From the NCBI GenBank assembly GCA_021234155.1, contig JAJEKV010000094.1, positions 1-64,000 on the forward strand: a stretch of DNA of 64,000 nucleotides, in the 5' to 3' direction. The position numbers were made by a program, and so were the translations under genes. Positions within the stretch are counted from its first letter, which is position 1; every line of letters starts with the position of its first letter. The notes beneath the pieces are model-generated. The model had not been told where the DNA came from. It saw only the letters and a program-made list of their open reading frames with translations, and did no database searches. Positions 1 through 64,000 of the stretch are shown piece after piece. This stretch comes from Isoetes taiwanensis. Lineage: Eukaryota > Streptophyta > Lycopodiopsida > Isoetales > Isoetaceae.

Positions 1-3000
1 CCTTGAAATTCTCAAAAGGTCATTAGAATCAAGTAAAGATTGATATGGTGGTGATACATGTCCAGCGAAATTGAGAAAACACATTAGCAGATGTTGAATT
101 TAAGGTATCACCCCAGGTCACTTCAGTGAATTACGGTCCATGGACCCGGGGAGATAGTCAAGGACCACTCTGTAGTGTTAAGTTGATTGGAGGGCTGTTT
201 GATGTTTGGTTGATCTTTCCCCAATTGAATGTGAATAAAGGCGATTTCTAATTTTTAATTGCTTATAGAATGTATACTTATTATGCGATATGTTACGTAT
301 ACATGCTAGCAAAGCATAATTTCATTAGTGTGGACTTTAGGCTGAGTCCATATGACTCCCCAAATATTACGATTTTTTAGAAATAAAGGGTTTTATTTAG
401 TAGAATGATGCAAATTTTGAAAATGTAATGCGAGGTAGGTAGGATGGGCCTTGTATCTATAAAGCCCAAAAGTGCCATAGAGTTTGTGTCTCGCCCAAAG
501 CATACGTGAAGCGATGAATCACCATACAATGGCCGGCGTTTCAATGAAATCTGCATGATGTAAATTCATATTAAATGGTGAGAATGGTCAGGAACGAGGC
601 GCTGACTATGGATTCCTGATAGGCGAAATCACGGTGCCGCTCGGCGTAGAACCAATATTGGCTCATGCGGGTAACCGGGTTGAGGTCGCGAGCGAGATAA
701 ACCAAAATGTACGCGAGAAGAAATGAAACCAACTTCGGGAAGCTCATTAGAGTAAGTGGAGAGTTGATGAAGGATGGCGATGGTAGGATAACTATGGCGG
801 GAGTGGTACGGGAAGGCACGCTTGATTTCCTTAGGCAGCCATATTTCACAGGCGGAAGCCTGCGAAGGAGTTCTTTGAAAATGGAGGATGTTTGGGCTGC
901 AACACTTCGGTCGTTGTTTAAGCTTCTGAAGGAAAAGAGCGTGTGGCTTTAGTACTTGAAACTCATCCTCGGCCTCTATCCAGATGGGGTGGATGGTACA
1001 TTTTGGATACACATCTTGTGGAAACAAGGAACTATCGAGTTCCAAGCGGGATCTAATTGCTGATTAGGCGGATATTGGTAGAAGCGTCCATATTTGATCT
1101 TTATCTATTATTATCTGTGTCTTTTCTGTTCAGCAATCGCTTTCGGTATATTTGTTTAGTTGATATTATTATCTCGTAATCCATGTGTACTCCCATTCCT
1201 ATGTAGATAGAATGTTTTGTCTACATTGAGGCATCGATGGCGTCTTGATTTACGGATAGTAATATCTTATTTCATGGGCCTCACGGTGAAGCAGCCCACT
1301 TTCCTTCGGAGGAGGTGGCTTATTTTCTTTGAGACCGTCTCCTCCCGAGGCTGCCCAGGCACTTTGCCCTTGGATGGCACGAAGGTAGTTTCCATGAAGG
1401 CTTCCACTTTCGGGAAAATTGGGCACCGCCCACTTTCCTTCTTAGAGGCAAAGGAAAAGCGGCGATAGTCGGAAGCCAGAAGATAACAAGCTGACTTATG
1501 CCAATGAGAATCATGCATAACAGTTACATCATCATATCATATAAAGTTATGAAATACATGAGTCATAGATTGCTAATTATTAGTAGTTATTAATCTCAAA
1601 AGCCTCGCTCGGAACCCACACAATATGGATAGTAACATGATACTGTAGAAGTCTTTCTTTCGACGATAGCTATACCATACAGCGAGGGATCGAGAGAGAT
1701 CCCTTTTCAACTTCATGAGCATAAAGATAAATATGGTCATAAAGAGCAAGTAAAGGGTGTCAACATGGGGCTGTGAAGATGGCGAGACATGGCGGCCGGA
1801 ATGTCTTTGTCTTGAGTGAATAAATATATTGCCGCCAAGGAATTATTATTGATGACTCTTGTAGCGGCATTATTGGTTGTATATCGCGGTGTACATCCAG
1901 TAATCTTTCACGTACAATACAGCTTCAATAATGATTGTGGGTATAAATATATCTCAAACAATTTGACCATCAAATTTGGCCGATACAACCATGTGGTCTC
2001 ATTACGGTCACGGCATTGATTCCATCAATGCCAGATGAATCCACGAAAACTTCCAGCGGTCTGTGGCCGAGAGATACCATAGACTGGCCCCGGGATGACC
2101 ACGGTCGCTCTAAATCCCCACCGCCATTATCAGTAATCCCGCCGGCGTTATATCCATCGATGGAATAGAGAGCATCAAATGTACATGATAGAAGATCATT
2201 TGGGGTGCTGGTGAAAATGACTCGAAGAGTCCCCTAAATGAGCAGCTTGTCATCTTGTTATGTCATTGTAATCATCTATGAGATAAAAGTATTAGTACAA
2301 CTTTATCTTTCTCTATTGCAACTTGTCAACATGTCATTGAAATTGGTAGCCATACACTTACACTTATGAATGCTCATGTCGAATGATCTTGCCTTGTGAA
2401 ATTGGCTGGCCCATGAATTCGTACGTCAAGGCCCTTTCGAGAGTGTACCCTTATAATAAGTTACCTATTCATTTAGTATGTCGCCAATAATTGACATCAA
2501 TAATTCTCACATTATAAGCATCCACATTTCATCTCTCATGGCTTCCTTAGGATGCGTCCAGGAGAACATCAGATCCTTCAAGTGCTACTTGAGTTACAGC
2601 GATATTTGCGAGTGCTATATGGCGGTGTTAGTCTTGATCCATGGCTCGATCCATGAGATGGACTGCAGTAGTACGGGGAAGCTCACTGCATTGTGGTCCA
2701 CACATATTGGCTTCTACGTCCGGCCAGTCTTTGGTGAATATACGCTTAGCGGCGTTGGCGGCAGTGACTCTTTGTACACTCGGATATGTTAAATGCGACA
2801 AGGATATAATATGTTGCAGGATACTTAATAAGCATAGTCAATATTATATAATATAGCGTGCACGAAGTAATTCGAGTGCGCTCTTTGATCTCCACTTTGT
2901 TTTACCGACTCCGCCTTTACTTCATGTTTTGATAAGCTTACTCGCGATAAGTGAAGTACGCCCAGCCCAATTTCTGCTTGGAGAGAGAGATAAGCAATCT

Positions 3001-3040
3001 CAAATAAATTTAATAAAAGGCTATAGTTTATGAGGGTTAA

Positions 3041-3065
3041 CCAAATTGGTGGTAGCCCAATTTGG
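3041..3065. repeat. Copy of the AAATTGG...CCCAATTT palindrome
   Basis: Best copy of a short inverted repeat that recurs through the first 10.5 kb: CCAAATTGG, a 6-7 base centre containing GGTAG, then CCCAATTTGG. Other copies, some imperfect, lie near 7105-7125, 7212-7230, 8930-8948, 9046-9065, 9244-9263 and 10447-10465. Isolated half-sites (CCCAATTT) occur near 1414, 2967, 4079, 5270, 5335, 5372 and 7456. The function is unknown. Confidence 0.75.
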
Positions 3066-6000
3066 TTAGCAAAATAATAGAAATTTAAGACAAGGAAATA
3101 GGTGCAAGCGTTATCATTTACGAGAAAAGAAGTATGAATAATTATTTATTAACATATTTCGCGTATTTTTCAAATCATAAATTAAGCTCATTAAATTAAG
3201 GCATCTTAGAATAATCCCTCTTGGGTCTCACATCTTTGAAATTTTGAGGTTGTTGTCTTTGCCTCTTTGATCAATTCCATTCTTTGCATAAATCTTGGAC
3301 TCCAGTTCCTCATTCTCATCATATTGCACCTTGATTGTCTTACGTGTTAAGCCACCTCTTCCTCTACATCTTATTTGCTCATCGTGTTGGGACCACATCC
3401 TCTCATCACGATTGACCCTTCACACGTGTTTCCATGATGCTTGTGGTCAGGGCTCCCTAGCAACCTCTTCCTCGAACTTTGAGATGCGCTCAATCATATC
3501 ATTCAGTCCGATCTCTGCTTGATCGCGTTGATGTTGTTTTCTTCTCCTAAATAGTTCCAAATCGAGGCCTAGAGTATTTGCCCTTTTTGAGCTCTACTTG
3601 AATCATACAGCTCTTACATCACATCTCTCGAGTGGTGCACTTACGTTTATGGTTGTAGGCGAGCGGACAAGGTGTCTGGGGAAGGCGAGAAGTTGAAATT
3701 TGAGAGCATTTTGGAAGTAGGGCCTTCTTCTTTCCTCTTTTATCTTCTGTAGAGCTCTTGATTTTTCTCGTCTAACCCTTGTGAGCAGCCAGGGGTTGCT
3801 TTCAGTCATCGTACAAGCAATTTCGGCTTCGTACATCTCAAAGACAATGTTTTATAGCCCTGCTGTACCCGGCTCGGCTAAAAGCACCACCCAGAAAGAA
3901 GTTGAGAGCAGTGCAACCTTCGGCATCAACTTACGTACTAGATAGGTGCGTCCTGCTTTCCCAAGCTGATTTTGCCGATTACTCCTCCCCTGCTGCACCT
4001 TATGCGCGCAAAGTCGATACTGACCGATAGGCGCACGGAAAACAAATGTTAGAAGCGGTGATAATTGACAAACATTGGCCCAATTTTAAAATACATATTT
4101 CTTTGCACACTCGTGATGGCAAATTCTTTTCGATGTCTTATTTTTCGTAAATGCTTGGGAAACTAGCATATTGCTGGATGGTGGAATTAGGCCCGAAGCA
4201 AATATTTATTTCTTTTATGCGATGCGTGGCCATTTCGTCTGGCGACGCCATTAGCGGGGACAAGACATTTGCAACTCGAACTCTAGAGGTAGTGCTTGAT
4301 TACAGTAGGGGGTCACAGGTAGGAACCAGCAAGCTCTGGTGCCGTGTTGTCTTCATAGGATAGGCACTCATTGGCCCAGTGCAGGGTAATAATCTCTTCT
4401 GGTGAGGCTATTTGGTCCCGAATCATCGTGCTTAGGCCCCGGTCAAGGAATTTTCATAATCTTCCTTTGGCCCATTTCTTACATTATATCGAAGTAAGCA
4501 TCAATGAAGGCGGGCGAAGTGTTTACCGTCCACTTTACAAACCTCGCCGGACTAGCATTGGGAAACCCGCCCGAAGGTTCACCCACCCTCCTCAATGGCC
4601 TAGAAGATGTTAAATCCTTTCTTTGTAGAGGGACTCAGGAAGCTTTCCTTCTCCATCTCTTTCGTCATACGCCCATCCATGATGCTACTTGCGAACATAA
4701 GCATCGGATTCTCAGAGTGAATATGGGGTGAAGAGCTTGCCTCAAGGCGACCATGTCTTGAAGTTTCTTCACTTCCTTCATATATACGACAAGGGGCCGC
4801 TCCATTGTTCAATCTTCTTGACTCTCAGGCTCTCTGAGCCTTTTATAGTCGTCTCCCGGTATAATCCTTGCTTCCGCCGGGAATGTGGTGCCATCGCGAA
4901 TCTCCTTCCGGACCTTTGCGGTCAGAGGATGCATGGACTTTAATGGCGGCAAGGGATGTTAATTAGTGAAAAGTCTAAGCCTATCCTTCACCCTCAATTT
5001 TTCTCCTTCTGCGTCCCTTCCATGGGTCTTGCGGCGAATGGCCCGGGCAACTTGATTACACATATTTTGACTTCGTCATCAAGATATACAAAGTGATGCG
5101 TAGTCACATAGTTGACTTCTTAATCGTTTACTTGTCCTGACTTTCCAATCACGCATGACAAAGAAGGCGCGAGATAAAGCAGCATACACATCATCTTAAT
5201 TTTACTTTTTAGTATGAAGTGGTAGCCCATAATTGAATCATCAAACACTCGGGTGAAAGCTGGTGAGCGCCCAATTTCCTGAGCATTTTGAAGTAGGCGG
5301 CGCCTAAGCTGCGGCAGATTTGGGGGTGGAAACCCCCAATTTGAAAAATTGCCAACGAGGCTGAAATTATTTGGCCCAATTTGGGCTGTGAATGCGCCGG
5401 GAACTAATGGTGGCCAGTGCACTTACGAAGTCGCTCCATCGGCCAGGAGTACGCGTTTGCCTTTAAGTAGAATGCCGGATTGCGAAGCTGCTGAATTTCT
5501 TGAAAAAGCTACTTCCCTCGTGCCGTGCTTCTTTGATATATCATTATTCTCACAGCTTACCGCGACGTACTTTCGATTCGCGTGAGATTTCTGCCGGGGA
5601 CTGGCGTTTCGCACTGGCGCTAAAAGAATATAGAGTTCGCGAGTACTTCCCGCTGGGAGCCATGCAAAGCTTGTGTGACAAGCGTTGGGAATTGCCGATA
5701 GTCGTGTGGTTGCCATTAACAATCAGTGCATTTTGCGAGGATCCTGCGACTTCTTCCATGATTTGCTGCGCCTGTACGTGGGTCCGAGATAGCCGCGACA
5801 TGAAGCCGCGGGGAGGTGCATCGTGGTGATAGCGATTAAGTAGAGTGTCCAAGTGCTACGGACTTATGACCTACAAAGTCGCCATTTGCGGGGGCTTTGC
5901 CATCTTGAACACATAAAACTTCGATATGAAGCCCGCGGAGGGTAGATTTACTCTCCACATTAGCGATGCTTGCTATGGCACTGTGACAACTCATATGCGC

Positions 6001-8804
6001 TTCTCACGGGTGGCAGTAAGCCACGAGATGGAGTGAACTTCACGATCTGCTTGAAATTTCACTCTCAGAGTTCTTGAGATGAAGAAGGAGCAAGGACTCC
6101 TCTCAGGGTTTTTAAGATACTGTGATAACACGTCAAAACGCGCCTCTTGACGGACCACCTAGAAATCTTTTCCCATCGCTTGGGGTTCCTCTTGAGACTG
6201 ACTGAGATATATACACTTTCGCATGGAGCGACCTCGTGCTCTCTTCATTCCACCAAATATAAGTTTGAGTAGGCGACTTCTGATTGAATAGCGCCAGTGT
6301 CCTCGCTTGGCTAACATGTCGGGCTCCATTTTGCTGGCCCACATTGCTATTAACTTTCTCTACCTTTCTTGTATGGACTTAGCCACTTGATGTCGTACAC
6401 TTTAGGTTGATTTTTTGCCCACGATATAAAAGTGAGCAGTGCTTTTCATTTTTGATACGTTTTATTAATATCTCTATATCCAATAAACCGTAGTAGCCAT
6501 CAAAATGTCGGTTCTTGATTTGATGCGGCTCTCTAAACTCATATAGGTCCAGCGCCCATCTTCGGCGCAAAGAATGTGGGCTTTCCTTTATCTTGCGTTC
6601 ATCATACATGACTCGTACTTAGATAGTGGAACTTTATAGCGGACAAAAGTCAAGATCTGATGTCTTCAGCGTGATTGAGGAAGTCATCCTTGTTCTCGGC
6701 CGAGACCTCCATGTCGATGGCGATACATGGCAATTCATTTTTCTGCCCTATCTTGCCAAAAAAAGCGGAAGATCGCAGGAAATTGGTTTATGCAGGACCG
6801 GGATGAATATTCCTATCTCTATGCACCGGACCCATTCCTCGACAGCGGAGTCAAAATTTCATTGGGCACACTTTTGGATGCCCGACAAAGCAGTTCTTTC
6901 TTTTCTTTTCTTGCATTCTCTGTGCAATAGCCTCTGCAAATTTGGGTCAGTGCGGGAACGGCGATGCGCTTTGTTAGCGCCATATTAATTCTGCTTGAGC
7001 GGAAAGTAGTATTTGTTAGTACTTGGAGACTTGGGGGCTGAAAGAGGCATTTATACGATGGAAACAAATTAGTACGCCTTCGCGTTGCCACGATCTATAG
7101 CACACCAAATTGGTAGCAGCAATTTAACAAATAACTCATGACGACCTTGAGTCACGAGAAGGCGATTGTATCTGAGGGTGGTGGCTTGCTTGAATTTTGA
7201 ATCCGCACACTAAATTGAAACGCCCAATTTACTTATCCCTCACACGAAAGTAGGCGGGCGCCCGGTTACTTACCTATCGAGGAGAGCGACTTCGCGGGTA
7301 GTAGGCCTTGGTGGAAGTAAATTAGGGGCGGCCCAATTATCTATAAGTCTACCATCCAAGGTGATACATTGCTCCTAGGGATAGGCAAGCTGAAGCGTCG
7401 CTGCACTTGCAGTGTGTCAGGATAAGGCAGCGTCATGCATTTAGTGTGAGGATAAAGTAAATTGGGCGTCATACGTTAGTGTTAGGGAAAAAGTCCGATG
7501 TTTTCTTGAAATGACACACTAAAGGGAAGCAATTTGAGTGCCATCCGATTCACGCATCACAGTACAGCCATCTGTGGGGACATTAGAGGCATCTAGGAAT
7601 GTTCATATGTCGAGAGATGTTATGGCGGGATACTTAAATGAGTAAGCATCCGGTTTATATTAGAAAAGTGAAAGTCCACCTTTACCTTTGCCCACTTGGG
7701 TGGTGAGATGCCATCAAAGCTGTTTAAATTCCCTTGGTATGCGAAGTACCCGAGCGTCGTCAACCAGAGAAGGCATGCAGCAAGGATGGCGACAAGCGGC
7801 GGTAGAGAACCTGGCGCCAAGAGCGCCGATCAAGGCCAAGCGAATTTGGTTGGAGTATAGTCTCGCGGTGAAGCGACTTTCTGGCTTCTAAGAAATATGG
7901 CTTGATGTTTAGCGAACTTCATAAAGAAGCCGCAAAGGGTACCATCTGAGTCGAGGAGAATGAGGGCTTTAAGTTTATGGACCTCTTTTGGGTGAACAAA
8001 ATTATCGTGCATGTAAGCGCTTGGCCCTTTGAAAATAAAATGGGCCGTTGATGGGTTCGGCGTGAGGAATTAATTGTGGACCCTTAATAATGAGTCTTGG
8101 CAGTTTTTGAATTTCAAATCGTCATTAAAAAGCCAAAATTAATTGAGTCATGCACGTGTCATCCGTCCTTTAAAGGGAACTTGTGTTTCAAAGTTAGGGA
8201 CGGACACATTATTCGAAATTAGGTGGGACATTTAACTTTAAAAATGGGGAAATTACATTCAAATTTGGGGAATTCATGTTTAAATGTAAATGCGCTTCAA
8301 ACTGTTGTTTTTCTGGCGTGCCTTGTTTTGGCTACTATCTTTTTACAGGCGGCAAACATCTTTGATTCATATTCATGGCCACGAGATCTCAAAAGGTTTT
8401 GTCTTTGTTCCCACAATTAAATTTGCCATACCTCGATGTGTAATTCTTTGCCAAATGTGATGTGACCCGATTTTTATCAATCACGCCTTTCCATTCGTTT
8501 GTTCATTCAGCACCTCTTCAAGCCTTTGTTCATTTCACACCTTTCCATTCCGCGCCTTTTAGATGGCTTGACCCTTGATTTACTCCTCCTCATTCACAGT
8601 TCTTTGTCACATTTTACATAAACTCTAAATTTAGATCAGTCCGGTCGCCCTTTTCTGAGAAATTGTCATGCAGGATTTGTGCTTTGCTATTTTCTCCATT
8701 AACCCTTGTTTGTGATAGAGGCCCTTCCAATGCTCAATTGTATTTGTTTGGGAGCTCAATGATAAATTCGGTTAGTATACGCCTCCTTAGTTCTCTTAGT
8801 GTGT

Positions 8805-9345
8805 ATGTGGGTGACGGGTAGGTGGCTTGGGATGGGCAAAGCGTATCTCGAAGGTGTTTTATCTTGGTGACAACTAAATTGGGGCCCAGGAGTCTCGCGC
8901 CTACTTCGCGGGTCTTTAACCACCACGAACAAATTGAAGCCCAATTTGTCTTGTGATATATCTGCTTCAGGCGACAACCTTCTTTTGTACCCATTGTGAA
9001 ATTTGTACGCATCAATAATACCCATATATAGCGCTTTGGTCGGTTCAATTAGGTAGCCCAATTTGCAACAATGGGACAAATTAGTGATTAGCCCATATTA
9101 TCCTTTACGTAGATGACGGATAGGTGAAAGCGTAGGGATGGGTCATTTGTATCACCGAATGTGTTTTCTCTTGGTAGCTGATTCTAGGGTGGGTGGGGCC
9201 TGAGTTATGTGTGCCTACTTCTGACTCCTCTGCCAGTTTCGAACAAATTGGTAGCCCAATTTGTCTTGTGAATATAACCTCTTGGTGAAACCTTCTTTTC
9301 TACCCATTGTGAGACTTCGCATCCAATACTAACCTTATACAAGGG
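8805..9345. repeat. Diverged tandem duplication, unit about 240-300 bp
   Basis: Unit 1 (about 8805-9035) and unit 2 (about 9105-9345) share the same ordered landmarks: a GTGACGG/ATGACGG-GTAGGT start, GGGATGGG, TTTTATCTTGGT versus TTTCTCTTGGT, GCCTACTTC, then CAAATT-GCCCAATTTGTCTTGTGA, AACCTTCTTTT and ACCCATTGTGA. The spacing between landmarks is preserved and both units contain one copy of the palindrome. The divergence shows an old event. No coding function is seen. Confidence 0.7.
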
Positions 9346-10818
9346 GAATCTAAACACCTCATCATTAAAAAAGGGTTTCCGCCCAATTTTGTGTCCTTGT
9401 AACCATTGAATGGGAGTCCCCAGGTCATTTGCATTTGCTTTCTCGTCTTCCTTACCTCGATTTTAACACTCTTGAAATCCTTGTGCGGGGTTGTGTATCT
9501 CTTCCTTAATAGACATCTAGTAGCAAAGGGAGTTGTTGTGGGGCAAATGACACAATGCACTTCAAGGGAGATATGAAGGACTGCAGCGGCGTGGGTGTGG
9601 AGAAGTGTTGAAGGCCACCATACCCTTCCACGGCCAACTCGGATGCAACCACAATAGCGAAGCCGGGGGGCTCATTCGTTACGTGGAAGTGAAGATGCTC
9701 GTGAGTCGTGCGCTAATGGCGTCCCCAGCAAAACGGTGAGACGCCCGGTGGGGAAGGAGACACAACGGTGACAAGATATACCCTTCTTGAAAAGGATTGT
9801 GAGATATGGCACTCATGCGACTCCATTATTCTTGGAAAGAGATTCATATCTTTCAGGCCTGATGATACAGTTTGTGACCGGTTTACGGGTTTCAAGTTTG
9901 TGGGAGTATCGTGGCGAAGGTTCCCTCCCTTTCTGAAGTGAACATCGTTGCGGGGTTGCTTGCGGGTGCCGGCAGGGATGCTTCGTGAGATGGAGCAATG
10001 ATACCGTCGTGTTGCGGAGTAAAAGGTCACCGGAGATATTAATGTACATAGCAGGCGAATGTGTGTCGGCCGGGGAGCTGAACATCGAAGCACCCAAATT
10101 ATGAGAAAGCGACATTACACTTTTCATTCCGACAACCCGGGGAAGGTTGTTAGGCCACAAAGCTTGCTTTCGTCTCACCACTCGAGAATGCTATCCTCAC
10201 TTACGGGGAGGACCTTGTGTTGCAAGAATAGGTGTTGTGTCAGGGTTCTCTAGGAATCAAGTTGTTAACATCGAAAGGAATTCCTTGCCATGAAATCAAG
10301 TGATAGGGTTACTTTTTGTTTATGACATGTTAAGCCAACAACATGAAAGGTCGAAAAGTGGGGCGGCCCCAGTCTTGCTGCGAGGGAATCTCGTTTTGCG
10401 AAAAGGCGTGGTACCTTGGTCTCGGGATCTCAAAGTCGGCATATCTGAAATGGAAGCCCAATTTCTTGAGGGTGCCGCATAAAGGCCGAACATAGTAAGC
10501 TGTGGCACCTTGAAGCCTAAGCTCCTCGGGCGTTGGATGTGGTAGGTGTTTTCCATGTTCGTGAGGGGAAACGGTGAATCCCTTGCAAGTAGCGGGGGAA
10601 AGCGAGGAGGGATAAAGAAGAATGTCGGGGAAGTTGCACTGCAATGTTTGAAGTCCGGCATTCTAGAAGAGGTTAATCGCGAGGTTGTGGCATTGGCCCG
10701 GCAGAAGGTATCAAGCCGGTTTTCATAGAAGCGTGGAAGCCGAAGTTTCGGGACGTCGGTATCTCATAAAGAAAATTGCATTCTCAAATCGCGATACATG
10801 TGAGGTGATCCGTCTGAG

Positions 10819-12345
10819 GTTCTGCGAAGACCAAAGATGAAGGAGAGGAGGATGTTGCATGATGAAAGAAAAGCGCATAGACTAGAGCATGCCTGCGTGT
10901 CGCACACGATGCTGATGGGTGGAATTATACTCCCACGGTATCGGCCAATATCTTTGTATTATTCGCGACAAAATGGATCAAGCCAAAACAATGATTCCAA
11001 AATTGCAACAATCGTAAAAGTCTCTCACGGAGACTTGACAAAAGAAAACGACATTGCCCGGTGCATTGACTCATGGTCATGGGAATGGATCTTATGGAAA
11101 CTTTGCCACGGACTTATGGCGGATGACTCTAACTTCCATGTAGGTTCTTTGAATAGCATCTTGAAGAGATTAGAGATGGGGCAGCAGTATCACGAGGGAG
11201 GCCACGTGGAGTGCACTGAATCATCTGCTCCAAAATGGGTCTCCTCATTATTGAGAGACACTTGACCTTGGAGTCAAAGTTGTCACTATCAATACCGGCA
11301 TACACGCGCTAATTTGCCCACGAACACGGGGACCATCATTGAAGCCTCGCCCAAGATACTTTATTTAAATTTGGAGCGCATCACGGACCAGAGAACAAGA
11401 ATAGGTATGTCTTCTCCTATCTTTCTTACCTAGTATATCTTGGTGTGTTTGAAGAGATTGAGCTAGGGTTCATGATGCCGGTCCACACACATGATGATCT
11501 CGATGCCTTGTTTGGTAACTTCTCTACATCTTTAAAGAAACTGAGAGGTGCTCACAATGCGAACTCTTTGTATGAATTCCACAAATGCAACTTGAATACA
11601 CCCGTCCCTATGTTGTTGACAAAGTTCGGATTGGAAGGGTTTTATAGAAGGCTACATACCCGGATGGGGATGATAGATTGACGAGGTCATACCACCCTCT
11701 AACTTTCAGATTAGCTATGAATGGTGATTGGCCAGTCATGTATTTAAAACTAGACCCACTTACACGGATTGGTTTGCACTTTGGTGGAATAAAGATGTGG
11801 AAAAAAAGAGGGCGGGGAAGCCCATGATGCGGTTGGATATCTAAAGGCTGCTTCCTCCCAAGAAATCGGTGAAGGACCTTGGCACAACTGCAGCAGATAT
11901 CCACAAGCATATATTGCATTGGGTTGCTTGTTCAGCGTCTAACAAAGGTGCTCCGAAGCGCCAACTACCGCACGCGGTTCACGGCCCGCGATTGAATATT
12001 GGATGAAACTCTTGCAAGAACTTCGGGAACATCGCGTTGGCGAAGGCACTTATAATGACTTCCGGCCATGTACTAGGCAAAGCACAAGCTCCACCTCATG
12101 TAGGCTGTAGTGGTAGAGCCAATTGCTACTATCACTCCTCCTTATGTCGGCCCCTGGAAGGACAAACTGTCTTGGGAATTCAACCCATACAAAGATTTGA
12201 AGAAAGGTATGTTTATTATAGCATACGATGATGTGTTGTGCCCAACTTGGGTGGGGCTATCTTGAGGACCCACAAATGGATGATAAGAAGGAGAACTTTG
12301 AGACTATTACGGTGACTTGGTGGGAGCCAATCCAGTGAGAACCAA
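10819..12345 (+). pseudogene. DUF7869-type transposase-like protein, frameshifted
   Basis: Read in three frames, the plus strand gives an ordered series of motifs of the DUF7869 family, uncharacterised eukaryotic proteins found in repetitive, transposon-like copies. There is an upstream H-DERKAHRLEH stretch (about 10855-10890), then IIRDKMDQAKTMIPKL (10958-11005, the family's D-x-MDQ motif), DSN-x5-LNSILKRLE (about 11130-11180) and ENKNRYVFSYLSYLVYLGVF (about 11391-11450). This is followed by PVHTHDDLDALFGNFSTSLK (11474-11535, the family's HTHEDID motif), then a C-terminal part with NPYKDLKKGMFII (about 12188-12220) and EDPQMDDKKENF...TVTWWEPIQ (12264-12335). The D, D(N) and HTHDDLD positions are arranged as in an RNase H-like DDE/D nuclease; that catalytic reading is my inference. 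At least four frame changes and one stop make it a relic. The longest unbroken pieces are 10837-11265 and 11364-11681. I did not find terminal inverted repeats. Confidence 0.72.
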
Positions 12346-12818
12346 GTCTACCCGACTAATTATGCCAATTGTTGGAAAGAAGAGATGGAGCCAACGGCTG
12401 CAAGTGCCGCATAGAAGTGGAGACTATCGACTAAACTTGGGAGCCATCAAACAAGAAGAAGATACCTAATACTATTAAGATACAGGTGCATCTTCTTTGA
12501 GGCATATCACACTTTCATGAGGATGTCAACTAGTGTATGAAAATGAGTCATTCATCCAAGTGTACTAAAAAATGGTCCATAAATTCAGGTATTGTCCATA
12601 ATTAATGAAATTGTGCTTTAATAAACCTGAACTTTCAGCGACTACGACCCCTGGGTATAGCGGTCATCCCTTGGGTTGGGATTTCTGCTATGCCCGGATG
12701 AGCGTGGGCATTGTGGTGGGATTCAACTCCCCAGTCTCACTGATGGCTTGGCTTTGTTTGCTTGTAGTGTACGGAGTTGGAGATCATGTGTGATGCTAGC
12801 AAGGATTATGTATGAAGA

Positions 12819-12881
12819 ACATCACTTTGATGCCACTGACTGTTGGATCTTTCAGTGGCAACCATTGACTTCAAAGTGATC
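12819..12881. repeat. Hairpin-forming inverted repeat
   Basis: ATCACTTTG and TGCCACTGA on the left are matched by TCAGTGGCA and CAAAGTGAT on the right, around a short centre (CTGTTGGATCTT). The outer and inner stems are separated by short unequal spacers on each side. It could be a foldback element core or a remnant of a small-RNA precursor. No target is known. Confidence 0.7.
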
Positions 12882-13041
12882 ATCTTTATGAATAGGCTTG
12901 CTGAAGTTCTGTTGAGCCATGCTTTTGTTATCTCTGATGTTGCTGAGAGCATGAGCGTTCTGTCACATGAGAGTTGCTAACAAAATACTCAAGCTCTCAT
13001 CGACATCAGAGATATCCTCAAGGAGACGCTTCAGGTAAGTC

Positions 13042-13080
13042 CAGAGCATTGGATTCAAGTTGGGGTTCGATTCCCCAAGC
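13042..13080 (+). other. tRNA-like T-arm remnant (possible SINE head or tRNA relic)
   Basis: TGGGG-TTCGATT-CCCCA forms a perfect 5-bp stem with a 7-base TTCGATT loop, as in a tRNA T arm and the RNA polymerase III B box. Just upstream, AGAGCATTGGATT resembles the D-arm to anticodon-arm passage of a tRNA. No complete acceptor stem or anticodon arm can be folded, so this is not a working tRNA gene. A tRNA-derived SINE or a tRNA pseudogene fits equally well. Confidence 0.4.
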
Positions 13081-13689
13081 TCACTTAGTTTTGGAATGAT
13101 ATAGTGTATCAGGTCATATGCCATATGCTGTTCAATCAGGTTTTGGAATACTATAGATAGATAGATAGTATTTTTACGTCATCGGGTTATATCATGTGTG
13201 TTGTATCAGCTTTGCAAAATAACCATTGGGTCTGGTTTAGCTCCTTACAAATCGGGCCAACCTGGGGCAGTTTGACCCAGGGTAGTTCATAGAATATTCT
13301 GGGGAATATCACACGATTTCAATTCCTGATATCCGTACCCGAGATTCAATTCCTGAGGCCCTCAGGTCCCGTTGTTTCCCTCTCACCTTTGCCATAAAAA
13401 AGAAATAAAATATTACGGGATTGCATTGTCAGCGGCTCGATCATCGCTTTGGTGATGATCTCTTAAGAATCGCCTCTCGAATGGTTTTGCAATGAGAATG
13501 ATCCACATTAGTTGCATGAAAGAATCCTCACGGCCCTGCTATGAAGTTAGAAGAATCACTTGTTATCAAGAATCACGGCCGAGAATCGATTGATCCCGGG
13601 CATTTGTTGTCTCCTCTGTGGTCTCCAACCAGCTCAAATGAATTAAAAGTCGTAGTAGTGCGGTCGAGAATCACGGTGTGAGCAAAGCA

Positions 13690-14490
13690 TTCAGGTTTCA
13701 AAAAGGCATTGCCATTGACATTATTTTTTAACAGGTTTTAGTCATTTGGGTTAGGCTGATACCACCCCTGAAGTTATATGACTGACATTATGTTTTCTAA
13801 TATTTGGTTAGTATAATTAAAGGTTTATGACTCTAAGTTATTCTCTGCTGAATTTATGATTTACAATTTATGTGCCGCATCTAACGTAATTTTAAAATCG
13901 TTGGATTTTTAGATGCTTAAATACTTTAGATGCTCACGTCTCCCGCATCTGTCTTTAGATTTTGAACTATGGCCAGAATGATCTAGTTAATCTAGGTTTC
14001 GTCCTCAGGCTGGATTCAAACTCTCTATGGGTTTCAAAATTTCCATGGATCAAACACTTGATCAAAGCTGTGAACCCAATCCTCTTCATACCCAGACAGT
14101 AGAGCAGATTTGAAGGTGCAGCAGCAGAGCAGAGCAGAGCCGTCAGGTTTGAAAAAGGCATCATTGCCATTATTATTTAACAGGTTAGTCATTTGGATTA
14201 TACAACAAAGGAATTCTTTCACAGACATTGGTCTGATTTATGCATTCTTGTTTAATTAGACAGACACCATTCCTGAAGTTATATGACTGACATTTATGCT
14301 CTTTGATATTCGGTTAGTATAATTAAAGGTTTATGATTCTAGATTCTTCTTTGCTGATTTTATAAGTTATGTGCCACATCTAATGTATTTTAAAAATTGT
14401 TGGATTCTTTAGATGCTTAAATACTTTAGATGCACACATCTCCTGCATCTATCTTTAGATTTTGAACTATGGCCAGAATGATCTAGCAAT
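13690..14490. repeat. Direct repeat, two units of about 300-340 bp
   Basis: Unit 1 (about 13690-13988) and unit 2 (about 14145-14490) share CAGGTTT-AAAAAGGCAT, TTTAACAGGTT-TAGTCATTTGG, CCTGAAGTTATATGACTGACA, GGTTAGTATAATTAAAGG, TAGATGCTTAAATACTTTAG and a 3' end TTTGAACTATGGCCAGAATG. Unit 2 carries a 60-70 base insertion after CATTTGGATTATAC. The spacing of 450-500 bp and high identity point to a local duplication or two copies of one short element. No coding frame is conserved between the units. Confidence 0.85.
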
Positions 14491-15632
14491 TCTTCACTAC
14501 TTTTATATCAATCTCAAAGATGTTTATTCAATTCAAACCTAATCAGATTGTTAACATAAGTGTGAATAAGTGAAGATTGCTGGTAGTGGACATATTTACT
14601 GAAAACTTCTGCAGAAATGGATGAAGATATTCAGGAGATCATGCGAATGGTGTAGAATTAGTTACCAGCCACTGAAATTGAATTAGTTAGGTCAAAACGG
14701 CCTATCTATGTGAATTAAGTCTAGAGAAGTGGTTTCCCTGAGCTGCAGTACCTGTGCCCTGGAATTTTGATGCTCTCCAGCAAATTCCTTGAAGTTCGAA
14801 TCATGCAAAAGAACCAAGAAACGGTCTTTAGATAGCAAAGAGGATTGCATTTCACTTGATCTTTTACGAATGATGTAGCTTGGGAAGGTTTCTCAACAAT
14901 TACTCAATAATACAGCATGGCTGGCTCTGGATTGAGCTCAAGATAGAAGTGATACAAAAAATGGAGTATTTAGTGCCTAAAGTCCCCCGTTCTTGTATAG
15001 AATCAGTTAACTAAGAAAGGTTGACAAGGTGACTTTATATAATATGTGTCATGTGCGGGCAACATGTTTTCACTTATTATCTACAAGTCAGATTTCAGTC
15101 TTTTCGTCCAGTCCAAAGAACAATGTCTATAATGGTAAACATGATCGAAAGCACAAGAGGCATCAGTAAAGACAATTCTCAAAGCATCATGGATGAAGGT
15201 TTCCTATATCACCCTGTTGCAAGCAATGGGACAATATAAAGGAGCCAGGCTAACATCAATTTTGAAAGGATTTGCAAATAATGCAGCTGAAGAGAAGCTG
15301 AACCTGAAGTAGACACAAAGCTGAGATAACCTCCTGCTGTCTAAGAGTTAGGATTGAAAGGCCTGGCGTTTGAAGGCTTGCCCCATTAAAATTGTATTAG
15401 ATGAAGTGATGTGTGAATACTCTGCACATTCGTATCAAGGAGGTTAAACATCATTCTTGGCTTCGATCAAGAAAAGTTCTACCTCTTAAAAATACAATTT
15501 CATATGGAATAATACAAGTACATATCCATTCTTTTTATGTCAATCTTAATAATACTGCATGCATAGTTAAGAGTTTTGTGCAAGTGATTTTGGGACTAAA
15601 GTTTGCTAGCTACCAGGTTGGTTTCAGATACC
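14491..15632. other. AT-rich non-coding DNA upstream of the PIG-C copy
   Basis: No gene or repeat is recognised. The open frames at 15051-15239 and 15413-15646 are short and have no motif. The segment next to 15633 could contain the decayed 5' untranslated region of the PIG-C-like copy, but I see no poly(A) tract, splice remnant or target duplication that would prove a processed copy. Confidence 0.4.
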
Positions 15633-16537
15633 ATGGATCCAAATAGCAAGAAGAGGTGGAAAAAGATACTTTATAGTGGGATGCAGCGTGGTTTCCCAGA
15701 TAATTACACAGATCCATCATTTTTAGAAGCAATGGTAATGAATGCCCATGTTGTGAAGCATGATCTGTGGACAGTGATGCAAGACTCGGTTGCCATATCA
15801 CAATATGTGTGTGTTGTTTCTACAGTGGCAATTGTATGGATGCTTGCTCTCAATTCCACGCTAGAAAGTTATGCTCCTCTCCTGATTGATGCTCTTATTG
15901 CTATTCTGGGTAGTGCAATCTTATTTACCGTAGAGGATGTTTCCTTGAAATTTGCATACAAGTCTGTTTTTAACCTGACATGTTTTGTCAGCGGCCTTTA
16001 TGTCATGACACCCATCCTTGAAACCTTGACAAGATCCATTAGTTCGGACTCTATTTTGGCCTCAATCATATGTCTTCTCATTGTCCATCTCTTTTTTCAT
16101 GACTATAGCCGCTCTAACTTAATTGTGGGCAATAAACAAGTAGTCAAGCATCTTCAAAATTCACCACCATCAGTTCTGGCAAATATCTCATTGCATTCAT
16201 CTATTGTAGCATCTGTTTTGGTTGCTTCTAGGCGCCATCTCGACTCCTAGTTTTTGCACTTTCGTGTTATTTTCATTGGAGTTCTTCCTTCTCTTTCCTC
16301 GATTTTCCTTTGCATCAGGTGCGCTCAAGAAAGATGGACTTGCTAATTTCACGCTAGCGATGACAATGCCGATAGCTTTGGTTTAAAAGCTTGGCCGGAC
16401 TTCTATGATATTTCCTTTTGGGAATTATAAGTTTTATAACTATCCTTTGTCCCATATGGTTAGTAAGCATTCAAGAGTATAAATTTGAAATAAATGGACA
16501 TGGGATGAAGCAAAGTTGTGTTTTGATATCGATTAAT
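15633..16537 (+). pseudogene. SETH1: GPI-GlcNAc transferase subunit PIG-C (SETH1-like), frameshifted copy
   Basis: PIG-C is a multi-pass ER membrane subunit of the complex that transfers GlcNAc to phosphatidylinositol, the first step of GPI-anchor synthesis; in Arabidopsis it is SETH1. The copy starts at ATGGATCC (15633) and is open to 16250. It shows the family landmarks in order: the N-terminal WKKILYSGMQ and FPDNYTDPSFL, several hydrophobic segments, the conserved TLTRSISSDSI and the HLFFHDYS motif, then SIVASVLVASR. There one base is missing, so the expected SRLPSRL-like continuation runs in another frame from about 16232. After a further stop and frame change, ILCPIWL and IQEYKFEING (about 16446-16500) appear, and WDEAKLCFDID followed by a stop (about 16503-16537) appears in yet another frame. 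No intron interrupts the frame. It is either a pseudogene, possibly an intronless retrocopy, or a real gene damaged by consensus errors. Confidence 0.85.
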
Positions 16538-16539
16538 CT

Positions 16540-19090
16540 CAAATGTTTATTTATATCAACCTTGACCCTCTTTTATGGCTTGATATTGTGCAAGGCTTTG
16601 CCTATGATTGTTAAGCTTTTTCCATTTTGTCTTTGAGGTGGTTGTGGAGTTTAAAATAGTGAGTTAATGTTGATCTTTTATAAGCGGTGAAGAACGGATT
16701 CTGTCTTAATACAAATTGTAAATACATAAGACCATAGGTGGGTGCAATTTCATTAGACCCTTTGTGTTTGTCTGTCATGATAAGATCTGATAAACTTACG
16801 TGTCTCTCTCATTTGTGGCATTTTTCCTCAATATAGGACCAATTGAATTCTAAGCTACTATGGTTGGGCGTGTGCCATCAAAGCTATATGAACTATTTTA
16901 GAAAAAGCTTGTCTCTATCGATAAGTTACGGGGAGAGGTTAGTTCAAGTAACTTAGCAGCGTCATAGAGTTCTTTGACAATATAACAAAATAAATTACGG
17001 ACTCTATTTTGAAGTTGAAAATTTACGCTATAGTGTAGGATAGGCAAGTGAGATTAAGCTATTAAGCCATAGTCGAATAATGATTCAGCCTCCGGCTAAT
17101 TTCTTGTCATTAAATACAATTATTTGCCATGGTGCCCATAATTTATGCATTGAAGTAGAACCATGGAATGAACACCATATGGCTGATTTTTATTAAGCGG
17201 TTTGCATTGATTAAGATTCCATTTTAATTTGATTACATTATTTAGTTCAACCTCCACTTGGTACTATTTTGTCCTATCTTTCATGGACCACGAGAGAAAC
17301 CACATTTTACATGTATAAATCATATAACGAATCTGAGGTTATGAAGTGACTTGTCTCAGAATCGAAGCGGCCGGTTGACAATTGGTGTGCGCCCACAATA
17401 AATTGAGTTGTATGGCGTCTAAGTCTTCTTTCTTAGATCTAATCGAATGGTTGAGCAGTTGGAGAGTGAGCTTAATACACACAAGAACAAGTTTATTGAA
17501 GCAAGATCAGATCTAGAACAGATCAAAGAAGAACAAGTTTATTGAAGCAAGATCGGATCTAGAGCAGATCAAAGAAAGTAGGAACAACAAGGTGGGTATC
17601 AAACAAGGCAGCTATCGGGGAAATAGGGGTAAGTGGTGGTATAATTGGCGTAACGAGGAGGCCAAGCGGAAGTCATAGGGTACCACCAGCGGCGGAGATA
17701 TGCTTCAAGCCTCCGGCCGGTCTTGTCGGTGCCTTGGAAAGGCGATGGTGCCATTATATTTGGAATTGCGGCCTGTGGCTGAAAACCAAAATGCATGATC
17801 CACATTGCGGCCCGGCGATCATGAAGGTCCCCTTTGCGGCGCCCGTCTCGTTGGCTGTAGTGAAGTTGGGGCCGTCCGGGATCGATTGTCCATCACAAAC
17901 CACAGTCGGCTGGGTGCGTGTTTGTGTTCCCCATTTGGGCTGCTACTTTCGAACCCGTGGCATTTCGGATGATACCTTGTCGATACGACCACATTTTCAA
18001 GTGGATCTTTTTGAATGGCTTCTTCGCCATCCACTCTTTGCTGAAACCAATACCATAATCTGTAGCGACACCATCATTTCTTTGTGCTTGCCCTCATTTT
18101 CGTTCAAAATCAAAACTTGCGCTCTAAAGCTGCTCCGCCTCTGCGCATAAATTAAACTTATCACAACATATATAAAATTTTGTTTGATTTTTTGTTTGAT
18201 GAAATATTTCCGATCCAGGGAAAAAGCCCTGAAACCACGACGCGTGCATTTTTAATTAATAGAAAAAAAAAATATTTCTTGCTCTGTTTCTTGGTGCGCA
18301 AGCAAACTGCTTTTATGCCGGCTTTCGTGGCATCCCTATTCCGGCATAGCCGGGCAGCTCAAAGCATGTCAAGGACGGCCGCCTCACACGCTTCAAATCC
18401 ATTTGCTTCCCGTTTTATCTCTCGCAAGCGATTGGGACAAGTTTGGAGTTGCGGCCATCGTTCTTAACCGACTCAATTTGTTTTGCAATACCCGAGCTAT
18501 GGCGGATTGAATCATAGCTTTACTTGGGATTTTCGTAAAGTGGGCTTCAAATTTTTGTGGTGCTATGATTGGGGAGCCTCAGCGGATGAAGATGAATCTC
18601 CGCGGAGGTACCTCACCACCCGAGGAAGTGCTGTTGCTTGCATTAAGAGCCTCGACCCTTGCCCGATGCTTGAGTATGAAGATTTTTAAGCGGCTCTTAA
18701 TTAAGCCCCACGAGCTCGGCGATGGCGGAATAGCTTTTCCGTTTGGATTGTAGAATGCATTTAAGCCGGATGTCATTCATAGCCATCACCGCGACCCCTT
18801 AGAAGGTCGTCAGTGCGTGATAATGCTTGATCCGATCACGGTGCAATAGAACCTTTGCTACAAAAATCCTTCTTCCAGCGCGATTCGGCTATTACTAGGA
18901 TTAGCTCCGTGTATGTCGGCTTATCTCTATATTAGATGTAAACTTCTATTCGGGCCGAAAGCAAATGTTTAGGTAAGTTAACAAAAACAAGCATCTGTTG
19001 TAGAGTTGATCGCGAGCTTGATGTGTTTAGGTCTCAAAGTTTTTTTGAGTTTTCACAGGGTTGTGGATCTTATAGTGTTAACAATTTCAA
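16540..19090. other. Non-coding DNA with a coil-encoding repeat
   Basis: No gene is recognised. The only structured part is the 46-bp tandem repeat near 17.5 kb. Frames at 17734-18150 and 18180-18467 lack motifs and overlap open frames on the other strand. GC content rises between about 17.6 and 18.9 kb, which suggests a different old insertion. Confidence 0.4.
17485..17576 (+). repeat. 46-bp tandem repeat, two copies, coil-like coding
   Basis: Two copies start at 17485 and 17531 (GAACAAGTTTATTGAAGC and so on) and differ at a few bases. The plus strand around it reads as a charged, heptad-like peptide (MVEQLESELNTHKNKFIEAR, then DLEQIKE), as in a coiled coil. Because 46 is not a multiple of three, the second copy falls out of frame. 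This looks like a relic of a coiled-coil protein, perhaps a retroelement gag; the family is not recognised. Confidence 0.6.
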
Positions 19091-19105
19091 GATTGCCTTT
19101 GGAAC

Positions 19106-19890
19106 ATCGATGTAGCTCTTAGTACTTCTCTTATCAATATGTATGGAAGATGTCTTTGATCTAACAAAATGCGAGAGAACATTGAACAAAATGACAAGGA
19201 AAGATGTCATTGCATGGAGTACCATGCTTGTGGGTTACTTTAATCGGGGATATATTAAGGAATCCCTACAAGCATTGTGCAAACATTTCAACAAATCGAC
19301 ACCAACAAGTGACTCAAATTAAGTAACTTTTGCTAATGTTATTGATGCTTGCGGGTCTACAAGATCTGCTTAAAGGAAAAGCAGGTCATTGCTTTCATTG
19401 TTTGTCGAGGGTTTTGAATCTAATATTGTAATTAGCTACGCCACATACAATGTATAACAAGTTTGGAAGTGTAGAATCTGCGAGTTTATATTCCCTGTCA
19501 TTTGATGATTGCGGCATATGTGCATAATGGGCATCCTGTGGATAATGGGCATATGTGCATAATGGGAATCTAAGTTGTTCCATTTGATGGATATGCCATT
19601 CGGGGGCTCTAATTGAGGGAAGGCAGTTAGTGCTTACATGATGGCTTGTGAAAAGAACATGACATTCATTGATTAATGCTCTTATTAATCTGAAGCATAA
19701 TAGAAGCAAGATATGCATTTGAGAAAATGGTTCACCATGACCTGACATCTTTGGAATGTGATTATTGCCAATGCCCTTAATGGCAATGGAAAATATGCCC
19801 TTGAAACCTTGAAGCAAATCACGACCATTCGGGCTTTGTAGATGAGGGCTGCATCACATATATCTTTCATTGATTATAGATTATCACATT
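19106..19890 (+). pseudogene. Pentatricopeptide repeat (PPR) protein relic
   Basis: PPR proteins bind organellar RNA and take part in its editing and processing; they are very numerous in land plants. The plus strand, read with frame changes, gives the characteristic series LSTSLINMYG, then KMTRKDVIAWSTMLVGYFNR and KESLQ, then VTFANVIDACGS. A second round follows: GFESNIVISYATYNVYNKFG and SVESAR, IAAYVHNG, then HHDLTSLE and IIANALNGNGKYALE, and DEGCITYIS. These correspond to N-A-L-x-x-MY-KCG, W-N-x-MI-x-GY and T-F-x-x-V-L-x-AC positions of PLS-type repeats. At least five stops or frame changes occur within 800 bases, and neither an N-terminal targeting peptide nor a DYW end is seen. It is a dead fragment covering about four to five repeats. 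Confidence 0.78.
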
Positions 19891-21480
19891 ACACCAACGA
19901 AGAGCATAATGGATCTTTTGTTGACCACGCTCAGCGATTTGGAAGAATTTTTTGAGGTGGAGGATTTAGTAAATAATAGCATTTAGTAAATAATAAGCCT
20001 TTTGCCTCTTCTTGGATGGCCTTGCTTGGTGCATATAAAATCCGTCTATGAAATGTTATCAACTTGTGATGCTCAATTTCTATTTGCTTCTCTTGGTTAA
20101 GGAGAACAGTAAAAGTAAGATTGGAGACGAGTAAACTTAACGTGCAAGTTTTATAAAAAAAGGTTACAAGATGATTGAGGTATGTGTTATAGTTGAGGAA
20201 TTATAGTTTATGTCGGTGATGATTTCAAATGCAAGGTTGTGAATGTGATAGGCCTTAATGCTCAAATGAGGTGGCAAGTCGATGGAAATTTGAAATAAAA
20301 CCTATTTAATTAAAATTTATGATAATGTGGCAACACACGCTATCTATTTAAAATTGGAAAAAATGCCAGCCAATGTGTGTGAAACAAGAACAATGTGTGT
20401 AAAATATAAAATGTCGTACTGCATTATTAGATTTAATGTGTGCACACACTATGATGCCATAGGAATTATTTCCAATTATTCCATGCGATACCAATGCAAT
20501 GGACATAAAAATAGCAAGGCTTACCAAAGACTTTTTGCCCTGGCCATGACTTTTACATTGAATCAAGTGTGCTATAAAATGTATAATTACTCCAATTTGT
20601 AAGCATTATGCATTACCTTTCATGCTCTCACGTTTGACCTTTTTAAAAGCTCTTGAGTTCTTGAAAGACCTTGGGAATAATGAGCAATTCCAGAATAATT
20701 TTGAGAACGGGATACGATGCAATGTCGAGGCAACTTGACGAAGTCTAGACGAAATGTAGAAAATTGAAGGAATTTAACAAATTCGACATTCAAATTTAAT
20801 AAAATAATGTTTAGGATCTACAGTTGACACCAGGTCTCTTAATTCCTTCTTGAGAAATGTTCACTGTGGTGGTCGCATCGAATTTCTTTTCCATAAGGTC
20901 TCTTCTTATTTTCCCTTCAAGAGAAATGTTCGCGGCGGCCTTGGCCGCCGCGATAAATTTCTTGTAACCTTTAAGTCGTGCCGTGTCTGTATTGTATACC
21001 TTACTTGAGAATAAAATAGAATAAATTTTTAGCGTCAATGTGTCAAATGTGTTTTCCTTTTTTTGAACGTTCACATGCAACGTTTTGAACAAGGTTGAAG
21101 ATCCATGGGTCTAAAAAGAGGCTGTAGGTTGATTTTTGTTTTTTTCTCTCTTTTTTCTTTTTTCTGGGGCTTAGCAGCACATGGACATCAATCAAACATA
21201 ATGTGGTCCCATGTGGTTCTCCAACTTGTGTGTGGGGTGGGGCATTACCCACTTAAAGAATTAAATTTAGTGGTCTACATGTCATCAATTTTGGCTTGTT
21301 CAATCACTCACATTACTTAAGTTTGGTGGGTGGATCATTCCTATGTGCAAGTAATTGTAGAGATGCTTTATGTATGCCAAGATTAATGTCATTTGCTAGT
21401 GTCTAAAGAGTGTTAGGTATAACTTGTGTTCTTGTCCTCATTATGCTTTTTGACTTGGCTATGATAATATTTTAACTTGG
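19891..21480. other. AT-rich DNA with no recognised gene
   Basis: Nothing recognisable is seen apart from the internally duplicated minus-strand frame at 20811-21092. The frame at 20327-20602 (+) overlaps an antisense frame and has no motif. Confidence 0.4.
20811..21092 (-). CDS. Short unknown reading frame with an internal duplication
   Basis: A 93-codon frame whose C-terminal half contains two related blocks: KKFIAAAKAAANISLEG with KIRRDL, then KKFDATTTVNISQEG with IKRPGV. At DNA level the two blocks share AGGTCTCTT, TTGAGAAATGTTC/AAGAGAAATGTTC and AATTTCTT, and the second has a palindromic GCGGCGGCCTTGGCCGCCGC. No family is recognised. It may be a chance frame over a tandem repeat. Confidence 0.3.
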   Translation of the reverse strand: MFKTLHVNVQKKENTFDTLTLKIYSILFSSKVYNTDTARLKGYKKFIAAAKAAANISLEGKIRRDLMEKKFDATTTVNISQEGIKRPGVNCRS

Positions 21481-22014
21481 CTACTATAATCAACCCTTTT
21501 AATTTGAGATATCCGGTATGGCCAAAAAAGTTTTTGAAATTTTTTTAAGATTGATTTTCTAAGGTATAAGGGTTTTTCGCACCCGGAAATAATTCCCGAT
21601 ATTCCAAAAATCGAAGAACTTTTGCCCGTATCATTTTTTGCTTTTGGATTTCGTTTGGCACCGCCCTTATCTAGTCGAGAGGTTATAGTACTATATGGAT
21701 GCCATGCAAAATTCACGTGCATATTGCGATTTCTTATTGCATCAATGTAAATGTTGTTGCTCCTTGATGAGGTTAATCCATATTCTTCTTTAGCCGGCTG
21801 GTTATATTGTAAGATTAAGTTTTTTTATCTTCTGTCGTGCAAGTGGATGCACTTCACAGTAAAGCTTGGTTCTGGCATCGGATCCTTCTGTTATGGAAGC
21901 ATACGTCCAAGTTTGGTTTATTGATAATCATCTTAGGTTATAATAGGTCGTAGCACCTTCTGAATTCTTAGGCCTGATTCCTTTTCATTTTTTATTTATT
22001 CGTAGAGGGTTGTG

Positions 22015-22690
22015 CACTACAAGAGAACAGTGATTTATTGTCACTTTTTTTGTCACTAAAATATTATGTCCAAAAACTGATGTAAAAGTGAATAAAAATG
22101 ACAAAAATAGTGAAATCCAAATGATACTAAATGTGACAATAGAGTGATGCAACGGTGACAAAAGAAAGCAGATGGTGTAAATGTGACTATAATGTGACAA
22201 TAGAATGATATGGTTTTGACAAAACTATGTGTCAAAAATTTGACAATAAATTGACTTAATACTGACAAGAGTAATGACAAACAAATGCTATCAGTCTGAC
22301 TATAATGTGGCAACAGATGACATAACTATGACAATAGATTGACAAAGTTTTTACTAAACCATGTGCCAAAAATGTGTCAATAGACTGACTTAGTGACAAA
22401 AAAATGATATAAATTTGACCATAGTGTGACAATAAAATGTCATAACTTTGACAAAGATGTCGGAGAAAAAGTGGCACAAATGTGTCAATAGCGTGTCAAT
22501 AGAATGCGTCAAATGTGACAAGAGGGAGAGAATAAGTTGACAAAAAAGTGAATATAAATTGACAATAAGTTGGCATTAAAGTGTCAATATGACGACAATA
22601 AAATAACAATAAATAGATTTTGAAGTGACAATAGGATGGCAAATAAGTGCCAATAAACTAACTTTAAAGTGACAAGCTCATAAGAAATTA
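22015..22690. repeat. CACTA subterminal repeat array (TGACAATA / TGTGACA words)
   Basis: Across about 650 bases the words TGACAATA, GTGACAAT, TGTCAATA, AAATGTGACA and AATTTGAC recur every 15-25 bases, mostly in one orientation. CACTA subterminal regions carry such arrays as binding sites for the element's DNA-binding protein, so this is the likely role. The array lies inside the CACTACAAGAG terminus at 22015. No coding frame is conserved through it. Confidence 0.8.
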
Positions 22691-22783
22691 TTTGAGCATC
22701 ATCAATCATCTTCTTGACCATCATTGCTAGGCTCTAATGTAGGACTATCAATCAGACGTCTGCCCCTAGGTATGGACTACAAT

Positions 22784-23575
22784 TCACCATGTTGGGTTAA
22801 CAGGGTTTTCAAAAAAGAAAACCTGTTCAACTTGTTTAGGGTAAACGAAAGGTTCATTCATCTCTCCAAGAATCTGTGTTGAATCAATTTGGTAGAAACC
22901 TGAAGGATGTGATCTCATGGTCTGATTTCTGCCTCTATAAACAACTTTGAACCATTTTGCCCTCAAGATGGTTATATGAAATGAACGGAAGTCGACATCA
23001 ATAATATCAGTAGTTTGCCCAACACAATTAAGGTCACCGGTAATAGGTTGCCGATCATGTTGACTGGCTTGACTTTTTTGTTCAAATTGAGAAGCAATTC
23101 CACAGTCATATGCCAAGCGACCTTTGTCGACCTCTATAGTCCGAAGATGGTTTCCATAAGCCCACATTGAATTGTGAAAACGAGCCTGCATTGTAGAAGG
23201 ATACGAGAAATGAATCACATGCATGTGACACACATTGACAATAGATAGAAAACTGTACCCTTTTAACACATCCAAGTGCAATGTTGAAGTCATCCTTTGG
23301 AACATCCTCTCCTTTATCTCATGCATCTTCCATTGCTTCAAGCAACCAATCACGAGTCATATCCTCAGGTAATTCTTCCAAAGACTCTGGATATAGAATA
23401 CGTTTTCGGCCATGATGTATGCTAAATCTCTTCTGGCTGCCTCTCTTTCTTCTCTAGCACATTTATATCTCTCTAGCACATTTGAGTTCCATGCTACAGC
23501 CGTAGACATCTGCATTACACAAACAATCCATATGCATATGCAGACCCACGGGTCTTTCCATTTGAGACTTTGCAC
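22784..23575 (-). pseudogene. CACTA transposase (TNP2-like) C-terminus, DUF4216
   Basis: The frame 22784-23353 contains the DUF4216 domain of CACTA transposases: an F-MWAYGNHLRT start, then IDVDFRSFHITILRAKWFKV, VVYRGRN, and the EPFVYPKQVEQVFF signature (about 22810-22860). It ends NPVNPTW just before a stop, with IVVHT continuing in frame beyond it, so the stop is premature. Upstream, WLLEAMEDA and KDDFNIALGCVKR (about 23265-23350, one frame change) match the exon seen in element 2 as WLLAHMDEAR and DDDYELALGCSKK. The exons are separated by a short intron-like stretch. The catalytic DDE part of the protein is missing. Confidence 0.82.
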
Positions 23576-23809
23576 TCAAAGCAGTTTCAAAGAGGGCTTG
23601 AGATAACTTTTTACTTAGGCGTTTTGCATCTTTACCAGGCTCATATTTGTATAAGTCTTCTATTCTGATAATTTACATTAACCTATTTTTGTTTTCTTAT
23701 TCTCAAGTTTCTCAGTTTTGATCAAATGGTTGTACTCTTTATCTCGTCTTAGCTTCCTTTTCATTACATTCTGCAGTCTTATATATAAGGTGCAGAAAGT
23801 AGATCAACA

Positions 23810-23960
23810 TCTGCATTAATTTTTGTATAGGTATTAATACCATTGGAACTAAGCTGTATCCTTGATTTTTATTTAAGGATTAATACAAAGATGGGGTAAA
23901 ACCATTAAAACGAAGTTGTATTCTTGTTTTTTCATCTAAGCCTCAATACAAAGGTTGGAG
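23810..23960. repeat. Imperfect tandem repeat of about 65 bp
   Basis: AATACCATTGGAACTAAGCTGTATCC and its tail ending AATACAAAG is followed by a related unit (AAACCATTAAAACGAAGTTGTATTC with a tail ending AATACAAAGG). Two copies are seen; the function is unknown. Confidence 0.55.
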
Positions 23961-24084
23961 TTTGAAAATTAACGTATTTGTCTAGGCAAATTCATGTCTA
24001 TCATTGAGAATTTAAGTACCTTGTTAGGGTGTAAGTTAAGTTTATGTATATTTTAATGTTGTGTTGCTAAATGTGCAGTGCAAG

Positions 24085-24426
24085 ATGGTTAACGGAAAGG
24101 ACAATGAAAAGGGGAAGGAGAAAGGTGTTGTTTCAGCTAAGATGTTATAAAAAATCTTGTCAATGTTGACGGAGGAACAAAAGGATGCAGTGGCACGTGA
24201 ACTATCAAATGGAGGCGCATCATCATCGAAGAAATCCAAGAGAAGAAGAATGTCTTCCGTTGGTAGTGGTACTTCCAAGGCACAAGAGAATGCACGTGTT
24301 GAAGGTAGTGAATCGATGGCATCGGGAAACTCTCGTGCTATGAGCTTTAAGAAGTTGGGGGACACTGAGATATATTGTACATCAATTTTAATTGTTTTGG
24401 GTGTTTGTTCCTATCTCGTTGATTAA
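24085..24426 (+). CDS. Lys/Ser-rich small reading frame, unknown, interrupted
   Basis: From ATG at 24085 the frame encodes a strongly basic start (MVNGKDNEKGKEKG), meets a stop at about 24147, and is open again from 24157. There it reads MLTEEQKDAVARELSNGG, a Ser/Lys-rich low-complexity segment SSKKSKRRRMSS and an Ala/Glu/Ser stretch. The composition is that of a nuclear, disordered segment. It lies beside CACTA element 1 on the opposite strand. It might be part of a second transposon ORF, but I recognise no domain. Confidence 0.35.
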
Positions 24427-24997
24427 TATAATCAATCTTGTTAATTTGAGATTTTTCGGTCTGGTCTAAAATGTTTTTGGATTTTTTTTTTTAAGTTATA
24501 TTTCTAAGATTTTGGGGAAGTATAGGAGCCGGAACAAATTCCCGGCATTCCAAAAATCGTGAGAGTTTTTCTGATATGATTTCAGAGCTCCAAATTTTCG
24601 ATTCGATCCTTTGACTCTCAAATTGCAGCTGGCGTTACATGCATGTATGCCATGATTATGGGTCTCAGCTTAGATTCTAAAATTATTCATGTGTGTTACA
24701 TGCTGATGATGTTCCCTTCTTGCCGTATTGCAGTGGGTTCAGAGTCTCTTCATCTTTTGCAACTAGGGTAGCTTTTTATCCATCGCTTTCTGCTTGATAC
24801 CATGCTATTTCCTTGCAGAGCTAGAAGGGTCCGCTTGATGTGCAGAGACGAATTTTAGTGGACTTGGAACTTCCAGGACTTGGCAGGGATCTATGTGCTC
24901 CATCTCGCTTTTACCTGATTTGAAGAGATTCACCTGATGAAATGTTTTGCAGTTGTAGTACTTGCAAGTGGTTTATAAATCATCAAGGTGCATAGTT

Positions 24998-25346
24998 TCA
25001 TGGATAAGGTGCATTGCCAATGCTCTGAGCTCTTGCAGCATATCTCAACAATGTAGATGCAACATGGTAGATCGATTCTATTTGAGCAGCTTTGCTATAT
25101 GATACTATCAAATCAGTAATCCCATGTATTTCTTCATTCATCTTTTCTTCTTCCAATTGCAAATGAATTAGAGCCTTTGTTTTTTGCTTTAGTTCCAGGA
25201 CCGTTTGTGAAACTAAAGAACCATTTAGGTTGTTTTGGATATGAGTTCTCAAATTTGGATGCAGAGTAGCTGCTTTTTATGTACCGGGAGTTGGTGCTAC
25301 AACACTTATCCAGTAGAGCTTTTATAAACAGTTTATCTGCTTGCAA
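24998..25346 (-). pseudogene. Unknown helical protein fragment
   Basis: Two overlapping minus-strand frames read as one helical, charged sequence with a frame change: ADKLFIKALLDKCC, then HIQNNLNGSLVSQTVLELKQ, LQLEEEKMNEEIHGITDLIV and ASTLLRYAARAQSIG. Its regular helical character looks like a real protein fragment, but I cannot name the family. It lies between the two CACTA remnants. Confidence 0.3.
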
Positions 25347-25687
25347 CCTAAATAGGCAGAATCATATTCAGGTATTCAGTTTTTGCATATCCCACATTCT
25401 TAAGTTCTTCCTATGGTTTCACATTTGTTGTTGTGTTTTGCTATGAAGTTGGTAAAAAAGTAATGGAATTTGTGGCCTCAAGTGAGTTTATTTTCTGAAT
25501 AGTTTAGTTAGCCATAGTTCTACTCTAAACAGCTAAACTCTTGATGCCATTTGTAGTTTATGCAGATTTCATTTGTAGGTTAGCTTTGGAATTATGCTAT
25601 GTTCTGGTTGCTTATATTATAAGGACGATTTTTTGGCTTCGCACAGAAAGAATATGTGGAGATTCGCATGCCTCTTCTTATTTTGTG

Positions 25688-28560
25688 CCCTACAAGAGGA
25701 TGGGGGTATAGTGTCAACCCTTGTGACAAGCCCTAGATGTAGTGACAAATTTGTGTCGAATACTACTATCTTGACACAAAGTGCTTGTGTTGTGTCAACA
25801 TTGTGTCTACTGCATAGTGTCAAATCTTTTGTCAAAGCAATGACCTCCTTTTGTCAACTTTCTATAGCATGTTAAGTAGGTTTTTGCAACAACTTTTGAA
25901 CAATATTTAAGCTAAGTTGTGCCAACTTTTTCTTAGGACTTATAACAAACGATTATTCAAAATTTCATCTAATACTTTAACGGAACTTTGAGGAGCATTT
26001 TGTCAACTTTATATTGCAATTTAAGTGGGTTGTTGCAACAATTTTTTAACAAATTTATAAGTCCATCATTAACACATTTCTATGAGATTTATAACATAAT
26101 GCCATCCAATTTGTATCTAATATAGTAGTAGAATTGAGTTTGGTATTCATATATCATTAAAGATTTAGTATTGCGCTAAGGAATGTTACTTGATAGAAAG
26201 ACTGATCTAGACATGGTCAGATGAAGGGGAATAGATAATGGTGAAGGGTACCTGACAACTTGAACAAGGGAGCAAATTTATAGGAAGATAAAAAACAATA
26301 CTCAATACCAAATGATCTATACCATAGTAGTCATAGCAATAAGATTAACAATGTTGATTAATCACATGTGGCAACTTCATTAAAATCGTTCTCAATATCC
26401 TCTATCTCATCCTCATATAGATATAAACAAAGAGCCAAATTCCTAATTGCTTCGGATGGATCATGTTGCATGTTCGGAGATCTGAGCACATGATTCACTT
26501 CTTTATCAACTTCCTCTCTTTGTGAAAGTTCTATGAATGGAGATTCTAAAGGAACATGTTCATCAGTATCATCCTCAAGCAAACCACCTTCGAGATAACC
26601 TTCTCCCATATATGCACTCTCCTCTTCAATATTGATGTCAATTTCTTCCATTTCTTCTTCTGCTTCATGAAATAATGGGTCATCGCCCTTGCCGCCGCCA
26701 CAATCATCATCATCAGTAGCAGCAACAACAACATCATCATCATTAGCATCATCATCATCATTAGCATAAATGTCATGGGAGAGCTCTTCCATATTATTTT
26801 CAGCTACAGATAGATCAATTACATGCCGAGCTCTTGGTTGACAATGTATGACAATCCACTAGTTTGTCTCATTAGGATTCTCATGGAAAAATATCTGCTC
26901 GACCTGACTTGGAAAAACAAAAGGTTCCTTCATTTCAGCCAATACCTTTGAAGAATCCACTTCTGGAAATCCTGATGGATGAGTCCTAATTGTCTTGCCA
27001 CGACCTCTGTATACAACCTTGAACCATCGTGCCTTCAAGACATTTACACGAAAGCTACGATAATCCAACTCAATAATATCTATTAAGATTCCCGTGTAAT
27101 TCATGTTACTCTCAAGAAGGTTGCGATCCCTATTGCTAAATTGACTTTTTTGTTCAAATTCTGAGTTGATCCCTGAATCAAATGTAACTCTACACTTATC
27201 AACACCATGGATGCGAAAATGTTGCTCATATGCCCACATTGAGGAATAATATCGTGCCTAGACCAAAATAATAATACTTATGAGTAACGTGTAGCATAAA
27301 GAGAATGGAACTTAGGATTATACCTTTTTGCTACAACCGAGGGCAAGCTCATAATCGTCATCTGGAATAACTTGGCTATGATCTCTAGCTTCGTCCATAT
27401 GAGCCAACAACCATGCATTATCCATAGCATCTGGAATAGAGTGGCCTATTGATTGCCCCGTTGATCTCTGTGCATCCTCCTTAGTAGTTTCATACAAATC
27501 CCTCCATGGTGCTAAACTTGCAAAATTATTAAGAACAAATGTGCTTACTGCAAGAAGCATGTCATCACTCAGATTTTGCTCTACTCCATTACCCTGTAAT
27601 ACTTAAGTAATACTCTTTGGGCTCTTGAGGTCTCCCACAATTTAGGACCTTCAGGATGTCATGCAATAGTGGCATCATTTAGATAAAACAATGTCTCTTG
27701 TACAAGATGGCCTTCAGCCATGCAACCCTCTGGTTTTGCCATTTGACGCACAAAATCTTTGAGCACCTTCATGTAGCGCTCTAGAAAGAACATCCATCAC
27801 GCTAGGGCGCAGGTCCATAACCTTATCTCATTTGGAATATGTATCAACAGATGTACCTGTGTATATAAGCACATTGTTTATTGCTAGTTGCTAGAAATAA
27901 AATTACATGATTGCATAGAATTTGGTTAGTAGTACCTGTAGGTCAAAAAAACTGGTGGGAAATTCCAATGTCACAAAGCAGTATAATCACTTCCTCCTCC
28001 ACTTTTGGAATATCAGCCACGTCAATTTCTTTGGAGGAGACCCACCTTGCAAATTTACCCAATCGGAATATAATGCCCCTTATTTGTGGGGTCAAAAAGT
28101 CCCCTATCACACATGGAAGTATATGCTGCAAAGCCCATGTAATATCATCGCATACGTTGCAATATGATTTATTACAAAAAATAGAAGTACAAAAGTCAAA
28201 GCATACCTGGAGAAACTTGTGCCAATCATGCGTCTTTAATCCAGTGAGGCTACCTTTTTTTGTAAATGCCTTTCTTAAAGAAGCCCCATATCCAGTTGGT
28301 ATGTGCACCTTTGCTATCCTCTTATTTACTTCAATCTGTTGTTTCTTTCCCAAAACCCATGCACCTTGTTTCCATGTCAAAGTCTTCTTGCCTTTCTTGA
28401 ATATTGCCTACTTATCAGGGTCGGTCACATTTCCAGATGCATGAATGACACCTCGTGAGCCACTAATGTTTTCCCAAAATGACTAGGCAATACCCTAAGA
28501 AATAATGAAGTGAGCCTCTCTAATGTTCTTGTTGAGTATAAGGTTCCGATTGTGGTACAA
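25688..28560 (-). mobile_element. CACTA (En/Spm) element 2, 3' half
   Basis: The left end at 25688 reads CCCTACAAGAG, one base different from the canonical terminus of element 1, and is followed by subterminal TGTGACA/TGTCAA words (25700-25870). The transposase lies on the minus strand to its right, with DUF4218-like, connector, DUF4216 and acidic tail parts. The upstream (5') part runs into the arm of the large inverted duplication at 28.4-42.67 kb, whose inverted copy lies at 61.16-64 kb. The 5' CACTA terminus was not found. Confidence 0.75.
26358..28500 (-). pseudogene. CACTA transposase (TNP2-like), C-terminal half with introns
   Basis: In transcription order the pieces are as follows. 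GSRGVIHASGNVTDPDK, a stop, then KKQQIEVNKRIAKVHIPTGY and SLTGLKTHDWHKFLQ (about 28470-28200, the DUF4218 start with its GLK-x-HD motif), then ILPCVIGDFLTPQIRGIIF (about 28145-27943). Next come ERYMKVLKDFVRQMAKPEGC (about 27790-27725) and the exon 27560-27318 ending LALGCSKKV. The DUF4216 domain (27239-26859) ends EPFVFPSQVEQIFF, and the acidic tail (26792-26358) is rich in Asp and Glu. A single TAG at about 26860 (NPNETN-stop-WIV) separates DUF4216 from the tail. This order is that of CACTA TNP2 proteins, which cut and join the element ends. Stops and frame changes make it inactive. Confidence 0.85.
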
Positions 28561-28689
28561 AAAATCGTTACCCCTCGAGAAAAATAGAACATGACCTAGC
28601 AAACAATGAAGTAAAGCTTTCTAATCCTAGCCATTGCACAACATTGATGTCTATTGCCTAAAACACAATATTCACACCATACACAATGG

Positions 28690-28860
28690 TATAGATAATG
28701 TGCCAGGGCATGCAATTTTGTCTGGTAAGGGCTTGGCAATCCCGTAAGGGCGAGCCAAGGTCTGAGCTAGGCAAAATTGCCTGCCCTGGCACATTCTCTA
28801 ATGTAATGCTTTGGGGCAGCAGGTATTAGCTTTGTGCTGCTGCCCAAACATTACGAAAAA
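28690..28860. repeat. Twin hairpins inside the inverted-duplication arm
   Basis: The first foldback pairs AATGTGCCAGGGCATGCAAT with ATTGCCTGCCCTGGCACATT around an inner TTGGCAATCC/GGGCGAGCCAA stem (about 28699-28798). The second pairs TAATGCTTTGGGGCAGCA with TGCTGCTGCCCAAACATTA (about 28801-28855). The same structure is at about 63540-63700 in the other arm. They look like small foldback (MITE-like) insertions that predate the arm duplication. Confidence 0.75.
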
Positions 28861-29395
28861 ACCATTGCCCACATTATGAATAGAGTATCTTTGGTTCTAT
28901 TACATTAGATGTGGCTCAAACATGCCACTAGGCAGGCTTGAAAAGACAGGCTGTTAGCCTCCTTAATCCCCGGTTGGAATTTTATTTTCGGTTTTCAAGT
29001 CTATACAAAATTCGGCAAATACTCATTAGCTTATTTGCAAATCTGGTGGAGCATGACATACAATGGCAAATTTTCTAGATAGACGTACTAGGGATTTTGA
29101 ATCATGGCCACTAGAGTCCTAAAAATGCATCATTTATTTGTTTTAAGAATGAAATATGATATCTCTAAAATACAACCCCGAGTCTGAATACACCCATCCT
29201 AATCGCTAATCGCTTTTTCAAAAACATTAAAAAACAAAAATCAGCATTGATTCCCCAACCATTGATCTGCACAAAAAAAAATGGGGGTCGCATTGGCAAC
29301 ATATGCCCCGATCGAGGCAGCATGCCCATGTTCCAAACCGCAAAGAAAAAAAGAAGATAAGATTAGTTGCAAACGCATAAGATTAATTGCAAATG

Positions 29396-29500
29396 CAGCT
29401 CATGATCGCAGAAGATCAGATTAGACAAGACCGCAGAAGATAAGATTAGACAAGATCGCAGAAGATAAGATTAAACAAGATCACAAAAGATTATGATGCA
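29396..29500. repeat. Minisatellite, unit about 25 bp (GCAGAAGATAAGATTAGACAA)
   Basis: Four imperfect units (GATCGCAGAAGATCAGATTAG, ACCGCAGAAGATAAGATTAG, ATCGCAGAAGATAAGATTAA, ATCACAAAAGATTA) run in tandem. The corresponding place in the right arm (about 62930-62990) has one unit fewer, so the array changed length after the arms formed. Confidence 0.8.
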
Positions 29501-29749
29501 CAGAAACAGAGAGAACCAACAGAAACATAGAGAAACAGAGAACCAAGCAAAGAAGGTTGTGTAGGTTTTAAAAATATGAGATAAAAGTACAAAAATACAA
29601 GAAAACATGGAGCAAAGCCTTCAGAAAACCGGCGTCCCAAACCGGACGATTAGTGCCATATCCGTAAACTGCCGATTCTCTCGGATTTCAATAATGCGGG
29701 GGCTCCAACAATCAATCCACCGATTCCGAGTCACGATTTGGGAAACCGA

Positions 29750-31377
29750 TGCAATGGACGCTCACCGAACATATAATGACCCTCGGCCAGTATACATGCG
29801 GGGACTTTCCCTCCCATGGCAACCAACTTGCCATAAGCGGAGGCCCTCCGTCTAACTCCGGCCGTCTATAATAAGGCGGCTCAAGTGAAGGACACAGAGG
29901 GGTCATTCGCCCACGCCTTCAATGGGCTTATATGTCCAAGGCGTGAATACAAGGGTTAGCACACGGCATAAATCACATATAAATAACCACCCACGAAGGG
30001 TGGCACATCCATCCAAATACCAGCGGCAAAGAATATGCATCTAAACCTAAGAAAAACACCCCAAACCCCGGTGTTCTACCCCGTTCGGACTCAGGAGGAT
30101 AGACGGCTCGGCCTCAAGAGATCAGCGCATGCAGGTATAACTGGCGTTGGCGGGCATAGAACATCGGCTAGGGTTGTCCACTCCATCCGCCCTCCTGTGC
30201 ACACTTTGCGGATGGGTCGAGAAGTCACGCCATAAGCCGCTATAGCCTTAGGAGAGCAGAGGGCTCGAGGCATCACCTGCTGAGCCTACTCCGAGGGTTC
30301 ATGAAGCCGGGCCCGATGAGGGAGGTGGGAAGCGTCCCTCCCCGTAATCCACGGTGGTTCCATGGGTGAGCTAGAGAATACGTGCCGCATCAGCGACCCC
30401 TTGATCCGTGCAGCTTACTCACCCTAAATCTACTAGTCTGGGGATGCCCCATCGCGGGTCACACCTCGTACCCGGGGAAGTGTCGGACCATACCCGGCCC
30501 ACCTCGGCGCCTAGCTTCTTTGGTTAGGCTATTAGGCCTAGCCCGCTGTAGGAGTCTCGGGGAGCCTTTTATGTTAGGTGCAAGACCCCCACCCCACTTC
30601 ACCATGTGTTCCTTGTGCGGTGCTAAGCCGGTCCATAGCATCTATGACCCGGTGGGCTCTTGTGCCTGAGCCGCAACTAATGGGATAGTCTGGGGGGCTT
30701 TATCTAGGAGCATACTACAATAAATGGGCTCGAGGTCTCTACCCTCCGTGAATTCCCCATTTCCAAGAGCAATACTATGCAAAAACTAACAATCCATCCT
30801 TTGAGAGCAAACCCGTAATCGGAATATAAAGAGAACGAACTTTACCTTTACAATCAAGGGTTAGTTCCTACTGAGTAAAAACATAGAGAGAACGGACAAC
30901 CAACCCAACATGTGCCCTTGGTAGCTATCCTAGAATTCACAACTACACTAGCCACCTGTGTTGTTTCTACATTTGGACCCGTTATCATTGGGGATTTCCA
31001 TCTTCTCGGTCTTGGTGTTCAGCTCTGGTCACAAGGGTGGCGTCCAACTGCTCAAGGTGGCGCTCAGCTCTGGTCACAAGGGTGGCGCTCCACTGCTCAA
31101 GGTGAATTGTGGCTGATATGGGGGTGGTGATCCACCTTATTGGTCTCAATTAGTATCACCATGTTAGCCAATCGATGTTGGCCACGTGGCGCCTTCCCAA
31201 ACCATAATTGACTTAATTACCCCTTTTAAATATTAGTTCCCTAATTATAGGTTATTACCCTTAATGATTAAATTAGAGTCAACCCCCTAGGTTACCATAC
31301 CCCATGGTGGCGTATCTATACTGGGTGACGTGTCAATATATTTATACGTATACCGTATAAATACTTGGAACGTCACA
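29750..31377 (-). repeat. Chromovirus 1, 3' LTR
   Basis: In the element's orientation it begins TGTGACGTTCCAAG (at 31377) and ends near 29750. It matches the 5' LTR at 39561-41199 over its whole length. Long stretches, for example about 31010-31250, are almost identical. Others, mainly GC-rich parts near 29.75-30.7 kb, differ by many short indels. It contains a 45-bp tandem duplication (31019-31103, CAGCTCTGGTCACAAGGG) that is also present in the other LTR. Confidence 0.93.
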
Positions 31378-31391
31378 TTCTCCCCTCCTTA
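31378..31391 (-). other. Polypurine tract of chromovirus 1
   Basis: On the minus strand TAAGGAGGGGAGAA directly precedes the TGTGACG start of the 3' LTR, the usual place for the plus-strand primer of reverse transcription. Chromovirus 2 has the equivalent AGGGGGGGAGAA. Confidence 0.85.
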
Positions 31392-32040
31392 GAATTAATG
31401 CTGTCCTCATCATCAAATATAGTAAATGACATTATGAAGGAAGGAAATTCCTTATTTGAGAAGGTAATATATTAAAACTTCAAAGTTTAGAACAGTTTAA
31501 GCACGAAAGTGCAGTTCACATGATTATCATAATTTAAAAGTTCAAGGACCAAAGTCCAATACCAACATCAGTGGAACAACAAACAAAACATGTAGACAAC
31601 ATAAAGTGAAGAAATCGGGCCATCAGCAACCCTCTAACATGGGCAGGTCACGTACTGCTCACTGGCCTGTACATGTCAATATATCAGTTTGTATAGATAA
31701 AATAATTAGGTTGTGGTTGAAGGGTCCACCCCCTACAAGAAATAAAAGAAAATTTATCTACAAGGAACCTATCATGCCTATGGTTCACAATTCATTTCGG
31801 CGTAAGGAATGGTCAAGTTCCTATTATAGCCAAGATGAATGCGGCTATTATCTACATGCTTTACAAGCAGTTCGCGGTCGTGTCTACATTGACAGTACAC
31901 GACGTCCTAAGGAACACAAAGGTGATCCCCATCATCGATAATTGTTGTCAACTTCGATGCATCTACCCCTCTCTTTGCTGATTCTCGCCCGAATCAAGCC
32001 TTCAAGCTTACGTAGGGAGGCGGGGTTGATAGCATCGTTG
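31392..32040. other. 3' untranslated region of chromovirus 1, with an antisense frame
   Basis: This lies between the chromodomain end and the polypurine tract and has no element-strand domain. On the plus strand, antisense to the element, 31606-31941 is an open frame of 111 codons (start MKKSGHQQPSNMG, with a WLKGPPPTRNKRKF stretch) of unknown nature. It may be chance. Confidence 0.4.
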
Positions 32041-32049
32041 ATGGTGCGA

Positions 32050-33486
32050 CCTTGAGATTCCAGCGCATGAAGTCCGGATAGTGCTTCTCAAGGTCTGTTT
32101 CCATCACCCGCGTAGCATCCTCCACTGGCAAGTGTTTCCACTTGACCAAGTATTGCGACATCACGGTCCTTCGAAGTGCGCATATGCTCGATCAAGAAGA
32201 GCTTGGGCACTATATTCAATTGCTCTTCTGTCATTTCAAGTAGGGTGGGTGTATCCAAGATCTCACGGATCTCAGGGTGTGCTTCTTTAGAAGATTCACA
32301 TGAAAGACCTTGTGGATCTTCAAGCGGGGTGGCAAGTCGAGGCGATATGCCTGTTCCCCAACACATTCAGTGATCTTGAACAGCCCAGCCCATCTGGGTG
32401 CCAATTTCTTGCGATTACCAATCTTAAGCTTGGCTTGTTTGACTTTAATCTTAAAGTAAAACTGATTCACCCACTGGAAGACTTCGTGGGGTTACCTCAG
32501 GCTTATCGCAACACACTCTTTTGACCCATTTGCGTGCGCTAATAAGTACCCACGAACTTCTTCAACGAGAGCTTGCATTTCCAAGAGGAGTTGCTGAGAA
32601 ACCTCCACTTTGGAAACGGGGTTATGCCAAATTAATCGGGAGTAAGGCATTGATAACCATAATTTATCATGAAGGAGACATTCGGAAGACTCATTTCATC
32701 TTTGTTGTAGGCAAACTCAACTAGATAAATATAGTCGGCCCATTGGGATTGCTTACTCCACACATAACCCGTAGCATATCCTCTATAATACGATTGAGTG
32801 CGCCCCGTCGACCATCCCGTCCCGAGGATGATATCGCGTGCTCATAGCAAGCTTGGTCGGATGGTGGCAAAGAAATCTTTCGAGATAAACTTACAAATTT
32901 GGGATCCCCAGCCGGATACAATAACTTCGTGGCATTCCGGTGCAGGCTGAAGATCTCCTTTGCAAATAGGGAGCGGTATCGAAAGGTCGTATCGGGTGTG
33001 CGACATGGCAAGAAATGAGCCATTTTCGACAATTTGTCGAGCTACTACCATCAATGCATCATATCCACGGAGAGTATGCGTGGAAGGCCCACAATGAAGT
33101 CCATGGTTATCACTTCCCACTTGGCATTGGGCACATCCAACGGCTGCAACTCTCCCGGAATCCTTAATTGCTCAGCCTTAGTTTGTTGACACACTTGACA
33201 CTGCTTAATGTACCTGGCAATGTCCTTCTTCTTCGAAGGCGAAATAAGCTGGGCGGATCTTAAAGTAGGTCTTCATAAAACACGCATGTCCAGCTATAGG
33301 ACTGCGAAGCGTGTCATGGAGAATGAGCTTACGTACCCCCGAAGTCTCAGGTACACACAACTTATCCTTGTAATATAACAATCTGCCTTCTTTCTTATAT
33401 GAACGAAAAGCTTCACACTCCTTATCCGTGCGAGCTTCCTTAGCCAAACTGTCCCAAACATCACGGAACTTCGGGATCCGTGGCAA
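32050..33486 (-). pseudogene. Chromovirus 1 integrase with C-terminal chromodomain, frameshifted
   Basis: The integrase copies the element's DNA into the host genome. In transcription order: the zinc-binding N-terminal region (33486-33190, with LRSPIAGHACFMKTYFKIRP), the core (33120-32720, LMVVARQIVENGSFLAMSHT and neighbours), then the GPY/F-like segment KQAKLKIGNRKKLAPRWAG (32470-32380) and LPPRLKIHKVFHVNLLKKHT. The frame read further on gives QYLVKWK-like and VEDATR-like pieces (about 32160-32100), the chromodomain. At least five frame breaks are present. Each block aligns with the intact integrase frame of chromovirus 2 (49673-51163), so the assignment is secure even though the frame is broken. 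Confidence 0.88.
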
Positions 33487-34150
33487 GGTTTGTTCTATTT
33501 GTTTCCCAAACTCGCGGTGAGTGTAGAAATTGCATTACAATGGGTTCGGGTTACTAAGGGATGGCGGACAATGCATCCGAAAAACCACATTGTGCTTCCA
33601 GACTTATACATAATCTCAAAGTCATACTCCTCGAAATTCCATCCATCTTCTCGACGGAGATTGAGATTTGGTGGGTGGATAAGTAACGGAGACCCGATGA
33701 TCCGTATCCAGTGGAATCTTCTACCAAGAAGGTAGTGTCTCCATATCCGGCAGAGCACGGATAAGCGCTAACAATTCACGATCATGGGTAGGGTATCGCT
33801 GCTTTCTGTTTCGTTCATTTCTTTGAATCATAGGCAATAACCCTCCCCCTCGCATTAGGACTCCCCAAGTAGCAATCTTATCGGCATTCGATTTGCCACT
33901 AGCTTATCCTTGTCGGGGATCGGACAGCGTGAGAGAATGGCGACGTTAAGGCATCTTTTTAAGCTGGCCGAAACTTTCTGAACCTTTGCTTTCCAATGCT
34001 CAATCCAATCCTTCACTTTCTCATGCTTTGTAAGATTAGTAAGAGGTGCTGCAATCTTTGCAAAATCCTTAACAAATTTCCGATAATATTCGGCTAGTCC
34101 TAGGAAACTTCAGACCTCGGAAACATTACTTGGAATAGGCCATTCCCTTC
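33487..34150 (-). pseudogene. Chromovirus 1 RNase H region, degraded
   Basis: The frame 33495-33758 reads IWRHYLLGRRF and NFEEYDFEIMYKSG, matching IWRHYLLGKKF and FLEEYDFDIVYKRGK of chromovirus 2, at the end of the RNase H domain. Upstream to 34150 the coding sequence can be followed only in pieces. The domain removes the RNA template during reverse transcription. Confidence 0.8.
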
Positions 34151-34953
34151 TACGCCTCTATCTTTCGGATGCACCGCCAATGCCCTCTGCTGAAATGATA
34201 TGTCCCAAATAATCCACCTTGGGAGTGGCAAAATTGCATTTAGAGAACTTGGCAAAGAGCTGATGGCGTCTTAACTTTTCTAGGGCCAACCAAAGATGTT
34301 TCTCATGCTCCTCCAAGGTCTTACTATAGATGAGAATGTCGTCAAAGAAGATAACAACAAAATCATCCAAATATTGTCGGAAAACATCATTCATTAACCG
34401 CATAAAGGTTGCGGGGGCATTAGTTAATCCAAAAGGCATAACGGTAAACTCATAATGCCCATATCTAGTGCGAAAAGCAGATTTATGGATGTCCTCCTCT
34501 TTAATCCTTATCGATGATATCGGGAGAAGATCAATCTTTGAAAAAATACTTGGCTCCTTGCAACCCGATCCATTAGATCATCGCCCTAGGCAAAGCATAG
34601 CGATTCTTGATGGTATGCTTGTTGAGTTGCCGATAATCGATACACATTCTCAAGGAGCCGTCCTTTTTCTTTACAAAAAGAATAGGAACGCCAAAGGGCG
34701 AAACACTAGGTCGAATAAAACCTAGGTTTAGTAGCTCTTGAAGTTGCTTCTTAAGCTCTGCCAACTCTGGGGGACTCATACGGTACGGGGCCTTGCTGGT
34801 AGGCTTAGTACCTGGTTCTAAAGCTATTTCACATTCTACTCCTCTGAAAGGAGGAAGCTTATGGATCTCGTCTGGGAAAAGATCGCTAAATTCGCGGAGA
34901 ATACTGGCAATCCTCCGGGGCAAGGTATTGATTACTTGGTTTTTTTTTAGCAT
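34151..34953 (-). pseudogene. Chromovirus 1 reverse transcriptase
   Basis: The first block (34953-34573) holds the conserved start: [72 protein letters not shown] and KNRYALPRA. After a broken stretch the second block (34439-34158) has [20 protein letters not shown], then [13 protein letters not shown] with the catalytic FFDD box and [16 protein letters not shown]. The domain copies the element RNA into DNA. All key residues are present; only frame breaks near 34500-34570 separate the blocks. Confidence 0.93.
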
Positions 34954-35460
34954 CGACTCAATGGAAGCAAGGCTGATAACGCAGAGGAGCTTTTGCTGCG
35001 TATAGCTTTATCTAACGTCCGGATGGACATAGACCGCATGATAGGGTTGAATGGTTCACCTTTTATAGTTACGCGGGCTCCATTAGCTGCGTTGAAGGTA
35101 ACTTCTCTCTTCTCGCAGTCTATGTTGGCTTTTGCAGATGCCAAGAATTCCATACCAACAATGAGGTCGTATTTGCCAATATCCATTAACCTAAGCACCC
35201 ATAGCAAGAATTGCACCGGCAACCGCATCTTAAGATTGATCGGCGACCACGGTATGTCTAACCTTCACACATGTTGGGCTAAAGTGACAGGCTCCCGATC
35301 GCGGACCTTTGGGGTGTCCGGTTGTAGGGACCTGGGCCATTCTAGGAGAAGCAAAATTATGTGTACTCCCCGGTATCCATAAGAATTCACGAAAGGCTAC
35401 TTGTCTACTTGGCCTATGGTGGAAATAACCCATTAAAGCCAGGCTGACTTTCAGCATTGC
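34947..35460 (-). pseudogene. Chromovirus 1 aspartic protease region
   Basis: The frame 35457-35230 contains PGSTHNFASPRMA, the counterpart of the DTGSSHNFASPRLA active site of chromovirus 2; the catalytic Asp-Thr-Gly is altered here. The frame 35228-34947 continues with MDIGKYDLIVGMEFL and ANIDCEKREVTF, the conserved C-terminal flap and linker before the reverse transcriptase. The protease cleaves the polyprotein; this copy is probably dead. Confidence 0.85.
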
Positions 35461-37310
35461 CGGTTTCTATAGCTGCAAGGATATGAGATGCACCATGAAT
35501 GTACTCGGGAGCGTCCTCATCAGCAGGTAGTGTTGACTCAAGATCGTCCCAACCGAGGTCGGCCATGGCCAGTTTGTAGGGTCACATGCGTGGCGTAGGG
35601 GGCAGTGCATGTAATGCGGGGTGAGTATATATAGTACCGACAATTTCAGGAGGCATAATGACTCGTCATGGAAGGGAATTATTCAAATTTATATTGGCAT
35701 TATGTATTGAATTGATACAATAGACAGTAATCATAAAGGATACACATCACGAGTGATAACCATGGCTTAAGACATTGCCAATGAAAATTTTACAGCTATT
35801 TCAAATACAAAATACATAATACAATTGTTTAGGAGCTAGGTCCCTCGTCTTCGATCCATCCATGAGGGAGGTGGGCTGGTAGCGCATCAAAGTGGGCTAG
35901 GGCTAGCTGCTTGAGAGGGCTGGCTCGAGCTGCTGCCTCTGGGGTAGGTAACAAGTAGCCAAAGGTGCCGCCACAAGGGGAGGCATGTTAAGCCACCGCC
36001 CGTCCCCAATGCTACTATAGCCAAATCTCTAGGACCAAAGTAATGGTGGTGGCGTGATAGTCAATCTTCTTATGGCCCGCTGAAGTGGATATGGCTCGGG
36101 AGGCCCACCAAGAAGCTTCAAAAAGACCCTAGGTTCTTGGAAAAATAGCACCTCTCCTGGCCCGGAAAGCGAGAGAAAAGAATCAGGGCCACATGGTTCC
36201 CCATTGCCCTAACTTGAGGGTCGGTGGAGGTCTCAAGCTTCTTTTCCAAGTTGATGGGAAGCTTCTCCCTCTTCTTCTTCTTCCTGTCATCCTTTGAGGC
36301 TGACCTTGGTGTCCCAAAGGTCTTCCTCGTCCCGATCCACCTCTCCCATGGTGATTTACAAAGGCGGATCCGAGAGAGAAGGCCGATGTCCGGGCCATAA
36401 AAATGCTCTTATGGAGGCTGTGGTGTGTCACTCAGTAAGAACTGGCGAAGTGACAAAAGAGTCTCAACGGGCTCTTGCTCTTCGGGCTGATATGCCAATA
36501 GGTTCTCTACTGGTGCGGGTTGCATAACCGGTGTGGTGAAGTCGATGAAGTCATCTTGGCAATACTCATAAGGTCATAGAGAATCTCTATCTTCTTCGCG
36601 GATCAAGAAGAACGCGGTAGGCCCACATGATATCCTCAAAAATCAGGTACTCTTGGTTATTCAAGAGTACGGTAGGAAGAAGGTTTAACCCTTCGAGCTT
36701 GAGGGCTTTCTGTCGGCTGGCAGGGGCTTCTGTGGCAAGTTCCTTCCACCTTACAAAATCCCGCTCGTCGACGACTTCGTCATCTTCCGGGTCAGGAGGT
36801 AGAGGCGTAGAAGAATGCTCAGCAGGATCTCCTTATCCTCTATGTACTGGTCCATGATAATGGCCAGTGCAAATCGGGCCTCGAAACAAATTTTCCGATC
36901 TATTGTAACAATAGGAAGGTCGGTCCCTCGCCGTCACGATGCCTTTGATGACATTGGGCATGCTCATCACCCCTAACATCCGGTGCGGTGTGGAAGTCAA
37001 GATAGAGCTGCTCATCGTCTTCATTGTAAAGCATCGGGTACAATCTCCTCACAATAAACTGAAGAAAAGCGGCATAATCTGCTGGCCCCGCATGTTGGAG
37101 ATAAGATCTACACCGCTAGAGCGGTAGGGTGAAGAAGATCAAAGGGAACCGCGGGGGTCCCAATGCTCTCGGCCCAAATACCACCGGCTGCGGGGGTTGG
37201 GCGAGCCATGAGGAGTGAAGGCCAAAGGAGGGAGGCGGGAGGCGCTAAAAGCAAGGAAAAAGAATGAAACCCTAACGGCTCAAAAAGGGTTTTATACTTT
37301 TTGGGCACGT
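35461..37310 (-). pseudogene. Chromovirus 1 gag-like ORF, degraded
   Basis: A second ORF appears to start with ATG at about 37207 (MARPTPAAGGIWAESIGTPA) and can be followed in pieces: LYPMLYNEDDEQLYLDF near 37040, then DEVVDERDFVRWKELATEAP and NLLPTVLLNNQEYLIFEDIM near 36780-36620. It lies between the H3-like ORF and the protease, where gag belongs. I see no clear zinc knuckle and no standard gag motif, unlike chromovirus 2. Frame breaks are frequent. Confidence 0.5.
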
Positions 37311-37490
37311 TTTTCCAAAGTTATTATTATTAATTATTATTTAATTAATAATATATTTATTTTCATTATTATTTTTTTCGAAAGGAAAAAAAAGAAAGTC
37401 ATTTTTTTTTTATATTCATAACCCCAAAAACGGGACTAGTACATGGATAAGTTACAAAAATTTTTACAAGGGAAAAAGACGGTCGCCTAA
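37311..37490. other. AT-rich spacer between the H3-like ORF and gag of chromovirus 1
   Basis: A strongly AT-rich stretch with T-runs and TTATTA repeats separates the H3 ORF stop (37493) from the next ORF. A comparable AT-rich gap (46705-46850) follows the H3 ORF of chromovirus 2, so the two-ORF layout is shared. Confidence 0.6.
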
Positions 37491-37800
37491 TCATCTAAAA
37501 TCCCCTCGGATCCGTCGTGCCAGGTGAAGGTCCTTGGGCATAATAGTGACCCTCTTTGCGTGTATGGCGCAAAGGTTGGCGTCGCTCAAAAGTTCAATAA
37601 GATAAGCCTCGGCGACCTCACTGTAAGGCGAGGACCGCCAAAAGCTTGAAACCTTAGGTCGGTTTTTGAAGTCCCAGGCGATCTCCCCGTACAAGCGGTT
37701 GGAAGGGAAGCCCGCTGGATCAATGGCTCATGAAGTCTTCGATACTTACGATCTCGAAGAGCTACCGTCTTGGTCGAAAACCTATGGGCTTAGCGGCTTG
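37491..37800 (-). CDS. Histone H3-like domain in chromovirus 1
   Basis: Histone H3 is a nucleosome core protein; here an H3 fold is encoded inside a retrotransposon. The frame 37694-37491 reads EIAWDFK, then [38 protein letters not shown] and DFR-stop. These match the H3 alpha-1 start, alpha-2, loop 2 and alpha-3, with the stop three residues after RIRG as in genuine H3 (which ends RIRG plus three residues). Just upstream, in shifted frames (37800-37695), [26 protein letters not shown] and SLP are seen, matching the H3 RPGTVALREIRKYQ and alphaN segment. The residue before LARRIRG is His, where canonical H3 has Gln; chromovirus 2 has the same change. Two or three indels separate the pieces. 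A captured H3 cDNA fused to element sequence is the likely origin. Confidence 0.92.
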
Positions 37801-38850
37801 AGGGTCGGCCTTTAAGCGACGGAATGGATTTCCGCTTTGTTGAAGGATGCTTTGTCCATTTGGGCGATGTGCTCCCGATCCTCGAGCCCGATGTCTTCTT
37901 GGCAATTGTTGCATCCTGCTGCAGTCGGGTCTTATAGTGCACCCCACTCTTCACGGGTTTGGTTTTCTTTCTCTTCAATGTTCGGTTACCCCGCTCCCAC
38001 TGCTGCCTCTGTGTGGGGTTTCCCCGTGGGTCTGCCGATTGGTTCACGTCGCCAGGCATGTCCGGGTTTTCCTGGGGGTTAACGTTCTGGGCCGCACCTA
38101 GGTCCTGCTGGTCAACATCAAGGTTCTGCTGCTGATCCACCTGCTGGTGATCTTGTTGATCCCCCTGCTGATTCTCGCTCTGCTGGCTATGAAGGTCCTC
38201 CCCTTCCTTTTGGAGCCGCTCTCGCTCTTAGATATCCTCGGCCTCTTTATCCAGGGCGCATTTGTTCGCGGGCAATCTCGATATGGTATCGGTCCAGTGC
38301 GTGCCGCATGTCTTCTTGGATGGATTCCAGGTGGCGTTGGCTAAACCTTGGCGGAACATTTTAAAAAATGAAGCTGTTAAGGCCTTCATTCCAAGAAAAG
38401 GTAGGAAGATTAAAGTATTCTTGGTATGTGAGTATACAACCCTTTCCCAAGTAATAGAAGCGGTCCATCCTTATGTCTGGTGGAGCACTGGCTATCTGCT
38501 GCAAGTCTTCCACTCTCGCAAGATGCATGATCCTCTGGGCTTCATTCCGAATAAGCTCGGCAGGGTCGTCATCTGGTCCTGGTGAGGGGTAAAACTTAAC
38601 CACAGCCCATGCACGGTCCGGCTGCTCCACGAGAGTGTAGGCCTGATCGGCTTCATTCAACTTGATAAGAAAGCGCTCGTTGAAATGGAAGATAGGGTAG
38701 GGGACTCTTCGGCCCTCGACAAAGTGCTTGACGAAAAGACCAAGAATGGTATCTATCATAGGGTCTTCGTCGGCAAGATGCTCGACTAGCTGACAAATAG
38801 TCGGAATACGCCAACTTCTTCAAGTCCACGGTTAGCTTTGAAGCTTGAGC
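37801..38850 (-). pseudogene. N-terminal part of the chromovirus 1 H3-like ORF, novel domain
   Basis: In transcription order, from about 38850: MPLKLQS, then (one frame change) LVEHLADEDPMIDTILGLFV, VPYPIFHFNERFLIKLNEAD, AYTLVEQPDRAWAVVKFYPS, EAQRIMHLARVEDLQQIASA and a well-formed globular-looking domain to 38361. Then follows a Gln/Asn/Pro-rich linker (38140-38020, MDQQQNLDVDQQDLG) and a Lys/Arg-rich stretch (KRKKTKPVKSG), leading into the H3 fold. I recognise no known family in the first 150 residues. The frame breaks at 38361 and about 37790. Its place after the primer-binding site suggests it is the first ORF of the element. Confidence 0.6.
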
Positions 38851-39544
38851 GGCATGATTATACTAGCAAAGAACAGCAAGGGAGGAGGAAGGTGAGGCGC
38901 TCATGCAAGGATGGACGGCACTAAAGAGTAAGTAAGGGCGCTGAGGTGTAGGGCAGATGCAAGGGAGGCGTGGAGGTCAGCTATGGCGAGTTTGGAGCTT
39001 AAGTCGGCTATGGCTTTAAAGGGTGCTCGAGAGAAAGCCTGCACGCCCAAAAATATGGTTCAAAATTCAAATTTTAACTTTTAACTTTTTATTAAAATTT
39101 TCAAAAAATATTAATTTTTTATAAAAATTTTAAACGGCGCCATATAAAAATACAAAAACCGTATAGGTATTCTGCGTTGCTTATCGGCTTTTAATTTTTC
39201 AAAAGAAACACCTCTGATGCAACAGCGCCCTTTTCATTTTTTAGTGACCTGTTGTCTTTTTTTGACCCGGGGAGGCGTGCCCCTAGGGTATTTGGGAGGT
39301 GCCCAATCCATTGGAGCCGTTTTAGCCTTCATCAGGAGCTACCTACAAAAGTTATAGCTCTTCGAAACTTGGGTCTTCCAGTTGCCCCAGACTTCTTAAG
39401 GACTTATAGTCTATTACATTAACCTAGCACCAAACCAAACATCAAAGACTTAAACAATCACTCTTGCTTAAACCCTCTCTCCTAACTACCGAACTAGCGA
39501 GTTAGGGTTTAGTCGGTGCTATGATTTCAGTACTTAGAAATCAC
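38851..39544. other. Leader region of chromovirus 1 between primer-binding site and first ORF
   Basis: About 690 bases with no coding signal. It is AT-rich near 39.05-39.15 kb. On the element strand it runs from the tRNA primer site toward the first ORF, so it should include the packaging leader. Confidence 0.5.
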
Positions 39545-39558
39545 GGCTCTGACTACCA
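39545..39558 (-). other. Primer-binding site, initiator tRNA-Met type
   Basis: On the minus strand TGGTAGTCAGAGCC lies two bases after the end of the 5' LTR. It matches the plant initiator tRNA-Met 3' end complement (TGGTATCAGAGC) apart from an inserted base, the usual primer of Ty3/gypsy elements. It fixes the direction of the element. Confidence 0.85.
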
Positions 39559-39560
39559 GC

Positions 39561-41199
39561 TGTGATGCTCCACGAACATATCGACCCTCGGTAGGTATAC
39601 ATCACGGGGACTTTCCTCCCATGGCAACCAACTTGCCATAGCGTGGCCATCTGTCTAACTCGGGCCGTCTATAATAAGGCGCTCAAGTGAAGGAACCGAG
39701 GGGTCATTCGCCCACGCCTTCAATGAAGCCTACGATGGAAGTGAGCGTGAATACAAGGGTTAGCACACGGCATAAATCACATATAAATAACCACCAATGA
39801 AGGGTGGCACATCCATCCAAATACCAGCGGCAAAGAATATGCATCTAAACCTAGGAAAACACCCCAAACCCGGGTTCTACCCCGATTCGGACTCGTGAGG
39901 ATAGGCCCGATCTTCGGCCTCAAGAGATCAATGCATGCAGGTATAACCACGGCGTTGGTCGGCATAGAACATCGGCTAGGGTTGTCCACTCCATCCGCCC
40001 CTCGCGTACTAATCGTCGCGGATGGGTCGAATCACGCCTATGGCTTCTCGCTATAGCCTTAGGAGATGCGAGGCTTTGAGGCATCACCTGCCGAGCCTAC
40101 TCCGGGGGTTCATGAAGCCCGTCCGATGAGGCGTGTCGTGGAAGCGTCCCCTTCGAATCCTGATGGTTCCATGGGTGAGCTAGAATACGTCTCGCATCAG
40201 CGACCCAGCATCCATGATCCCGACTTACTCACCCTAAATCTACTCAAAGTACCCCGGGATGCCCTATGCGGGTCACACCTCTGTACCCAGGAAGTGTCAG
40301 ACCCATACCCGGCCCGGCTCGCGCCTAGCTCGCTGGCCGGCTATTAGGCCTAGCCCAATCGTAGGAGTCTCGGGGAGCCTTTTATGTTAGTGCAAGACCC
40401 CACCCCACTTCACTGCTGTGTTCCTTTGGGGTGCTAAGCGGAGTCCATAGCATCTATGACCCGGTGGGCTCTTGTGCACAGGCCGCAACTAATGGGATAG
40501 TACAGGGCCTTATCTAGGAGCATACTACAATAAATGGGCTCAGAGGTCTCTACCCTCCCGTGAATTCCCCATTTCCAAGAGCAATACTATGCAAAAAACT
40601 AACAATCCCTTTGAGAGCAAACCCAAAATCAGAATATAAAGAGAACGAACTTACCTTTACAATCAAGGGTTAGTTCCTACGAGTAAAAACACAGACAACC
40701 AACCCAACATGTGTCCAACAGGGGCGCTATCCTAGAATTCACAACTACACTAGCCACCCACCTGTGTTTCTGCTGGACCCGTTATCATTGGGGATTTCCA
40801 TCTTCTCGGTCTTGGTGTTCAGCTCTGGTCACAAGGGTGGCGTCCAACTGCTCAAGGTGGCGCTCAGCTCTGGTCACAAGGGTGGCGCTCCACTGCTCAA
40901 GGTGAATTGTGGCTGATATGGGGGTGGTGATCCACCTTATTGGTCTCAATTAGTATCACCATGTTAGCCAATCGACGTTGGCCACGTGGCGCCTTCCCAA
41001 ACCATAATTGACTTAATTACCCCTTTTAAATATTAGTTCCCTAATTATAGGTTATTATCCTTAATAATTAAATTAGCATAGCTAATTTAATCCCTTTTAT
41101 GTCAACCCCCTAGGTTACCATACCCATGGTGGCGTATCTATACTGGGTGACGTGTCAATATATTTATACGTATACCGTATAAATACTTGGAACGTCACA
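39561..41199 (-). repeat. Chromovirus 1, 5' LTR
   Basis: It starts TGTGACGTTCCAAG at 41199 (element strand) and ends CATCACA at 39561. It is the partner of 29750-31377. The terminal TGTGACG is shared with the LTR of chromovirus 2, and both have a GTATAC-rich palindromic stretch just inside the start. The 45-bp tandem duplication lies at 40818-40902. The LTR pair differs mainly by clustered small indels. Confidence 0.93.
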
Positions 41200-41279
41200 G
41201 ATTCTTCAACCCTGGCTGCCCAAACCACTAGCTATGAAATCGCAACTGAATCTGTTCACCCAATCTCATCGCACCCAAT

Positions 41280-41810
41280 TTGATCTCACCGTGCCTCTTC
41301 TGTTGGAGCTTCTATGCACTGCAAAGTAATGACAATGGCTGTGCGCCCAACGACGCTGCATCAAGCCGTAGGCCTCCAACAAATGCTCAGCCACAGCATT
41401 CATCGGTCCAGCAGAAGACATGTAATCCAGCGCTGCTGCTCTCAGGAGGCGTCCCCTCCTCATCTAGACAACTGTGCATGCCCTGCATGCCCTGCCCTGA
41501 TCTAACACTCCTAGCAATTCTCTTCAACATAGAAACACTGTGGAACATACCTATGTTGGCCTCCACACATCCTTGGCTACTCGACATGGTGCTTAGACAG
41601 AATAACAAACATGCAAGAAGTCAAGATGCCAGTCTCTTTCGGCCCAGCAGCATCGCCAGGCGTCACCAAATCCTCCCACTCTGGAGCTGGTCTTCCTGGC
41701 ATCGCCCATTCCATGCCATCAGTTTAGGCACATCTTCTTGCTATTTCCGGCCCCTCTCATCCCGACGTCCAGGTTCGTCCAGAACCCAATCGCACGGCCA
41801 ACAAAATTAA
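41280..41810 (+). other. 176-codon open frame conserved in length in both duplication arms
   Basis: The same frame is open here and, inverted, at 62053-62583, with identical length. The roughly ten differences between the two predicted proteins are nearly all replacements, and the opposite strand is also largely open. This argues against selection on this protein. Cys/Ser-rich composition; no family recognised. Confidence 0.3.
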
Positions 41811-42669
41811 CACCAGAAAAAATTTCCCCCCGCCCGACCACTAGTTTCATTGGGAAACCTACTGGGATCATCATTGATACCCCATGACAAAAAGGGGCAT
41901 AAGATGACGTGGTACGATGCTATTTAGAGTAAAAACCACAAATTTTGTCAATGGTGAAATTTAACAAAAGGAAAACTACTAAAATAGGCATGATATAATC
42001 GTATATTGATCAAGGGCGGAGATGAGCGGCTGAGATTGTGATCCAAGGCTAGCGATCCTATTGGTTCTAAGTGGGACCAAGATTTCATCTGATGTGTTTG
42101 TTTTCAGCCCTTCTATCTCCCCGCCGATCCCTCCCCTCTCGCTGCTTCTGATGATCTCCGCTTCTCCTCTTCTGATGATCATCGGAACCCATCATTCTAG
42201 TTTTGTTCATTGCTCTGTTCATCGGAATCGGAAGCGGCATGCATCGTTTGTTACTTTTTTTTACATTTTAAGTTTTTACTTGTTTACTAGATCATCTTCG
42301 ATGATCTCCGCTTCGATGATCTTCGATGATCTAAAAACTCGATCTGCGGTTGCAAAGTGCGGGGAGTTCTTTGGTTGCTCATCTTCGGGGCCGGGCCAAA
42401 AAGCGAGGATCTGTTCTTGCCCTCGATTTCGTCTGTTGGATTCATTACCATAAGCAAGGCTTTACCACAGTTCCTCCACAAAAAAGGCTCCATGCAAATC
42501 GTTTTCCGGGAACACAAGGGGCGAGGTTAGTCAAATAATAAAGAGATTTTTGATTCCCGGGGCTTTTATGTTTCTGGTGAAGGAATTATAGACACAAAGA
42601 CATGAATTTATTTGCTTCATCTTGTCTCTACAAAAAAGGTACAAGAATGGATTTGTTTTCCATGATCCA

Positions 42670-42699
42670 CTAGAAACGTGTGCCCGGCGATGCCGGGCA
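42670..42699 (-). mobile_element. Helitron 2, 3' terminus (hairpin plus CTAG)
   Basis: Read on the minus strand, TGCCCGGCATCGCCGGGCA (a perfect 8-bp stem with a 3-base loop, 42681-42699) is followed by ACACGTTT and CTAG, then T. That is the standard Helitron 3' end, with insertion between A and T. The right arm of the inverted duplication gives the empty site: TGGATCATG there is followed by AACA where the left arm has the CTAG end (61159/61160), so the junction is proven on this side. The 5' (TC) end, which should lie to the right, was not found, so the body between 42.7 kb and chromovirus 2 is only probably part of this element. Confidence 0.88.
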
Positions 42700-43283
42700 T
42701 TAGTCATGGATGTGTGAAGGCATTTATGTGCAATAGTCATGGTCATGTCGTGAACATGCGCAATGCATTTAAGACAATATATGTTTAGGTGCAATAACGC
42801 ATATAGGTAGGGAACAAACTTTACCTTTAAAGTGTACACATCGTCAACCTGAATGGAACCACATCATGAAGAACCTATCCCAAAGAACTCTAGGAGCGTT
42901 GTCGGCTTGATATGAAGCTCATTTGCGAAGCTGACAGATATAGAAGCTCATCCCGTCATGTCTATGGTGGCGAACATGAATGTGTAAATATGCTCTGATA
43001 TCATTTACCACACTCGCGACTTGGGTCTACTAACAGCGATGTTATACTTGTTCAACAATATTAACTCGAGCTGTACATGTAGCCTTCCAGGCTTAGAAAG
43101 CAAAGCCCTCCCAAAATAATTAAGAAGATATAATCTAGAATGTCACTATCCATCATATCAAGCAACATCATTTGAAATGATTCATTATTAGTGTTTCAGC
43201 CTATAGAATAAGACCAAAGTTGTCATGAACTTGGGCTTGGGCCCTCTATGACATAAATTTGTGTTAGGCTAGTACATAAATTT

Positions 43284-43400
43284 CACCACCATTATATTGT
43301 TTCCATATTTGTTTAAACAACATGTATTAGTAGTCCTCTATAAACTTCACCACCATTATATTGTTTTCACATTTGTATAAACAACATGCATTACATCAAC
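43284..43400. repeat. Short tandem duplication, unit about 60 bp
   Basis: TTCACCACCATTATATTGTT, a TTTGT-TAAACAACATG segment and a TATTAG/GCATTA end occur twice in a row. The function is unknown. Confidence 0.65.
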
Positions 43401-43809
43401 GATAGATTGTTTGCAAATTGGTGAAATGCATTAGTAGTCATGTATAAACAATGCAATACACCTTGTAAACACAACGTTGATGTACAAAGTAGTCATTTTA
43501 ATATTCAAAATAATTGCACCAACAACAACAAAGCCACATTATATGACCTAACAGAAACTTTCAAGCTATTGCTGCACAAACCAAGTTCCATAGCCACCAA
43601 CTTATATAATTGTCTCTGCAACTGCTTTTTGTACTACATGTTATAGAAACGTACAAACCATTTCAATGCTGTTAAATTGATGTAGTAGCATTGAGATGCT
43701 TCGAGAAAGTCTATGGACAATAGACATACATGCAAGGTACTCCCTACTGGTGGTCATGGTTCTTCAACACTTAGGTGTCAAGCAGTAAATCTCAGCAAAA
43801 TGTATTATG

Positions 43810-44560
43810 ATTAACGAACCAAATTACAATGTATGAGCTTGTAGCGAATAGCAACATTTTTCCACATTTTAAAGTCCAACATGAAAAAGCAACAATTTTT
43901 GAAGCATAAGTTACCCTTACCTACGTTTCTCTAAGAACCCTAAGCTTGCTATATAGAAAACATTTTTTGTTACCAATTTGATTCCCATAATAGGTGCAGG
44001 AAGACGGGGATGCAAATACTTACTGCAACTTGATTTGTTGAAGCTCCCAAAACGTGGATGCAATGAATAGCCATATATTGACATCCTCTAGCATGTGTTG
44101 CAATGCATCAAAAATAGACATTAGGCCTTGATGGTTCTGTGCATATGGGCATGATTCCTCCTACTAAACAAATTGTATCATGAATAACAAACCAAGTTAC
44201 AATGTATAAGCTTGCATTTTATGTAGTACCAATTAACAACATTCTCCCCAACTATTCTAAGGTCCAGCATAAAAAGCAATACTTTTTGAAACAAAACTGA
44301 CCCGTTCCTCCGTTTCTTTAAGAACCCTAAGCTTGTTATAGAAAAGGTTATCTGCTACTAAGTTGATTCCCATAATAGGTGCAAGAAGAAGAAGGGGATG
44401 CAGATAGAAGAAGAAGATGCAGATACTTACTGAAAATACTGATTTGCTGCAGCTTCTAAAAACATGGATGCAATGAGTAGCCATATATTGACATGCTCTA
44501 GCATGTGTTGCAGTGCATCAATAATAGACATTAAGCCTTGGTGGTCTTATATACAACCAA
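43810..44560. repeat. Tandem duplication, unit about 380 bp
   Basis: Unit 1 (about 43810-44190) and unit 2 (about 44200-44560) share AACCAA-TTACAATGTAT, AAGAACCCTAAGCTTG, TTGATTCCCATAATAGGTGC, ATGGATGCAATGA, TAGCCATATATTGACATCCT (GACATGCT in unit 2), TCTAGCATGTGTTGCA and TAGACATTA-GCCTTG. Unit 2 has extra AGAAGA repeats (44384-44430). There is no coding conservation. Confidence 0.85.
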
Positions 44561-45632
44561 CAAAACTAAGGGCTTGTTCTTCCGATATGATCAAACCAAA
44601 TGAAATGCAATTGTACAAAGGTACATAAAGGAAAGAAGCTTGGAACAATGAAATATGAATAAATATCTTGTTTCTTGATCTGAAAATTTTGGATTCATTG
44701 GCACTAAAAATTCTGGATTCATTTGCACCGTTACTCACCTTTAGAAAGAAATAAATTATCTTGCAAGAAAGGAATTACCCGAAAGCTTTCTGGATGAGAG
44801 ATTGTAGCACAGTAAAGGCGATGATTTTTTTTGACAGAATATCCCTTCGGTAAAATCTTATATTAAACATCTGCAAGGAATACAGATATCAAAATTTGCA
44901 GCTATCAACTTGCAATCACTCAGCTACCATAGTGCCGAAACAATCAAATTTAGATCATCTATTCTGCAAAGTGCAGATTCTGAATTGATAGAATGCCTAT
45001 ATGCTCCTTATGGCTAGTAAGTGTGCATAAGCCATGTCACCCCTAACCAACTAACAGTATTCAGAACATTCCAAAATGGGTCTCTGCTCTTACTTTTAAA
45101 ACAATGTCAAAACCAGAGAATAAACTCTTACAACTTGTGAGCTTATTATTTGTTCTCAAACTTTCTTACCTCGCTAAACACGAAACTAGAATAGCTCCCA
45201 TTTGGTGTTGTTAAAAATTTGTCTGCAAATAAAGAAAAAATAAAGTTTTACAATTGAGAAGAACAGAAAAATAGGCCTACAATTTCGTTACTTTTGCCAT
45301 GCATAACTAACAAAGGAACAAAAGCTTGAAACTTCTTCTCCGTTATCCAACCTGGTGATGCAATTCTTATCTTCATGGAACATGGAATAGAATTCAGAGA
45401 TGAACTTACAACATATTTGATACTGTGAAAAATTAAATTTAGGGAGGGATATTAATGAAAGGGGGCTCAATAAATTCCACCATAATGAAAAAGGAATATT
45501 CCTCCACGATTCCCCACAAACTACCTTTTTAAACTCAGATTAAGAAAAAGAACCCTAAAAAGCCTCTTAAGTTCCTTTTTCTTAGTAGGCAGTTCTATAG
45601 CCAATCAACGTCCGTTTTCTGAGATAAAAAAC

Positions 45633-46704
45633 ATGGCCAGAACCAAATCCACTGCCAGAGTTTGTGGCCCTTACGCTGAACAAATTCACTTAGCCGCTCG
45701 AGCAGCAGCTGCCCGCCCACCCCCTCGAGAAGAGGAAGTAGTTGAAGAAGAGGAGAACTTAAACAAGTGAGGGAAGAAGAGGAAGAATCAAGTGAAGAAC
45801 GGGGAGGTCGGAAGAAGAGCGGGCTAAGAAGAAGGATCCACTAGACCCACAACGTGGGAAGTACCGGCCAAAAAGGTATGAGACCCATAAGCAAGAAAGG
45901 CAAAGGAAAAAGTGTCGAATGGGCCTCGAGAAAGGAGGGAAAGAAAGAAAGGAAAGGGAGAAGGAGTTGAGAAGGCAAGAGAGGAGGACGAAGAGGAGGC
46001 AGGATAGGCCTAGGGGGACAATTAATATCGAAGAACCCCCTAGGGATGAAGAACCAACAGAAGAACAAGAGGAGGACGCTGAAGAAGAACAGGAGGAAGA
46101 CCCGGTAATTGAGAGATCAGGAGATGAAGCCGAACCCTCCAACCCCAATGCCCCTCCACCATATCCAATGTGGCCCAGGGCAGAGAAGAGCAAAAAGAAA
46201 CAAAAGCCGGGCGAAAGGGCATTCAAGTTGAGTCATGACGCCCAATTTGAAAGAAAGAAGGCGGCATATAAAATTTACTTTCGCCGATGGTACCTATACA
46301 ATGAATGGTATTGTAAACAGAATTTTCCAAGGACGGTAAAGGGGGGTAGACCCAAGAAAAATCAGCCGAAACCACCCCCACCATACCCCAGAGAACCCAA
46401 GAGGAAGCAACATGGCCCTAACTTCGGCCTCAGGTGTGTTTAGGGGAAATCGGCACTTTCAACATTGCACAAATCTTCTTATCATAAGGCACCCTTGACG
46501 GTTGCTAAGGGGAGGTGTTACTGAGGAATTCAAGGCAGTTATCGAAGTTCGCCTTTGATGGTTCGTGCCTTGCAGGAAGCTTCTGAGGCAGAGCTAGTAC
46601 AATTATTTGAAGAAGGTAACCTCCGTGCCATTCATGCCAAGAGGGTTACAGTAATGCCTAAAGATATTCACTTGGCAAGAAGAATTAGAGGGGCAAAGTT
46701 TTAG
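45633..46704 (+). pseudogene. Histone H3-like ORF of chromovirus 2
   Basis: The frame starts MARTKSTARVCGPYAEQIHL then AARAAAARPPP. This echoes the H3 N-tail (MARTK-x-TAR, then QLA-x-KAAR-x-S-A-P) with Lys4 and Arg8 kept but the Lys9 position changed. It continues as an acidic run (EEEVVEEEE), a Lys/Arg/Glu-rich segment (45919-46130), a proline-rich part and a Trp/Tyr-rich stretch (FRRWYLYNEWYCKQNF, about 46275-46325). The H3 core then follows in shifting frames: [40 protein letters not shown] (46417-46550), then [45 protein letters not shown]-stop (46565-46704). It therefore has an H3-like tail, an inserted middle region and an H3 fold, with the stop shortly after RIRG. At least four indels or stops interrupt it. 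Confidence 0.9.
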
Positions 46705-46850
46705 AGGGTATAAAAATTGCCTAAATTTTTTTGTAAAATTTGACTCCAGGGTGTTAAAGGGAAATTATAATGATGTTTAATGCTTATTAAAAATTATAAT
46801 ATTATTTTGGAAAAGTCAACCCGAGGAAAAAAAAAAGTCCACTCGGGTCA
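46705..46850. other. AT-rich spacer between the H3-like ORF and gag of chromovirus 2
   Basis: AT-rich and mostly non-coding. Its position matches the spacer at 37311-37490 of chromovirus 1. Confidence 0.5.
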
Positions 46851-47560
46851 CACCCAAGAATTTGGCAACTCCTATGGAATGAAGGATAAGGACATAGGAA
46901 AGGTAGCAACAGCAAATTTGAATGGTCCAGCCAGAATATGGTGGAAGGGATATGCAAAATCTAATAGACTGAAAAGAAACAATTGTAAGTTCAAAACTTT
47001 CAGTAAAGCATTTCGCAAGCACTATGTACCTCGATCACATACAAGCAGGCAGATTCAACAATTTTATAGGTTGGATCAAGGAAACTTAACCGTAGCCAAA
47101 TATACGGAAGAGTTCATGAGGCTACGATTAAATGTGCCAACAATAACAGAAAGGCAAGCCGTAGATGGTTACATTGAAGGACTAAACCCCAACATCAAAA
47201 GACTTGTGCGGGCCATAAACCCAAAAGGTTGGTTGGGAAGTTGAGGATAAAGCCTTAAGTTTGGAAGAAACTCCACAAACACTGGGCCAAAAGCAGGCAA
47301 CTATTCAAAGGACAAGTCAATAGCTCCATACACTCCAAGGCAGCAGGGAAATCAACCTGCTAACCAACAGTTTCAAGGGAAGAATGAAAGGAAAGGACCA
47401 TACAGAAATCAGGCAGCTCAAGGGTCTTCATCTGGCAGGTCAATCAAAAGCTTCCTAGACAGTATTCCAAAAGAAAAGAGGGATGAATGCATCAAGAAAC
47501 AACTCTGTTTCAGATGTTTCCAACCGGGCCACAGAACACATACATGTCCTTTCGTCATGC
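46780..47560 (+). pseudogene. Chromovirus 2 Gag with zinc knuckle
   Basis: 46780-47244 contains the retrotransposon gag core: NLNGPARIWWKGYAKSNRL, FKTFSKAFRKHYVPRSHT, IQQFYRLDQGNLTVAKYTEE and FMRLRLNVPTITERQAVDGY. After a frame change near 47242 it continues with a Gln/Asn-rich stretch and then the zinc knuckle LCFRCFQPGHRTHTC (about 47504-47548, C-x2-C-x4-H-x4-C). Gag forms the particle shell and binds element RNA. The start of the domain is not clear, because the frame begins inside an AT-rich stretch; a gag N-terminus may be missing. Confidence 0.88.
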
Positions 47561-48504
47561 AGGCAGCCTTAGCAGAGCTAGATGGATGGGAATCACCTAC
47601 TGAACAAGATGAAGATGATGATGATGAGGAAGCCCAAGATTACATAGATGGTGAGTGTAAGATTTGTGCAGCTATTGAGACTGATAATGTTGCAAGTCAG
47701 TCCACGGTCATCTCAGCTGATGCTATAATAGATGATAAACCGTATGTAATTCTAATAGACACGGGTAGTTCACACAATTTTGCATCTCCTAGACTGGCAG
47801 CATTATTGAAGTCAAAGACCATGAAATCTAAACCCAGACCAGTCAGCATGGCAAATGGGGCAATTCGACATACAAAGGGAAGAAGAGTTAATTTCGACGT
47901 CGGATTGACCGGAATTAAGTTCACCATGGGAGCTGAGGTAATGGATATTGGCAAATATGACTTGATAGTTGGAATGGAATTCCTCAAACCAGCTAAGGCA
48001 ATCATTGACTGCGACAATAAAGAGATAGCAATCACAGCACCAGATGGCAAACGAATAGTGGTCAGAGGTAAGGAAATTCCTTCAGTAATGCAGTGTATAA
48101 CTTTAAGCCAGTTGAATAAATGCAATTTAAAGAAGGAGATCGAATATATCCTTAGGCTAGAAGCAATTCAACCTGATAGTGAGAAAATAACACAGGAAGA
48201 AAGCATAGAAAAATTGCCTAAGCCTATTGCTAAAATCATAAGAGAATTCTATGATGTTTTTCCGGATGATATCCGAGAGCTACCACCCTATAGAGGTGTG
48301 GAATGTGAGGTTACTCTAGCCCCAGATGCTAAGCCTACTAGCAAGGCTCCTTACAGGATGAGCACACCGGAACTGGGAGAGCTCAAGAAACAGTTGAAGG
48401 AGTTGTTGGAAATTGGTTTTATAAGACCAAGTGTATCACCCTTTGGGGCACCTATTCTCTTCGTGAAGAAGAAAGATGGAAGTCTAAGAATGTGTATAGA
48501 TTAA
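47557..48504 (+). pseudogene. Chromovirus 2 protease and first half of reverse transcriptase
   Basis: The frame is open for 315 codons from 47557. It reads an Asp/Glu-rich linker, then the aspartic protease active site VILIDTGSSHNFASPRLAAL (about 47750-47805) with Asp-Thr-Gly intact, then MDIGKYDLIVGMEFLKPAKA. The RT start follows, with [60 protein letters not shown] and [13 protein letters not shown], where one frame change causes the stop at 48502. The frame is a direct continuation of gag and would be made as a Gag-Pol polyprotein. Confidence 0.93.
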
Positions 48505-49040
48505 ATGACTAAATAAACAAACGGTAAAGAATAAATACGCATTACCAAGGGCAGATGATCTAATGGATCAACTTCAAGGGGCAAAGATATTCTCCAAAAT
48601 AGACTTAAGGTCAGGGTACCACCAAATAAGAATAAAAGAAGAAGATGTTCATAAAACAGCTTTCAGAACACGCTATGGACATTGTGAATTTACAGTTATG
48701 CCATTTGGCCTATCAAATGCACCAGCAACGTTCATGAGGTTGATGAATGATATTTTTAGAGAGTTCTTGGATGATTTTGTAATAGTGTTCTTCGACGACA
48801 TCCTCATTTATAGTAAGTCAATCGAAGAGCATGATCACCACCTGAGAAAAGCATTACAGAAGCTAAGAAGGCATAAGCTATTTGCCAAATTTTCCAAGTG
48901 TCACTTTGCCACCCCCAAAGTTGATTACTTGGGGCATATTGTATCGCGAGAAGGCATTACCTTGAGATCCAGCAAAAATAGAAGCCATCATAGATTGGCC
49001 AGCACCAAGAAACATCCCTGAAGTAAGAAGTTTCCTGGGT
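48505..49040 (+). pseudogene. Chromovirus 2 reverse transcriptase, second half
   Basis: It resumes at [20 protein letters not shown] (about 48510-48565) and continues [17 protein letters not shown]-like sequence, [20 protein letters not shown], then [14 protein letters not shown] with the FFDD catalytic box (about 48780-48820) and [21 protein letters not shown] frame change near 48960 leads into the connection domain ([20 protein letters not shown], about 49008-49070). Catalytic residues are intact. Confidence 0.94.
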
Positions 49041-49593
49041 CTTGCAGGATACTACAGAAAATTTGTAAAGGACTTTGCTAAGTGGGCAACTCCTTTGACA
49101 GACTTCACAAAGAAACAGAAGGTAAAGAACTGGATGGACAATTGGATACAAGAAGTACAAGTTTCTTTTGATAAGCTCAAAAGAAGCCTTGACAACAGCT
49201 CAGTTCTAACCTTACGACCCGAAAAAGATAAACTTGTAGCTAAGCCCGATGCAAGCATGATTGCCAAAGTGGGGTACTTTATGCGGGGAAGGAAAGGTAG
49301 TTGCATATGATTCAAAAAAAAGATGAATGAAGCGAGAACAACGATATCCAGGCTCATGATCAAGAACTATTGGCGTAGTGAGAGCACTACGCATTTGGAG
49401 ACATTACTTGTTAGGAAAGAAGTTCCAATTAGACCTGAGATCATCGAGTTTGCAATACATATTCACACAACCACTTGTAAATTTGAGACAAAGAAGGTGG
49501 ATGGAGTTTTTAGAAGAATATGACTTTGATATAGTCTATAAGCGAGGCAAATTGAATGTAGTTGCTGATGCTCTCTCTAAAGTAGACCAATAG
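49041..49593 (+). pseudogene. Chromovirus 2 RNase H
   Basis: The thumb/connection ([20 protein letters not shown]) is followed by [16 protein letters not shown], corresponding to the first catalytic Asp region of Ty3-type RNase H. Then come IWRHYLLGKKFQLDL and EFLEEYDFDIVYKRGKLNVV, and ADALSKVDQ (49378-49593). Several frame changes occur between 49060 and 49380. The domain degrades the RNA strand after first-strand synthesis. Confidence 0.87.
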
Positions 49594-49672
49594 TCACAAG
49601 AACACCTTGCAATGCCATATCAACTTTGTCAAGTGAATTCGGCAGAAAATTGAGGAGGCAATACCCTCTAGT

Positions 49673-51163
49673 GTGGAGTTCCAACAGGTTTGGGCAAGCC
49701 TTTGCAAGGGCCTTAAAGGACAAACAAGGAAAGGGAACTTTAAGAATTATAAGAAGGAAGGCAAGCTTCTTTACCATAAGGACAAATTGTGTGTCCCGAA
49801 ACATGGGGGAGTGAGAAAATTGATTCTCAACGATACTCACAATAGCTTCGATTGCGAGGTCATGCGGGGCTTTATGAAAACTTACTTCAAGATAAGAAGT
49901 AGTTACTTCTGGCCAGGTATGAAGAAGGACATTGCCAATTATATTCGGCAATGCCAATTATGTCAACAAACCAAGGCCGAACAACTTCGTATTCCTGGAG
50001 CCCTAGAACCATTAGCAGTTCCAGATGCCAAATGGGAAATAGTGAGTATGGATTTCATCACGGGCCTTCCAAGAACAGCAAGGGGGCATGACGCGCTCAT
50101 GGTAGTGGTCGATAAACTTTCAAAGATGGCACATTTCTTGCCATGTAGAACAACAGACACTGCCCTAGATACAGCCTTGCTCTTCACTAAAGAAATTTTT
50201 AGACTCCATGGCATGCCTAGGGGAATAATATCGGATAGAGATCCGAAATTTATAAGTGCATTTTGGAAGGACTTCTTTGGAACCATTGGCACAAAGCTTT
50301 GTATGAGTACAGCTTATCATCCTCAAACAGATGGTCAAACAGAAAGAACAAACAGAATTTTGGAAGATATGTTGAGACATTACGTGTGGAACAAACAGAC
50401 GAAATGGGAGGACTACATATACTTGGTAGAATTTGCATACAATAGTACCAAGCAAGAATCATCACAGATGTCCCCGTTCATGATTAACTATGGATACCAA
50501 TGTCTCACACCTGACACGTGGCATAATCCGGTGTCAAAAGTTGAAGTTTCTCAACAAATGCTAGAAGATATGCAAGAGCTAGTGCAAGAAGTTCGAGAAT
50601 ATTTGATAGCAGCTAGAAGCCGTCAAAAGAGCTTAGCAGATAAGCATAGAACAGTGAGAGAATTTCAAGTTGGAGATAGCGTATGGCTAAAGATCAAAGT
50701 TAAGCAAGCCAAGCTTAGAATTGGAAATTGCAAGAAATTGGCACCAAGATGGGCGGGACCATTTAAAATTATTGAGAGAGTTGGAAATCAATCCTACAGA
50801 TTAGACTTACCCGCTCATCTAAAGGTTCATAAAGTCTTCCACGTTAGTCTGCTTAAGAGGCATACTCCAAAACCGGAAGAAATTTTGGAGACTCCAACTT
50901 TATTGGAAATGACAGAGGAACATGTTGAAATTGTTCCTGAAACCATCCTTGACAAAGCACTCAAGAAAACACGAAGATCGGAATTTCTTCAGTACTTAGT
51001 CAAATGGAAGCATGTGCCAGTAGAAGACGCAACTTGGGTATTGAAACGAGATTTAGAAAGACAATACCCAGAATTTATGAACCAATTCGACGGCCAAGTC
51101 ATCTCCGAAATGGCCAACATCGAATATATAGGTCTGCCATTGTTAAAATCTGTGATAGATTAA
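49673..51163 (+). CDS. Chromovirus 2 integrase with chromodomain, open frame
   Basis: A 496-codon open frame, the longest intact retroelement frame in the window. Residues 1-100 hold the zinc-binding region (MKTYFKIRSSYFWPGMKKDI, CQLCQQTK; the second His is less clear). Residues 120-225 are the catalytic core with D127 (VSMDFITGLP), D188 (IISDRDPKF) and E224 (GQTERTNRILEDM). Residues 330-400 are the GPY/F-type C-terminal domain (KKLAPRWAGPFKIIERVG, LKVHKVFHVSLLKRH). Residues 420-470 are a chromodomain (FLQYLVKWKHVPVEDATWVL). Chromodomains of this lineage are thought to direct insertion to chromatin marked by H3 methylation. The listed start is an in-frame ATG; the polyprotein would enter from upstream. 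Catalytic residues are all present. Confidence 0.95.
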   Translation: MEFQQVWASLCKGLKGQTRKGNFKNYKKEGKLLYHKDKLCVPKHGGVRKLILNDTHNSFDCEVMRGFMKTYFKIRSSYFWPGMKKDIANYIRQCQLCQQTKAEQLRIPGALEPLAVPDAKWEIVSMDFITGLPRTARGHDALMVVVDKLSKMAHFLPCRTTDTALDTALLFTKEIFRLHGMPRGIISDRDPKFISAFWKDFFGTIGTKLCMSTAYHPQTDGQTERTNRILEDMLRHYVWNKQTKWEDYIYLVEFAYNSTKQESSQMSPFMINYGYQCLTPDTWHNPVSKVEVSQQMLEDMQELVQEVREYLIAARSRQKSLADKHRTVREFQVGDSVWLKIKVKQAKLRIGNCKKLAPRWAGPFKIIERVGNQSYRLDLPAHLKVHKVFHVSLLKRHTPKPEEILETPTLLEMTEEHVEIVPETILDKALKKTRRSEFLQYLVKWKHVPVEDATWVLKRDLERQYPEFMNQFDGQVISEMANIEYIGLPLLKSVID

Positions 51164-51868
51164 ATAAGTAAGTGAATACTTTGTAGTTAGCAATGATAAT
51201 TACAAGGTATAGATTACAGTGTTCTAGATAAGTCTAGAAGAGAGTGTTGGCGATGATGAGATCATCCATAAGACGTTCTCTACGCCATTACGCACTGCAA
51301 GTGTACATGACCATAGGGGGGTCATGTAAAAATAAAAGTGATCATGGGCAATGAAGGATACAACTGCATGTTCCTAAGCTTAAACCAGAAACCATGAAGC
51401 ACAGTGGGGTGCATGATCAACGAAGGGAGATCATGCACAAGGTAGCTACCATCATGGGCAATGATAGAATCATCTTAAATGATTCTTAGCTTAAACCGTA
51501 TGACCATGATCGTATGCAGTTAGAATAAGGTATAGAAAATAAATAGGGGGGTGGTCCCCTTAAAACCACAAATTAAAATAAAACTAACGTAATGTGCTAC
51601 TCATTGCAGGGAAGTAAATTCAAGCAAATACGAGGGAGCGCATTACGAGAAGTTAGGAGTTAAGAATTTTGTTGATAGCTTAAACTCCTAAACTTAAATT
51701 ATGAATTGATGTGTCCAATTCATAATGTTTTGTTATAAATAAACTTGAAAATACTTATGTATAAGATTGCTAGGATATTCTCCCAAGCTAATTTTGTAGA
51801 AACATATATATCGGAAGTTATCGTTTCTTTTTATATATATAAAAATGCAATCTAAGTATAATTAAGTA
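51164..51868. other. 3' untranslated region of chromovirus 2, left of Helitron 1
   Basis: Non-coding. Between 51230 and 51540 the words GATCATGCACAA, CATGGGCAATGA and AGCTTAAACC recur, giving an irregular short repeat. It ends at the Helitron insertion site AAGTA|CTAG. Confidence 0.6.
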
Positions 51869-51897
51869 CTAGTAACGGTGCCCAGCGTTGCTGGGCA
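51869..51897 (-). other. Helitron 1, 3' terminal hairpin and CTAG end
   Basis: Minus strand: TGCCCAGCAACGCTGGGCA (perfect 8-bp stem, 3-base loop, 51879-51897), then CCGTTA and CTAG at the end, followed by T. This is the stop signal of rolling-circle transfer. Confidence 0.92.
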
Positions 51898-51980
51898 TTC
51901 GTTAGAAGTTTGTAAATGTTTTTATTGCAATAAGAAATGTGCGCAGTAAGCTTTTATTATTGGAATAGAGAAATATTCAA

Positions 51981-52014
51981 ACATAGTTATAGTGCCCAGT
52001 GCTGCTGGGTATTA
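51981..52014 (-). other. Second, internal Helitron-type hairpin (relic terminator)
   Basis: About 110 bases inside the true end lies TACCCAGCAGCACTGGGCA followed by CTATAACTATG on the minus strand. Stem and spacing are close to the terminal hairpin but one stem pair is changed and CTRR is not intact. It looks like an older or alternative terminator, bypassed when a new end was acquired. Confidence 0.75.
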
Positions 52015-52039
52015 GTACAGTCTAAGAAATCTATAGAAA

Positions 52040-54010
52040 CTAAGGGGCTATTTCATCCCGTAGAATTTCTTTGTAAACTACATTTGGAGTGAACCTCCTT
52101 TTGTTTTTTAGCAGTGCTCCTTGTCTTGAGGTTTCTTGAATGTATACCTTCACTCCGTGTTGTGTGGTGCACCTTGAGAATGCGACATAGAGCTGGCCGT
52201 GTGCGAATACTGGAGTTGGTAGGTAGATGCCAACGGAGGTCATTGACTGTCCTTGGGACTTGTTTATGGTCATCGAGAATGCAAGTCGCACGGGGAACTG
52301 CCTTCGCTTGAAGGGGAGGAGGTCGTTATCTGATGGCTCCAGTGTTATCCTTGGTATGAGGACCCGTGTTCCTTTGTAGGTGCCAGTGATTATTTCTGCA
52401 TCTATGATTCTTGGGTGCGCTTTGATTACACGGAGGCGGGTGCCATTGCGATAGAGCCGGCGCCGGGTTCATGTTTAAAGTAGGATGATGATGGCACCGT
52501 CCTTGATGTGCAACTTATGCGGTGGCATGCCAGAAGGAGTCAGGTGGTTGATGAACTCAATTGGGAAATCCCTTGTAGCATCTTCGCCTTCTGCAATGAT
52601 GGCATCTATACTCGTGTACGTATGGAGTTGTCCATTCAACCTTAGAAGGACCTTATCGTTGATTCTCAGCGTGTCTTCATTCTTTGGAGTCAAGATGGCC
52701 TTGTCATACAGTAGGTGCACATTTGCCTCTGTTATTTCCTTGCCGAAGATGCTGTCAATCAAGTCGTCTTCTACCACGCATTCTTCGGGTATCTCGACCA
52801 GGTCGCGATCGAGTCCTGACTCATTGTTCATCCGTTCCCCATTACCGAGTCGTAGCAGCCAATTTGAGAAGATTTGCTCGTCTTTTCCGACCCGCATGTT
52901 TTGTGTCAGCTTGTGGGTTTTGAAATTAATCCACAATGGGTTTCTCTTGACACACTTCGAGATGATTTACGTTCTTGTTGCATGTTTGATCCGCGAGGCA
53001 ATTGTTGTAGGAAATCGCCGCCGGTGAGCATTATCATTCCCCAAGCGGACTGTCATCTTGGCGTATCTCGCGTAGAACCCTATGTCGGCCGGTGGTGAGT
53101 GCTTGTGTATGTGTCATCCCCATTTCGTCCCATACCATGATGCTTGCCTTTCTAAGTACCTCGCTTGTTGGCTTGTTGCCGTAGTCGCGAGGTTTACCTC
53201 TTGTGTGAGGTTGAGTGGTAACTTGAGCGTCGAATGAAGCTGTTTGTGCTCCCTTCAAGAGGAGGTGGCAATGCACTGTCAAACTCTTGACACAACACCC
53301 GCCGCATCCTCTTAGTATCTGATCGGACTATTGAAGAGGAATGTCTTGCCCGTGCCTCTGGGCCATCCACATTGATACATGGGGCTTGATCTTTGGTGAT
53401 TGCATCGAGGATAATGTCGGCTATGTGCTTACGCTCTCTGTTGAGCTTTAGTAGTTTTCTTGCCCTTCTTTCAACTCCTTTTACGCATCGAAGGTGGGTT
53501 CATTTGGGAGATTGCCTAGAATGTCCATCCGTGGTTCTGGCGGTCCAAGTTCTTTGGCATGTCGCGACCACTCATCACGAAGATGTCGTCGATGTCCTTC
53601 GGTGCGTGGTTATAAGCCTGCTCTTGTGGCATCTTCCGTTGGTAGTCTTACGTCAAAATTTGTCCTTAAAAAGAGCTCCCATAGCGCATTGGATCTTGTG
53701 GGTCATTGTATAGGCAAATGAATGCAAATGTCGGCGTGAGCTGCAGAGCATCTGGAAGAGGTTTGCGTCTTGGCGTTTTCTCCCATTCGACATCGTCTTC
53801 CGATGTAAGCCCGAGCTCTTTGGCGACTTCCTTAAAAAGTTGAACATAGTTTTCCATTGGCCGGTGCGCATGTCTTGAAAGCTTGGTAGCGCCCTTGATA
53901 TGTAGCAACGGGGAGGCGTAGGTAGTAGTGGTCCACCGATCCTTAGGGCTCACATTGTACATCCGTGTGATGAGCTTGAATTTGCCCTTTGCCTTTCGGC
54001 CGGTGGCGTG
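52040..54010 (-). pseudogene. Helitron 1 Pif1-type helicase part of RepHel, frameshifted
   Basis: The helicase unwinds the strand displaced by Rep. In transcription order: RMYNVSPKDRWTTTTYASPL and SPLLHIKGATK (about 53960-53885), LFKEVAKELGLTSEDDVEWE, the Walker A GTGKTFLFN (about 53375-53350), IMVWDEMGMTHTQALTTGRH (Walker B region, about 53140), LTQNMRVGKDEQIFSNWLLR and LGNGE (about 52910), TPSGMPPHKLHIKDGAIIIL (about 52530). The last part is [19 protein letters not shown] and [13 protein letters not shown] (52290-52160), the conserved C-terminal motifs. At least five frame changes break the gene, the first within the last 40 codons of the Rep ORF. Confidence 0.9.
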
Positions 54011-56648
54011 TGAACTTGTAGTACTGTGGGATCTCTGGATAAGTGTACTGATGCGCATTTGGGTCGTTCCTATTTAGCTCAAACCATGCTGTCAGCATTG
54101 TTTGTTTCTGCATCTCTCGTTCGATGGCTTCTCTTTCGTGGCCTTCTTGATAGTAGACGGCTTGGTTGTTAGGCAGGTGAACAGGTAGCCTATATATTGA
54201 ATGAGAGTTGCCATGCATCTTGAAGCCGAATAGCCTCCACATGGCTTCAGGTGCAGATACATATCTCGTGTCAAGGTACTGTTCGATCTCGTCCCAATTG
54301 AATGTGGATGTGGGTTCATCTGTTGGCTGTACAGTGACCTTTATAGATGCTCGATCATGCCCTTTGTGGATATACTTGTAGATGTACTTGACGCTGCCGA
54401 CACTGAAACATTGCTCGACATTGATATGTGCTTCGTACTTTTGAGTTAGCCACCGATTGTGGGGTACTATCCACCTATTGTCAATAGGCGTGTCACCCCT
54501 CATGAAGTGGCCTGTGTCTCGTCTTCTGTACTCTGGATAGCCATTTGTGTTGACTCTAGTGTGCTCATTAAATGGTTTTGGAAATCCCTTTGTGCATTCT
54601 TTTGTCGAGCTTCCTTCCTTGGCTTCCATGCAAGGAGCTTTAGGGTTCAGTGGGCCACATGGTCCATGGACCATATGCTTGATGACAATCTCTCGCAGAT
54701 CAGGGTTTTCTAGACATGGGACCTCAGCACTCGTGATGCTGTCAATGGCATCGCTATCCCGAATTTTGTCTTCTTGCTCGAGAATCATGAGGAGGTGGCA
54801 ATGTGGAAGCCCTCGCTTCTGAAATTCTATCGTGTACGTGTGCGCCTTCACCTTGCCCAAGATATCGTTATCAAAGAGATCGTGGAAGAACGCCTTGAGC
54901 TTTGTGTGATATACGCGTGCAATCAAGTCGGGCCTATCATGTGGTTGTTGTCCATGGAGCAGGTTGTGTCTGATCTCTATCCAATTTGGGTTGCAGGTAA
55001 ATGTCACAAAAAGGTCTGCTTTGCCAAATCTTCGTATCAAAGCCATTGAGTCCTGGTAGTTTTGTTGCATTGCTCTTGGGCTCCCATTGAACGAAGAAGG
55101 CAGGATGACCAGCTTGCCGGATCTTAAACCTCTTCGCTCTGCTTCATGGTCTATGTAGTCGATGAGGCCTTGATACAGCTCAACTCGTAGCTTCCTTTGG
55201 TTTTGCTTGATCCAGTTCAAATTGTTTGCCTCCACTCTCGAGTAGATGTCAACAATGAATTGTTGCGTTAGCTTGCCTGCACAAAGCAGTGGATTGCAAG
55301 TTGGGCTCCTTATTGCCAGCCGATAATTGTAGAATTGAAGCATACTTATATTTTCCTGCTTCTTTGAAGATGTTGAACCAAAAGATGTTTTTGCCTTCTT
55401 CATTCCTATTTTCCAGCCCTGTTCACCATTCGGAAAGAGAATGGGATAAACCAAGGGATCAAGATTTGGGTCCGTGATTTGGATCTTCTTGAGACCGCCA
55501 CCCTTTTGGTGTATGCAGATGTCTCTATCAAATGGCGGCTCACCATCTGGGTTTACAAATATAACTGCTACTTCGTTTGAGTATGATGGGTTGTACCTCC
55601 TATGGTCCAGGCTCCGGTCAGTGTTAAAGTACATTCTAATATCCATTACACCTTCGCCCGAACGTTGTGCTTGATCTTCTACCTCATGCATCATCATAAG
55701 AGCTGATGCATAGGGGTTGACGTTGCGCAGCTCAACATCTAGTTCTTTGAGAAGGTGGCTGTCACAATTTTCATTCTGGGGGTTCTGAACTCGTGTTTCA
55801 TGGGCGCAGTCGGCATCCAGAATATAGAGCTGGGAGTACGTTGCAGCTTGAGAATCATCAGCATACGCTGGCCCTACTCTATGATAAGTTTGCCCTTGGA
55901 TCTTGAAACAGTACGGGCCATGGCCTTCAAACTGCTCGATATGTGCACCAAAGGAAGCAAAGGCCAGTGCACTGTTGTAGGTCCTGATGTGCTGGTAGAA
56001 ATTATTGGCTTTTGGGTGTTGGCGGCTTAGTAACATCTGAATGAGGTGGGGCATTGGTTGTAGAGGCTCCAACTTGATTTGCCCATCGTGACAACAGTTT
56101 GTACCATCGTCCTTGAATGCTAATGCCCCACAATGCATGCATTCCTTGTTGAATGGCCCACAATGGTGTCGTTCGATCTGTGTGTTTTCAATAGTCCTTG
56201 CTACTCTGTATGTAGAAGGCTGGGCTCTCAATTGACGTTGATATTGTGCGAGTTCATCAAATCTTTGTTGTTGTTCCTCTTCTGTTTCTGTTGCAGCAAC
56301 GCGAGCACGCTTTTCGCGTCGATGTCTGGCAAGTTCGGCCAATCTTTGTTGATTCTCCTCTACAGTTTCTGTGGCGGCTCTTTGGCATCTTTTATCGTGT
56401 TTTTGTTGTGCATTTACTGCCAATCTTTGCAATCGGTGTTCTTCTGTTTCTATAGTATCACGTTGCAACTTTCTTCTCTTGTAATTCTCTCTTTGTTTCC
56501 CCAATCGAATTTCACGTTCTTGAGCTGTCTCTGCGGCACGCTTGTTCCTGTATCTATCTCTCGAAGCTGCAAGCCTTCTTTCTTCATCGTTCATGGCTGC
56601 AAGCCTTCTTTTTTGAATAACTATAGCTTTGTTTTTTCTATAAGTCAT
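53943..56648 (-). CDS. Helitron Rep (HUH endonuclease) part of RepHel
   Basis: A 901-codon open frame starting at ATG 56648. Residues 1-150 are a Lys/Arg/Glu/Gln-rich coiled region with repeats (RRLAASRDRYR, HRLQRLAVNAQQ, QRLAELARHRREKRA, QRFDELAQYQRQ). Residues 161-188 form a Cys/His cluster (HHCGPFNKECMHCGALAF). Residues 300-660 are the Helitron-like N domain. Residues 545-560 read LFVTFTCNPNWIEI. The HUH motif is GLPHCHLLMIL (H616, H618) and the catalytic tyrosines lie in KYIYKYIHKGHD (Y755, Y759). The protein nicks and joins DNA strands for rolling-circle transposition. The frame ends 901 residues in because of an indel, after which the helicase continues in the next frame. The Rep active-site residues are all present. 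Confidence 0.96.
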   Translation of the reverse strand: MTYRKNKAIVIQKRRLAAMNDEERRLAASRDRYRNKRAAETAQEREIRLGKQRENYKRRKLQRDTIETEEHRLQRLAVNAQQKHDKRCQRAATETVEENQQRLAELARHRREKRARVAATETEEEQQQRFDELAQYQRQLRAQPSTYRVARTIENTQIERHHCGPFNKECMHCGALAFKDDGTNCCHDGQIKLEPLQPMPHLIQMLLSRQHPKANNFYQHIRTYNSALAFASFGAHIEQFEGHGPYCFKIQGQTYHRVGPAYADDSQAATYSQLYILDADCAHETRVQNPQNENCDSHLLKELDVELRNVNPYASALMMMHEVEDQAQRSGEGVMDIRMYFNTDRSLDHRRYNPSYSNEVAVIFVNPDGEPPFDRDICIHQKGGGLKKIQITDPNLDPLVYPILFPNGEQGWKIGMKKAKTSFGSTSSKKQENISMLQFYNYRLAIRSPTCNPLLCAGKLTQQFIVDIYSRVEANNLNWIKQNQRKLRVELYQGLIDYIDHEAERRGLRSGKLVILPSSFNGSPRAMQQNYQDSMALIRRFGKADLFVTFTCNPNWIEIRHNLLHGQQPHDRPDLIARVYHTKLKAFFHDLFDNDILGKVKAHTYTIEFQKRGLPHCHLLMILEQEDKIRDSDAIDSITSAEVPCLENPDLREIVIKHMVHGPCGPLNPKAPCMEAKEGSSTKECTKGFPKPFNEHTRVNTNGYPEYRRRDTGHFMRGDTPIDNRWIVPHNRWLTQKYEAHINVEQCFSVGSVKYIYKYIHKGHDRASIKVTVQPTDEPTSTFNWDEIEQYLDTRYVSAPEAMWRLFGFKMHGNSHSIYRLPVHLPNNQAVYYQEGHEREAIEREMQKQTMLTAWFELNRNDPNAHQYTYPEIPQYYKFTRHRPKGKGQIQAHHTDVQCEP

Positions 56649-56654
56649 TCTAGG

Positions 56655-56940
56655 TCATTTATAAACCTAGGAAAAGGTCTAAAAGGCCATTTGTGAAAAG
56701 GTCACCTTTAAAAAAGGGCAAAAGGGATTTTTTTCTTACGTGATAGTGCCATTTCCGAAAAGGCAAAAAGGCCTTTTCTTCTTGTCGTAAAGCCATTTTT
56801 GAAAACGCCAAAAGGGCTAGGTCATTAAGGCCTTTTCTGAAAACAGTAAAAAAGGTTACTTTTATTTTGTTTTTTCTAAGTTTAAAAAAAGTGTTTAAAA
56901 ATGCATTTGGGGCATTTTGCGTTGGCAGCATTGCCATGAA
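56655..56940. repeat. Degenerate AAAAGGC / GCCTTTT repeat upstream of RepHel
   Basis: AAAAGGCC, GAAAAGGCAAAAAGGCC, GCCATTT and GCCTTTTCT words recur on both strands for about 280 bases immediately before the Rep start codon. This low-complexity region may be a 5' untranslated part of the RepHel transcript. Confidence 0.6.
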
Positions 56941-57984
56941 TGAAAAGGAAGGCTAAGGGACAGATGTATAACTCTGCTAATGGGCACAAATTCGAAAGTG
57001 GTTTGGGTTGATTCCAATGTTCTGAAATGTTGGTTCAGATGCTGGATGCCAGAACTGCAAGGGAAAATAATATATGATCAGTAGGGATAATCCTTCAAAA
57101 GGAATGGAGAAGATTGACATAATATTACCTGGTCACAGCATCCTTGAGCCCTCTACGATGTCATGGCTCCATTCTACAGGGAACAGCTCCATTCTGCAGG
57201 GAACAAAAGTTGTATGTGGGTAAGATGACATAAAGACATAATGCATGAAGCAAATCACCCAGGCATTGGGCAAAGCATTTCCTGTAGCATTGGCATTCAA
57301 TTTGACTCTGTTGGTCTCTAGAAGACCAAGGGCAAGACACCATAAACATCATATCTTTTTCGCGTATAGATAGGATATAATTACTATCTAGGACAATTTT
57401 TTACAATATTATCAGTAAGTTCTGAGGGTTATTCCGTGCTTTTCTGCTTTGATAATGAAAACTTCCATTTCAGAGATATATGACATGAATTAAGCTCAAC
57501 GGTCCAGCATTAAAGTTCAATCGAAATTCTGCCATCTGCTACATACTACAGGCTTTCAAGCAATTACGCATTTAGAAATAGATGGGTATCAGATGAATTT
57601 ACAAAAGTGCGCAAGCAAAATCTCACCAAATCAGAAATGAGCAAATAGCAACTTTACAGTAGCACAATTATTTGATAGTTGAAACGTGTTGATAACAAAA
57701 GCTTCAAAATTTAACATACCATTGGGAGAATAGGTAATGAACTGTATAGGTGCTGCACATATTTGCTTTGTTTTCTCTATAATCCTGTCTGTTTCATCCT
57801 TTCCTTAGAGCGGGTGGAATGTACAAAATTCCAAATTGTAGGTCAAGTGTTCTCTGTTCAGGAAGCATGCAAAGATATATGTTGTTAAACAATGTCTCAT
57901 TGTGTCCATAAAGCAGCAAATTTGTTGTTAAGGATAAATAACTCACAAATATATGTGAACCTCTTCCTAAATAAATGGGAAACT
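56941..57984. other. Helitron 1 5' region without recognised gene
   Basis: Mostly AT-rich DNA without a clear coding frame. On the minus strand 57196-57131 is framed by a TTTTGTTCCCTGCAG acceptor-like and an ACCAG|GTAAT donor-like sequence, so it could be a captured exon. Its peptide is too short to identify. Confidence 0.45.
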
Positions 57985-58050
57985 CAGCATAGTCAGAACT
58001 GTCATCTATCTTGTGCAATTGCAGAATGAGTGGTCTTCTTGTTCTCAAGC
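57985..58050 (-). pseudogene. Captured dynamin-related GTPase exon fragment in Helitron 1
   Basis: The minus strand reads RTRRPLILQLHKIDD and SSDYAEF, matching the segment just after the P-loop of plant dynamin-related proteins (V-TRRPL-x-LQLHK, then YAEF). Dynamin-related GTPases pinch membranes or divide organelles. Similarity stops after YAEF, where intron-like sequence begins. Only this exon-sized piece is present; the P-loop and the other GTPase motifs are missing. It was probably picked up by the Helitron from a host DRP gene. Confidence 0.65.
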
Positions 58051-58617
58051 AATATAGGGAAGCTAATGTCTATAACAGAATGCACATCAGCTGAAATGCA
58101 AGCCGAAAAGCGTGTACACGGGGATTTTCAACATTCACTTTGGTCTCAATCTTCTACTGCATGGAAAACAAAAAATGGTGACAAACTGCCTATAAGCAAA
58201 CAAATCTATCATTTCTTTTTGAAAATCAAGAAGGCATAAAAGCCCAACTGCTTTTTCACATGCCACAGCAAGAAGGGGGTCCATCCATGTTCACCTGCTT
58301 ACTATAAGACTGGGGATTAAAATTAGATTTTCCAAATACTAATGCATTTATCTATACCAGATCTATCACATGTCTGTCCAGTGTATACTGTAACTGAATC
58401 TTGCATGGGTAAACACATTTTTCCTGTCTTATTGCCTCTCACGTATTTTATGGGATAGTAAAGGATTCCTAATTTCCTGGTTTTCACTCTCAGAAGCAAT
58501 CATAGCCTAGATCTAAAATCAAATCTTAATATCATGGGGATGGGAGGAAGACTACTCTGTATTTATAGATTCCGAAACCCAAAACGGGCCAAGAAATATT
58601 GGATCATGGATGAATAG

Positions 58618-58760
58618 GGATCCGGGCACGCTCAGCCTTTTCCTCAACTGCTTCATCTTTGAAGAGCCTATCTGACTGCAAAAAAGAATACCAAAATCCA
58701 TGTTAACCGGATATCAGAAGTTAAGGGATGATCTAAAACTTACCGCAAATGCCTTGATCT
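58618..58760 (-). pseudogene. CCT2: Captured CCT2 (TCP-1 beta) 5' exon fragment in Helitron 1
   Basis: After a TTTTTTGCAG acceptor (58676) the exon reads SDRLFKDEAVEEKAERAR (58675-58622), matching the N-terminus of the chaperonin CCT subunit beta (IFKDEASEEKGERAR type). A donor, GCG|GTAAGT, lies 68 bases upstream at 58744/58743, giving a short intron between two small exons. CCT folds actin and tubulin in the cytosol. After AERAR the similarity ends, so only the first codons were captured. The orientation is the same as the RepHel gene and the dynamin fragment. Confidence 0.65.
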
Positions 58761-59270
58761 TACAACCCGAAAATGCGAAGCTGAAATATCAAGGAAGAAA
58801 CGTTGAACATCCAAATAAATCAAATGTAAAGGAGAAGGGAAAGCATACATACGCCGCTGAGAAAAGAGAGGGAAAAAAGATGCTGCAGGGTAGGGCCTTG
58901 CCCTAAGGATGTGGCAAAGCCTGTGGATCTGGCAGCTCCAAGAGGACGGCCATAGCCAGAAAAATTCCTCGATACAAAACAAAAGCTGCCTGGCCATGGT
59001 GGATGCCATAGCTGTCGCCTTTTTGTGTTGAATCCCCATCCTTCACCATGCCTGCATCGCCCAACAGAGGATTTGCAGCCTGGCGGCTCCTTTCTGTTCA
59101 ACAACAGGCAGATTAGAGAAGAATAGAAAAAGCTGCCGTGAAGGAGAAACCCTAAAGAAAGGTAAGCTGAAAGAAAAGGTGGAGATGATGCCACGTGTCT
59201 AAAAAAATCCAAACCGTCCAATTCAAAGTGTCGTTCAAGACAGACATACATTAAAATTTTATAATAAAAG
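58761..59270. other. 5' end region of Helitron 1
   Basis: It holds a minus-strand frame (58820-59251) beginning near MASTMARQLLFCIEEFFWLW, which might be another captured 5' exon but matches nothing I know. The ACACGTGG box (59191-59199) and the TC terminus follow. Confidence 0.45.
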
Positions 59271-59328
59271 ATATAAGTATGCAGGTTCGAAAAACCTTAC
59301 TTTAATCTTTGCTTGACAAACATTATTC

Positions 59329-59342
59329 TAAGGGGGGGAGAA
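59329..59342 (+). other. Polypurine tract of chromovirus 2
   Basis: TAAGGGGGGGAGAA ends immediately before the TGTGACG start of the 3' LTR. It is the plus-strand primer of reverse transcription and parallels the tract of chromovirus 1. Confidence 0.9.
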
Positions 59343-60947
59343 TGTGACGTTCCCCTAAAATATACGGTATGTATACGTATATTTTGGGCCACGTCACCAT
59401 ACAAATCCAGTATCACTTAGATTTGTATGACAAATACATAAGTTCAAGTCACATTAAAATGTAACTTGATTAACCTTAGGAAAGGATATATCCCATTGGC
59501 ACTACCTAATTGGGGTGGCGGCCCGCGTGTTAGATCCATTGGACAAGGTGTTAACCCTAACCCTAACTTGCCTATAAATACCTAACCCTAACCCGGAAGA
59601 CACTTTTGCTCCTCCCACTCATTGAGGCTATTGTCACAACCGAGTTCGATAATCAAGATCCGTGCCGGCAAAGATAGCACGGTTTAGCGACCCAAGCAGC
59701 GTGGACGTGTTGGATTCAGTAGCAGTAATCTCAAACATCGAAGAATCGATGGATAACCCAGGATCAGGAGGAAATGCGTGGAGAGCAGGTATTTTGAAGC
59801 AGTTTCAGCTATAGAGATGTAGTAGAGTCATGTATTCTAGTAGAGCCTTCCTAGAACCACTATTCAATTGATGAACCAGAATCAACGAACCCCTAACTCG
59901 TAGTTAGATTCATGTGATTAGGTTAGATATTATTCTTATTGTTCATATGTTATTGATATGATATGGTTGATCTCTTGTTATGCTTCTCATGTATTGGGAA
60001 GGGGGTAGAGACCTAGCGACCTTTATGTATGATGCTTCTAGATAGACCCATAATACCTATTATATGCGGCTTGTGCATAGAGCCCACCGGACTAAGGGAG
60101 TTATGGAATGACTAAGCACCATATAACGGGATCAGTGATTAGATGGAGGGATAGTCCCGCCGGCGGCCATGGGGACTTGGGCGCACTAGGCCTATGGTCG
60201 GTCGCCGTGTGGGCGGGCATGGGTTCGTCACCCCCGGATCAATGGTGCGCCCGATCCACGAAGAGCCGCAGTGCCGGCCCGGTTCTTGCTTTTGGGGGTT
60301 AAAGGCGTGAGCGGACGTGTCGCCACGATCCTCTAGTCGCCCATCGAATCACCGATTTCCGGAAGGGGAGATGTAACCCGACCTTGCCTCATCGGGCGAG
60401 GGAGATGCAACACAGAGTAGTCTCTTAGGGGTGAATCCAAGAGATTATTGATCCGTGGCTTCTGATCCACGCCATAGCTCGATTTAGCCCATCCGCAAAG
60501 TATGCAATGGGGAGGGGCGGATGGAGTGGTCAACCCTTAGCCATTGTCTTATAGCCAGCCCCGCCATTGTTTATACTTCCGTCTGTATCTATCTTGAGAC
60601 CTAGCCGTCAGTATACTTTCCCCTACGAGTCAGAGCTTGGGTAGAAGCTTTATTGTTTTATGGTGTATTGATCCTTCTGACGATTCTATGGATGGATAGA
60701 TTGAGCTACCCTTCGAGGTAGACTTATTATTATTGTTGTTAGTTGCTAGTACTGACATTTAGTTATATGCTTCCGCTGTTGTTAGAAGTCCATAGGGGAC
60801 GGATTTACGAGACACCTCCGTGTCCCTTACCGTTCTAGCCATCCCTAGAACGGGATAGATGGAGGGCCCATCCAGTAGACGACACTGGTTGGGGGATTTT
60901 CCGTGGAGTGTACGGTGGTTACCGTATATTGTGCGGGGAGCGTCACA
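59343..60947 (+). repeat. Chromovirus 2, 3' LTR
   Basis: It begins TGTGACGTTCCCC and ends GGGGAGCGTCACA, so the 7-base ends TGTGACG/CGTCACA are inverted repeats. It is 1605 bases long, close to the LTRs of chromovirus 1, with which it shares the TGTGACGTTCC start and a GTATACGTAT stretch. No second copy is present in the window. Confidence 0.9.
59551..59600 (+). promoter_or_regulatory. LTR core promoter with TATA box and telo-box repeats
   Basis: CTATAAATA (about 59571-59579) is a good plant TATA box. It is flanked upstream by TTAACCCTAACCCTAACTT and downstream by CCTAACCCTAACCC, both plant telo-box / telomere-repeat units (AACCCTA). In plants telo-boxes occur in promoters of growth-linked genes, including some histone genes. 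Transcription would start about 30 bases downstream of the TATA box, within the LTR. Confidence 0.65.
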
Positions 60948-61159
60948 TCTCTCCACTCTTAATCTCATGCTATACTTGGTAATTCGAAAACAGACAGGCT
61001 GGGCTTTGGATAAATATTTCGACTATGGCAGCACTGAAGGATGTAATGCATCATTCTGTAAATAATCTGGTTTTTCAGGCTGATAAGAAAGAAAAAATTA
61101 AGCTGGCTATGGTGTCCAGAAAAAAAACTAGGTTGCCCCTGTGTTGTTCCAGAGCAACA
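60948..61159. other. Short flank between chromovirus 2 and the right arm
   Basis: About 210 bases of unremarkable DNA. In the left arm the matching position is occupied by the Helitron 2 terminus, so this is the empty-site side of that insertion. No feature is seen. Confidence 0.5.
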
Positions 61160-64000
61160 TGGATCATGGAAAACAAATCCATTCTTGTACCTTTTTTGTA
61201 GAGACAAGATGAAGCAAATAAATTCATGTCTTTGTGTCTATAATTCCTTCACCACAAACATAAAAGCCTGTCCGAATCCAAAAAATCTCTTTGCGCTGGA
61301 CTAACCTGGCCCTTGTGTTCCCTGGAAAACAGATTTGCATGGAGCCTTTTTTGCGGAGGAACTGTGGTAAAGCCTTGCTTATGGTAATGAATCCAGCAGA
61401 TGAAATCGAGGGCAAGAACAGATCCCTGCTTGGGCCTGGCCCCGAAGATGAGCAACCAGCAACTCCTTGCAGTTTGCAACCGACATCAGAAGCGGAGATC
61501 AGCAGAAGATCATCAGAAGCGGAGATCATCAGAAGATGATCTAGTAAACAAGTAAAAAAAACTTAAAATGTAAAAAAAAGTAACAAACGATGCATGCCGC
61601 TTCCGATTCCGATGAACAGAGCAATGAACAGAACTAGAATGATGGGTTCCGATGATCATCAGAAGCGGAGAAGCGGAGATCATCAGAAGCGGCAGGAGGG
61701 AGGGATCAGAAGTGGGCGGGAGATAGCAGGGCTGAAAGAAACACATCGTAGGATGAAATCTTGGCCGTCCACTTAGAACCAATAGGATCGCTAGCCTTGG
61801 ATCACACTCTCAGCCGCTCATCTCCGTCCTTGATCAATATACGATTATATCATGCCTATTTTAGTAGTTTTCTTTTTGTTAAATTTCACCATTGACAAAA
61901 CCTGTGGTTTTTTCTCTAAATTATACCCTGTATAAATATTAAGCATCGTACCACGTCATCTTATGCCCCTTTTTGTCATGGGGTATCAATGATGATCCCA
62001 GTAGGTTTCCCAATGAAACTAGTGGTCGGGCGGGGGGAAATTTTTTCTGGTGTTAATTTTGTTGGCCGAGCGATTGGGTTCTGGACGAACCTGGACGTCG
62101 GGATGAGAGGGGCCAGAAATAGCAAGAAGATGTGCCTGAACTGATGCCATGGAATGGGCAATGCCAGGAAGACCAGCTCCGTAGTGGGAGGATTTGGTGA
62201 CGCCTGGCGATGCTGCTGGGCCGAAAGAGACTGGCATCTTGACTCCTTGCATGTTTGTTATTCTGTCTGAGCACCATGTCGAGTAGCCAAGGATGTGTGG
62301 AGGCCAACATAGGTATGTTCCACAGTGTTTCTATGTTGAAGAGAATTGCTAGGAGTGTTAGATCAGGGCAGGGCATGCAGGGCATGCACGGTTGTCTAGA
62401 TGAGGAGGGGACGCCTCCTGAGAGCAGTAGCGCTAGATTACATGTCTTCTGCTGGACCGATAAATGTTGTGGCTGAGCATTTGTCGGAGGCCTACGGCTT
62501 GATGCAGTGTCGTTGGGCGCGCAGCCGTTGTCATTACTTTGCAGTGCATAGAAGCTCCAACAAAAGAGGCACGGTGAGATCAAATTGGGTGCGATGAGAT
62601 TGGGTGAACAGATTCAGTTGCAATTTCATAGCTGGTGGTTTGGGCAGCCAGGGTTGAAGAATCGGTTTCCCAAATCGTGACTCAGAATCAGTGGATTGAT
62701 TGTTGGAGCCCTATAATATTGGAAATCCAGAGAATCCGCAGTTTCTGGATATGGCACTAATCTGTCCAGTTTGGGACGTCAGTTTTGCAGTGAAGCCTGT
62801 TCCATGTTTTCTTGTATTTTTGTACTTCTTATCTCATATTTTTTAAACCTACACAACCTTCTTTGCTTGGTTCTCTCTGTTTCTCTATGTTTCTGTTGGT
62901 TCTCTCTGTTTCTGTGCATCATAATCTTTTGTGATCTTGTTTAATCTTATCTTCTGCGATCTTGTCTAATCTTATCTTCTGCGATCATGAGCTGCATTTG
63001 CAATTAATCTTATGCGTTTGCAACTAATCTTATCTTCTTTTCCTTTGCCGGATTTGGAACATGGGCATGCTGCCCTGGATTGGGCATATGTTGCCACGTG
63101 TACAACCCATATTTTTTGTGCATATCAATGGTTGGGGAATCAATGGTAATTTTTGTTTTTTAATGCTTTTGAAAAAGCGATTAGCGATTAGGATGGGTGT
63201 ATTCGGACTCGGGGTTGTATTTTAGAGATATGATATTTCATTCTTAAAACAAATAAATGATGCATTTTTAGGACTCTAGTGGCCATGATTCAAAATCCCT
63301 AGTACGTCTATCTAGAAAATTTGTCATTGTATGTCATGCTCCACCAGATTTGCAAATAAGCTAATGAGTATTTGCCGAATTTTGTATAGACTTGAAAACC
63401 GAAAATAAAAATTCCAACTAGGGATTAAGGAGACTAACAACCTGTCTTTTCAAGCCTGCCTAGTGGCACGTTTGAGCCACATCTAATGTAATAGAACCAA
63501 AGATACTCTATATTCATAATGTGGGCAATGGTTTTTTCGTAATGTTTGGCATCAGCACAAAGCTAATACCTGCTGCCCCAAAGCATTACATTAGAGAATG
63601 TGCCAGGGCATGCAATTTTGCCTAGCTCGGACCTTGGCTCGCCCTTACGGGATTGCCAAGCCCTTACCAGACAAAATTGCATGCTCTGACACATTATCTA
63701 TACCATTGTGTATGGTGTGAATATTGTGTTTTAGGCAATAGACATCAATGTTGTGCAATTGCTGGTATTAGAAAGCTTTACTTCATTGTCTGCTAGGTCA
63801 TGTTCTATTTTTCTCGAGGGGTAACGATTTTCTGTACCACAATTGGAACCTTATACTCAACAAGAACATTAGAAAGGCTCACTTCATTATTTTTTAGGGT
63901 ATTGCCTAGTCATTTTGGGAAAACATTAGTGGCTCACGAGGTGTCATTCATGCATCTGGAAATGTGACCGACCCTGATAAATAGGCAATATTCAAGAAAG
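61160..64000. repeat. Right arm of the large inverted duplication (uninterrupted)
   Basis: Reverse complement of 28392-29749 plus 41200-42669, running past the window end. It keeps the twin hairpins, the minisatellite (one unit shorter), the 176-codon frame (62053-62583) and, at its outer end (63900-64000), the start of the CACTA transposase region (GSRGVIHASGNVTDPDK, a stop, then KK) reading rightwards. It serves as an empty site for chromovirus 1 and Helitron 2. Confidence 0.93.

Follow-up and report, generated by a model that had tools for sequence, protein, structure and literature searches.

Extra open reading frames (ORFs) and captured genes are known in LTR retrotransposons (PMC7264820; PMC9289625; statements on cited works refer here and below to the accessible parts of their texts). 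Plant Ty3/gypsy chromoviruses encode protease, reverse transcriptase (RT), RNase H, integrase, and chromodomain in that order, and the accessible part of one account of them uses the word 'histone' once, about chromodomain binding (PMC6317226). Among orchids, Ty3/gypsy elements of Phalaenopsis have captured an AlkB RNA demethylase, a capture linked by its authors to host surveillance of transposable elements (TEs); their screen covered 121 genomes, all of angiosperms (PMC9289625).

Compared with the plant chromoviruses (PMC6317226), the elements described here, from the lycophyte Isoetes taiwanensis, have the same domain order and an LTR followed by TGGTATCAGAGC, but carry two additional ORFs after the LTR and ahead of gag, of which the upstream one ends in a histone H3 core. 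Like the AlkB elements, they hold a host-type regulatory protein fixed as an extra ORF; unlike that RNA-acting enzyme of Phalaenopsis, theirs is a structural chromatin protein, present in deep lineages of a lycophyte (PMC9289625). We regard it as near certain that these Ty3/gypsy chromoviruses form a family with two lineages whose ORF1 encodes an H3 variant, hereafter retro-H3, placed between the 5' LTR and gag and followed by ORF2.

Two decayed elements in one window

The window, a stretch of 64,000 nucleotides from contig JAJEKV010000094.1, contains at 45633-46704 (+) the decayed, frame-broken ORF1 of a lineage-B chromovirus. From 45633 on, the forward strand reads MARTKSTARVCGPY, and the MARTKSTAR start noticed in the initial annotation is indeed present: this H3 N-terminal tail (45633-45659) keeps Lys4, has Ser for Gln5, and has Lys9 replaced. 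It is followed by a charged stretch, rich in Glu and Lys/Arg, that fills the interval between tail and core (45660-46440, borders approximate owing to frame changes), and by the H3 histone-fold core (46441-46704, start approximate; tblastn). The C-terminal part of the core lies in a single frame at 46561-46698, where 35 of 46 residues (76%) equal those of plant H3.1 (tblastn E 8e-17), and this frame terminates at 46704 in 12 residues whose letters are not shown. The tail, charged region, and H3 end described in the initial annotation are present, but the ORF is not continuous in the window copy: it falls into three open stretches in differing frames, one running from MARTKSTAR to a stop after 45 codons, one of 215 codons in another frame in the charged region, and one of 59 codons at the H3 end. 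Residues 128-357 of an open copy match window 46015-46701 at 79%, and the DNA at 45424-46756 is 92.7% identical to the copy at locus L049. An alignment of 20 lineage-B copies, among them that of the window but not L048, has 14 with MARTKSTAR unchanged and six with a single residue different, and the alignment score of each of six B proteins against the H3 tail was equalled by 0-9 of 1000 shuffles. A chance or low-complexity match was ruled out by tblastn, Pfam, conservation among copies, and the shuffles.

Downstream lies the decayed gag-pol of the same element (46819-51118, +), pieced together from tblastn and Pfam matches to part of the capsid, protease, RT, RNase H, integrase, and chromodomain; at 49862-51163 Pfam identifies the integrase core rve (E 5e-8) and Chromo (E 4.3e-10). 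The gag starts part-way, and no ORF2 match was found beside the element. A probable 3' LTR (59343-60947, +; TGTGACG...CGTCACA), preceded by a G-rich purine stretch, shares 93% identity with that of L049, and the 64 kb yielded no match to a 5' LTR. The pol remnant and this LTR are separated by ~8 kb with a Helitron-like ORF in between. That ORF, of 901 residues (53943-56648, −), is helicase-like (PF14214, E 8e-62) and is probably a later insertion. The gag-pol of the window copy is 98% identical to that of locus L050 (46856-48475), and its H3 ORF region is ~92-93% identical to the neighboring L049; this difference is suggestive of gene conversion or of recombination between elements.

The minus strand of the window contains another such element, of lineage A1, presumably the first chromovirus of the initial annotation. 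Its full extent is 29757-41199, bounded by LTRs at 29757-31377 and 39564-41199 that are 87% identical (self-BLAST), and its decayed coding part (31992-38789; tblastn) comprises ORF1 with an H3 core (38789-37494, the H3 part at 37494-37811), ORF2 (37209-35876), and gag-pol (35575-31992, with RT at 34113-34998). The sequences flanking this element (28392-29750 and 41200-42669) match 61160-64000 in inverted orientation at 92-93% and are continuous there, so the element seems to have inserted into a repeat. Elsewhere in the window, an ORF at 15633-16250 (+) matches GPI2, a phosphatidylinositol N-acetylglucosaminyltransferase subunit (PF06432, E 2e-44), and is probably a host gene; another, at 22784-23326 (−), has a weak match, below the cut-off, to DUF4216, which we take to be a domain found in plant CACTA-type transposons.

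Lineages A and B across the genome

The genome search covered 1,658,258,908 bases in 1110 contigs, and copy numbers are lower bounds. With the core-histone Pfam model, 8704 first-look candidates were obtained, of which the best 150 were scored and all passed the cut-off. The top 15 of these resemble host H3 genes (of eight fetched, seven are ordinary H3, and the core of the eighth is likewise that of an ordinary H3), and about 55 of the best 150 lie in open frames of at least 300 residues, by a hand count of the table; of the 135 rows below the top 15, a minority were inspected individually. We retrieved 10 kb around each of 20 long-frame loci (L009-L028), chosen by Pfam score rather than at random, and these define lineage A. 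By choice, ORF1 with H3 is present at all 20; ORF2 occurs at 19 and gag at 18, while an RT-region match was seen at 14, one of just 47 residues, and several stretches end before RT. The order is ORF1(H3)-ORF2-gag-pol in the A loci, and the same order is seen for lineage B in L049/L050. A host H3 pseudogene adjoining a transposon is ruled out by this recurrence, with few gaps, of the ORF ahead of ORF2 and gag at the 20 A loci and in the L049 B copy.

The lineage-A ORF1 consists of an N-domain of ~200 residues, a Q/E/K-rich linker, and a near-complete C-terminal H3 core, with a stop codon immediately after the core in 19 of 20 proteins (L019 reads on). Three types can be distinguished, A1 (13 loci), A2 (5), and A3 (2), between which the N-domain is 31-35% identical (three pairs) and the core 83-91%. 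Neither a Pfam match nor a relative in the protein database (0 of 1015 candidates at E 1e-3) was found for the N-domain of L009. The N-terminus of A is a non-H3-tail domain, unlike the free tail of B. An internal H3 tail in lineage A, suggested by alignment, was dropped, because shuffled sequences score as high 40-694 times in 1000 across the 20 A proteins, so that its likeness is not significant.

The H3-carrying elements are Ty3/gypsy chromoviruses, with RT, RNase H, integrase, and a C-terminal chromodomain in order, TG...CA LTRs, and a primer-binding site. At L021, Pfam reports RVT_1 (E 7e-39), RNase H (6e-33), Integrase_H2C2 (2e-20), and Chromo (6e-8), with rve below the cut-off. In our reading, the chromodomains seem to have no cage aromatics at the first and last sites and to be type-II-like.

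ORF2, of ~440-490 residues, travels with the H3 ORF (L011, L013, L017, L020, L024, L049) and tracks its type: among five proteins compared, identity is 79-92% within types and 43-51% between them. The A and B versions are homologous, as indicated by blastp (E 1e-18 to 3e-11, 22-23% identity) and by hhalign (24%, probability 98.8%, against 0.1-0.2% for five shuffles). No Pfam match was obtained for the two ORF2 proteins scanned (L013 and L049), and an ORF2 profile recovered one relative from the protein database, P0121 (471 residues, 42%), on a 2,953-base ENA contig; 104 pattern matches in viral contigs included no relative. The structure predicted for P0121 alone was unusable (mean pLDDT 34.6). 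The full ORF1, compared with 5.8 billion proteins, gave 4586 matches, the best 120 of which are by name histones, histone repeats, or uncharacterized; the six inspected are histones or histone repeats.

For lineage B, a DNA search of the genome with the window ORF returned 357 candidates and, after scoring of 40 of these, a list of 42 matches; among the 42 listed, at least 33 besides the window exceed 900 bases, at 74-92% identity (counted by hand). Twenty of these loci were fetched (L029-L048). Five (L029-L032 and L043) keep one open 357-residue frame from Met, so that the B ORF1 exists whole, and the other 15 are broken. The reverse complement of L049 supplies the layout: an LTR of ~1.6 kb (1783-3387, TGTGACG...CGTCACA), then TGGTATCAGAGC, which we take to be the plant initiator-Met primer site, ORF1 with H3 from 3923, and an ORF2 of 492 residues with its ATG at 5690, while gag-pol lies downstream in the neighboring stretch L050.

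Four remoter relatives were also fetched (L051-L054). In L052 an open ORF of 369 residues starts MARTKQTARK (canonical H3 1-10) and continues with a long insert and the core; in B1, 261 residues separate residue 9 from the start of the core, compared with 39 in H3. The reading 'Lys4 kept, Lys9 lost' given in the initial annotation consequently holds for the sub-family of the window but not for L052. The comparison of L049 with L052 shows silent sites at saturation (pS 0.82-0.88 in four regions and 0.53 in the remaining one of five), and yet the tail is identical at 8 of 9 residues where the next 63 codons are 35% identical and the core 85% (tail against next stretch, Fisher p 0.003). On this evidence we interpret the B tail as the original start of H3, retained while the adjoining stretch drifted. 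The tail is partly lost in L054 (MARTKQTYW) and in the broken L053 (MVRTKCTAM), and L051 has no MARTKSTAR-like start.

Selection on the H3 core and its ancestry

PF00125 matches four ORF1 proteins with E-values from 1e-29 to 3e-43 (L049: 1.1e-29), and the 60 solved-structure matches listed are all named H3, bar one 'Histone domain-containing protein'. The core spans 84 codons, the length of host H3, with no indel in any of 41 open cores (8 host, 12 A1, 5 A2, 2 A3, and 14 B; L023 and B loci without an open core were left out), and by sequence the C-terminus of ORF1 is a complete, indel-free H3 histone fold. Invariant in six TE rows are R49, R63, R69, R72, R83, K115, R116, and T118, which we take to lie on the DNA side, and C110, H113, A114, D123, L126, A127, R129, and I130, presumably on the H3-H3' side. 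T107 differs in all six rows, lineage B has changed K56, L65, F84, and Q85, and core changes are frequent at 50-65, 79-90, and 99-107; contact residues show no significant excess of conservation over other core positions (Fisher p 0.06-0.24). The motif ARKS, present twice in each host H3 protein inspected (K9 and K27), is absent from 24 of 26 ORF1 proteins and occurs once in each of the other two. Loss of the silencing sites is not universal, since both A3 proteins keep one ARKS and L052 keeps Lys9. A free H3 N-tail is present in lineage B, as MARTKSTAR or, in L052, MARTKQTARK.

Pooled core omega (dN/dS) is 0.043 in A1, 0.017 in A2, and 0.073 in B, compared with 0.014 in host H3. Estimated within region limits, with a bootstrap over columns of 18 of the 20 A loci, core omega is 0.044 (0.025-0.069) in A1, 0.023 in A2, and 0.009 in A3 (one pair), values biased low by the choice of loci by Pfam score, which favors conserved cores. 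Both the N-domain (0.10-0.14) and the linker (0.13-0.20) lie above the core in lineage A; within A1 these regions have omegas of 0.132 and 0.199, and RT has 0.063 (0.046-0.083), a range that overlaps that of the A1 core. The B copies, chosen by DNA likeness to a broken copy, are a fairer sample than A, and 20 of them (broken copies counted, L048 not) give omegas of 0.14 for the core, 0.19 for the insert, 0.41 for residues 10-75, and 0.69 for the nine-residue tail, this last value resting on very few changes. The dN/dS test proposed in the initial annotation thus yielded values far from 1 in the H3 core, at 0.009-0.044 for A (biased low) and 0.14 for B.

The distribution of variants among B copies agrees with this picture. 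Core variants shared between copies number 27 silent to 6 replacement, against 29 to 47 for singletons (Fisher p 2.6e-5); the same contrast holds in the insert (residues 76-243; 49 to 30 and 52 to 91, Fisher p 2.6e-4) and when only open cores are counted (25 to 1 and 15 to 19). In the B1 tail, changes are too few to prove constraint (shared, 0 silent and 1 replacement; single, 3 and 4). Because replacements make up few of the shared variants and many of the singletons, the ORF1 protein appears to be needed for propagation and to decay after insertion. Omega and the shared/singleton split together support the long retention and function that had been proposed for the element H3, and we assign a probability of about 0.97 to ORF1 being a selected, element-encoded H3. 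The contrary reading, in which the H3 stretch is a captured host fragment, functionless and simply copied along, could appeal to the broken frames of the window copy and 15 of the 20 fetched B loci, but omega is far below 1 in every group, replacements are scarce in just those variants that copies share, and H3 has been kept in two lineages whose ORF2 proteins are just 22-24% identical; we consider it very improbable.

In a phylogeny of the H3 core, the A sequences form one clade (99/98) and B1 and B2 together another (100/100), so the grouping of individual element H3s with host H3 genes, which the initial annotation had named as evidence against its proposal, is not seen. The A H3s fall beside plant H3.3 with weak support (61/69). 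A tree that unites all transposon H3s in one clade is worse by 1.5 log units, a cost at which it is not rejected (p-AU 0.20), and when host H3 is the sole outgroup a branch with support 87/75 separates all TE H3s from it. Given the long branch of B, the core tree fits one capture or two; the homology of A and B ORF2 suggests that the slot before ORF2 is shared by descent, which favors one capture, and in our judgement a single capture is likely. Capture of CENH3, whose hallmark is a lengthened loop 1 in a CENH3-type core, is unsupported: the core has host H3 length and A lies beside H3.3, in a tree built without a CENH3 reference.

Whether the H3 tree follows the RT tree was a question posed in the initial annotation, and within lineage A the answer is no. 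The RT tree (16 rows) is poorly resolved, with one starred branch (100/99) that unites A1, A2, and the window A copy, and RT rejects the A1 clade (p-AU 1e-47) and the A2 clade (2e-5). Median silent divergence in RT (pS) is 0.47 between A1 and A2, 0.34 between A1 and A3, and 0.43 within A1, and silent divergence of the core between A types is near saturation (0.78-0.82). Since RT is discordant with ORF1 and ORF2 is concordant with it, old ORF1-ORF2 cassettes seem to have been exchanged on a common pol.

Possible roles of retro-H3 and comparison with known systems

The reading we tentatively place foremost, at somewhat less than an even chance, is that the element encodes an H3 whose nucleosomes resist silencing. 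Retro-H3 would be made during the element's cycle, pair with host H4, and be built into nucleosomes of newly made element copies or in their vicinity; these nucleosomes would resist heterochromatin formation, and the element would stay transcribable. The proposal is prompted by the absence of ARKS (H3K9, H3K27) from most ORF1 proteins together with the retention of the core and of the free ARTK tail of B. The N-domain of A, the charged insert of B, and ORF2 might steer or deliver retro-H3. Methylation of H3K9 and H3K27 marks transposons in bryophytes and angiosperms, in an account whose accessible part does not cover lycophytes (PMC10952607). Lineage-B nucleosomes may be weak or absent, as suggested by the changes at F84, Q85, L65, and K56 and by the difference at T107 in all TE rows.

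Other roles would make different use of the same protein. Retro-H3 could mark the landing site for integration or tether the pre-integration complex to nucleosomes, and in a variant of this idea the type-II-like integrase chromodomain might read retro-H3 or its tail. Histone and chromodomain do reside on one element, and the chromodomain, in our reading, appears to be without cage aromatics; type II chromodomains lack the cage residues and have no identified partner in the accessible part of their description (PMC6317226). The mixing of ORF1/ORF2 types with RT within lineage A implies, however, that tight co-evolution of retro-H3 and pol is not required, and we hold targeting, the chief rival, to be rather unlikely. 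It also enters, as one component, into a broader composite that we find doubtful to a like degree: an element H3 on its own chromatin, unmarkable by host silencing, would double as a landing platform for the chromodomain, with ORF2 as loader and the cassette types exchanged like a changeable coat.

If retro-H3 and host H4 instead condensed the DNA copy of the element or sat in its particle, the invariance of the DNA-contact arginines in the rows compared would be expected, and some giant viruses do organize their genomes with histones (PMC12297534). Yet only H3 was found, so the remaining histones would have to be supplied by the host, the H3 is in a separate ORF outside Gag, and the free ARTK tail of B is unnecessary for packing; packaging is, in our view, improbable. 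We think still less of a poison histone that would spread through host chromatin at large and upset silencing or gene expression in the cell. The long N-terminal extension or insert of retro-H3 recalls bracovirus H4, which is incorporated into host nucleosomes and acts via its extended tail (PMC9145170), but broad damage is of little benefit to an element that is passed on with its host, and many copies persist in the genome.

Should retro-H3 enter chromatin, a genomic parasite would be altering the basic packaging unit of its host. In that case, whether a transposon can block its own silencing at the nucleosome would become directly testable, and the natural, selected H3 variants (A1, A2, A3, B1, and B2) would separate the regions of H3 that must be kept from those that tolerate change. 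Retro-H3 may also be relevant to the question of what type II chromodomains bind and to the origin of so large a number of such elements in this genome.

VANC, encoded by VANDAL transposons, is to our knowledge not a histone. It provides a transposon-encoded anti-silencing protein, a role that for retro-H3 is just proposed, and it differs from retro-H3 in being sequence-specific (PMC10398659; PMC5735166). The single viral histones, bracovirus H4 and some viral H3s, are likewise parasite-encoded lone core histones close to those of the host and thought to enter nucleosomes, but they come from viruses or polydnaviriforms rather than retroelements; the nearest layout is that of nudivirus ORF1, whose 1111 residues are H4-H3-like over the last 200 (PMC9145170). 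H3-tail-like motifs also occur in the parasite proteins NS1 of influenza and ORF8 of SARS-CoV-2, which copy a short motif, whereas here a single protein combines the tail and the core of H3 (PMC10208167). The word 'histone' is absent from the accessible main text of PMC7264820 and from those of two Isoetes genome papers (including PMC8566536), and a retroelement-encoded histone was not found in the open-access literature as represented by titles and the beginnings of abstracts. The retro-H3 element is, within that literature, a chromovirus with a captured ORF that stands at the far end of its class, and its histone cargo is new.
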